A DNA stretch of 64,000 nt from the NCBI GenBank assembly GCA_019448385.1, contig JAGTXO010000020.1, positions 434,001 through 498,000 of the forward strand. Direction: 5' to 3'. Below, in pieces: positions 1-64,000 of this stretch; the first letter of the stretch is position 1; each line of letters starts with the position of its first letter. The notes under the pieces were generated by a model that saw only the letters and a list, made by a program, of their open reading frames with translations, was not told the origin of the DNA and searched no databases. The DNA is from Diacronema lutheri. Taxonomy: Eukaryota; Haptophyta; Pavlovophyceae; Pavlovales; Pavlovaceae. The translations under genes and the position numbers were made by a program.

Positions 1-1021
1 CCTCGGCGAGCGCCGCGTCGGCGGCCGCGCTGCGCTGCCCGGCCGCCTCGCGCGCGCCCCGCTCGCGTGCCGCGTCCTCGCGCGCGCGCGCCGCGTCGGC
101 CTCGGCGCGCTCGGCGCGCGCGCGCTCGCGCGCGGCGGTCTCGTCGGCCTGCTGCGCCGCCGCCTCCGCGCGCGCCGAGCGCGCCGCCGACAGCTCGTGC
201 GCGCGCAGCAGCGCAAGGTCGTGCAGGGGCAGCGCGGACGGCGGCGCGCGCCGGAGCGCGCCGAGCCGAGCGGCGATCGCGGGCGCGTCGGGCCCAGCCT
301 CGTCGAGCGGGCGGGCGGCGAGCAGCTCGGCTCGCGCGCGTGAGATCGTCTCGTCCGCGCGTGCTTCGAGCGACTGCTGCGCCGCGCCCAGCTTGGACAC
401 CTCCGCGGCGGTCGAGAGCTGCGCAGCTCGGAGCGCGCCGTGCGCCGTCTGCAGCTCGGCGTCCGCGAGCGCGCGCGCCGCCTCGGTGGCGGCGAGGCGC
501 TCGGCGAGGCCGCGCGCCTGCGCGGCGAGCACGCCGCGCTCCTCCGCGTGCGCGCGCGCGCGCTCGCGCAGCTCCGCCTGCAGCTGCGAGAGCGCGGCGC
601 GCATCGAGCGCGCGAGCGTCTCGAGTGAGCGGCGCGAAAGCGCGCCGCCGGCCGCGCCGCCGCCGCCGCCGCCGCCGCGCGGCGCGGCGGCGTGCGACGC
701 GGCGTCGGGCGCGTCGGAGGGCGAGTCGACGGTAGACATGGACTCCGACGAGCCGCCGGGTGACGAGCTCTCGTCGCTCAGGAGCACGGACGCGAGCGCG
801 CCGCTCGCGTCGCGCGGCCGCGCGCCGCCGCCGCCGCGGCGCCGCGCGCCGGGCTCGTCGTCGTCGTCGTCGAGCTCCGAGTCGGACGCGTGTGTGGACA
901 AGCCGAGCTCGGAGAGGCTGTCGCCGAGCAGCTCGTCCTCGTCCACGTCGAGCCCGAGCTTGTCCAGCAGCGCGCTCAGCCGTGAGCGGCTGGACCCACC
1001 CCTTGGCCCAACGGTCGCCAT
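1..1021 (-). CDS. Coiled-coil protein, 5' part only (runs off left edge)
   Basis: Seen: one open frame on the minus strand from an ATG at 1021 to the window edge, about 340 codons with no stop. Residues 1-35 are a leucine- and acid-rich segment (MATVGPRGGSSRSRL, then LLDKLGLDVDEDELLGD). A low-complexity stretch rich in Ser, Asp and Gly follows. From about residue 130 there is a long Ala/Arg/Glu/Leu heptad-like region typical of a coiled coil (for example ALSQLQAELRERARAH). The start is chosen because it is the first ATG and lies 53 bp from the divergent RNASEH2C start. Inference: a structural coiled-coil protein, possibly cytoskeletal or centrosomal. No family is recognised and the 3' end is missing. 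GC-rich antisense frames here are shadows. Confidence 0.7.
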   Translation of the reverse strand, partial: MATVGPRGGSSRSRLSALLDKLGLDVDEDELLGDSLSELGLSTHASDSELDDDDDEPGARRRGGGGARPRDASGALASVLLSDESSSPGGSSESMSTVDSPSDAPDAASHAAAPRGGGGGGGAAGGALSRRSLETLARSMRAALSQLQAELRERARAHAEERGVLAAQARGLAERLAATEAARALADAELQTAHGALRAAQLSTAAEVSKLGAAQQSLEARADETISRARAELLAARPLDEAGPDAPAIAARLGALRRAPPSALPLHDLALLRAHELSAARSARAEAAAQQADETAARERARAERAEADAARAREDAARERGAREAAGQRSAAADAALAE

Positions 1022-1074
1022 TCCCCCGGCCCTCCCCTCCCCCGAAAAAGCGCGCGAAGAAGGGCGCCGCAACG
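1022..1074. promoter_or_regulatory. Shared divergent promoter gap (53 bp)
   Basis: The two ATGs at 1021 (minus) and 1075 (plus) are only 53 bp apart, so both genes must start from a common short region. It is pyrimidine-rich on the plus strand. No TATA box or other named element is visible. Confidence 0.4.
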
Positions 1075-1503
1075 ATGGGAGCGGGAGCGGAAGGCGAGGC
1101 GGGCGCGCTGGAGGCGCTCGGCGCAGAGGTGCGCGTGCACCATTTGCCGTGCAGGGTGAAGCACACGGGGCCGGCGCGCGTGTCAACATACTTTCACCCC
1201 GCCGAGCGCGGCGACACCGAGTCGGAGTGCACATTCCGCGGCCGCAAGCTCGTCGGCGTGCGCTTGCCCTTGCCCGACGGCGCGCGCGGCTTCGTGCTGC
1301 GCCCGAGCGCAGAGCCGGCGGAGTCGCCGGCGGAGCGGCGATGGGACGCTGCGCCATTCAGCGCGCTCACCTGGTGGGGCGCCGACTTCCCCGCCGCGCC
1401 CGGCGCCCTGCACGCCGCGGCGGCATGGCTCGAGACCGCGGCGGCCGTGCACGACGACGTGGCGCCCGAGCAGCAGCACGCCGGGCTCTGCGCGCAGGCG
1501 TAG
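1075..1503 (+). CDS. RNASEH2C: Ribonuclease H2 subunit C
   Basis: Single-exon 142-residue protein. RNase H2 removes ribonucleotides from DNA; subunit C pairs with subunit B to hold the catalytic subunit A in the nucleus. Family landmarks occur in order: HHLPCRV (residues 22-28), GPARVSTYFHP (32-42), FRGRKLVGVRLPLPDG (54-69), then FSALTWWG (95-102) and the C-terminal A-x-W...AVH segment (117-126). These match the animal protein pattern LPC-V / GPA-V--FF-P / FRGR-L-G / F--T-WG / IH. Length is close to the family norm (about 140-165). The start at 1075 is the ATG just ahead of the conserved core. A longer upstream frame would overlap the divergent gene. Confidence 0.88.
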   Translation: MGAGAEGEAGALEALGAEVRVHHLPCRVKHTGPARVSTYFHPAERGDTESECTFRGRKLVGVRLPLPDGARGFVLRPSAEPAESPAERRWDAAPFSALTWWGADFPAAPGALHAAAAWLETAAAVHDDVAPEQQHAGLCAQA

Positions 1504-1779
1504 CGCGGGCGAGGTGGAGCGGCCCGCACTCGCGCGCACGGGCCGGCGGGCGCACCTCGCCGCAGCTCGCGCTCCGCGATGGCGGACGAATCCGCCGAGG
1601 CCCGCTGGCGGCCCGCCCCCGACTCGACGTCACCGGGCGCACTCTACTCGCGGAGTTGGAAACTCCCCGAGTCCCCGACGTGGGCGCTTGCCTATGCACG
1701 TGAGCCAGAATCGCCTCAGCGCCTGTCCGCGCCCAGCGGGGTGCCGTACCCGGCGTTCAAAAAATTCGGCAGTCAGAAC

Positions 1780-3026
1780 TCAGAAGGTCTCGGGCGGATG
1801 CTGAAGCGCTGTCGGCATGGCACTGCAGCGCTGGCCGGCCGCGCCGGCGCTGGCTGCGCCCGCGAGCGCCTCAAGCGTCCACGCGCGCACGGCGGCCTCC
1901 TCGTCGGCGCCGAGCGCAACGCCGGCAGCCGCGCCGGCCGCGTGCGCCTCGTCCACGCGCCGGTCGAGGCCGGCGCGCACAAAGCGCGCCTCGACCGCGA
2001 CGACGATCGATTTAAACTCGGCGCGGCTGAGCTCGCCGCCTTGGAACGCGCGCGACAATGCCGCCTTTGCAAGGCGCACGGCCTCGTGTCGCCGATGCCG
2101 CGCGCGACGCGCGGCGGCGTCCGTCGCGCCGTCGTCCGTCGACGCCGCGTGCCCGCGCTCGACGCGCCCCGACGCCGCGCCATTCGCCGCGCGCGCGGCG
2201 AGCGGTGCGGCGTCGGGGCGCGCGCGCTCGACGCTCGGCTCGCGCTCGCGCTTGGCGGTCTGGAAGGCTGCGACGCGCGCCTGCCTGCGCGCGTACTCGC
2301 AAACCATGGAAGGCGCGGCAGCGGGCGCGCCCGCCGCTCGTTTCCGTTCGGCCGGCTGCGGCGGAGACGGCGGCTGCTGCTGTGGCAGCTGCTGCGGCGG
2401 CTGCGGCTGCGGCTGCGGCTGCGGCGGCGGCGGCTGCGGCGGCTGCGGCGCCGGCTGGGGCTGCGGCTGCTGCTGCTGCGGCGGCGGCGGCGCGCGCGCG
2501 CGAGCGGCGTCGACGAGCGCCGCGCACACCCGAGCCGCGAGCTCGCGCTCAACCATGCCTGCATAGGCGTCCGTACCGACGGCAGCCATCGTAGCCGTTA
2601 CTTTTTGAAACGGCTTTGGGGAGTGCGCGCGCGCACATGCGGCGAGGGTCTCGGCAAGCCCGGGCGACGTGGCGAGCATGGAGGGGCAGACGTGCGGCGC
2701 GAGGCGCTCGAGCGCGCGCAGCGCGGCGACGCGCACCGTCGCCTCGGCGCTCGCCGCCGCCGCGACGTGCGCGGCGGCGGCGGGCGCGAGCGGCGGCGGC
2801 GCGCGCTGCGCGCGCGCGTCGTCGGCGTCGCCGGCCGGCGGCGCGGCCGGCGCCCAGGCGGCGCGAAGCATCGTTGCGGTCGACGCGGACAGGCAGCGCT
2901 CGAGCGCGCGCAGCACGCCGCGGCGCAGCAGCGCGGCGCGCAGCTCCGGGCCGCGCTCGAGCGCGCGCGCCAACTTGAGCAGCGCGCCGCGCCTGTGCGC
3001 GACGGTGCGCTCGGCGCACGCCGCGC

Positions 3027-3058
<32 letters not shown>

Positions 3059-6000
3059 ACGGCGGCGGCGGCCGGCGGCTGAGGCAGCGTGGGCGGCGCG
3101 GTGGCGGGCGGTGGCGCGTTCTCGCCCAGTTCAAGCGCCGCTCGCGCGTCCGCCGCCGCGCCCGAGTGCACGGCGTACACGAGCGACATCGCCTCGGCGG
3201 CGAGCGCGGGGTCGGCGGCGCGCGGCGGCGCAAACGTGGCCCCGCGAGCGGTGGCGGTGACGGCGGCGGCGTTGGCGCACGGCGCGGTCGAAGCAGGCGC
3301 GCCGTGCGTAACGTTTGCCGCGTGCGCGGCGAGCGCTGCGGCCGCGAGCGAGCGCGCGCGCGCGACGGCGGCCGCGGCGGCGGCCGCGAGGCCCGGCGGC
3401 GTCATGCGCGCCGCGGAGGGCGGACGCCACGGTGGCGTGCCGCCTACCGCGCCCACCGCGCGCGGCGGCCCGTGGCCAGCGCACGGCGCGGGCGAGAGGC
3501 CCAGCGCCTCGAGCGGCGACGGCGCGTGCCGGCTGCGCTTGGCCGCGTGGCCAAGAGCGGCGAGCGGCAGAGCGAGCATGCCGTCCGATCGAGCGCGCGC
3601 ATCGCCGGCGCTCGCCGCCGCCGCGCCGAGCGGCCGCGCTGCGCCAGCGAAGCCGGGCGCGTCGGCGGCGGCGCGCTCGCGGCCGCGCCCGCAGCCGTTC
3701 GCCCGCTGAGCCGCGCGCGCCGCCTTTGCGCGCGCGCGCCGCTCGAAGGGCGCAAAGACGCCATTGCTGTTATCAAACCCGCCGCCGCCGCCGCGCCAGT
3801 CCTCACTGACGCCGTACGTGCATGCAGGCAGCGAGGCGCCTTGCGGCGCGAGCAGCGCGCCGCCGCCCAAAGGCGGGCGCGCGTGCGCGGCGCCGCGCGC
3901 CGGCAAGGCGCCGCCGCCCGCGCTCGCCGCCGTTGGCGGCGCCGGCCCGCACGACGCGGCACGCAGCCGCGCGATGGTCGGCCGTTTAAAAGAAGCGCGC
4001 GGCGCGCTCGCGCCCGCCGCTCCACAGCCTGCGGCGAGCTGCGCGGATGGCGCGAAGGGGCCGCCGTCGCCATCGCCCGAGGGCGCGCGCGCGGAAAGCG
4101 CGCGCGATGGCCACGGCATGTGGGATGGGTCGTAGGATGGGTTGCAGCACGGGTCGTAGGACGGGTCGTAGGACGTGGGACGCACGGCGCCGAATCCGGC
4201 GGCCGACCGACTGAAGGGCGCGACGGCGCTCAGCCGGGGTGCGCGCTCGGCGCCGCCGACGGCGGCCACGGGCGGAGCAGCGTCAGTTGCGCCGCCGTGC
4301 GGCGGCCACGCGTCCGTCGACGTGGCGTGCGCGAGCGCGTCGCGCGAGCGCGCGACGAGCGCGGCGAGTAGGTCCCGCCACAGGTCAAGCACGGACGGCT
4401 CGGGATCGCCGCCATACAGCGAACACCGCTCGACGGCGGGCAGTTTCAGCGCCGGCGTTGGCCGTTGAACGGCCGGCAAAGTCGCAGCGCCGTTCGCCGC
4501 CGCGCTGGGCGCCGCGCGCGCTGGAGCCATGTCGGCGCGCGCGTGCGCCCAGTGCGGCGGCTGGGCGGCCAGCCGCTGCGCCGGCGGCTGGCGGTGCACA
4601 GCCGCAAGCGCATCCCGCGCCTCCGCCCGCGCCGGCGCGGCCGGCGCGGCCGGCGCGGCCAAGCTCTGCTGGGCCAGCGCCGGGCCGACACGGCGCCACG
4701 AGATGACGGGGAGAGGGGGGCTGGGAGAGCTGGCGCGAGGGTCCGCGGGGGGCGCTGGCGCGCGCGCAGCTGCGCCTCGCTCGGGCGACGCGCCGACATC
4801 CTTGCGCGTGAAGCTCGGACGGCCGCCATCGTTGCCTCTTCCATCCTGGCGCTCGCAGCCTGCACCGCCGCCATCGTTGCCACTTCCACTCAGGGACAGG
4901 GCGCGGTGCCCGCTGTCCGCGTCCGAAGTGGCGCCGGCCGTGCCGGGCGCAGCAGCACGCGCCGGCACGCGCGCCGCGCGCTCGGCGCCGGCCGCAACGG
5001 CGCAGAGCAGTCGTAGCTGGCGCTCGTCGGCGTCGTCCACGTCGTCCACTTCGGCGCCGTCGTCGTCGCCGTCGCTCGCGCTGCCCCCGCTGCCCTCGTT
5101 GCCCTCGTTGCCCGCCGCGCGCTCGAGCGCGGCAGCGACGGCGTCGCGCGCGCGCGCGCGCTCGGTGGCGATGCGCAGCGCGCGCAACGCGCTCGCCACC
5201 CCAACCTCGCGCAACGCGCTCGCCACCTCCGCCTCCACGCGCGCGCCCGCGCGTTCGCCGCCCGCGCCCATTTCCGCCGCCGCGACGAGCGCGACGAGTG
5301 CGTCCGTTCGGCCGTCGCCGCCGGCGCCGGCGTGCCCGCCACCAGCCTCGCCCTCCATCGCGGTCTGCGCGGCGTCGCGCTCGGCGCGCTCGCTCGGCTT
5401 CGGCGCGACACGCGCGAGTGCGGATGCGCCGGCGGCGAGCATCGGCACCGAGTAGTCGTAGACGAGGTGGCTGCGCGCGTCGCGCTGCGCGAGGAGCTGC
5501 ACGCACGCGGCCGCGCCCTCGCCCGCGCGCAGCCCCTGCCTGGCCCAAAACGCGAGCGCCTGCGGGCCGTCGTCCGACTGCGTGAGCAGCGCGGGAAGCG
5601 CGCGCCGCGCCCGCGCCTCGCGCGCGAGGTGCGCCTTGAGCGCGTTGATAAGGCGGGTGCCGTGGCCTCGCCCACACGCGCCAATGCGCTGCGCCACCGC
5701 CGTCGCGAGGATATCCATGAGCAGCACGGGTGGCACGCGCTGCACGCCCGCGCGCGCGCGCGCGCCGCCGCCGCCGTCAGCCGCCGCCGCCGCCGTCGCC
5801 GCCGCCGCCGCCGCCGCAAGCTCGCCGTCGAGCAGGAAGAGGCGGAAGGTGGCGCCGCCGAGCACGCATTCGGGCGCATCGGCGTCCCCCGCGAGCACGA
5901 CCGCGCTCGCCGCGCTCCGGTCGCGGAAGATGAGGTGGTGCAGGTGGCCGCGCGAGCGCATGAACGGGAGCAGCTCGTCAGCGATCCGCTTGTACGCGAC

Positions 6001-6114
6001 GAGGCGGTCGTGCGCGGCGCTGCCCGGCGGGTTGCGCGTGCCATGTAGCACGATCGAGGCCACACCGTCGTGCGCGCGCGCTGGCAGCGCGCTGAAGGGC
6101 GGGACCGAGGCCAT
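1780..6114 (-). CDS. Large protein with N-terminal GNAT-like acetyltransferase domain
   Basis: Unbroken frame of 1,444 codons, start ATG at 6114, stop at 1780-1782. Residues about 40-225 look like a GNAT N-acetyltransferase: beta strands (AVVLAG; TFRLFLLDG), then a motif A acetyl-CoA loop QRIGACGRGHGTRL (142-155), and a closing segment with DDGPQALAFWARQG (181-194). The middle is low-complexity. A C-terminal helical part contains repeats of the form ALERCL and ALRALERLAPHV, suggestive of an ARM- or TFIIS-N-like bundle. A Gln/Pro-rich linker follows, then an ending of the type LSRAFQGGELSRAEFKSIVV, resembling the short helical module near the end of SRI/PHRF1-type proteins. Inference: a chromatin or transcription-linked acetyltransferase. 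The domain pairing is unfamiliar to me. Introns are not needed to read it. Confidence 0.6.
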
Positions 6115-6333
6115 TCCACCCTAGTCCGCGCGCCCTTCGAGCGCGGCGGCCATCGCTGATCCTCCGTCCGCCTTTTAGTTCTCACTAGTCTTCTCCCGGC
6201 CGAGTGAGTGTCCGTAGTGTCAAGGCCCTGTCTGAATCCCGTCAGACAACCCCAATTCAAACCGGCGGCTCAGTGGGTCGCCGACTCGTCGTCGAGCCAC
6301 CGCGCGGCGCGCGCGCACCGGCGCCGCGCGCCT

Positions 6334-6684
6334 TCAAAATGAAAAACGGCGCCAGTCCACGTCGCACGCGGCGGTGAGCGCGTCCGGCGTCACGGGCGCG
6401 TCGAGCTGCTCGTGCACGCCGCGCGCGTGCGGCTCGTCGTCGCGTACGGCGCGCACGGCGTGGCGCAGCGCCGAGAGCACGCACGCCGAGCCCAAGATCG
6501 CCGGCTCGCCGACGGCCTTCGACCCGAACACGCCGCGCGCGTTGGGCGCGCGCTCGAGGAAGGAGACGTTGAGCTCGACGGGCATGTCCGTCGCCCCCGG
6601 CGGCTTGTACTCCCAGCTGCCCGCCGTCGCGAGCGCGCCACCCGCGTCGCCGTCCCACTCGAGCCGCTCGGTCATGCTATATAC
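6334..6684 (-). pseudogene. XDH: Xanthine dehydrogenase, C-terminal fragment
   Basis: Minus-strand frame ending at a stop at 6334-6336. It shows the end of the molybdopterin domain of XDH/aldehyde oxidase: MTERLEWD, GSWEYKPPGATDMPVELNVS, then APNARGVFGSKAVGEP, and a C-terminal P-x-TPDALTAAC segment. XDH oxidises hypoxanthine and xanthine in purine breakdown. The homology stops abruptly near 6680, just before the residues that should precede MTERL, at TATATAC (6678-6684). The N-terminal iron-sulfur part lies at 33.65-34.19 kb on the same strand. The FAD domain and most of the molybdenum domain (roughly 1,000 residues) were not found between them, so this is a broken host gene rather than one with a giant intron. 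Confidence 0.8.
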
Positions 6685-6723
6685 GGCGCGGTCCGGGCTG
6701 GTCCGGCCAGTGTAAGGCTGAGA

Positions 6724-6741
6724 GTACGACCCGGGTCGTAC
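6724..6741. repeat. 18-bp perfect palindrome near left end of the block
   Basis: GTACGACCCGGGTCGTAC is its own reverse complement. Its half GGGTCGTA recurs at the right end of the block (33643-33650). It may be a terminal or subterminal transposase-binding site. The following 350 bp (to about 7090) show no convincing gene. Confidence 0.5.
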
Positions 6742-7089
6742 AATCAAGGGTTAAAAGCCAGCCAATGAGCGCTCGAGGGGTCGGAGCGAGGCTTAGGACG
6801 AGTCTAGGACCGAGACCCCCCTCCTGACCGGCCGATTTTGAGTAGAATTTGGGGTCGAGCGGGCGTTGGCGGACGGAGGGCCCGAGCCGGGCCGACGGAG
6901 GGTCCGACCCCGGAATGCGGGCGACCGGAAGGGCTCGAGTGATTGACGCCCAGTGGAATAGAATGGCGGATTCCGGGGGGGATCGCAACTGGCATCGCGC
7001 AAGCTGAGGCCCTCTGACTGGCCGGACCGCGCCGAGTGCGCGTGCACCCCGTGGAGGGCGCGGCCAGTCGGACACTCTTCGCGACTGAG

Positions 7090-7843
7090 CTAGCCGCGGC
7101 ATACCGTGCGCTGCGCCGGCGCGCTACTTGCCGTTGGCCGAGCTGCGGGTGTTGCGCACGGCCGTGTTGCGCAGCCAGCGCCTCGATGCGCCGGTGGCCG
7201 GAACCTTGGCGCGCTTTGACTAAGCGACCTCGGCCTGCACAGACTCGAACGCGTGCGTGAACTCGAGGCGTTGCAGGTGGCGAGCACGTGAGTTCGCGTA
7301 GGAGGTCTTGTACTCGGTGGCCTGACTGTCGACCGACAAGAGCTTGGGCGAGTTCGGCGGCACGTTGGCTCACTTGGGCTCGGTGCGCGGCTCTGCCGGC
7401 GCGGGCGCGGGCGCGGGCGCGACGCTTCGGACTCGCTGCCCGGCTCTGCCTGTGCGGGCGCGATGCACTCGGACTCGATGCCCGGCTCTGCCTTCGTGGG
7501 CGCGGTCGCGGGCACGGGCGCGCCCTCGACCCCGTCGCGGTTGAAGACGTCGATCTCGACGCACACGCCGTGGTCCTTGTAGTCGGTGGCCTCGCTGTCG
7601 TTCGCGTACACCTCGGGCGAACTCGCAACGAGCGACGACATCTCGGCGTGGAGCCAGCACATCTCATGCTGCACCGCGTGATCAGGTTCTTGAGCGCTCC
7701 GTTGAAAGAGTCACTCTCACGGAGGCGCTCGCTGCATTACACCAGATAGCCATCGAGCTTGTGAGCGTGCTCGTGCGCCCGTGCGAGGTCCTTGAAGAGC
7801 GCGTCGGCGCGCGCGCACATGCCGTCGCATGATTTGGCCGGTG
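7090..7843 (-). other. Decayed coding stretch, minus strand, unknown
   Basis: Parts of several minus-strand frames read like protein, with balanced acidic and hydrophobic residues (for example VYANDSEATDYKDHG near 7.6 kb and a similar TEYKTSYANSR segment near 7.3 kb, apparently a duplicated motif; also VDHDTLNAEHQALEAQHD near 7.88 kb). No single frame carries them all, so this looks like the worn continuation of the ORF just upstream on the minus strand. No family is recognised. Confidence 0.3.
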
Positions 7844-8362
7844 TCATGCTGTGCTTCCAAGGCCTGGTGCTCGGCGTTGAGCGTGTCGTGATCCACGCGA
7901 ACGAGCTGCAACCAGCTGCAGCAGCCGCGCGACGCCGCTGTCGCCGACGATGCGCCGGAGCATGTGGCCCATGAAGTGCGCGCGGCACGTGGCGAGCGCG
8001 ACATTCTTGCGCAGCAGCGCGAGGATCCGGGCGCCGCGGACGAGCCGGCCCATGCACTTGAGCGCGTAGATTCGGCCGCACATGCACGCGCCGACGACCG
8101 AGTCGGCGGGCCCGCCGTCGAGCCAAAAGTTGGCCTCGGCCGCATCGCGGCGGCGGGCGACGCGCTGAAGGATGCGCACGCGGTAGTGCCGGGCGACGAG
8201 CAGCTCGTCGCCGAAGATCTCGTCGGGCAGCAGCTCGGAGACGTTCTGGGGGTGCATGTTGTGCGAGCGTGCAAGCGACGAGATCTCGTCGGGCGTGCCG
8301 TCCGTTCGTTCAGAGCAGAGCGCGTCGGACCGGCAGACAGACGATGCAGCGCGCGAAGGCAC
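7844..8362 (-). CDS. Unknown protein of the mobile block (172 aa)
   Basis: Open frame from ATG at 8362. Composition differs from the arginine-rich shadow frames around it: it has Asp, Glu, Phe, Met and Cys in globular-looking segments such as NVSELLPDEIFGDELLVARH, ANFWLDGGPADSVVGACMCG and RAHFMGHMLRRIVGDSGVAR. The frame appears to continue, with shifts, into the stretch below 7.84 kb. No motif of a transposase, recombinase or nuclease could be identified. It lies between the left end of the block and the TGTAGGG-bearing repeats. A short plus-strand frame at 8344-8547 overlaps its 5' end and is less convincing. Confidence 0.4.
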   Translation of the reverse strand: MPSRAASSVCRSDALCSERTDGTPDEISSLARSHNMHPQNVSELLPDEIFGDELLVARHYRVRILQRVARRRDAAEANFWLDGGPADSVVGACMCGRIYALKCMGRLVRGARILALLRKNVALATCRAHFMGHMLRRIVGDSGVARLLQLVAARSRGSRHAQRRAPGLGSTA

Positions 8363-8672
8363 CTGCAGCGCGCGGCGTGGCCTCGCGTGCCGTCTCGAAG
8401 CCGCCTGCGCGCACTGCGGAGGCGGCGAGCGCGACGAGGGCGGGCGCGGACGAGGTGCTGAGCGGCGTCACGTACGCGCCCTCGCCCGCCGAGCTCGACG
8501 CCGCGGCGCTGACGATGCGCGCGGCATACCACACCGACCGCCTCTGAGACGATGCGCGGCGCCTGCGGAGGACTGGTCCGTTGGCGCGCAAACCGTGGGC
8601 GAAAGGGCGCGAAGCCAACGGCCGTCCGCGCACGTTCAAACGCGCGCATACGGGTGGCATCCTCCCACCTTC

Positions 8673-8925
8673 GGCGCCGCCGCTTTCTAAAAGGGTGTAG
8701 GGTGTACCCTCCCCACATTTGGGCCCGACGTCATTCCTTCTTCGAAGCCGTGACGTTACTCACATACGAGTACCTTTACTTAGTGTAGGATGTATCTATT
8801 CCCTAGGTATTTGCATAGTGTAGGGTGTAGGATAAGTACGCTTATGAAAGTCCCATAGGAGGGAGAAGGAATGACGCTGTGACGAAAGAAGGAATGACGT
8901 CGGGCCCAAATGTGGGGAGGGCTTG
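8673..8925 (-). repeat. TGTAGGG-repeat family, copy A (uninterrupted)
   Basis: A 253-bp copy of a repeat seen four times between 8.6 and 14.7 kb. It carries the shared blocks CTTTCTAAAAGGGTGTAGGG, GGGCCCGACGTCATTCCTTC and CTATGCAAATACC (the last on the reverse strand). It holds the sequence GGAATAGATACATCC (reverse strand) without interruption, which is the site split by the LINE at 9659-14412. Confidence 0.7.
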
Positions 8926-9129
8926 CGCTGGTGCGGGCGGCGGCGCACTCGGCGGTATGTCCGGCGGCAGGGCTGGCGGCGGCTCTGCTGGCGCGGGCGC
9001 GGCTAGCTGTGGTGCGCGCCGCGGCTGCGGAGGGTGCGGCGGCGCGCGCGGCCGGGGGGCGCCGGCGGTGCGCGGCGGCTAGGCGCGGGCGGGCCTCTGG
9101 GCCCGCACCGCCTCGCTGCCCGCTCGCTG

Positions 9130-9222
9130 GTGACCGGGATGCGCGGGGATCGACGACATTGGTGGCTACTCGATTCCCCCGCAGCTGGTGCTGACCCCGC
9201 TGTCCTGACGTAAGCGCCGTTA
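9130..9222 (-). repeat. Repeat segment B1, inverted copy of 14435-14527
   Basis: About 93 bp that match, in reverse complement, the segment beginning TAACGGCGCTTACGTCAGGA and ending near CGCGCATCCCGGTCAC at 14.44-14.53 kb, with only one or two differences. It abuts the large inverted repeat that starts at 9223. Confidence 0.7.
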
Positions 9223-9527
9223 GTTTTGCATCCTACACCCTACACCCTACACCCTTTTAGAAAGCGGCGGCGCCTCAGAGCATGGCGGCTCACAGCATGG
9301 CGCCTCGACAGCATGGCGTCGTCCAGCGTCACGCCACGTCGTGGTCCTGCCGCTCCTCCGTGGCGCAGCCGAACGACGTCGCGGCGTCACGGCCCGGGCG
9401 CAGTCGCCATCCTGGACGCCACGCTGGACGACGCCATGCTGTCGAGGCGCCATGCTGTGAGCCGCCATGCTCTGAGGCGCCGCCGCTTTCTAAAAGGGTG
9501 TAGGGTGTAGGGTGTAGGATGCAAAAC
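9223..9527. repeat. Perfect 107-bp inverted repeat with 91-bp loop
   Basis: The arm at 9223-9329 is identical, base for base, to the reverse complement of 9421-9527. The arm begins GTTTTGCATCCTACACCC, includes three tandem CCCTACA units (TGTAGGG on the other strand) and GAAAGCGGCGGCGCCTCAG. The 91-bp loop (9330-9420) is unrelated to the arms. Perfect identity implies recent origin or active homogenisation. It could be a foldback element or a transposon-end pair. Confidence 0.85.
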
Positions 9528-9658
9528 AAGCCCTCCCCAAATTTGGGCCCGACGTCATTCCTTCTTTCGTCAAAGCGTCATTCCTTCTACCCCTATGGGA
9601 CTTTCATAACCGTACTTATCCTACACCCTACACTATGCAAATACCTAGAGAATAGATA
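9528..9658 (+). repeat. TGTAGGG-repeat family, copy C (left half, split by LINE)
   Basis: Continues outward from the 107-bp arm with GGGCCCGACGTCATTCCTTC, a second CGTCATTCCTTCT, and CTATGCAAATACCTAGAG, then stops at AATAGATA (9651-9658). In copy A the next bases are CATCCTACACTAAG. Here those bases resume only at 14413. Confidence 0.7.
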
Positions 9659-9849
9659 GCAACGACGCTTACAGGCGGGTCAGCAGGAGGGGCGCGCACG
9701 GGGCCGAGGCTGGACAAACGGAGCGAGCGAAAGGGCGCACGCAACATCAGGCCGAAATCAGGGCGTCGACCCTGTGCACGCCGGCAGCGGGAACGGCCGG
9801 GACGGCAAGGACGTGGCAGGACGCGTCATGGGCGGACACCCACACACGC

Positions 9850-11376
9850 CTAGCCACCCCTCGCCGGCCCCCGCCGGCCGCCGCCGCCGTCGCCGCGCCG
9901 GAAGCAGAGGCCGTCCACACCGCCGCAGGCGTCCACATCCGCCTGGACGCCGTGAGCCGCGTGGCGGTGCGGCGGCGCCTGTCCGCGCGCCATCTGCGCG
10001 CGCGCGAGCAGGAGCTGCGCGTGCCCACGCACGACGCACGCGGCGAGCTGGAGGCGCATGTGGCGCTCGAGGGCCGCGCGGGCGACGTCGCGCGAGGGCG
10101 CGCCCATGCGCGCCATCCACGCGTCCGCGCCCATGTGCGAGAAGGTGGCGAGCAGGTCGGCGAGGCCGGCCGACCACTCGCCGAACGAGCCGATGACCAG
10201 CGCGCGGATCGGCGGGAACGAGTTGAGGCGCGCCTGCATCGGGCCCACCTGGCCCGGCTGCATGCCGAAGAGCTCCTCGTCGAGTTGAGCGCACGCACGC
10301 CGCCGCTCGCCGCCGACGGCCGCCGCCCGCCGCTCAGCGGCCTGGCAGCGGCGCGTGTCCGACTGGCCGTAGCGCGTGGGGCAGTACGAGATCGACTTGA
10401 GCTCGCACAGTGTCTGCACGAGCTGAGGGGCCAAGCCCGCACCGTTGAGCACGACGACGAGATCGACGGTGGGCACGCGCCGACGCCGCAGGGCCGCGCG
10501 CCCGGCCGGCGGCACGCCGGCGAGCACGGAGCCAAAGATGTCCGCGTCCTCGCGCCGCGCGTAGGTCCCGGCGTATCCGCGAGCCAGCGAGGCGAGCAGG
10601 TTGAGAGCGGGGTCGTGGCGAAGCTTCGCGACGTGGTCGTGGGCGACGCCCGGTGCCGCCGCGAGCGCGTCGCCGAACGCATCGACCGGGATCGGGCGCT
10701 GGCTGCCGCTGCGCGCGAGGCGCGCGCCCGCCGCCGCGAGCTGCGCGCACACGGGGCTCGGCAGACCCAAGTAGCGCGCAACCGCCTCGGCCCACTCCGC
10801 CGGCGAGAAAGCGGCATAAGCTCGCGGCAGTGCCTCGAGGAAGAGGCCGCTCTCTTTGCCGAGGCCAAACCAGAGGCCGCGTGGGCGCGAGCCCGGCGGC
10901 ATGGCGGCGTGCTCAGCGTTGAGCATGTCGAAGCGGCAGCGCTCGCGGTCGCCAGTGATGTCGGCCAAGAGGCTAGGCCGGCGTCCGGCGGCGGGAGCGG
11001 CGGGCGCGACGGAGCCGGGCGGCAGGCGGAGGACGCGCACTTCCGTGTCGCCCTGGCCGCCGCCGAGCTCGGCCTGCATGGCGTGCCAGGCGGAGGCGAG
11101 ATCGCGCCCCAGGCGCGAGCCCGAGGCGAGGAACGAGCGCCACCCGTGCGCGTCCATGTCGGCGAAGGCGTCGTGCCCGACGCGCGCCGCGATGGCAGGC
11201 CGGTCGAGGACGCCCGCCTCCAGGACCGAGCCGTCCGCGGCGCGCGTGTCGAGCAGGTGCGGCAGGGCGAGGCTGGCGGCGCTCCAGATCAGGGGCGGGA
11301 GCGAGGTCGACCTGCTTGCGCAGGCCGGTGCCATGCATCGCAATCGGGAGCGGCAGCCGGCGGCTCGCGATGGCAT
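9850..11376 (-). CDS. LINE 3' region: probable PD-(D/E)XK-type nuclease
   Basis: Minus-strand frame of 508 codons overlapping, in another frame, the end of the reverse transcriptase ORF. Globular sequence runs from about 11.29 to 9.98 kb. It includes TVDLVVVLNGAGLAP followed by a C-E-L-K segment (LCELKSISYCPTRYG), a D...ExK spacing of the restriction-like endonuclease type. Later comes FPPIRALVIGSFGEWSAGL and a helical GADAWMARMGAPSRDVARA. In LINE lineages that lack an APE domain a restriction-like nuclease cuts the target, so this position fits. The last ~80 residues are low-complexity. Its relation to the RT frame (frameshift, re-initiation or decay) is unresolved; the two meet near 11.3 kb. 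Confidence 0.5.
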   Translation of the reverse strand: MPSRAAGCRSRLRCMAPACASRSTSLPPLIWSAASLALPHLLDTRAADGSVLEAGVLDRPAIAARVGHDAFADMDAHGWRSFLASGSRLGRDLASAWHAMQAELGGGQGDTEVRVLRLPPGSVAPAAPAAGRRPSLLADITGDRERCRFDMLNAEHAAMPPGSRPRGLWFGLGKESGLFLEALPRAYAAFSPAEWAEAVARYLGLPSPVCAQLAAAGARLARSGSQRPIPVDAFGDALAAAPGVAHDHVAKLRHDPALNLLASLARGYAGTYARREDADIFGSVLAGVPPAGRAALRRRRVPTVDLVVVLNGAGLAPQLVQTLCELKSISYCPTRYGQSDTRRCQAAERRAAAVGGERRRACAQLDEELFGMQPGQVGPMQARLNSFPPIRALVIGSFGEWSAGLADLLATFSHMGADAWMARMGAPSRDVARAALERHMRLQLAACVVRGHAQLLLARAQMARGQAPPHRHAAHGVQADVDACGGVDGLCFRRGDGGGGRRGPARGG

Positions 11377-14332
11377 CCGTCGAGACGGAGACGCCGAGAG
11401 CGACGGTAGCCTGCCGGGCGAGGATGTCGTCGAAGGCAGCCGCGGCCTGCAGGGAGTCCGACAGGTACGAGTGGGAGATCAAGTAGGAGAAGCGGAAGAT
11501 GGTGGAGCGGCGGGTGAGGACCCACAGCGACTGTTTGGCCGACGAGCCGAGCGTTGTGATCAGCTTGTTCGAGATGCCAGCGATCTCGTCGGTCTTGGTC
11601 GCGAGTGTCCTGCCCACGTAGCCAGGTGAGCCCACCGGCACGCCGTAGATGTTGAGGCCGTAGTGAAGAGCGCCAGTGGCCGGGTCCGCCACCGAGCCGA
11701 GGGGAACGGCCCCCCGGCAGCCCTCGAGCGCATCAGCGCTGCGCGGATCGATCCAGCACGCCGACTTGGCCAGATTGGCGTGAAGGCCGAGGCCGGCGAG
11801 CGCAGCCTCGAAGCGCGAGAGCGCAGCGGCTACGAGAGCGGGCGGGCCGACGGCGTAGACGTCGTCATGACCTGCGCGGGCGGCCCCACCGACCGCGGCG
11901 AGCTCGGCGTCGAGGGCCACGAGCGCGGGCTGGATGGCGACCGCGAAGAAGTAGCTGCCCTCCACCGAGCCCTGCTGCACGCCTTCCGAGCTTCGGAAGG
12001 GAAGCTGCGTGAGGGGCGCGCCGCCGCTACCGCCGCCGGCAAAGACGGGCGCCTGCGGGCCGAGAGTCGCGTGCGCAAGGCGAGCGAGCGCGCGGATCTC
12101 GCCGGGGACGCTGCCGTCGGACAGCTGGCGAAGGACGGCTGCGCGAGAGACGGAGTTGAAGGCGTTGGAGATGTCGAGGGTGAAGATGGCAAAGCTCAGC
12201 TCAGCGTCCAGCAGCTCGCGCAGGCCGATGATGAGTTTGGTGGCGCCCGCCGCGACCGCCACCCCAAGCTGCTGCGGCGCGAGGTGGCCCGCGAAGGTCT
12301 CCTTCAAAGACGCGTTCGCGAAGATCGCCTTCGTCACCGCCCGGCGGAGCGCGCAGGAAATGCCCACCGGCCTAGCATCCTCCGCCTCGTCAGCAGACGG
12401 GGCGCGCTTGCGCAGGGCGAGCAGCCGCACGGACGAGAAGACAAAGTTGAACCAAGCTGGCAGCGCGCCGTTCGCAAAGCGCGTCGCGAAGTACGCACCG
12501 GCGGCCGCCGCATCGGCCGCGACGAGAGAGGGGAAGGGCACGGTCGGCACCAGCGCCGTGAGGTACTCGTAGCGCCAAGCCGACGCGCCAGCAGCCTTGT
12601 CGGTGTCGAGGTGGCGAAAAGCAGTCTCGATGTCGGCGGGCAGGACCCGAAGGTGCGGAGCGTCATCCACACCGTCGAGGACAGCGTCGACGCTCTCAAC
12701 ACGCACCGGGTGCTTGGCCACCATCTGCGCGAGCACCTCCGGGCGCGCGATGTCAGCGATGCCGTGGCTGTCAAGCAGGCGAGACGCATCAGAGATCTTG
12801 CCCTTGGCAATGAGAGCGAGCGCCCTGCGGAGAGCGCGGTCCGCGGCATCCTCACGCGCGGGCCAGCGCCGCGTGGCGTGCACCGCGCAATCACGCTCCC
12901 AGCCCGCGACCAGCTCGGCGTAGGCGCGCGTCTCCCACAGCGTAAAACGCTGCGCGAGCGCGGCGCCCATGCGGCGTGGGTCCGAGCGGGGGGTGCGGCG
13001 CAGAAGCAGTGCCGGGAGGACGAGCAGCATCTTCAGCGCGCGTTCCGTCTCCGGCTGACGCACACCCACCGCGCCGACGCCCTCGAGTGCCTCAGCGTCA
13101 CGGAGGGCGTGGAGCACCTCAACGAAGGCCGTCGCGAAGCGCTCCGCAAAGCCGGGCGGCAAGGCGACGAGCATGGGCACGGCCGACTCGTGGAGGCCAG
13201 CGACCTGCATGACGGTGAGATGGTCGATCGCCGCGTAGCTCCCGTCAGCCGGTGCCCGGGCCGAACTGGGCACCGGCATGGGCGGGTCGGCCGAGGGAGC
13301 GGCCGGGCGCGCTCCTGCGCGCGCGCGCTGGCAGCGGCCATGCTCGTCGGAGCCGTCGGGCGCGTCGTCGTCATCGTCGCCAGGGAAGGGCCGGCGCAGC
13401 GGCTGCGGCCGCGCGGGCTGCGGTGGCGGCGGCGGCGGCGGCGGGTGCGGCGGCGGCGGGGGGCCCGGCGGCGGCGCTTGCTGCTGGGGCGGGCAGCGCG
13501 CGGAGCGCGGACCGGGGCGTCCCGACGAAGGCGGGCGGCCCGGCGGCGGTGGAGGCGCGGGCCGGGTCCCCGCACCGGCGGCCGAGCGCGTCCGCTGCGA
13601 GGGGGGGCTGGACGGACCCCCCGCCCGTGCCGCGCGGCGAGCGCTCGGCGTGGCCGGCGGATGAACGGGCGTCGGCGAGGACAAGCTGTCGGCCTCCGGC
13701 AGGAGGCGCTCCGCCTCAAGGAGCGCGCGATCCCGCGTGCCGCGCGGAATCAGCGGCTGCCCGCGGCCCGCCGCGCGCAGCCGAGCGCACGCCTCGGAGC
13801 CGTAGCGGCAGGCGAGGTGCTCGATAACGGAGGGCGCCACCGCGGGTGTCGCGTGGCCAGGTGGCGGCCCCAAATCGCCCCAGCCTGTCGCGACCGGACG
13901 CGGGAGGTCGAGAGCGGCGCCGGACGACAGGGGCCGGCCGCAAATGACGTCAAGCGCACGCTCCGCCAGTTCGCGGATCCGCATGGCCATGTACTCGTGC
14001 ACGAGGGTCGCACCAGGGTGATCCCAGAGCTTGTCGGGGTGCATGCCGCGAGCCTGGGAGGCAAGCCAGGCCCGCCTGCCCGCTTGCAAGCGGCGTGCCT
14101 CAGAAGCGTCGGGCCCTGGGTTCGATGAGACCGGGAGGCTCTCGAGGACGAAGAGCGCAGCCGACGCGTCGCCCGCGAGAGGATGAGGCCCCGGCCCACG
14201 CGTCGAGAAGAACGCGTAGAGCTGGTGATAGGATGCCGTGAGGCCGGTGAGGAAGAAGAAGCCGCGCGATGGAGGGTCGAGTGGCGGCGACGCGCCGTCG
14301 GGAGGCATCAGGGCCAGCGGCCTCCCCGCCAT
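11290..14332 (-). CDS. LINE reverse transcriptase
   Basis: Frame with ATG at 14332; formally it stays open to 10973, but homologous-looking sequence ends near 11.29 kb. The N-terminal ~330 residues include a proline-rich linker. A helical region with ALKMLLVLPALLLRRTPRSD follows, typical of reverse transcriptases of algal and protist non-LTR elements. The polymerase core shows ARPVGISCALRRAVTKAI, motif A FTLDISNAFNSVSR, motif B GVQQGSVEGSYFF and a motif C variant AGHDDVYAVG, where the usual YxDD reads GHDD. The catalytic aspartates are present. Role: target-primed reverse transcription of the element RNA. The long open frame indicates a recent copy. Confidence 0.8.
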
Positions 14333-14412
14333 GCCCGCGGGGCCGCGCTACGATCGCGCGGGCCGGGCGTGCAGGGAGGCCGTCGCCATTCAAATCTTAA
14401 CTAGTCTTCTAA

Positions 14413-14675
14413 CATCCTACACTAAGTAAAAGTACTAACGGCGCTTACGTCAGGACAGCGGGGTCAGCACCAGCTGCGGGGGAATCGAGTAGCCACCAAT
14501 GTCGTCGATTCCCGCGCATCCCGGTCACTCACCAGTAAAAGTACTCGTATGTGAGTAACGTCACGGCTTCGAAGAAGGAATGACGTCGGGCCCAAATGTG
14601 GGGAGGGCTTGTTTTGCATCCTACACCCTACACCCTACACCCTTTTAGAAAGCGGCGGCGCCTCAGAGCATGGCG
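14413..14675 (+). repeat. TGTAGGG-repeat family, copies C (right half) and D
   Basis: Begins CATCCTACACTAAGTAAAAG, the continuation of the site split by the LINE. It then carries the B1-related segment, GTGAGTAACGTCACGGCTTC, GGGCCCAAATGTGGGGAGGG, three CCCTACA units, and ends in the CTTTTAGAAAGCGGCGGCGC block shared with the 107-bp arms. Confidence 0.7.
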
Positions 14676-14756
14676 CCCGCCCGCTCGAGCCGGACCTCCG
14701 CGCAGCCGGACTCGCCCCGCCCCGGGCTGCTCTGGCTGGGCGACGTCGTGCGCGCC

Positions 14757-15041
14757 TCAGAACGCCGCGCTCGCCACGCGCACGTAGCCCTCGTCCGGGT
14801 CCGGCTCGGGCGCCGCGTCGCGCACCGAGCGCGACGCGGCCTCGACGCTTCGCGTTTCGGCACGCGAGGCGACGGATGCCTCGTCCGGCCGGCCCCACGG
14901 CAGCTGCAGCTCGAGCTGGCGCTGGATGATGCGCGGCGTCGCCACGCGCCCGTGCTGCACCTCGCGACGTCGCGCGCGCACGTAGAGCACGATCGCCACC
15001 GAGCCGCTGAGGCCCATCATCGCGCCGAGCAGCACCGACAT
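14757..15041 (-). CDS. Small single-pass membrane protein (94 aa)
   Basis: ATG at 15041, stop at 14757-14759. Residues 3-20 form one hydrophobic span (VLLGAMMGLSGSVAIVLY) followed by a basic stop-transfer VRARRR. A soluble tail of about 65 residues is rich in Glu, Ser and Arg and ends PDEGYVRVASAAF. The layout implies an N-out, C-in membrane anchor. It is divergent from the helicase region that starts at 15232, and a run of eleven T lies between them near 15.17-15.18 kb. No family is recognised. It may be element-borne cargo. Its composition and clean frame make it more believable than surrounding frames. Confidence 0.5.
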   Translation of the reverse strand: MSVLLGAMMGLSGSVAIVLYVRARRREVQHGRVATPRIIQRQLELQLPWGRPDEASVASRAETRSVEAASRSVRDAAPEPDPDEGYVRVASAAF

Positions 15042-15231
15042 TGTGGTCTCCTTGTCTGCTTGGGCGCGAACGGAAAACGCGCGAAGGGTGGCGACGAAGA
15101 TCGTTGGGTTGGGTTGGCCACCGGCTCCCGAGGGTTGCTTGTGGCGCTCGACTGACCGTTGGCCCAGCTTTTTTTTTTTCTCGAGCCCACTGTGGAGCCG
15201 CCTGCAGCGTGATCTCCCGCGCAAAACGACC

Positions 15232-17620
15232 ATGGCCGCCATCGACCTGCGCGCCTTCGACGCGGCGCTCGTCAACTGCGAGATCGTGAGCACCCGGCCG
15301 GTCAAGCCGAGCGAGCAGGCGCGCACGGTCGACAAGCTGAGCTACGGGCCGTCGCGCCGCGCGCTCGCCTTCGTCACGCCGCCCTGCGTCGTCGACTGGC
15401 CCAAGCTCACGGGCGACGGCAACTTTGGCACCATGTACGGGCCGACGGACGTCGACAAGGCGGCGTACACGGCCGGCGTGACCGAAAAGGAGCTGCCGAT
15501 TGAAGGCGCGCCGCTCGCGCAGATGGACGCCCACTTTGGCGCCCTGCGCGCCATCGACGATCAGCGCGTCGAGACGGTGCACGCGCGCCAGAAGGCGCTG
15601 CTCAACACGCGCGGCCTCTCGAAGGAGGAGGTGCGCGGCAAGCCCTCGCCCACCGTCAAGCCCAAATATCAAGGACGGCACGCTCGCGCACACGCGGCTG
15701 AACATGTCGACGCGCACGTTCACGTGGGCGGGCTCCGAGCGCGTCGTGCCGCTCGTCGACGCGCGGCGCAAACCGGTCGACGAGATCCGGCACGAGGACG
15801 TCTGCGCCATCGCCACGCAGCTCGACTGCATCTACACGGGGCTCACGGGCTCGATGTTTGGCACCAAGTGGAACGTGTGCGGGGTCATGCTCCTGAAGCG
15901 CGCCGAGCAGCGGCCGCAGCCCGGCTCGGACGCCTTCGCCTCGTACGGCGTGCCCGCCTGGGCCGACACGTTCGACTCCACGGGGCTGTACGTGCCCGAC
16001 GAGCGCGAGCGCGCGGCGGCGCTCGCGGCGGTGGCCGGTCTGCACACGGCGCGCGCGCCGGCCGGGCCGGGCGGGCGCGAGCTCGCGCGCGCGCAGGGCT
16101 ACGATCGCGCCGAGCGGGCTGCGAGCGCGGCGGCGGCGCGCGCGGCGATGGCCGAGGGCGGCCAGCAGCGCGCGCTCCACGGCGCGGTCGTCGAATCGGC
16201 GCTGCGCGGCGTGGGCGACCGGCTGTATCTTTGCGACGCGCCGGGCGGCACGGGCAAGACGTTCGTCGAGCGCGCCATCATCGCCGCCGTGCGCGCGGAT
16301 GGGCACGCGGTCGTCGTGGGCGCGTCCTCGGGCGTCGCCGCCACGCTGCTCCCCGACGGCCGCACCTTCCACTCGACCTTCAAGGTGCCCGTCGGCGCCG
16401 ACTCGGACGGGCAAGCCCTTTTATGTCGTGCCGCGCTCCGAGCGCGGGCGCTCCGTGGCCGCCGCGGCGGCTGGTCGTGTGGGACGAGGCGCCGATGCAG
16501 ACGCGGTGCCACCTCGACTCGCCTGATCGGTGTTGGCGCGACGTGACGGGCGTCGACGAGCGCTTCGGCGGCGAGACGTTGCTGCTCGCCGGCGACTTTC
16601 GCCAGTTCTTGCCGGTGGTGCGGCGCGGCTCGCGCGCGCAGATCGTGCGCTCCTGCCTCAAGTACTCGGCGCCGTGGCAGCACGATCGGCAGCACGCCTT
16701 GGTCGAGAACTTTCGCGCCTCGAGCGCGGCGCGCGACACGGGCGACGCGCTCGGCGCGGGCGAGTGGGCGAAGCTGCTGCGCAGCCCCGGCGACGGCGCC
16801 TTTCCCGCGGCGGTGCCGGCTGCCGGGGCCATGCCCGGCGCATTCCCGCTCGATCCCGTGCAGCTGCCCGAGGCCGTCGGCGGCGTCCCCATCCGCGTGG
16901 GCTCGGCCTACCCGACGGAGCTCGTGACGACTTTGTCCACGGCGCGGCGTGTTGGACCGACGACGGCTCGCTGTGCGACCGCGCGGTGCTCTGCGCCAAG
17001 CAGACGGACGTGGTGCGGATCAACGAGCTGGTGATCGGCCGCTTCCCGGGCGCGGCGGCGAGGTGCGCGTCGGCGGACGAGCTGGCGCGACGACGTGGCG
17101 GGCGGGCAGATTGCGCTGGCGTCGGTCGAGTTTTCTAACTCGCTCGAGCACGCGCAGATGCCGCATTACGTCCTCGACCTGAAGCCCGGGATGGTGGTGA
17201 TGCTACTGCGCAACCTCTCGCCCGGCGAGGGGCTGTGCAGCGACACGCGGCCGATCGTGCGCGGCGTGCGCGCCGGCGGCCGGCTGCTCGAGTACGCACG
17301 CCCCGGCGCGGCCGCCGGGCGCGACAGCACCGTGCTCATCGCGCGTGTCGACCACCACTCGCCCGACGACGGCACGTTCGCGCTTGTGCGGATGCGCCGC
17401 CAGTTCCCCGGTGCGGCCGGCGTAACGAGGCGCAGGGGCAAGCGCTCGGGTGCGCGGGCGTGTGGCTCGCCGAGCCGTGCTTCACGCACGGCCAGCTCCA
17501 CGTGGCCGCTTCGCGCGTCGGGCACACGTCGCGCGTCCGCTTTGCGCTCGGCCCGGACCTCGTGACGCGCAGCGTCGTCTTCAAAGAGGTGCTCCGCGCG
17601 GTCAGCGGTGGCGAGGCGGC
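15232..17620 (+). pseudogene. PIF1-type helicase region of a mobile element, broken
   Basis: Begins MAAIDLRAFDAALVNCEIV. An unrecognised ~250-residue part precedes the helicase; its place suits a DNA-binding partner, but that is inference. Helicase landmarks follow in order: Walker A DAPGGTGKTF (about 16.24 kb), Walker B VVWDEAPMQ (about 16.48 kb), LLAGDFRQFLPVV (about 16.59 kb), a conserved NFRAS, and near 17.43 kb NEAQGQALGC with FTHGQLHVAASRVG. The WDEAPMQ and AGDFRQ-LPV forms are those of helicases in Helitrons and other large elements. The landmarks are spread over several frames, with about half a dozen breaks, so the copy is an old, non-functional remnant. No Rep or capsid domain was seen beside it. 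Confidence 0.7.
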
Positions 17621-19346
17621 GGCGGCGGCGCTCGCCGCGGCCCCCGTCGCCGCCGCGCGCGAATGCGCGGCGGCGGCGCGCGGTGGCGGCGGGCGCGGAC
17701 GGCGCGCGCGGCGCCGGCGGCGAGCGGCGCGCTGGCGGCGGGCGCGCCGCCGGCGCGCGGTGCTGGCCAGCACCCGCCGGCGCGACGCCCGCCGCGCGCT
17801 CGCGCCGACGCGCAGCCGGCGGGTGCTCGCCAGCACCGCGCGCCGCGCGACCGGCCCGCGTACCTGCGCGCCCTTCGAGGGCGCGCAGGGCGGCGCCAAT
17901 GCGGCCGGCGCGCAGGGGCCTCAAGCCGGCGCGCTGCCCGCCGCCGCGTGGGTCGCCGCCGCGCGCGTGCCGTCGGCGCTGCCGCCGTCCGGCGTCGCGC
18001 TCGCGCCGCTGCCGCAACCGCAGCCGCCGCCGCCGCCGCCGCCTGCCGGCAAGCTGGGCAAGCGCGCAGCGGCGGCGACGGCGGTGCGCGGCCCGGCGAG
18101 CAAGCGGCGCGCCGCCGAGCCGGGGGCGGGCTCCGTGGGCGACGAGGCTCGCCCGCCACTCGCACCACTCGCGCGCCAAGCGCGCACAACGCCCCCCCCC
18201 CCCCCCCCCCCCGATGAATTTAATGCTCATACCATGGCGTCGCGCCACGGCAGTACGCCCGTGGCCCCGGCGGCCAGCCTCGCGCCGCTACGCCGTGTCG
18301 TCGCGGCCGGCGCACACAGCGAACTGTGTGTCCGCGGCACATGCCCGGCTGCTCGCGCGCTGCAAGCTTGCCGAACTGCTCGCGCTGGAATGGCGCGTTG
18401 CGGGCGTGCCCGCGCACCGCGCGTGTGCCATGCGCGTTCCGGGAGCGCCGCGCCGCGCGCCGAAGCGGCGCGCGGCGGACGTGCGGCCTCGAGCCGAAGA
18501 GGGGCCGGCGCGACCGGCCGCGAGGCGGGCGCAGACGCTCGGCGTGCCGTTCGATGCGTCGTCCAAATCCGCGTCGGGCGGGTGCGCGCCTGGGCCGGCG
18601 CTGCGTGCAGTCGGCGGGGCCCGGCCACGCGCTCGGGCGTAACGTTCGCGCCTGTTCGGCCGAGGCGCACTCGCCGTCCCCTCGCGCCGGCAACGTGCGT
18701 GCGGGCCAGCACGCAGGCAGCGTACGATGCCACGGCAGCGGCGAGCGCGTCCCCGCCGGTGTGCCGCTCGGCGCCCCGTCACGCGCAACGTGCGCGCCGC
18801 CCGCTGCATGCGCACGCATACGCGCGCTGGCAGCGTGCGCACAATTGCCCGGGCAAGATCGTCCCGCGCTCGCGCCGCCGACGCATCATTCCATGTGTCC
18901 GTTTCGGCATCTGCCACCATCCACCAGCCCTCGAAAGCCGGCTTGCGCGTGGGCGCCCGTCCGGTGCGAGAAGCGGCTCGCGTCCTCGCGCGGGGCGCCT
19001 CCGCGCCAGACGCCCGGCGCGCGCTCGTCTTGCCGCGCCACCACGCTGATCTGCGCCCAACCCTCGCTCGCCAATTCCCCCGTCGTCCCTTCTGCGTAGC
19101 CCGCAACAGCGCGCGCATGGCGCGTGCACGGCGCAGCGCCTTGAGCAAGTTTTACGTCGTCGGTCGGCAGCCTGTGGAAGACGCGTTTGACGGCCCGATG
19201 TGGCCGGTGAGAGTGCCCGGCGTGCCGCGTGGTGAGCGCCTGCACGGCTTGCCGGGCTCGGCGCGCGCCCAGCCAAGCCTCCCTCCATCCCGCCGCAAAC
19301 CGTGCGTGCGCACCCCGCACACCCGGCGCTGCGCGGCGCGGCGCAG
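17621..19346. other. Low-complexity stretch without a convincing gene
   Basis: Dominated by GCC/GCG and arginine/alanine shadow frames on both strands, with an 18-nt C run near 18.19-18.21 kb. A short plus-strand segment near 19.14-19.21 kb (SKFYVVGRQPVEDAFDG) reads like protein and is followed by GTGAGA, so it may be an upstream exon of the USP gene, but the phase could not be matched. Confidence 0.4.
17752..17844. repeat. 30-bp inverted repeat, 29/30 match
   Basis: GGTGCTGGCCAGCACCCGCC near 17758 pairs with GGCGGGTGCTCGCCAGCACC near 17817. The full arms are 17752-17781 and 17815-17844, with a 33-bp loop and one mismatch. Function unknown. Confidence 0.6.
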
Positions 19347-20513
19347 GCGCGAAGAACGAGGGCAACGCGTGCTACACGACCGTCCTTATGCAATCGCTCT
19401 TCGCCCTGAACGTGCTCCGTGCGATGCTTCGCTCCGCTTCGCGCCGTGCCAACAGCGTCGAGAGGGCGCGTTTTCGGGACTTTGGCACGCTGATCGAGGA
19501 CACCAAGGCGCCGACACGGCTGTGTCTTGTGTCCGTCATCGACGTCATCTCGGGCCGTGGCGCGCGAAGGACGCCGCAGGATGCCGCTGAGTTCTTCCGG
19601 TTGCTGCTCGGCCGAGTGCCCGGGCTCGCTGCGGCGTTCGAAGCCGACACACGCGTCGGGCCAGTGCTCGAGCAGATCGCCGTGCCTTCAGAGTCCGGCG
19701 AGGGCATCGCCGTACTCGTCAGCGTCGGCGGCGATGCGGCGCGCGCGCTTGCACACGCTCTGGGGGGCGCCGCTGGGCCGCCGCGGGATGGCCACACGAA
19801 CGCGTGCCACTCGGGCGTGCTCACGCCAGCCAGCATTGCTGTCGAGGCGCCGCGCACGACGCGCGGCAATGGCCCGCAGTGCAAGAAAAACCGCGCGCTC
19901 GTGTGCGCGCCGCGGCTGCTACTCGGCGGGCGCGACCACCTCCTCGTCGCCGGCGTGGTGCACGTGGGCGAGGGGCCGATGAGCGGGCACCTTGTCGCCA
20001 TCGTGCTCCGCAACGAGGCTTGGCTTCCGTGCGACGACTACAACGTGCGGCGGCGCGCACGGTCGCTCGGTGCCGCGACCGGCGGTCGAGCGCAGCCGCA
20101 ACCGCCCCGTCCTCCCGCGCGGCACGCGCGCGTGGCCTGAAAGCTCGCGCGCGCGCCTGCCGCACGCACGCGCGTTGCCCGCGCAGATCTACAACGTGCC
20201 AGAGTCCGACGCGCTGGCGTGGGCAAGTGGTGCGAGCATGCTCTTTTACAGCCGGCTCGACGTGGAGCCGTTGGACCCGGCGCTGGGCTTAGCGTCACCG
20301 CCGTCGGCCGCATCGTCTGCGTGGCCGAGCTCGGAGCCCGACGCGCCGACCTTGCCGGCAGCCTGGCCGCGGGTGCGGCAGATGGCAGCGGTGCCAACAG
20401 ATGCGACGATCGGCATCGCGGAGACGGCTGCAGACATCTCTACGGCGGCGATCGGCCCAGCTGCGCGCGAGGCCCGCCAAGTTGTCTCCGTGACGCGCGC
20501 ATTGCCAACAGCG
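19347..20513 (+). CDS. USP-type ubiquitin carboxyl-terminal hydrolase, partial
   Basis: Two exons are supported, 19347-20044 and 20187-20513, joined in phase by a GTGCGG...GCAG intron. The Cys box GAKNEGNACYTTVLMQSLFA corresponds to the usual GL-N-GNTCYMN--LQ-L. RTPQDAAEFFRLLLGR matches the QQDA-EF--LLD box. The His box VVHVGEGPMSGHLVAIVLR plus EAWLPCDDYN gives the H and D positions, and ASMLFYSR is the usual ending. Cys, His and Asp are all present, so an active deubiquitinase is possible. The 5' end is not resolved (an acceptor AG precedes 19347). A strong donor GTGAGT at 20514 implies at least one more exon. It sits in the mobile block and may be cargo. Confidence 0.65.
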
Positions 20514-20547
20514 GTGAGTGCGTCCTCGTCTCCGGCGGCCGCTGTGC

Positions 20548-20554
20548 CCTCCCC

Positions 20555-20585
<31 letters not shown>

Positions 20586-20592
20586 ACACACC
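20548..20592. repeat. Poly-C followed by (CA)n microsatellite
   Basis: A run of more than twenty C ends in about ten CA units, directly after the GTGAGT donor. It probably lies in an intron of the USP gene. Confidence 0.7.
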
Positions 20593-20829
20593 ACTCTCCC
20601 TACCTCCTTCCTCCTTTCGCACCTCGCACGCGCACGCCGTCCGCTGTCCGCTGTCCGCGGCCCAAGTTGCCTTGCGGAAGCCGAGCAGGCAGAGCCCTGC
20701 TTGGATGGCTCCAGCGCGCATCTTGTGGATGGCGACGCTGTGGGCGAGCACGGACGCTTAAATGTGACCAGTGGCGTGCACGTGCACGTGCGCTGGCTGG
20801 ACGTCGAGCGTGTGCGCCTTGTCCGCACG

Positions 20830-23130
20830 TGTGCACTCACGTGCGTCTGCGGCGATCTGCCCGGCGCGGTAGTCCGCGCGCGAGAGAGCCGCGTCGGCAG
20901 TAGGAGGAGGACATCGTACTTGCGCCTGACGAGAACGGCGAGAAGTGCGGCTTTTCGCTCGGGGCCTACCATGCCGCTGAGGTTGGCGCTGGCGAGCGTG
21001 AGGCAGTCGGAGCGCGCTGGGCCCGGGTTGGAGGCCTCACCCCGGGGGACGGGAGGATTCAAGGCGCCGAGCCGCTGCGGGTGCGGCGGGAGGCCCCGGG
21101 CGGGTGTGCTAATGCGGCTCGATGGCCGCATGCCGGGGGGGGGGGGGGGGGGGGGGGGGGGGCGTTGGGCCGCCCGCGGAAACTGAGGTGAGCGTGTGGG
21201 AGCGGCGCGCGTCGGCGCGCGCGGCTGGCGTGCAGCACGGATGGGTCTTATGTGGACTTCGCGGGGCGGATCCCGGTGCAGGGATTGCCGACGTAGGCCG
21301 CGAGCGCGAGCAGGGCGGGGATGAAGACGGATGATGGGGTTGGGGCCAAGGCCGCCGCACCCGCAGCTATCACGGTGGCAGCGACCGCCACGGTCAGTGC
21401 GAGGCTCGCGTGGCCCGCTGCCCGCCAGGTCCAGGAGGGCCGGCCTGCGGCCTCAGTGCCCAGCGTTGGGCATGTCAGCGTCTGCGTCTGCGGGCCCGCC
21501 ACTGCGATGGCGCTTTGAGCCCGGCGCACCAAAACGCAATCGGTCCGCCGATCGGGGGTGCGAGGCGTGCGCGGGGGCTTGGGGTGGGCTCCGGGTGCCG
21601 GCGCTGTGCCAGCGGCGGGCTTGGTTGACGCCGTCTTGCCGGGGCCCTTGCGCCTTGCGGCGCGAGCGTCGCGGAGGGGCGTCGGCTGCGCTGGCTCCGC
21701 GTCGGCGGTGGCGTGGGGCAGGCTCTTGTGGAGGGCGGAGCGCTCGCGCACGAGTCGGTTGCCAAGGCGGGCTGTCTGCGTGCCGTTGGGCTGCGCTTGG
21801 GCAGGTAGGACCTGCGGCCTCGAGGGCGTGCGGGTTTTCGTGTTGGGCCAGGCGGCAGCGCGCACCGGCCGTGTTCGCGGCCGGCAGGCGGACGTCCGCA
21901 GCGGGGCGGAGAATGCGGGTGAAGCGCCTGCATGGGCGCGGTTCGCACCTGGCGGCCAGGCGATCACGAACCGTTGGGTCGCCCGGCTGTTCGGTGGAGC
22001 TGAGGGCAGCAAGGATAGCGAGCGTGGCCGCCTCATCGGTGACGAGCGGCACTGTTGCCCAGCTCTGTACCTCGAAGCCCTGGATGTGCAGGCGTCGGGG
22101 AAGTTCCCGGCAGCGTCGCCTGCGTCCGTCGAGAGGCGGACCGAACTCGCGCCCGTGCCCCCGTTGGCGACACCGAGCTCTCGCTCGTTCACACCGGCCC
22201 GCCGACGCGGGCGCGTGATGCGCGCGCGTTGGGTGCGTGTCTGCCTCGAGCAGCGTGCCCAGTCGCAGTTCGGGCGCGTGTCCGTCTGCCTCAAAACGCC
22301 ACGTGGAGGGGAAGGCGCGGGGCGGGCTCGCCGAGGAGGTGCCGCCGCTCGCTGCCACCCGGCGCGGGCTCGGTGCAGACGTCTTCGGATGCCGCGCTCT
22401 TCGCGCCATGCACGAACGTTCCGCCGCGCTCGCAGCGCGCGAGCGCACACACAGAGCGCGCGGCGACCCCGGCGGGGGCAGTGCGTCCCGGTGGCACTCG
22501 CGGGCGCGCGCCTGGCCTGGGCGCAGCTGGGCGCGTTGCCGCCCGCGCAGCGAGCCGCCCGCGCGCCTCGCCGCGCGCGCGCTTCGTCGCACGCGTGCGC
22601 CCTGCATGCACGCGCACAGCGCGCGGCGGCTCGGCGCAGTGCAAGGCAGAGCGTGCTGCAACGGTTGCGAGGGCGCGCACGCGCGGCGCGGCGCGCCCCT
22701 GTGTGGTCGCCTGCGCGCGGCGCGTGGTCCGGACGCAGCTGGCTGGCGTGATGCCGTTCGTGCAACACAGTGCGCGTGAGAGCCGCACGTGCACACCCGC
22801 AGTGCAACGCGGCATTGCGCGCGTTGCGTGGGCGGAGCGCGGCTGGATGTGCTTGAGGTCGCGCGGCGTGCCGCGCGCCGCGCGCTGTGCGGCGCAGCGA
22901 GTCGGCCATGCCCCTGGTCCTCATCTCCGGGGGAGCCGGGGGGGGGGGGGGGGGTGGTGGCAACCAGGATCCGCCAGCGCGTGGTGGGCGCCGTCCAACT
23001 CCCAACCAGGATGCGCCCCGTTCTTCCCCGACGCTCTCCGTCCAAACCCGCCGCCCAGCCTGCCGCCGCACCCGCCGCCAACGCCGCCGCGCACCCATCC
23101 GCCGAGCTCACCGCGCGCGCGCTCGCGCTC
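20830..23130 (-). mobile_element. Second LINE, 5' fragment (ORF1-like and start of APE endonuclease)
   Basis: Reading leftward: sequence resembling ORF1 of algal non-LTR elements, with LHIQGFEVQSWATVPL and DPTVRDRLAARCEP near 22.0 kb, then two hydrophobic spans near 21.3-21.4 kb. After a poly-G/poly-C tract (about 21135-21163) comes RGEASNPGP (21.01-21.04 kb), a 2A-like ending. The opening of an exonuclease-endonuclease-phosphatase fold follows: LTLASANLSGMVG and KYDVLLLLPTRLS. The rest of the endonuclease and all of the reverse transcriptase are absent. The frames are not continuous, so this is a 5' fragment of a dead copy. The remaining antisense frames are shadows. Confidence 0.5.
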
Positions 23131-23471
23131 ACGCTGCGCGACGAGGCTGCGCAGGCCGGCGCGCGGCCGTGCAGAGCAGCGCAGGCCGGCGCGCGGCCGC
23201 GCGCGCGCGCTCACGTTGCGGCCGCGCAGCGAGCTTTCGCCGCGTCGCAGCCCTTCCGAGCAGCCACGATGCACGCCCCCGGAGGACGTTGGCCGCGCTC
23301 GGAGGCCGCGCTCGGGCGCGCAAAGAGAGGCGGCGCGGGCAAACGAGTAGGCTCGGCGCGCTGGCGGGTCCTGGTTGTGGGAGAGCGGGGCATTCTCCAG
23401 GGCATCATGTAAATTCTCCCCAAGTATCATCCGGGCTGCCATCCGGACACTGACGTGTCCACAGTCTGCAG
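23131..23471. other. Spacer before the Ulp1/Fanzor gene
   Basis: No convincing gene. Two direct copies of GCGCAGGCCGGCGCGCGGCC occur near 23.15-23.21 kb. The last bases, CTGCAG before 23472, could be a splice acceptor, so an upstream exon of the next gene may exist. Confidence 0.4.
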
Positions 23472-24660
23472 GTTGAGGACTCCGTGAAGGACGCTTTGCG
23501 CGGCGGGCTGGGCAGCTCGGACAGTTTCTCGCTGGCCCTCAGCACCACCGTGGCGAACAGTGTGCGCCACCCCCACGTGGTCCCACCCGAGTGCGTCCTC
23601 GCCCTGCTGCATGGCGAGAGTCTCGGCCCGAGCGTGGTCAAGGTGGAGTTCAAGGCGTGCTCGAAGCATGCGCTCAAGGTGGCGCTGCGCAACCTGGGCA
23701 AAGCATGCGCGGATGCGGACCGGCTTGGGCAGGTGCTCGTGGTCGTGCTACCGCTCTGCCTCCGCGCGTCCAGCGGCCTCGATCACTGGACGGCGGCGTA
23801 CCTGCTCCTCGCGCCGCCCGCGCAGCGCGGCGCGCCGCCCGGCGCCGCGCTCGCCCTGCACGCCGATTCGCTCAGCTTGGGCAATGGCGAGTCGGCGCAC
23901 GCCACGGCGGCCGGCAAGCTCATCACGACGCTCGCCCAGCGCATCGGCATCCCAGCGCCGCCCATCGATGCCTTGAAGGCGCCCGCGCAGAGTGGGAACG
24001 AGTGTTGCTTCGCCGCGGCAACACTCGCGGCCGAGGTCGGGGCGAGCGCAGCGCCGACGGCGGGCCGCCGCGCGAATGTCCTTGTCGGGATCAAGAAGGC
24101 TTTGAACGCGCGCCTCACGCGACTCACGACGGCCGCGTACGAGGAGACCCGCAAGCGCACGCTCCACGCCGCCGTCGGCGCTCTGCTCGACGACGGCGCC
24201 AGGCGCTGCGGCGCGTTCACCGACGAGGCCGCGCGGCTCGCCGAGGCCGCGCGGCTCGCCGAGGCGTGCGGTGCCAGTATCGGCGGATCCGCGCCCGACG
24301 GGCTGCTGCAGGCCGTCGAGGCGGCGCTGCGCGCGCCCGACGACCGCATCGCACGCACGGCCGCGCTCGACGCGCTCACGGGCGCTGCAGGCCGCGCGCT
24401 GTCGACGGCGGCCAGGCCGCGCGGCGCGGCGGCGCCAAGGCCGCCGTCGCGAGCGCCACCGCCGCGTGCGCCGCAGCGGCGCGCCGCCTCGGCGTGGGGG
24501 CACCGACCATTCAGCAGCCTCGGCGTGGGCGAGGGCGACGGGGGCGATGGCGACGCCACCACCGCTGACGACGGGGAGGACGCGGAGGACGGGGACGACG
24601 ACCTCTCCAACGACGATGCGGGTCACGACACCGACGACGACTCCGCCGACGGCGGCGACG
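23472..24660 (+). CDS. Ulp1 (C48)-like cysteine peptidase module
   Basis: Open frame entered at an acceptor-like CTGCAG and without a good ATG. The core has the order expected for SUMO-type C48 peptidases: a His in GLDHWTAAYLLLAP, an Asp in ALHADSLSLGN, then a Gln and Cys in APAQSGNECCFAAATLA. A helical region follows, then an acidic Asp/Gly tract. Known family role: removal of SUMO or related modifiers; C48 domains are common cargo of large DNA transposons. The frame meets the downstream 24.7-30.9 kb frame inside a GGC/GAC-rich tract near 24.65 kb. Whether the two are one gene or neighbours is not resolved. Catalytic residues look present, so activity is possible. Confidence 0.55.
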
Positions 24661-24784
24661 CGACGGCGGCGGCGACGGCGACGGCGGCGGAGGCGGCGAC
24701 GGAGGCGACGGCGGCGGCGGCGGCGGCGGCCAAGGCTCGCCATCGGCAGCCCCAGAGGACTTCGCGCTGGCCAGCCCCGAGGCG

Positions 24785-27700
24785 GTGCTCGAGCTGCTCG
24801 CGGCCGCCGCGACTGTGCGCGAGCAGCTGGCGCTCGCCTTTGCGCCGTCCGGCGGCGCGCGCGGCGACGCGCTGGACGCGAAGCGCGCGCCCTTTGAGGT
24901 GCTGCGCTCGCTGCTGGTGCGCGTCGCGCGGCTGTCGGACGTGCGCGCGCGGCTGCGCCTCCGCCAGCTGCTGCTCGCGCTGCGCGATCCGCGTTGCGCT
25001 GCCAAGCGCTCGCGGCGGCGCACGGACGAGCTGCGCGACGCGCGCCGCGTCGCCGAGCGGCTCGTCGCCGAGCTGCACGTGGCCCTGCCCGACTGGCAGC
25101 TCTTCTCCGGCGTCTGCGCCGGCGAAGACGGCTCGGCCGACGCGCCGTTCACGATGCTGCGCGTCGCGCCGCGGCCGGGGCAGCGCGGCGCGCCGGGCGT
25201 GCGCGACGTCGCCCAGCTGCTCGGCGGAGTGCGGCTCTCGAGCGCGCCGCGTGCGCTGCTGGTCGCGATCGACCGCCCGTCGACCGACAGGGAGCCGGTC
25301 GAGCTCGGCGGGCCGGGCGGCGGCGGTGGCGGCGCGCTCGTGCTCGGCACCGTCGGCGGCCCCGACGCGACGTTCGCGCTGGCGAGCGTGCTCGTCCAGC
25401 ACCGCGGCCGCAAGCGCGACGCGTGCGCCGTGCTCGCGCCCGCGCCCGACGGCGGCTGGTGGCGCGTCGACGGCGGCGGCAAGCAGCGAGACAACGCTGG
25501 CAGCGCGGCGGCCGAGGCGCGCGAGCTCGCCGTGGTCGCGCTGTACGAGCGCGTCGAGCCGCACGCGCCGGCGCGCCGAGTGGTCGGCGCGGCCGACGAG
25601 GCGCGCCTGTGCGCCGTCGCGCGCGCGCTCGACGCGCACGGCGAGCAGGTGTGGCGGTGGGCGACGGACACGGCGCCGCCGCTCCGCGACGCGCTCGACG
25701 TGCTGCGCGTCGGGGCGGACGCGCCGTCGGCGTGCGCCGCGCTCGCGGCCGCCGAGCTCGCGCCGCTCTTCGCGCGCGCGCACGTCGACGGCGCGTGGGC
25801 GGCGCGCGACGGCGACGTTGTGCTCGCGGAGGCGCGCAGCGCGGCCGACGCCGACGGCGTCCGCAAACGCACGCGCCGGTCGACGCCGTCACTCCGCCCC
25901 AGGCTCGTCGTCGCGCTGCGCGATGGCACAGGCGGAAGGGTCGTGGCGCTGCTCGTCGTGCTGCCGCCGCGCGCGGCGGGCGCCCCCGCGAGGCCGCTGC
26001 TCGTCGCGCCGCGCGTCGGCGGCAACGACGACTGGCGCATCGCGCGCGCGCACGTCGGCGAGCTGCGCAGCGCGGAGCTGCTCAGCACGGAGCCGACGCA
26101 CGTCGCGATCGGCGGCGTCGCGCGCGCGAAGCCGCACGTCCTTGCGCTCGAGCTCGCGCTGCTCGCGCGTGCGGTCGTGTGCCACGACCTCGGCGACGCG
26201 TGGGCGCGCTGCACGAGCGCAGACGAGATGTGCCGCAGTGCGAACGCGCACATCGCCGGCCTGCCCGACGCGCGCGACGGTGTCGAGCGCGCGGCCGTGG
26301 CCGTTGCGGCGCATCGCTGGCGGTGGGACGTGCCGCTCGCGGCGCCCTCCGCCGCCGCGTCCACGGCCGCGGCGCCAACCCCGCCGGCGGCGCCGGGCGG
26401 CGGTGGCTCGGCGCCGCTCGAACGCGAACGCCGCTGCGTCTACACTGCGCCTGGACAGGGCGACGCGGACGCGCGCGTGTACGACGCCAAGGACCCCGAG
26501 AAGCTAAAAGCGGGCAGGGCGCGGCTTGAGGCGAACAGCGGGCGCGCGCCCGCCGTGGTCGGCACGCTCGACGCGCACGCGACGGGCACGATCGTCACGC
26601 AGCAGCGCCCGGAGGTCATGACCGGCGCGGAGATGCACCGCCTCGCCGCCCTGACGCAGGGCGCGGGGTACGGTAACGTCGTGCTGGCCAAGCTGGGCGA
26701 GCCCGGCTTCGCGGGGACGACATGGCACATGACGTCGGGCGTGGAGAACCAGTTGCACGCGGTACGAGCGGCCGCGCGCGCGTACGCGCTCGACGGCTGG
26801 GGCGGCGTGTACGATGCGGACGAGGACTTTGCCGTCTTCGAGGGCTTGCCGCGGCTCGCCGCGCCCGAACCGCTCGCGGCCATCGCCGGCGGGTCGGCGG
26901 ACGCGGTGTTCTGCTGGCGGTCCGGCCGGTCCGTCATCGGCGAGGTGAAGACGGTTCACTTCGATGGCGACCGCGCCGCTGCCATCGTCCACGCGCGGGC
27001 GCTGCGCGTCAAGCCCGATTGGCGCTCGCAGCCCAGGATCTACGAGGCGGCGTGCGGCGCGGAGGGCACGGTGCTGCTCGTGTGGGTCGTGCCCGACCGT
27101 CACAAGAACCCGCGGCTGGACTGGGCGCCGATTCTCGTCGTGATCCACCTGCCCGCCGACCCCGACTGGCTCGCGCGCGCCACGCCGGCGATCGAGGAGG
27201 CGTGGCGCGAGGTCGAGGACGGACGCGCGCTCGCGGAGGCGCGCGGCGTGCCGCAGCACCTCGCCTACACGCTAAGCCCACGCTTCCGAGGCACCGCGCC
27301 GCGCGGCGCCGCGCGCGTGCCGCCGCGCCTCGGCGCGAGCGACGCGCGCGAGGCGCGCGCGCTCGCGGCGCTCGTGTCGGCGCTCATGTTCGTGCCGGCC
27401 TGGCGGCGCGCGGTGCGCGCGGCGAGCCGCGCCCCCGACAGTGGCGCCGCGGCCGTCGCGCGCGCGCTCGCGCGTCTGCACAACGCGCTCGAGCCCGATG
27501 ACGAGAGCGCGCCCGAGTCGGCGCGCGTCGCGCCGCTCGCCGCCGCGCTCGAGCAGTCGGCGGGCTGGCCGGCGGGCACGGCGCGCGGCTTGTCGGCCGA
27601 CGGCGCGCTGCGCGCGCTGCTCGACGTGCTGCGCGCGTGCGGCGCGAGCGACGAGCTCGAGCGCGCGCTGCGCGGCGGCGAGCCGCCGGCGCCGGGCGCG

Positions 27701-30700
27701 CCCTCGGCGCGCGGCGCGTCGGCCGCGTGGCCGCTCGTCGCGCTGCGCGCCGCCGACGCGCGCGGCGCGAGCGCCAGCGCCGCCGTGTCGCGCGCGCTCG
27801 GCGCGCACGGGGTGCGCAACCCGCCGCGGCTCGTCGTCGTGCACGTCGCGGACGCGACCGAGTCGCTGCTCGAGATGCCCGAGCGGCTCGCGCTGCGCGT
27901 CGCGCGCGGCGCCGAGCCGGCCGAGCCGACCGCGGACGGGGCCGACGCCGACGCCGACGCCGAGCCCGCCGCCGTGCTCAGGCTGGTCGCCGTCGTGCTG
28001 CGCGACGCGTGCGACGACAAGGAGCGGCTCGTCGCCTGCGCTGCCCTCGCGCCCGGCGATCGCGACTGGATGCGCGTTGCCGCCGCGAGCCGGCGCGCGT
28101 GCACCGCGAGGGTCGCGCTCGAGGGCCGCGCGCTGCTGCTCGTGTACGCGGCCGAGCCGGACGGCGCGCGCGCGCGCGGCGGCGGCGCGAGCGCGCGCGC
28201 GGCGGGCGCGCCGGCCGGCGCGCCCGGCGCGCCGAGCGCGGAGCCGGCCGGCGAGTCGCGCGGCCGCCGCGTCGCGCCGCACCTGCCGCCGCTGCCGCGC
28301 AAGCGCAAGCGCGATGCCGAGGCGCGCGCGCGGCTCGCGGCCGACACCGCGCGCGTCGACGCGGCGGCGCGATTCGGCGGTCCGCCGCTCACGTACACGT
28401 GTGGCGGGCGGCCGCTGTCGACGCACGACGTGCGCGCGCTCCAGGGCAAGTACACCGAGGTGCCTTCGATCGTCGTCGAGGCCGAGCTCGGCGCGATCAA
28501 CCGCGCCGCGGACAAAGCCGGCCGGCCGTGGAGGACGGCCGGTCCGGCCGTCGCGCGCGCGCTGCTCGCCGCCGTCGCCGACGGCGGCGGCGAGCCCAAT
28601 CGCGCGCAGGTCGCGCTGGACGAGCACGGCCTCGGCGAGTGCACGCACCTCGCGCTGCTCTTCGCCAGCACCAATCGGCGGGTCGGCGCGGCCGTCGTGG
28701 TCGTCGTGCGCGACGGCGAGGGCGGCTGGGTGCAGCACTACAACCCGACCGCCGCGCCGGAGCGCGCCACGGGGGCCAAGCCGATCGCCGTGCGCGAGCG
28801 CGCCAAGGAGATCGAGCGCCAGGCGGAGCAGCTCGTCTGCGGGCTCGCGCGCGCGCTCCGCCTGCGCGCGCTTCCGCCCGTCGACGGCGCTGCGCCGGCG
28901 ACCGCGCGGTCGGCGCAGCCGACGGCGCACGGGCGCGCGGTCGGCGGCCGCTGGCGCGTCGAGCGCAAGGCGGATTCGCGCGCCGCCTGCGTCGTGGTCA
29001 TGTCCTGGCTCGCGCTCGGCGCGCGTGACGCCGCCGCCGACGTCGGCGGCGGCGGCGGCGGCGTCGGCGGCGGCGATGGCGGCGGCGACCAGAGCGCGCT
29101 CGCTGCCGCGGCGAGCGTGCTTGCGCTCAACGTGCACGCGACTGCGCAGCTCGCCGAGTACCGCGCGGCGGTGTTTGCGCTCATCCTGCGCGAGACGGCA
29201 GCGCAGCTGCGAGCGCGCGACGCGGCGGTGACGCAGCAGCCGGTCGCGTCCGCGCCGGCGTCGGCGGCGCCGACGCCGGGGGAGGCTCGTGCGCGGTGCC
29301 TGGACGAGCTCAAGGCATCGGGCGGCAAGCATGCGGTCGTGACGCCCGTCGCCATTGACGGCGTGCTCGCCCAGGTGCGCGACCCGGCGCGCGGGTTCCG
29401 CGCCTTCTTCGGCCCGGGCGAGACGCGCGCGCTGCTCGACGCGCGCGACGCACGGCACGAGGCCGCGCAAGAGCGGCTGCGCGAGCGTCTCGACGGTACC
29501 GACTGCGACGCGCTGCTGCTCGTCCACTCGCCGAGCGACGGCGCCGACCCGCAGCTCCTCCTCCTGCTCGCCGCCGACGAGCACGGCGCAGGTCCGAGCG
29601 GCCGCTGGCGCCGGTTCCTCCTGCTCGAGCGCGCGCCGCGCGATGGCGCGGCGGGCGCGGCGGCGACAAGCTGGGCGGGCGGGCTCGTCGCGCGTTTGTT
29701 CGGCGGCGACGCGACGCTCGAGCAGCTGCGCCGGTCGGAGCGCTCGCGTGCGTACGTGCCGCCCGCCGGCCGCGCGGGCGTGTGGGCGCTCGCGCTCGCG
29801 CTGTGCGTGCTGCGCGTGGAGCGCGGCGGCCTGCTGGGCAACGCCGGGCGCGTGTGGCCGCGCGAGCGCGACGCGCAGGCGGCCGGCTGGCTGCTCGAGG
29901 CGTGGCTGCGCGCGGAGGCCAAGCGCGAGGCCGCTCTCCGCAAGCCGCCGGTGAGCACCGCGCCGGCGTCCGGGCGCGGCGCGGCGGCGGCGCGGCCGCG
30001 CGCGGGCGGCGCGGTCGGCGGGGGCGTGCTCGCGTGCGGCGAGTGCGCGGAGCCGGCCGCGACGCCGCGCCGCGCCGCGCGGACGGCCGCGCCGGCGGCC
30101 GGCGCGGCCAACGCGTCCGCCTGCGCGTGCTGCGCGAGCGCCGAGCCGCCGGCCGAGCCGCCGGACGCGACGGGCGAGCGCATCGCTTGCCTGCAGAAGC
30201 CGAAGGGCTGGCGCACGGAGTACCGGACCCTGGAGCTCAGCGACGGCGCCTTTCGCGGGCGGGCAAAGTACGGCGTCAAGCTGATGCACGTCGTGGACGA
30301 GGCGAACGCCAGCACGCGCATGACGTACAACGTGCTCAACGACCGCGCGCACACATCGCTGCCGAACGCCGGGCAGTGCTCGCCCGGCGACGAGCTGCAG
30401 CGCCCAGACGACGAGCTGAAGGGCTACCCCAAGGGCGAGGACGACGTGGAGAACCTGATCCGCCAGATCGAGCTGCCGCCCGACCAGAAGGGCGGCCATC
30501 CGCTCGGCGAGGCCAACGCGGCGCAGCGGGCGCGCAACCAGCGGCACATTGACCGGCTGTCGCAGGGCGACGCGCCGACGGCGCGCTCGCACCCTTCGCT
30601 AAAAGGCTGCGTCGATACCGAGGCGGAGAAGATCTTCACCGCGTACAAGATGCACCCGCGCCGCGTCGCGTACAAGCTGCTGCGCAAGCTGCTGCGCGCG

Positions 30701-31192
30701 GCGATCGACGCGGGCGAGGCCGCCAAGCCGCGCGGGGCGCGCACGTCGAATGAGCAGCGCGACGCGGACGTCGCGACGCTGCTCAAGCTGCTGTGGTCCG
30801 GCGACACGGCCGGCGCGGCGCCGCGGCTGCCGCCCGCGCTCGCGCAGCACGCCGACTGGCTCGTGCTCCCATGCGACTACAGCACGGATGACCCCAAGGT
30901 CAGGCACACGACCAACTACTTCCTGACGGTGCGCGCGCGCGCGCGCGCGCGCGCGCCGCGCGGCGCGCGCGGGGACGGAGGGGGCTACGCACGGGCCGGC
31001 CGCGCGACGGTGGCCGCGCCGTCCGCGCGGCGCGCGCGCGTGCCGCGGCGCGCCCCGCGCGCGCGCGCTCCGCGGCGCGGCGCCGCGGCCGGGCATGGAC
31101 GGGCGCGCGCCGCGCGGACGACTTGCCGCGCGCGCGCGCAGCAGGGCCACGGCGCGCGGAGCGCTCGACGGCGCTGATGGCGTGCTCCCCGA

Positions 31193-31224
<32 letters not shown>

Positions 31225-33205
31225 CCCCTTCCTTCCCTTGCGTGCGCCGCGCAGCCGGATAAGGCGGCGATGGGCGCGTCGCTGCTCGCGCGCCTCGCGA
31301 TGCTCTACACGCACGTCACCGGCGAGCCGCCGCCGTACGCGCTCTGCCCCCGGCGCGGGAGCATGCAGAAGCGCTTTGTCGACCTGTCCGCGCAGGACCT
31401 GTACCTCCTGCTCGACGAGGACGACACGGCCTTCGTCCGCGAGTGGGTGCGCGAGCTGCCGACGGCCGACGGCGTGCCGCACGGCGACCCGCACAGCGCG
31501 ACCAGCGACCCGCGCGTCAGGGACATGATCTTCTCCCACTTCGTCAGCCTCGACGAGCGGGCGATGCGGTGGACAGGCCAGCAGCTGCCCGGCAGCGACG
31601 TGACGGCGGAGCAGCGGCCCACGTATGTCGGCACCGCCGTCCCGCCCGCGACCGCGTCCGCCGGACCGCAGCCGGCGGTGTACATGCGCCACAACGGCCA
31701 CGCCTGGCAGGTGGTCGTGCCGGTGCTCAAGCCGCCGCAGCCCGGCGGCAGCAAGTCCTTCCTCGACGATTGGCGCGATCCCAACGGCACGTTCGACGAG
31801 GCGACGCCCGAGCAGCTGGCCGAGGCGATCGAGGTGCACGGCCTCAAGACGGCCACGGTGGACCCCGGCTCCGACGGCTTCGTGACGTACGCGCCGAACG
31901 GACACGGGCTCGAGCCCACCTCGGTTCGCCTCACGCAGCGCGAGCGCGCCGCGCGCGCGGGGCACGCGCGCGAGCGCAGCAAGCTCGAGGGCGCGAGGCA
32001 ACGGCCGCTCGTCGAGCCGGGCGCGCGCGCCGGCCCGTCGGGGCCGGGCGGCGCGCGGCCGCGCGCGCCGCGTGCTCCGCCGACGGCGGCCGCGCTCGAG
32101 GCGGAGCTCGGCGCGGCGCACGGCGGGCGCACCGCGCTCGGCGCGAACGACCAGGCCGCCTACGCGCGCGCGCACGAGCGCGTGCGACGGGCTACGCTGC
32201 CCGTGTACGGCGCGCGCGCGCGGCTGCGCGCGCGCAAGCGGCGCGGCGGCGCGAGCCGGCGCGAGTGCGCGCGCGCGGCGGCGCGGATCGTGCGCGCGCA
32301 CGCGACCGACCGAGGGCTGCGGCCAGACCAGCTGCTCGTGCTCTTCGGCGATTGGCTCCACCGGTCGCGCGGCGGCGGCTGCGTGCGCGGCAAGGCGCCG
32401 GCGCTCGGCGTCAGCCTGCTGTGCGCGCTGCGCCGGCGCGGCGTCGCGGCGACGCTCGTGCCCGAGCCGCTCAGCTCCAAGTGCTGCTCGCAGCTGCGCG
32501 AGGTGCGGGGCGCGCCCGCTGCGAGCGCGGCGCCGGCCGCCAACGCCGGCGCAGGCGCTCCCGCCGACGACGGCGCGCCGACGACGGCGGACGAGGCGGC
32601 GGGGCAGCCGCCGCCGCTGCAGCGATGCGGAGGCACGCTGCACCCGTACGCGCGCAGCTCGCCGAGCGGCCGCGGCGCGTGGCGGGCGACGCGGTGCGAC
32701 GCGTGCGGCATCATCTACCACCGCGACTGGACGGCGGCGCGCTGCATCTACCACGATGTGCTCGACATGGTCGCCGACCACCTCGGCAGGCATGAGCGCA
32801 TCACGTCCGAGCCCGGCCGCTTCAAGCGCGTCAAGGCCTTTTGGCAGCGCGCCCTCGGTCGCGAGAGAGAGCACGACAAGGGCGAGCTGCAGGTGGACGA
32901 AGACGAGGCGGGCGGCGGCGGCGGCGGCGGCGGCGGCGGTTCCAGCGGCGGCGTTGGCGGCGGCGGTGCCGGCAGCCGCGGCGGCGGTGCCGGCGGCGGC
33001 GGTGCCGGCAGCCGCGGCGGCGGCGGCGGCGCCGGTGGCGGCGGCGGTGCCGGCAGCCGCGGCGGCGCCGGCGGCGGCGCCGGCGGCGCCGGCGGCGGCG
33101 GACGCGGCAGCGGACGCAGCGGCGGCCGCGGCCGCGGCCGCGGCCGCGGCCGCGGCGGCAGCGCTGGTGCTGCCGGCGCCGCCGAAGGTGCCGCAGCCGC
33201 CGCCG

Positions 33206-33236
<31 letters not shown>

Positions 33237-33642
33237 TGCCGCTGCCGGCGCCGGCACGACCGGCGGCAACGCGCGAGGTTCGCTCGCGTCCGCACGCGAC
33301 GCGGCGCCGGAGGCGAAGCGCCAGCGTCGCGTCAGCACGGCAGCCGCGAACGGCGCAGCCCCTCGCCGGTCGGCGGCGACCTTGCGGCGGGGCGGCTCGG
33401 CCAGCCCGAGCACGCGCGCCTCGCCCCCGGGCCCGAAGCGGGCACGGGCGAGCCGCAGTGGCGCACAGGACGCGGCCGCCGCCGTGCGCGCGCGCGCGCA
33501 CGCGGCGCCGCGCGTGGCGGCGCCGCGCGGCGGCGCAGCCGGTGGCGCGACGAAGCGCGCCTGCCACACCCTGCTGAGAACAACGCTTCATGGCGATCTT
33601 CAGCCTCAGCACGAGCCGCTTGCGGCTTCGCACGCCCCGTAA
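24785..33642 (+). CDS. Giant Fanzor (eukaryotic TnpB-like) nuclease with USP/Ulp1-like modules
   Basis: Two exons, 24785-30928 and 31255-33642, joined in phase by a 326-bp GTGCGC...GCAG intron with a poly-C tract; about 2,840 residues. The start is uncertain because the frame is open farther upstream (PEDFALASPEAV) and no ATG was seen. Modules: USP-like pieces (about residues 140-480); a possible PD-(D/E)XK piece (AVFCWRSG...IGEVKTV, about 710-730); a USP-like module without Cys/His (840-1130); a Ulp1-like module (1195-1470). The Fanzor part starts near 1,800: a -PRRGSMQKRFVDLSAQDLY- segment, RuvC-I TVDPGSDGFVTYA (Asp 2251), LLVLFGDWLHRSRGG, RuvC-II VPEPLSSKCC (Glu 2452), and Zn-ribbon RCDACG running into RuvC-III YHRDWTAA (Asp 2539). 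A Gly/Ala tail holds KRQRR and PKRARA, probably nuclear localisation signals. Expected role: RNA-guided DNA cleavage. Confidence 0.72.
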
Positions 33643-33648
33643 GGGTCG

Positions 33649-34192
33649 TATATACCGTGCAACGGCACGAGGGAAACGAGCGGCCGCCGGCGAGGTCGGT
33701 GGGCGGGCCGCCGGGCGCGTCGAGGAGGGAGACGAGCGCTGCGACCATGCCCGGCGAGCAGAAGCCGCACTGCGAGCCGTCGTGCTCGGCGAGCGCGGAC
33801 TGGAACGCGTGCGGGCGCGCGCTGTCGCCGATCCCCTCGACCGTCGTCACGTCGCACCCGTCGCACGCGACGAGCAGGCGGAGGCACGCATTGGCGGGCA
33901 TGGCGGCCGACTCGCCGGGCAGCCTGAGAAGTACCGTGCACGCGCCGCACCCACCCTCGCGGCACGAGAGCTTGGTGCCCGTCAGCTGCTCGTGCTCGCG
34001 CAAGTAGTCGCCGAGCGTCATCGCGCCGCACAGCCGCGCGGGGAGCGCGCGGGCGGTGCCGTTGACGCGGAGCGAGACAGTGGCAAGTGGCAACGGCAGC
34101 GGCGCGTACGGCGGCGGCGCGCCGCCCGCCTCCGCCTCCGCCTCCGCCTCCGCGCCGTCCCGACAGATCCAGCGCCGCACGGGCGCCAGCAT
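33649..34192 (-). pseudogene. XDH: Xanthine dehydrogenase, N-terminal [2Fe-2S] fragment
   Basis: ATG at 34192 (MLAPVRRWICRDG). The frame shows both iron-sulfur domains of the XDH/aldehyde oxidase family: VSLRVNGTARALP, TGTKLSCREGGCGACTVLL with the plant-ferredoxin type cysteines, DVTTVEGIGD, then SQCGFCSPGMVAALVSLL and the fourth-cysteine motif CRCTVY (normally CRCTGY). Homology ends exactly at that motif, at TATATAC (33649-33655). The rest of the gene, apart from the last ~110 residues at 6.33-6.68 kb, is missing. As it stands the product could bind two [2Fe-2S] clusters but would lack FAD and molybdenum domains, so it is called a broken gene. It is divergent from LETM1. Confidence 0.82.
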
Positions 34193-34315
34193 GCTGTGAA
34201 GGAGGGCCTTCTGAAGGCCCTTTTTAGAATGGGGCGGGCGCAAGGCGCCCGGGGCCTTCCGCGCCGCCATCGTCATTTCGCGCTCCTCGAGCGCGACGCC
34301 TCCGGCCAGTTGGGG
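34193..34315. promoter_or_regulatory. Shared promoter gap XDH/LETM1, with hairpin
   Basis: Only 123 bp separate the two ATGs. It contains GGGCCTTCTGAAGGCCC (34205-34221), a near-perfect hairpin, followed by five T. No standard core-promoter element is recognisable. Confidence 0.4.
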
Positions 34316-40977
<6,662 letters not shown>

Positions 40978-41441
40978 GGCGGCGGCGGCGCGAAGGCGGC
41001 GCAGGTGGCGCTCTCCGGCGGGCGGCGCGTGGGCCGAGCGCGCGGACGGCGCGCGGGTGGTGCGAATCGTGCGGGCTCCTCGCTGCTGCTGCTGCTACTG
41101 CCGCCGCCATCATTGCCGCCGCCATCGTTGCTGCTGCTGCTGCCGCCATTGCCCCGCTATCATTTCTTGATGGCGGGCTGCGATTTTGACCGCAGCGGCG
41201 CGCGGTCAGCAGCAGCAGCAGCAGCAGCACGCGGGGCGCGGGGGGCGGGGCGCAGGGCGCGGGGCGCAGGGCCCTTGCCTCCGCCTCCCGGCGCCGCCGC
41301 CGCCGCCGCCGCCGCCGCTGCCGCCGTGTGCCCCGCACCACAAACTCGCCCGCTCGCCTCCGTGTGACCATTCCACGTCCCCTTCCCGCCATTCCACGTC
41401 CCCTTCCCGCCTTTCCACGTCCCCTTCCCGCCGCCGTCGCC

Positions 41442-41507
41442 GTCGGTCGCCGCCCGGGCGCGCGCGCGCGCCGTGCAGGGCGCGCGCGCGCCCGGGCGGC
41501 GACCGAC
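41442..41507. repeat. 29-bp-arm hairpin
   Basis: GTCGGTCGCCGCCCGGGCGC (41442 on) pairs with GCGCCCGGGCGGCGACCGAC (ending 41507). The arms differ only by one CG unit and the loop is about six bases (GTGCAG). Confidence 0.85.
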
Positions 41508-41671
41508 GCGCGGCGTGCGCCGTTCGGCGCTCGGCGTGCGCGCGCTGCGGCTGCGGCTGGCGCTGCGGCTGGCGCTGCGGCTGGCGCTGCAGCTGGCGCT
41601 GCAGCTGGCGCTGGCGCTGGTGCGGCGGCTGCTGCGCCGCGGCGTACGATGGCGGCGCGCGCGGTCTGCTC

Positions 41672-41740
41672 CCAGCCCGCAGAACCCACGCGCCCGCCGG
41701 AGGCTCAAAGGCAGGCGCGCGCGTGGGTTCTGCGGGCTGG
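41672..41740. repeat. 21-bp-arm inverted repeat
   Basis: CAGCCCGCAGAACCCACGCG (from 41673) is exactly inverted at 41720-41739, with about 27 bp between the arms. It lies 165 bp from the previous hairpin. Confidence 0.85.
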
Positions 41741-42612
41741 CAGGCGCACGCGTCCTCGCGTTCCAGCACCGCGCCGCCGAGCGCAGCGCGGCGGGTGAGC
41801 GGGGCCAGGCCGCCACCGCCGCTGCGCGCGCGGCGCGCCGCGCTGCGCTCGGCGGCGCGGCCGGCGCTGGCGGCGGCGGCGGCCGGCGGCGGCGGCGGTG
41901 GCGGCGGCGCGCGCAGGCGTCATGCGCGCTGATGCGCGGCGGTGCGGCCGCGGCCGCCGCCGGCGCGTCGCAGCGCGCGCGGCGCGCGCTCGGCGTGGCA
42001 GGGATGGCGCAACCAGACACTGGGGATGGCGCGACACTGGGGATGGTGCGACACTGGGGATGGCGCGACACTGGGGATGGTGCGACACTGGGGATGGCGC
42101 TGCGCCGGACCCTGCGGGCCGGGTGCAACGGCCGCCGGACTCGTCGGGCAGCGGGCAGCATGCATGTAACGGCCGTGGAGGCGCAGGTGCGATGCCGCCA
42201 GACGAGTGCCATCGCCATCGCCTCGCTGCATGCATGCATGCTGCCCGCTGCCCGCTGCCCGCTGCCTGCGAGTGAGTCAGTGTGGGTCTGCGGACACACC
42301 GCTTCGCTGCCGGCTGCGGTGTGTGAAGCGCTCGCGTGAAGCCGGCTGCCGTGCACACTACGCCAGTCGCGCGTCGTGCGGTCGGCGCGCGGCCAGCTTT
42401 CAAGCGACCAGTCGCAGCAACTGTGACTTTCCGCCAATTGTTTGCCCGCCCAGTCTGCCACCCTCGTGACGTTCACAGACCGAGTCGACGCGTGCACTTT
42501 CGAGTTTGGGTGTACATCAGGGCGTCACGCTCGAAAGAGCAGGCGTCGATGGACCTTGCCTCATCATAAGCCACTGATGAGTCCGGTAACACCGTGCTGT
42601 CGAGTCACGCCG

Positions 42613-44046
42613 TTACGGGCGGAGTGGACGAGGCGCCGCCCCCACCCCCGCCACACCGTCGCCACTCGCGCGCTCGTCGCCGCCCGCGCGGCCACCGTCA
42701 CGCGCCACGCCGCTGCCGCTCGCGCCCCACGCCGCCTCCTCCTCGGCGGACGCGCGCCCGAACGCAACGTCGAGCTGCTTCGCCCACACGGCCGCGCCGC
42801 GCGGCGCGGGCGCCGCGCTGCAGAGCGCGCGCTCCGCCTTCTCGGCAAAGTCGTCGCGTAACGCGCGCAGCTCGGCGGGCGCGAGCTCGGCGGGCGCGGC
42901 GAGCGCGCGCTCGTCCGCCAGCGTCGCGTCGAGCAGCCGCTGGCGGACGTTGGCGCTCGGGCAGCGCAGCTCGAGGCCAAAGGCCGGCCGTGCGAGAAGC
43001 CCGCGGTCGCGCAGCGCGCCGACGACGGCGCGCGCGTTGCGCAGCACGGCGAGGCCGCGCGCCGCCGCCGCCGCGTACACGAGGTCGTACAGCGGCGCCG
43101 TCTCGCGCGGCCGCGAGTTCGCCGCGCGCGCGCCCGCCGCGCCGCTCGCGCCGCGCGCGGCGCGCAGGCGCGCGCACGTGCGAGCGGCGCGCACGTGGTC
43201 GCACACGTACACGGCGACGAGCGCGCGCGGCGTCGCGGCCGCGCTCGGGCTCGCGCGGGCCGGCGTGGGCGCGACGGGCGCGGGCGGCGCGGAGAGCACC
43301 GCCGCCGCCTCCGCCGGCGGCGCCCACGCCGCCTCGGGCGCGGCTGCGTGCAGGTTCAAAATCGACACGCGCGCACCGACCGAGGTGTACATGGCGCGCA
43401 GCGCGGCGGTCTGGCCGTAGCGCGCCTGCACGCTCGTGCCGTTGCGCGCGAGCCAGTCGGCGATCGGCTCGTAGTCCGCCACGCGCGGCAGGTCGGCGCG
43501 CATGAACGCCTGCGAGTGCAGGCTCGCCAGCTTGTCGTACAGGCGGCGGTGCACGATGACGACGCGCAGCGCGCCAAAGCCGAGCGCGCGCAGCGACGAC
43601 GCGAGCAGCGCGGCCTGGCGCGGCTGCAGCGCGCAGAAGCCCTCGGAAGAGAGGAGCAGCCGGCGGCCGCGCGACGCCGCCTCGCGCGCCGGGCCGGCGA
43701 ACGCGCGCCACGCCGGCTGCTCGGTCGGGCGGTCGGCGCGCAGCGCGTCCGCGAGGTTGCCGTGGCTCTTGTGCCGCGCGTGCGCGCCAGGCAGGCCGCG
43801 CGGGATGAAGAAGTCGTCGAGCCGCTCAAGGAGTAGCCGGTGCTTCTGCAGCGCGGCGATCTCGAGCGTCGTCGACGCCGTCTTGTACGGGCCGACATGC
43901 AGCACCGCGTCGGGCGGCGCGCGCGCGCCGGCGGCTGCGGCGCGGGCCGTGGCACGGCGCGGCGGCGAGTCGGTGGGCGCCGGCGCGCTGGCAGCGCGCG
44001 CAGTGGCGACGGTCGGCAGGGCGCAGCAGCAGAGCACTGCGAGCAT
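42613..44046 (-). CDS. Sulfotransferase-like protein with signal peptide
   Basis: 477 residues from ATG 44046 (MLAVLCCCALPTVATARAAS), a hydrophobic leader that reads as a signal peptide or type II anchor. An in-frame ATG at 44175 would bury that leader, so 44046 is preferred. Residues 49-61, LHVGPYKTASTTLE, match the PAPS 5'-phosphosulfate loop of sulfotransferases (H-G-x-x-K-T-x-T-T). LLLSSEGFCAL (130-140) and VVIVHRRLYDKLASLHSQAF (162-181) match the downstream strand and 3'-phosphate-binding helix. Expected role: sulfation of glycans or other secreted molecules in the Golgi. The C-terminal 200 residues are Ala/Arg-rich and less certain. It is single-exon and tail-to-tail with LETM1. Confidence 0.68.
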   Translation of the reverse strand: MLAVLCCCALPTVATARAASAPAPTDSPPRRATARAAAAGARAPPDAVLHVGPYKTASTTLEIAALQKHRLLLERLDDFFIPRGLPGAHARHKSHGNLADALRADRPTEQPAWRAFAGPAREAASRGRRLLLSSEGFCALQPRQAALLASSLRALGFGALRVVIVHRRLYDKLASLHSQAFMRADLPRVADYEPIADWLARNGTSVQARYGQTAALRAMYTSVGARVSILNLHAAAPEAAWAPPAEAAAVLSAPPAPVAPTPARASPSAAATPRALVAVYVCDHVRAARTCARLRAARGASGAAGARAANSRPRETAPLYDLVYAAAAARGLAVLRNARAVVGALRDRGLLARPAFGLELRCPSANVRQRLLDATLADERALAAPAELAPAELRALRDDFAEKAERALCSAAPAPRGAAVWAKQLDVAFGRASAEEEAAWGASGSGVARDGGRAGGDERASGDGVAGVGAAPRPLRP

Positions 44047-44331
44047 CGCGTCTGGCCACCCGGCGGCGAGACGGACGCCGGAGGTCGGCACACAGACCGG
44101 TTGGGCGCGGGACTTATTTTCGGGTGCCCTCCCGCCATTTCCAAACTGGCACTTACCCAAGTTGACCCGACCCAAGTCACTCTGACCGCCAGCTGACAGC
44201 GGGTGCGGGTCACGCCGCGTGACGCCGGCCGACCCAGCCGCATGCGTAGGTCGCGTCCGTCGCGCACGGCGGCGGCGCGCGCGCGACGACGCCGAGCTGT
44301 GTACGCGGCACCGCGCAGGCGCAACCAGACG

Positions 44332-47300
44332 TCACATGGGCTCGCGCGGCTTGCGCATGCCGGACAGCGGCGGCGCCGTCTCGCCGGACTCGGCGGTGGA
44401 CAAGGGGCCAGCGCATCCTCCGACGCCGCACGCACCACCACCACCGCCGCCACCGCCGCCGCCGCCGCACGCGCTGCCTCGCGCAAGGGGCGAGCTGACC
44501 GCAACTTCGAACGCCGAGCCGCACGACGAGCGATTCGAACGGCTCGCGCCGACGGTCGGCCGCGCGAGCCCGGCGTCGCCGCTCGCGCTCGAGCCGCCGG
44601 GCGAACTCGGCGCGCCGTGCGAGCCGCACCCTCCGGGCGAACGCGCGGCAGGCGGCTGCAGCCTGAAACCCAGTGAGCCCGAATGCGCCTGCCCGCGCTT
44701 CTTCCACAGTCGCTGTCCGCCATACTCGTCCTCATTTGACTGAGAAAGCGGCGCGAGTGAAAGCGGCCGTTCTGCGCCGTCCTCCGCTGGCAGCCCCTCC
44801 GACTTGAGCGATTCGTTGCGGCGCAGCGTCGACTCGGGAGATCGCGTGAGCTCGATTCGGAACGACTCGGATGTGAGCGGCCCGGAGCCCGGCGGCGACA
44901 GCTGATCGTCGCCGTCGCCGTCGGCGTCGCCGTCGGCGTCGCCGTCGCCGTCGGCGTCGCCGTCGGCGTCGCTTTCCATCGCCGCGCCCGCCGCGCCGAG
45001 CGGCAGAACGATCTGCGGAGGCTTGGGCCGCGCCCTGCGGCCCGAGCCGCTGCCGCTGTTCACGCTGCCAGCGCCGCCGCCGCGCGCGCCGCCCGCACCG
45101 CTGCCCGTCGGCTGCGCTGCTGTGCCCACCGCGGCCTCCGCCGCCACGTCCGCTGCGTCGCATGCCGCGCGCTCCGCGGCGGCCGTGGTGGCCGCCGCGG
45201 CGAGCGGCGCGGGCGGCGCGCCGCGGTCCGGTTTCTTGTTCGCGCCGCGGTCCGGTTCCCTGTTCGCGCCGCGGTCCGGTTCCCTGTTCGCGCCGCGGTC
45301 CGGTTCCCTGTTCGCGCCGCGGTCCGGTTCCCTGCCCGCGACGAGCGCCATGGCCGCAGGCACCGCGTGCTCGCCGCCACCACCGCCGCCACCGTCGCGC
45401 GCGCCGACGCTCGGCGCGCTGCCGGCGCCGGCGGACGCGGCGTCCACCGGACCATCTTCCTCGATCGAATTTGAATCGAAGGAATCCATGGGCTCCGTCC
45501 AAAGCGAAGGGCACGCGGCGTTCACGCCGCCGTGCGCGCCCGCCGCCGTTGAAAATGGCGACCCGCCGCTGCCTTCCCTGGCCGCACGTGACGCAAGCGC
45601 CGGCTGCGGCGGGCATGCGGCCGTCGTCGCCTCGTCGCCACCGCCGCCGCCGCCGCCGCCGCCGCCGACGCCGCCCGCGGCGTAGAGCGCGCCGCCGATA
45701 ACGCGCGCCTCGCCGTCGCGCCACGCCTCCGCCGCCGCGCCGCCCGCCGCGACGCTCGCGGCCGCAGCGGCCGTTGGCCCACCGCCGCCATAGCTCGGTG
45801 TAGGCTGCACGCCCGGTGGCACATACAATGGCAGTCTCAGCACAGACGGTCTCTGCAGCACCGGGTGGGCAAGGGCCTGCGCGGCGGAGGCGCGCGCCTC
45901 GGGGTCGAGCTGCAGCATCGACTCGAGGAACTCGACGAACTCGGTGTCGTCGGTGCGCAGAACCTGATGGCAGGGGGCGGGGGCGGGGTGGGCGGCGGGT
46001 TGGGCGCAAAGCGCGCGGAGGGAGGGGAAGAGGGGGGAAGGGAAAGGGGGAGGGGGGGGTGGGGGGGGGAAGGAAAGGGGGGGGAAGGGGGGGGGGGGGG
46101 AAGTGGGGCGGGGGGAAGGGGAGGGTTCGTGGAACGCAGGATGGGCCAAAGGCGGGAAGGGAGGGAGGGAAAGAGGGGGAAAGGGAAGGGAAGGGGAAGG
46201 GGAAGGGGAGGGTTGGTGGAACGCAGGATGGGCCAAAGGCGGGCGCGGGGCGGGCACAGCGTGGGCGCGGGATGAGCGGCGGCACGCGCGCGGTGCGCGC
46301 GATGAAAGGCTGGGAACTCTGCACACGGCCGAAATGGAACACACATGCGGCGGCGCATTTGAAAAGAGGCGCGCGCGGGCACCCGTGCATGCGCGTGGCG
46401 CGCGCGGACCTGGCGGAGGCTCGTGCGGATGGGCACGAGGTAGCGCCAACCGCCATCAGCGCCAGGCGCGCTCGCATCCTCCGGGCGCGCGAAGAGCTTG
46501 CCGCGGTGGAGCAGCAAATGCGCGTGCCGGCCTCGGCGAAGCATGTGCGGCGGGAACGGCCCGAGAATCGCCTGGTGCGCCGCGAGGAGAGTCCGGACGT
46601 CGCGGTTGTGGAACAGGACTTCGCCAGTGTACAGCTCGGCCAGGATGCAGCCCAGTGACCACACGTCAATCTTGGCCGAGTAGGGCAGGCCGAGCACAAC
46701 CTCCGGCGCGCGGTACGAGCGCGACTGCACGTAGGATGAGTGCGGGTCGCGCACAAAGCACGATGACCCAAAATCGATCACCTTCGAGGCGCGAAGACCG
46801 TTTTAAAAAGGGGTAGGGAAGAAAAGGGGGAAAATGGAAAGGAAGAGGGGGGGAAGGAAAGGAAGAAAGCGAGAAAGAGTGGGGTTCGTCAGCCTTGTGG
46901 GCATATCACGACGCGCCCGCGAGCGGACGTGACGCTCGTGAAAGCGCGCATTCGCTCGCAGAGCCGCGCGGCGTGCGCCACTTCCGCTGCCACACCGCGC
47001 GCGCGCGGCGCGCACCTTGACAACGCACCGCGACTGCGATTGGATGAGAATGTTCTCAGGCTTGAGGTCGCAATGCACGAGGCAGCTCGCGTGGATGAAC
47101 GCGAGCGCGTCGAGGCACTGCCGCGCGACGGCGAGCGTGCGCTCGACGGTGAAGTAGGACGGCCAGTCGTTGTTCTGCACGTACTTGTACATCTGAGGCG
47201 ATCCCAAGGGCACACGGAAATTGCAGGGAAGGTGCAAAGAATGTTCAGGGCAAAGAAAAGGAAGGAGAGGCGGAAGCCCTGTTTCGCGTGTCGAGCACGC

Positions 47301-50300
47301 AGAAACGAGCACGCAGAAGCCGCGCGGTGGAGGGGGGGGGGGGGGGGGGGGGAGGGGGGGGGGGGGGAAGGGCAGCGTGCTTGCCTCGTAGAGGTTGTCG
47401 CGCATGAGCTCGCAGGGGGAGGGGGAAGAGGGGGGGGATGGCAGCGTGCTTGCCTCGTAGAGGTTGTCGCGCATGAGCTCGCAGGGGGAGGGGAAGAGGG
47501 GGGGGGAGGGCAGCGTGCTTGCCTCGTAGAGGTTGTCGCGCATGAGCTCGCAGGGGGAGGGGGAAGAGGGGGGGGATGGCAGCGTGCTTGCCTCGTAGAG
47601 GTTGTCGCGCATGAGCTCACAGGGGGAGGGGGAAGAGGGGGGGGATGGCAGCGTGCTTGCCTCGTAGAGGTTGTCGCGCATGAGCTCACAGGGGGAGGGG
47701 GAAGAGGGGGGGGAGGGCAGCGTGCTTGCCTCGTAGAGGTTGTCGCGCATGAGCTCGCAGGGGGAGAGGGAAGAGGGGGGGGATGGCAGCGTGCTTGCCT
47801 CGTAGAGGTTGTCGCGCATGAGCTCGCAGGGGGAGGGGGAAGAGGGGGGGGAGGGCAGCGTGCTTGCCTCGTAGAGGTTGTCGCGCATGAGCTCGCAGGG
47901 GGAGAGGGAAGAGGGGGGGGATGGCAGCGTGCTTGCCTCGTAGAGGTTGTCGCGCATGAGCTCACAGGGGGAGGGGGAAGAGGGGGGGGATGGCAGCGTG
48001 CTTGCCTCGTAGAGGTTGTCGCGCATGAGCTCACAGGGGGAGGGGGAAGAGGGGGGGGAGGGGGAGGGCAGCGTGCTTGCCTCGTAGAGGTTGTCGCGCA
48101 TGAGCTCACAGGGGGAGGGGGAAGAGGGGGGGGATGGCAGCGTGCTTGCCTCGTAGAGGTTGTCGCGCATGAGCTCGCAGGGGGAGGGGGAAGAGGGGGG
48201 GGATGGCAGCGTGCTTGCCTCGTAGAGGTTGTCGCGCATGAGCTCACAGGGGGAGAGGGAGGGGGGGGGGAGGGGGGGAGGGCAGCGTGCTTGCCTCGTA
48301 GAGGTTGTCGCGCATGAGCTCACAGGGGGAGGGGGAAGAGGGGAGGGGGGGGGAGGGCAGCGTGCTTGCCTCGTAGAGGTTGTCGCGCATGAGCTCACAG
48401 GGGGAGGGGGAAGAGGGGGGGAGGGCAGCGTGCTTGCCTCGTAGAGGTTGTCGCGCATGAGCTCGCAGGGGGAGGGGGAAGAGGGGGGGGATGGCAGCGT
48501 GCTTGCCTCGTAGAGGTTGTCGCGCATGAGCTCGCAGGGGGAGGGGGAAGAGGGGGGGGGGGGGGGAGGGCAGCGTGCTTGCCTCGTAGAGGTTGTCGCG
48601 CATGAGCTCACAGGGGGAGGGGGAAGAGGGGGGAGGGGGCAGCGTGCTTGCCTCGTAGAGGTTGTCGCGCATGAGCTCACAGGGGGAGGGAGGGGGGGGG
48701 GGGGGAGGGCAGCGTGCTTGCCTCGTAGAGGTTGTCGCGCATGAGCTCACAGGGGGAGGGGGAAGAGGGGGGGGGGGGCAGCGTGCTTGCCTCGTAGAGG
48801 TTGTCGCGCATGAGCTCACAGGGGGAGGGGGAAGAGGGGGGGGGAGGGCAGCGTGCTTGCCTCGTAGAGGTTGTCGCGCATGAGCTCACAGGGGGAGGGG
48901 GAAGAGGGGGGGGGAGGGCAGCGTGCTTGCCTCGTAGAGGTTGTCGCGCATGAGCTCACAGGGGGAGGGGGAAGAGGGGGGGGATGGCAGCGTGCTTGCC
49001 TCGTAGAGGTTGTCGCGCATGAGCTCACAGGGGGAGGGAAGAGGGGGGGGGAGGGCAGCGTGCTTGCCTCGTAGAGGTTGTCGCGCATGAGCTCACAGGG
49101 GGAGGGGGAAGAGGAGGGGGGAGGGGGGGAGGGCAGCGTGCTTGCCTCGTAGAGGTTGTCGCGCATGAGCTCACAGGGGGAGGGGGAAGAGGGGGGGGAT
49201 GGCAGCGTGCTTGCCTCGTAGAGGTTGTCGCGCATGAGCTCACAGGGGGAGGGGGAAGAGGGGGGGAGGGCAGCGTGCTTGCCTCGTAGAGGTTGTCGCG
49301 CATGAGCTCGCAGGGGGAGGGGGAAGAGGGGGGGAGGGCAGCGTGCTTGCCTCGTAGAGGTTGTCGCGCATGAGCTCACAGGGGGAGGGGGAAGAGGGGG
49401 GGGAGGGGGAGGGCAGCGTGCTTGCCTCGTAGAGGTTGTCGCGCATGAGCTCACAGGGGGAGGGGGAAGAGGAGGGGGGGGGGGGAGGGGAGGGCAGCGT
49501 GCTTGCCTCGTAGAGGTTGTCGCGCATGAGCTCACAGGGGGAGGGGGAGGGGGGGGGGGGAGGGCAGCGTGCTTGCCTCGTAGAGGTTGTCGCGCATGAG
49601 CTCGCAGGGGGAGGGGGAAGAGGGGGGGGAGGGCAGCGTGCTTGCCTCGTAGAGGTTGTCGCGCATGAGCTCACAGGGGGAGGGGGAAGAGGGGGGGGAT
49701 GGCAGCGTGCTTGCCTCGTAGAGGTTGTCGCGCATGAGCTCACAGGGGGAGAGGGAAGAGGGGGGGGATGGCAGCGTGCTTGCCTCGTAGAGGTTGTCGC
49801 GCATGAGCTCGCAGGGGGAGGGGGAAGAGGGGGGGGGAGGGCAGCGTGCTTGCCTCGTAGAGGTTGTCGCGCATGAGCTCGCAGGGGGAGGGGGAAGAGG
49901 GGGGGAGGGCAGCGTGCTTGCCTCGTAGAGGTTGTCGCGCATGAGCTCACAGGGGGAGAGGGAAGAGGGGGGGAGGGCAGCGTGCTTGCCTCGTAGAGGT
50001 TGTCGCGCATGAGCTCACAGGGGGAGGGGGAAGAGGAGGGGGATGGCAGCGTGCTTGCCTCGTAGAGGTTGTCGCGCATGAGCTCACAGGGGGAAGAGGG
50101 AAGAGGGGGGGGATGGCAGCGTGCTTGCCTCGTAGAGGTTGTCGCGCATGAGCTCACAGGGGGAGAGGGAAGAGGGGGGGGAAGGGCAGCGTGCTTGCCT
50201 CGTAGAGGTTGTCGCGCATGAGCTCGCAGGGGGAGGGGGAAGAGGGGGGGGAGGGCAGCGTGCTTGCCTCGTAGAGGTTGTCGCGCATGAGCTCGCAGGG

Positions 50301-53300
50301 GGAGAGGGAAGAGGGGGGGGGGGAGGGCAGCGTGCTTGCCTCGTAGAGGTTGTCGCGCATGAGCTCGCAGGGGGAAGAGGGAAGAGGGGGGGAGGGCAGC
50401 GTGCTTGCCTCGTAGAGGTTGTCGCGCATGAGCTCACAGGGGGAGGGGGAAGAGGGGAGGGGGGGGGAGGGCAGCGTGCTTGCCTCGTAGAGGTTGTCGC
50501 GCATGAGCTCACAGGGGGAGGGGGAAGAGGGGGGGGAGGGCAGCGTGCTTGCCTCGTAGAGGTTGTCGCGCATGAGCTCACAGGGGGAGGGGGAAGAGGG
50601 GGGGGATGGCAGCGTGCTTGCCTCGTAGAGGTTGTCGCGCATGAGCTCGCAGGGGGAGAGGGAGGAGGGGGGGGAGGGCAGCGTGCTTGCCTCGTAGAGG
50701 TTGTCGCGCATGAGCTCACAGGGGGAGGGGGAAGAGGGGGGGGAGGGCAGCGTGCTTGCCTCGTAGAGGTTGTCGCGCATGAGCTCGCAGGGGGAGAGGG
50801 AGGAGGGGGGGGAGGGCAGCGTGCTTGCCTCGTAGAGGTTGTCGCGCATGAGCTCACAGGGGGAGGGGGAGGAGGGGGGGGAGGGCAGCGTGCTTGCCTC
50901 GTAGAGGTTGTCGCGCATGAGCTCGCAGGGGGAGAGGGAGGAGGGGGGGGATGGCAGCGTGCTTGCCTCGTAGAGGTTGTCGCGCATGAGCTCACAGGGG
51001 GAGAGGGAAGAGGGGGGGGAGGGCAGCGTGCTTGCCTCGTAGAGGTTGTCGCGCATGAGCTCACAGGGGGAGGGGGAAGAGGGGGGGGGAGGGCAGCGTG
51101 CTTGCCTCGTAGAGGTTGTCGCGCATGAGCTCACAGGGGGAGGGGGAAGAGGGGGGGGAGGGCAGCGTGCTTGCCTCGTAGAGGTTGTCGCGCATGAGCT
51201 CGCAGGGGGAGAGGGAGGAGGGGGGGGAGGGCAGCGTGCTTGCCTCGTAGAGGTTGTCGCGCATGAGCTCGCAGGGGGAGGGGGAGGAGGGGGGGGAGGG
51301 CAGCGTGCTTGCCTCGTAGAGGTTGTCGCGCATGAGCTCGCAGGGGGAGGGGGAAGAGGGGGGGGAGGGGGGGGGAGGGCAGCGTGCTTGCCTCGTAGAG
51401 GTTGTCGCGCATGAGCTCACAGGGGGAGGGGGAGGAGGGGGGGGATGGCAGCGTGCTTGCCTCGTAGAGGTTGTCGCGCATGAGCTCGCAGGGGGAGAGG
51501 GAGGAGGGGGGGGAGGGCAGCGTGCTTGCCTCGTAGAGGTTGTCGCGCATGAGCTCACAGGGGGAGGGGGAAGAGGGGGGGGAGGGCAGCGTGCTTGCCT
51601 CGTAGAGGTTGTCGCGCATGAGCTCGCAGGGGGAGAGGGAGGAGGGGGGGGATGGCAGCGTGCTTGCCTCGTAGAGGTTGTCGCGCATGAGCTCACAGGG
51701 GGAGAGGGAAGAGGGGGGGGATGGCAGCGTGCTTGCCTCGTAGAGGTTGTCGCGCATGAGCTCGCAGGGGGAGAGGGAGGAGGGGGGGGAGGGCAGCGTG
51801 CTTGCCTCGTAGAGGTTGTCGCGCATGAGCTCGCAGACGATGAAGAGGTGCTCGCGGAAGTAAAAGTAATCGAGCATGCGCAGCACGTGGTGCTCGTCTC
51901 GCGGGTCGAGGCGGTTGAGGTAGCGCAGCAGCTTAATCTCGCCGAGTGATTGGTCGAAAAAGTCCTTATTGTTTCGAATCACTTTGATGCAAACCTGCGA
52001 GCGGGCGAGAGTTGGGTTGTGGGTTGGTGGGGGGGGGGGGGGGGGGTCCAGCGAGCACGGGGGTCAGGCCCGCAGGGCGGGGGCGGAGCGGAGGAGGCAG
52101 GGGCGGGACGGGGCGGAGCGGGCACGGGAGAGTAGAGTTTGCGCGAGAAAAAAGGCGGCAAAGAGGCGCGTCGTTAAAGGGAAGGGGGAGGGAGAAAGGG
52201 AGAAAGGGGAAAAGGGGAGACTGCGGGTGGCGCGCCATGCACGAGCGCAACGCCCGAAAGGCAGCGCGTGCTCGCGCGACGGCACGGCCAAAACAGACAG
52301 CGCGGCAGGGGAACAGGGGAAGGGGGGGGGGGGGGGGGGACAAGGAGGCAACACCGGGCACCAGAAGAGCGCGCGCTTGAGGGGCAACGCCACGCAGGGG
52401 GGGGGGGGGGGGGGGGGGGGGGGGAGGAGGGGGAGGGGGGGGGGGGGGGGACAAGGAGGCAACACCGGGCACCAGAAGAGCGCGCGCTTGAGGGGCAACG
52501 CCACGCAGGGGGGGGGGGGGGGGGGGGGAGGAGGGGGGGGGGGGGGGGGGACAAGGAGGCAACACCGGGCACCAGAAGAGCGCGCGCTTGAGGGGCAACG
52601 CCACGCGGGGGGGGGGGGGGGGGGGGGGGGGGGACAAGGAGGCAACACCGGGCACCAGAAGAGCGCGCGCTTGAGGGGCAACGCCACGCACGCGCCCATG
52701 CACGCCGCGCGCGGGGTCTCAGCCGACGGACGCGGCGAGAAACGGCGAGACGAGCCTCACTGGGGAGCCACGGGCGCACCTGCCGCCCAGTCAGCTCGTC
52801 CTCACACTGAACTGCATGCGAGAAGACGCCGGAGCCGAGCTGTGCGATGATCCGGTACCTGCGCGGCCCAGTCCGGGGTCCGAGTCCGGGTCCAGTAGGG
52901 GGGATGGGGGGCGGAGGAGGACGGGCGAAATGTGAAAGTGTACATGAAGGCTTCATCTTCCAACCAAACAGCACACACACACACAAGAAAAACACAAGAA
53001 AAACACAAAAAAAATTCCGCTGCGACCAGCGAGCGCCGGCGCCGGCGGCGGCACGCGCGCGCGCGGCGCACGCGCCGCACCGGCCGGCGATGCGCGTGCC
53101 CGCGACGATGGGGAAGTTGACCGACTCCTCGAGCGAGTTGCTGAAGGGCTCAAAGTAGACGTGCAGCTCAAGCGACTGCAGCACGCCCGGCCCGGGGTCC
53201 GCGCCGGGCGCGCGCGCGCCCGCGCGCTCGGCGCGCGCGTCCACGTGGATACCGGCCGCGGCGAAATGACGCGCTTCGGTGGGCAGTCCGGTGCCGAGCG

Positions 53301-53421
53301 GGTCGCACTCCTGTCCGGTAAAGAAAACGACCGCCTGCTCAAAGTCGACCTGTGCGGCGCCGAGCCGCGCGCGGGCGGGCCGGACGGGCGCGCACGGGTC
53401 CGGGCGGGCGGGGGACGCGCG

Positions 53422-53457
<36 letters not shown>

Positions 53458-54371
53458 AGGGGAGGGGGCGGGGAGGGGGGGAAGGGGTGGAGGGGTAATT
53501 GGTGAGCAGGAGGGGAAAGGTGGGGCAAGGGGGGGTCAGACGGCTCGGCCGACACGGCGCGACACGCGCACACGGGCAGACGAGCAGCGCAGCAACGTGC
53601 AGCCAGCGCCTCCCATCCGCTGAACCCGCTTGTACGTCCCCAGCGGGCAGTTGGGCGGTTGGGCGGTTGGGCCACGGTGCGCCCGCCGTGCCAACCTTTG
53701 CGCCCCCAGGCGGCGCGCGCGCTTGTGCTCGCTCGCGCGCGCTCGCGTACCTCGTCCAGCCGGTCCATCTCGGTTGGCGGGATCGGCATTTCCACGTGCA
53801 TCTGCCGCTTGGCACGCGCGCGCGCGCGGCCGGACGTGCCGGCGGCCGTGCCGTCGGCCGCGACGGCGGCGGACGTGGCTAAGGCGCCCGCGGGCGGGGT
53901 GGCGCTGCTGTGCGGTGCGGAGGGCGTGCCGTCCGCCGGCGCGAGCGCGGCCGTGGACGCCGCTGAGGCCGCCGACGGCGCGGCGGGCGGGACGTGGGGC
54001 TGCGAGTGCGGGGTCTCCACAAGGGACGCACTCGCCGCCGGCGCGTCCTTCGCCGCCGCGTCGGCACGCGCGGCGGCCGCGCCGCGCGGCGGCGGTAGAG
54101 GCGGCCGTGCCGATGCCGAGGCGGGCTCGCTCGCCGACGACGCGGCCGGCTCGCCCAGCGCGCCCGGCTCATCCGCGCCGTGCGGCGCAGGAGCGCACGC
54201 GGGCGCGCCGCCGGCCGCGCCAGCGCCGTCGGGCGCGGCGGCGCGCGCGAGGTGCGCGAGGAGCGGCGCGTCGAGTGTGAAGCCGCACGTGTCGAGCGCC
54301 CGCTGCGCCAGCTCGAGCTGCCGCCGCAGCTCCGCCGGCTCGACAGCGGCGAGCACGCTCGCGACGCTCAT
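44332..54371 (-). CDS. Plant-type DYRK protein kinase
   Basis: Seven exons (minus): 54371-53751, 53349-53081, 52858-52780, 51994-51806, 47192-47016, 46781-46410, 45963-44332; 1,112 residues, all phases agree. Exon 2 carries the N-terminal DYRKP-type box (VDFEQAVVFFTGQE; LELHVYFEPFSNSLEESVNF). The kinase domain spans about residues 297-600: glycine loop GSGVFSHAV, Lys 327 in VCIKVI, KNNKDFFDQSL-type segment, catalytic HCDLKPEN (Asp 428), DFG (448), and YVQSRSYRAPE with the second Tyr of the DYRK YxY kept and the first replaced, as in plant-type members. The CMGC insert ends GWRYLVPIRTSLR. The tail has five EPDRGAN repeats (45.23-45.35 kb). Role: autophosphorylating Ser/Thr kinase in growth and stress signalling. 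Intron 4 has a GC donor and a giant exon-derived array. Confidence 0.92.
47372..51805 (-). repeat. About 63 tandem copies of a DYRK exon end, donor and tract (intron 4)
   Basis: Unit about 66-78 bp. Read on the minus strand each unit is a C/T tract (CCCCCCCTCTTCCCCCTCCC type), then TGYGAG, the 24 nt CTCATGCGCGAC + AACCTCTACGAG, and GCAAGCACGCTGCC. The 24 nt equal the last eight codons (LMRDNLYE) of the true exon 4 at 51806-51829, and GCAAGC is its GC donor. I counted 63 copies by the CATGAGCTC marker plus the genuine exon. The copies are almost invariant in the exon part and vary mainly in tract length and in TGTGAG against TGCGAG. Confidence 0.95.
52336..52690. repeat. Four 57-bp units separated by poly-G (DYRK intron 3)
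   Basis: The core GACAAGGAGGCAACACCGGG ... GGGGCAACGCCACGC occurs four times, almost identical, separated by G runs of 20-45 bases with occasional A. It lies just downstream of the exon 3 donor on the minus strand. Confidence 0.9.
53415..53456. repeat. Poly-G run in DYRK intron 1
   Basis: About 36 consecutive G on the plus strand, so poly-C on the coding strand, positioned upstream of the exon 2 acceptor like the poly-C tracts of plus-strand genes. Confidence 0.8.
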
Positions 54372-54514
54372 CGAGCGGAGGCGCGCTGACTGGGAGGACT
54401 CCGCCGTCCCATCAACGTCCGATACCGCGTGTCGGACTCGACCATATCGGACTCGGGACCGGCCTGTTTGAGGCGAGCCGCGCGTCTCTCTCGGGCGGCG
54501 AGCGAGCCGGCGCG
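54372..54514. promoter_or_regulatory. Shared divergent promoter gap DYRK/RER1 (143 bp)
   Basis: The ATGs at 54371 (minus) and 54515 (plus) face away from each other. The gap includes GTCCGATACCGCGTGTCGGAC (54417-54437), an inverted repeat of GTCCGA/TCGGAC, and a nearby TCGGACTCGACC. No TATA box is seen. Confidence 0.4.
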
Positions 54515-56036
54515 ATGTACGACGGCGGTGCAGCGGGCGGGCTGGAGGACTCGGTGGGCGAGTCGTCCGCCGCGGCGCGCCTCTCCTCCACGCTCGGCCG
54601 CAAGCTCCAGCACTACCTGGACAAGGCCGCACCGCACACCGCCGCGCGCTGGGTGGGCGCGAGCGTTCTCACGCTCCTGTATGCGATCCGCGTCTACTTC
54701 CTCAACGGCTGGTACATCGTGACGTATGGGCTGGGGATCTACCTGCTCAACCTGCTCATCGCCTTCCTCTCGCCGCAGGTCCGCCCTCGCGCCGAGCCAC
54801 CGCGCCGCCGGCGGGCGCGCGCGCGCCGCCGGCCGCGTGGCGTCGGCGGTTGCGACACGTCGGCGCCGCGCGCGCGCGCGGCGCTGGCGGCGGGGCGTGC
54901 GCGCTGGCGCGCTGCATGGCCCTATGCGGCGACGTGCCGCGGTCGCATTGCCTCCGCGTCCTCGCGCTCGTCGCCTCGCCTGCGCTCGCCGCGCGAGCGC
55001 GCGCTTGGCGCGCGCGCGCCTGCCTGACGTCGAGCGCGCGCACCCCGCCGCGCGGCGGCCGCCCGTTCAGATCGACCCCGAAATGGAAGGGCCGACGTTG
55101 CCGTCCTCGCGCGAGGACGAGTTCCGCCCCTTCCAGCGCAGGCTGCCCGAATTTAAATTCTGGTGCGCGCGCCGCGCCGCGCGAGCCCAACGGCGCTGGT
55201 GGTGGTGCTGCCCCCCCCCCCCCCCCCCCCCCCCCCTCCCCCGGGGGGTCCTCGCCTTTCGAACCATGCGGCCGCGGCGCGCACGCGCGGCCGCGCACGC
55301 ACGCTCGTCGCTCGCAGGTACTCGTACGTCAAGGCGTTCTGCACCGCCTCCGTGATGACGTGCTTTGACATGTTCAACATCCCCGTAAGTCCCGCCTCCC
55401 GCCTCCCGCCTCCCGCCTCCCGCCTCCCGCCTCCCGCGTCCGTGTGCGCGTGCGCGTGCGCTTGGCGGCGTTGGATCCGTGACGGTGACACGACGTGACG
55501 TGACGTTACGATGACGTGACGTGACGTGACGTGACGTGACGTGACGTGCGCTCCCTGCTCTGCCCACGCAGCCGCCCTGCCCACGCAGCCGCCCTGCCCG
55601 CCATCGCCAGCGCGCGCACAGCGAGCGCGCGCCGGCCCTGCGAGGAGGCGGCGCGTGCCCTGCCTCCCTTCCACCCGCCACACCCAACCGCCACACCCAA
55701 CCGCCACACCCAACCGCCACACCCAACCGCCACACCCAACCGCCACACCCAACCGCCACACCCAACCGCCACAACCACCGTCAGTTGGAACGACCCACTG
55801 AGGCGCCCTCGCCGCGGCGCGCTCTGCGCCGCCCTCGGCGGTGTTCGCCGCGGCGCGCGCAGGTCTTTTGGCCGATCCTGCTGCTCTATTTCATCACGCT
55901 TTTTGTACTCACGATGAAGCGGCAGATTAAGCACATGATCAAATACCGTTACGTCCCCTTCTCTTTTGGCAAGGCGCGGTACAAAGGACGCGCCGAGGAC
56001 GCGGGCGGAGCCGGCGCGGCCGGTCGCGACAAGTGA
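54515..56036 (+). CDS. RER1: RER1, ER retrieval receptor
   Basis: Four exons, 54515-54778, 55071-55162, 55318-55384, 55863-56036, giving 198 residues, the family's usual length. RER1 is a four-span Golgi membrane protein that returns ER membrane proteins in COPI vesicles. Landmarks: [39 protein letters not shown] and [11 protein letters not shown] (spans 1-2); [17 protein letters not shown] (the conserved cytosolic box); [20 protein letters not shown] (span 4) and the ending [20 protein letters not shown]. Donors are GTCCGC, GTGCGC and GTAAGT. Intron 3 holds three tandem repeats: CGCCTCC units, GACGT units (55.49-55.55 kb) and eight ACACCCAACCGCC units (55.68-55.77 kb). Confidence 0.96.
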
Positions 56037-56717
56037 AACGGTCGGCCGCCATCGCCGCCATGCGATGGCGAAAGCGACGTCGACCTTGGCGCGGGCGCCG
56101 CACCGGGCCGCCATACTGCCCCTCCCCTCGGCTGCAGATTTGACGCGGGCATTCCGCGGGTTCTCCGGTCGCGGATCCGGGCGCCCGGGGTGGGTGGGGG
56201 CGGGGGCTGGGGTCGCCCCCCTCTCAACCAGTGCTACACCGGCGCCAGCGCTGCGGTGGGCCAGCGCGGCGGAGGGCCAGCGCGGCGGCGAGGTCTGCCG
56301 AGCTCGACTGAGCCCGTCGCGCGCTGCGATGGGTCCGACTTACGCGAGGGCGAGAGCGGGGGGGGGGGGTGGGGAGGGGGGGGGGGGGCTGGGGTCGCCC
56401 CCCTCTCAACGGTGCCTCGAAGATGACCACGTATCCTCCCCAGCAACGGGGAGCGGCTTCAGCCTGGCGATTCTGATGATGGCCACGCAAAACTCACATG
56501 AACAGTGAACACATTCCAATTTGGCACCCGACTGAACCCGTGGACGCGAATGCGGCACATCCCGCACTGTGGGCACCGGGCGTGGGCGACCGCTCACCGC
56601 CGGCAACCCCCTTTCCCCCTCCACCACGCCCCCCTTACCTTTCCCCGGACTTGCGGACTCCGAGAGCCGGATTCCGAGTCCGGGGCGCGTGCGCGCCACG
56701 GTCCGGGCGTCAGGCGA
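56037..56717. other. Spacer between RER1 and THOC2 stops
   Basis: 681 bp, no gene seen. It contains two direct copies of GGGCTGGGGTCGCCCCCCTC (about 56.21 and 56.39 kb) and a G-rich tract between them. It lies between two converging genes, so it should hold both 3' UTRs. No standard poly-A signal was noticed. Confidence 0.5.

Positions 56718-64000
<7,283 letters not shown>

Follow-up and report, generated by a model that had tools for sequence, protein, structure and literature searches.

The window analysed here is a 64,000-nucleotide stretch of the genome of the haptophyte Diacronema lutheri. Sequence comparison confirms that positions 30180–33642 encode a Fanzor-type RuvC nuclease, at the coordinates given by an initial annotation of this DNA. 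The list of open reading frames and a reading of the spliced frame show a long forward-strand frame entering the Fanzor part (24569–30928), which splicing joins to 31255–33642 as one frame with no stop. The 326-bp intron between them (30929–31254) is of the GT-AG type (GTGCGC...GCAG) and is C-rich before the acceptor. Its borders are kept in all ten copies compared, with lengths of 293–326 bp and indels of many different sizes, whereas the core encoded by exon 2 (31255–32907) measures 1653 bp in nine of the ten and is stop-free in all of them. This contrast between exon and intron in sibling copies bears out the spliced gene structure that the initial annotation had drawn. The FLT/PD splice junction is identical in the five database gene models found (P0001–P0005, 5/5). 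The copy read from a second, more distant Fanzor family in the same genome (L041) has no intron at the corresponding site.

Exon 1 contributes the N-terminal part of the Fanzor (30600–30928), delimited by an alignment with P0001 that shows 61% identity over 222 positions across the splice junction. By eye this part resembles second-family and C82 proteins. The exon 2 core holds the RuvC domain and zinc ribbon (ten copies compared, eight sequences aligned) and is followed by a Gly/Ala-rich C-terminal tail reaching the stop codon (32908–33642), defined by frame translation and length comparison. Tail lengths differ from that of the window by multiples of three in 29/29 pairwise comparisons, a regularity partly expected from GGC repeats. 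Two basic clusters read in the translated tail, EAKRQRR (33310–33330) and GPKRARA (33430–33450), could plausibly act as nuclear import signals, and expression of the gene is likewise plausible. At the other end of the frame, a GGC-rich stretch at about 24.5–24.7 kb holds a frame shift relative to a sibling on contig C36, with the upstream part lying in another frame here; sibling open frames reach about 2900 amino acids.

The initial annotation had proposed a RuvC nuclease whose three acidic residues are all present and arranged as in Fanzors, and the triad does align with that of a canonical Fanzor. Alignments with relatives place the predicted catalytic residues at 31861–31863 (RuvC-I Asp, the DPG of TVDPG), 32464–32466 (RuvC-II Glu at the alternative Fanzor position, in VPEPLSSKCC) and 32725–32727 (RuvC-III Asp, the RD of YHRDWTAA), with 201 residues from D to E and 87 from E to D. 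The Glu precedes the first zinc Cys by six residues (EPLSSKCC, Cys codon at 32485); this spacing and a DPG at RuvC-I are described for Fanzors in passages of PMC10711439. Among the window protein and seven relatives of 63 to 27% identity, including a canonical Fanzor from the D. lutheri genome, D203, E404, C411, C481, C484, R490, D491, A495 and R496 are invariant (8/8). A second alignment keeps D, E and D in 11, 10 and 10 of 11 members, the exception being C53, which is frameshifted before the Glu. Each motif that had been read by eye (TVDPG, VPEPLSSKCC, CDAC, YHRDWTAA) is present. The zinc ribbon is canonical in one half, where CDAC fits, and has C-x46-C in place of C-x2-C as its first Cys pair. 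Set against the pattern D-X(125,275)-[TS][TS]-X-X-[C4 zinc finger]-X(5,50)-RD, the protein agrees in the D, the spacing, SS-x-x-C, CxxC and RD, with the first pair expanded.

A profile search, one of the checks suggested in the initial annotation, stood for the family and fell short for the single protein. All eight aligned members match PF07282, the TnpB/Cas12f zinc-ribbon family, at E≤1, but the window Fanzor alone scores 18.7 and 19.9 bits, under the curated cut-off of 26.3 that its homologues L041 (27.3 bits) and canonical L002 (39.9 bits) exceed. Since nine residues are invariant in 8/8 and PF07282 is matched by 8/8, the motifs go beyond chance. A PDB search with a profile that includes the canonical member returned, at E≤10, eleven matches (11/11) to Cas12, Fanzor, TnpB-like, OrfB/IS605 and, once, "transposase" entries (best E 0.022; Guillardia theta Fanzor1 0.034). 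With that member removed no PDB match reached significance: the best had E 1.2, and of nine matches the first three were unrelated and the other six of TnpB/OrfB type. The single window sequence retrieved unrelated chains only. PHROGs gave one chance-level match to the Fanzor (E 0.027), NCBIfam none, and a large protein database only D. lutheri gene models (five proteins in one search, one in another). A single-sequence AlphaFold2 prediction of the RuvC core gave an unusable model (mean pLDDT 44.1, pTM 0.25). The match under the Pfam cut-off is what contamination or an unrelated RNase H-like protein would have in its favour. We consider either extremely improbable: the zinc ribbon and the D-E-D order are common to canonical Fanzor, GC is similar inside and outside the mobile element described below, and Fanzor matches lie on many contigs of the assembly, in support of the earlier claim that the gene resides in the alga's own genome.

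Several divergent Fanzor families occur in this one alga, each placed immediately at the right end of a mobile element. The family of the window has at least 22 full-query Fanzor matches at 86–100% identity in the D. lutheri assembly, and at least 105 distant, second-family copies stand among the matches listed. The initial annotation had called this a long-resident copy, a description not supported by the high identity within the family or by the differences of its young members, which show no sign of constraint. These differences, and those between the window and the copy on contig C86, look neutral (P 0.73 and 1.0). Together with the split zinc ribbon, the upstream frame change, a 1-base loss inside the Fanzor core of a close copy (C1) and an early stop in the tail of another (C46), they would fit a Fanzor descendant that is an RNA-guided nuclease no more, a decayed or repurposed RuvC passenger of a large polyprotein. 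This reading is unlikely: the three acids are all kept over deep divergence, the exon 2 core is full length in all but one of the ten copies, and changes separating the window from its ~54% relative avoid conserved columns (46/167 vs 120/293, P 0.0046). NG86 dN/dS is about 0.8–1.2 between divergent pairs, 0.3–0.7 in four close pairs drawn from other families and mostly >1 among the window's siblings; at a third-position GC of about 95% these values are hard to read, and they give no clear sign of constraint and were judged uninformative.

The nuclease sits at the end of a mobile element of ~27 kb, which the initial annotation had missed. The element occupies 6685–33655 on the forward strand (26,971 bp, nested retroelement counted), from GGCGCGGTCC to ...GGGTCGTATATAC, with ends of the form GG...TATAC. 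The C36 copy aligns with it piecewise over 6677–33655, and the alignment breaks off at either end; the left end is common to a second-family copy on contig C9, and the left boundary was refined using five second-family insertions. The stop of the Fanzor frame lies 13 bp short of the right end, and the exact right-end string is present in 9/10 copies.

Several other coding regions lie on the element. The nested reverse-transcriptase element (9659–14533, reverse strand) is missing from the C9 copy and has an RVT_1 match under the cut-off (E 0.0012, 19.1 bits, cut-off 29.6). A PIF1-type helicase, split among several reading frames by introns or shifts, spans 16163–17259 on the forward strand (PF05970, E 4.5e-23 and 5.2e-18; Pif1 2B domain, E 5.4e-12), with an N-terminal part beginning at about 15230. 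Genome-wide, the 150 of 414 PIF1 candidates that were scored gave 150 matches, most of which fall into two groups by score, at 89.7 and 84.7 bits. A ubiquitin carboxyl-terminal hydrolase-like domain follows on the same strand at 19211–20137 (PF00443, E 1.6e-10, 41.4 bits, cut-off 23.9). By eye only, an Ulp1-like H-D-Q-C pattern (HWTAAY...LHADSL...QSGNECC) can be read at 23784–24008, also forward, in a frame starting at 23454; a Pfam scan of this region gave no match.

Within the Fanzor's own frame, an exonuclease-like domain (26480–27373) carries an S-x-D ... E-V-K motif of PD-(D/E)XK or YqaJ-like type at 26894–26950 (forward strand), kept in 3/3 aligned sequences, including one of 29% identity. 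This domain found nothing significant in Pfam or PDB and nothing in a large protein database, and single-sequence prediction gave an unusable model (mean pLDDT 37). It aligns weakly but collinearly with a second-family YqaJ-like domain (E 0.96). The latter matches PF09588, the YqaJ/lambda-exonuclease family, at 16.3 bits, and one of 150 scored genome copies reaches 28.2 bits against a cut-off of 22, whereas the domain of the window has the motif only. Among the matches listed, an exonuclease-like domain lies upstream in 17/22 close Fanzor copies and in 55/105 second-family rows.

No transposase was recognised on the element, and the Pfam scans of chosen frames gave no match to a resolvase (serine-recombinase TnpA). 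An integrated virus, Polinton-like or similar, would account for the size, the helicase and the protease-like domains, and Fanzor occurs in large DNA viruses according to parts of PMC3627910. The Pfam-scanned frames, which are not exhaustive, gave no capsid or packaging match, a viral contig collection searched with either profile yielded no confirmed relative, and no long inverted repeat was found between the two ends, making a viral origin very unlikely.

Insertion geometry was read at the junctions of five second-family insertions. Element starts are constant and lie directly 3' of TATA-like motifs (TATTAA, TATATAC, TATAGAG, TATATAC, TATATAG, at the position of TATATAC at 6678–6684, forward strand, in the window), and the elements end in an element-borne CTATAC. 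Target duplication is excluded in three of the five insertions; the other two say nothing either way, since TATAC stands in the target as well as at the right end. The reading of TATATAC as a target-site duplication was dropped in the face of these junctions. A search for an empty site with the joined flanks returned 40 rows and recovered none; one row, from elsewhere (C4), crosses the join but does not align as an empty site. The C78 and C86 copies have a different left boundary without a TATA motif; it is common to both, and the reading of C86 as a randomly 5'-truncated copy was dropped on that ground. A telomeric origin of the second-family contig starts was also rejected: of four such starts, three open with the terminus of the element and the fourth lies a few bases within it, and their first 400 bases hold no telomere-like repeat.

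At the right end, positions 33632–33655 (forward strand) read as a terminal hairpin and a terminal TATATAC; 33632–33638 pairs with 33643–33649 with one mismatch, and the GTAA loop holds the stop codon. This putative structure may close a guide-RNA scaffold on its 3' side, or it may serve as a signal for transposition. A stem of 7 bp, perfect or with a single mismatch, lies next to the right end in three of five families, against a background of 5–10% of positions, and five right ends fold mildly better than shuffled sequence at most (z -1.2, +0.9, -2.3, -2.8 and -0.2). Looked at for the asymmetric terminal inverted repeats of Helitron2, the element carries ACGACCC/GGGTCGT palindromes at its right end and close to its left one. 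The right ends of the several Fanzor families have the terminal TATAC in common.

By analogy, the geometry of insertion and ends resembles that of Helitron, IS91 and IS605 elements. The element could be an unusual Helitron or other HUH element, with a Rep diverged beyond recognition or acting in trans and the Fanzor as mere cargo. The PIF1 helicase, the duplication-free insertion 3' of a short motif, the constant right end, the differing C78/C86 left boundary and the candidate hairpins close to the right end all fit, and passages of PMC3627910 place Fanzor1 in Chlamydomonas Helitron2. Against it, Helitron_like_N matched once in the genome, on contig C63, which does not appear among the listed element-copy matches; scanning the window for an HUH motif with a Tyr behind it gave none in a convincing frame; and the ends are unlike Helitron TC...CTRR. 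We regard such an element as a serious but doubtful contender.

IS200/IS605 elements with TnpB carry a RuvC nuclease beside the right end, insert 3' of a short target motif and have end hairpins. The D. lutheri element shares the nuclease at the right end, the short 5' target motif and, putatively, the end hairpins, but is eukaryotic, exceeds 20 kb and has no recognised TnpA-like HUH protein. Fanzor1 of Guillardia theta and Spizellomyces punctatus, as described in parts of PMC10711439 and PMC10432273, agrees in the DPG, in a Glu placed six residues ahead of the zinc Cys and in the RD, and its gene likewise lies at the transposon's right end. The window Fanzor differs in its expanded C-x46-C, in a giant frame including the exonuclease-like motif and in residing on an element of >20 kb that also encodes PIF1 helicase and ubiquitin-hydrolase-like domains. 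Chlamydomonas CRe-1/2/3 are Fanzor1-bearing non-autonomous Helitron2 elements; in the sections of PMC3627910 that cover them, they share an algal, multi-exon Fanzor gene, insertion 3' of a short motif with no target duplication at full-length copies, and 5'-shortened copies with intact 3' ends. The D. lutheri element, in contrast, is far larger, has its own PIF1 helicase and TATA-like targets, and has no recognised Rep protein.

We propose, as the probable reading of the sequence, a Fanzor1-like nuclease at the C-terminus of a giant multidomain frame, located at the right end of a D. lutheri DNA transposon whose spread would be guide-directed. The proposal builds on features that the sequences show: the homology, the three acids, the intron, the end position, the many copies, the co-encoded PIF1 and ubiquitin-hydrolase-like domains, the insertion 3' of TATA-like motifs and the element-borne CTATAC right end of the second family. 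The element would move as single-stranded or rolling-circle DNA, with a mobilising nuclease that cuts donor and target alike on the 3' side of TATAC. The right end would be transcribed as a guide-RNA scaffold, with flanking host DNA as the guide, and the RNA-loaded Fanzor would cut the same site where the element is absent. Repair from the filled copy would then restore or spread the element, perhaps assisted by the exonuclease-like domain and the helicase. If TATAC is the recognition motif, the element's own junction would be cut unless protected, because the right end has TATAC beside the guide-matching flank.

A bolder version, which we consider a long shot, is a self-contained RNA-guided copy-in machine. 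Its parts would be the Fanzor and exonuclease-like domain in one frame and the PIF1 helicase on the same element; the Fanzor would cut a TATA-adjacent guide site, and after resection the 20–30 kb element would be copied in by recombination-dependent replication. If true, eukaryotic mobile elements would gain a new class, one whose Fanzor helps to drive mobilisation instead of riding along as cargo.

The stem 'transpos' is absent from the main text, as available, of the D. lutheri genome paper (PMC8379373). Because Fanzor families lie at right ends with a common TATAC, and insertion is 3' of a TATA-like motif where junctions were read, the logic of guide and target motif can be read from natural insertions and is testable in a culturable alga. 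That the Fanzor is linked to an exonuclease-like domain and a PIF1 helicase suggests a concrete part for it in copying driven by repair, and the finding bears on why eukaryotic transposons keep Fanzors.

The Asp, Glu and Asp of a RuvC nuclease named in the initial annotation are present in the window, with codons starting at 31861, 32464 and 32725 and spacings of 201 (D-E) and 87 (E-D) residues. They lie in a frame that runs through 24569-30928 and 31255-33642 and, joined across a 326-bp GT-AG intron (30929-31254, plus strand), is translated without a stop. Features described for Fanzors are the DPG motif and a Glu placed six residues ahead of the zinc motif (PMC10711439), as well as the pattern D-X(125,275)-[TS][TS]-X-X-[C4 zinc finger]-X(5,50)-RD (PMC3627910). 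The window protein, in which the first zinc Cys stands seven positions after the Glu, matches these signatures except in the first Cys pair, which is stretched to C-x46-C.

At the level of sequence comparison, it is the family rather than the window sequence that settles the predicted Fanzor identity. A search of the same assembly with the window Fanzor (150 best of 503 candidates scored) gave, among the matches listed, 22 full-query rows at 86-100% identity (the close family), six at 53-54%, three at 41-42%, three at 36-38% and 106 at 29-31%, the remainder being partial or lone. The 29-31% rows, defined by identity alone, form the second family, whose count of 105 leaves out row C74:458218. 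In an alignment of the window protein with seven relatives, including the canonical Fanzor L002 (PF07282, 39.9 bits), D203, E404, C411, C481, C484, R490, D491, A495 and R496 are invariant (8/8). All eight members match PF07282 at E<=1, and the second-family protein L041 scores 27.3 bits, over the cut-off of 26.3. Assignment to Fanzor and TnpB by profile, as envisaged in the initial annotation, held for the family but not for the window alone, which scores 18.7 and 19.9 bits, below that cut-off. With the eight-member profile, 11 PDB sequences came up at E<=10; by name they are Cas12, Fanzor, TnpB-like or OrfB/IS605 proteins, except that one is called just 'Transposase'. The best match has E 0.022, and that to Guillardia theta Fanzor1 E 0.034. 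Without the canonical member none of nine PDB matches was significant (best E 1.2), the top three being unrelated and the other six of TnpB/OrfB type, and the window sequence alone matched two chains, both unrelated. Homology to Fanzor thus runs through the chain of the family and not through the window sequence by itself. The same genome holds a third, canonical Fanzor family (L002 and L052, on contigs C1 and C85), in which 13 rows score 43.9 bits with PF07282 and one was read as protein.

Comparison of ten copies, including the window, bears out the earlier proposal that the gene is spliced. The intron ends GTGCGC...GCAG are kept, with intron lengths of 293-326 bp. All ten copies have an exon-1 part of 747 bp, nine have an exon-2 core of 1653 bp (the C1 copy is one base short), and no copy has a stop in either stretch. 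Relative to the window, intron indels are of many sizes and exon indels are absent except in C1, although such comparisons between copies are not independent. Tail indels are all multiples of three (29/29), which is weaker support because the tail is rich in GGC repeats; the C46 and C1 copies carry an early stop there. All five D. lutheri gene models found have the same splice junction, and the pipeline that produced them is described as using RNA-seq evidence (PMC8379373). At this site the intron is absent from L041.

The Fanzor protein is constrained at greater distance. Between the window and a relative at ~54% identity, differences fall at 46/167 columns conserved in two outgroups vs 120/293 others (P 0.0046); another pair gave 43/166 vs 123/276 (P 0.0001) and a third comparison P 0.0002. 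No avoidance of conserved columns was seen between the window and the C86 copy (P 1.0 and 0.61) or among eight young copies (13/167 vs 26/293, P 0.73). NG86 dN/dS for divergent pairs was 0.84-1.22, which is uninformative at this base composition.

A copy on contig C36 aligns piecewise to window 6677-33655 and diverges beyond both ends. Since the Fanzor stop codon lies at 33640-33642, the frame ends 13 bp short of the element end. The right-end string is identical in nine of ten close copies; it was not found in C1, yet the alignment there reaches 33655. The window element also encodes a PIF1 helicase, a ubiquitin hydrolase-like domain and an S-x-D...E-V-K exonuclease-like motif, and contains a nested reverse-transcriptase element (9659-14533) that is bordered by short CCCTACA repeats. 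Sequence related to these borders occurs at many places. At 20.8-21.3 kb the minus strand resembles, by eye, the start of a non-LTR retroelement endonuclease domain. PIF1 has at least 150 genome matches (150 of 414 candidates scored) and the exonuclease-like domain at least 132 (132 of 206). The latter is found upstream of the Fanzor in 17/22 close copies, at 4.5-4.8 kb, and in 55/105 second-family rows, at 15.5-17.0 kb; it is missing at those distances in five and 50 rows, respectively. Because the window frame shifts relative to C36 in a GGC-rich stretch (~24.5-24.7 kb), the window copy may not yield the full multidomain protein; its Fanzor part is intact. A second-family copy on C9 has its left part in common with the window up to 27586 (piecewise 85-99% identity), without window 24604-26363 and the nested retroelement. 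Its right part differs, with a YqaJ-like domain (16.3 bits, cut-off 22; one place in the genome reaches 28.2 bits among 150 scored) and a chromodomain (E 2.7e-12). This copy has lost its right end, and the Fanzor end of the second family was read in L041.

For five second-family insertions, selected from those whose ends could both be predicted, the left and the right junction were read. The motifs preceding GGCGCGGTCC are TATTAA, TATATAC, TATAGAG, TATATAC and TATATAG, and the right end is GACCATCTATAC in all five, followed by unrelated flanks. Target duplication is excluded in three; the other two are uninformative because target and element end both carry TATAC. Further left junctions (the window, one C36 copy and one C9 copy) read TATATAC. 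TATA words are rare in the window, the four overlapping plus-strand matches being accounted for, by number, by the two terminal TATATAC. The mutually close copies C42 and C36:844048 end in TATATAC and TCTATAC, and C86 and C78 have the standard right end but a left boundary, common to both, that lacks the TATA motif. Single-strand transposition in the manner of Helitron, IS91 or IS605 would fit the invariant right end, whose motif is met again at the target sites, and it would fit PIF1. A motif scan of the window found no HUH motif with following Tyr in a convincing reading frame, and a genome search recovered no empty insertion site. The assembly's single Helitron_like_N match (G000:C63:35738-36019, 86 bits) could belong to a genuine Helitron or to a transposase that acts in trans.

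Each flank of the element (6337-6677 and 33.7-34.2 kb) carries, on the minus strand, what resembles one end of a xanthine dehydrogenase-like gene: Fer2_2 (E 5.2e-16) and Fer2 (E 3.3e-5) match in the right flank, and a molybdopterin domain matches weakly (E 0.097) in the left. As a large middle part of this gene is absent, insertion came with deletion, recombination between copies or misassembly. Elsewhere in the window, GC skew is strong at 46-54 kb (0.26 to 0.51), and GC at 46-52 kb (0.67-0.69) is below most of the window. The first bases of contigs C1, C6, C12 and C26 (L042-L045) lie at the right end of a second-family element or a little way into it, and on C29 and C8, too, a Fanzor match falls within 900 bp of the contig start; such starts would reflect either terminal arrays or breaks of the assembly at repeats.

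Hairpins lie near the terminal TATAC at the right ends of five families. One form, ACGACCC-GTAA-GGGTCGT, occurs in C36, C78 and C86 and, with one mismatch, in the window; others are AGGGTTC-GGAA-GAACCCT and, again with one mismatch, AGGACCC-GGAA-GGGCCCT, and the two remaining families have weaker ones. A 7-bp stem with <=1 mismatch ends there in 3/5 families vs 5-10% of background positions; whole right ends fold weakly (z from +0.9 to -2.8). The window stop codon falls within the hairpin loop, and for some Fanzors the guide-RNA scaffold is described as overlapping the gene end (PMC10432273). The hairpin is compatible with a putative guide-RNA scaffold over the gene end or with a transposition hairpin.

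The literature matches listed held no precedent for a Fanzor and an exonuclease-like domain in one frame, in elements >20 kb with PIF1 and many haptophyte copies. Fanzors on Helitron-type elements are already described (PMC3627910).
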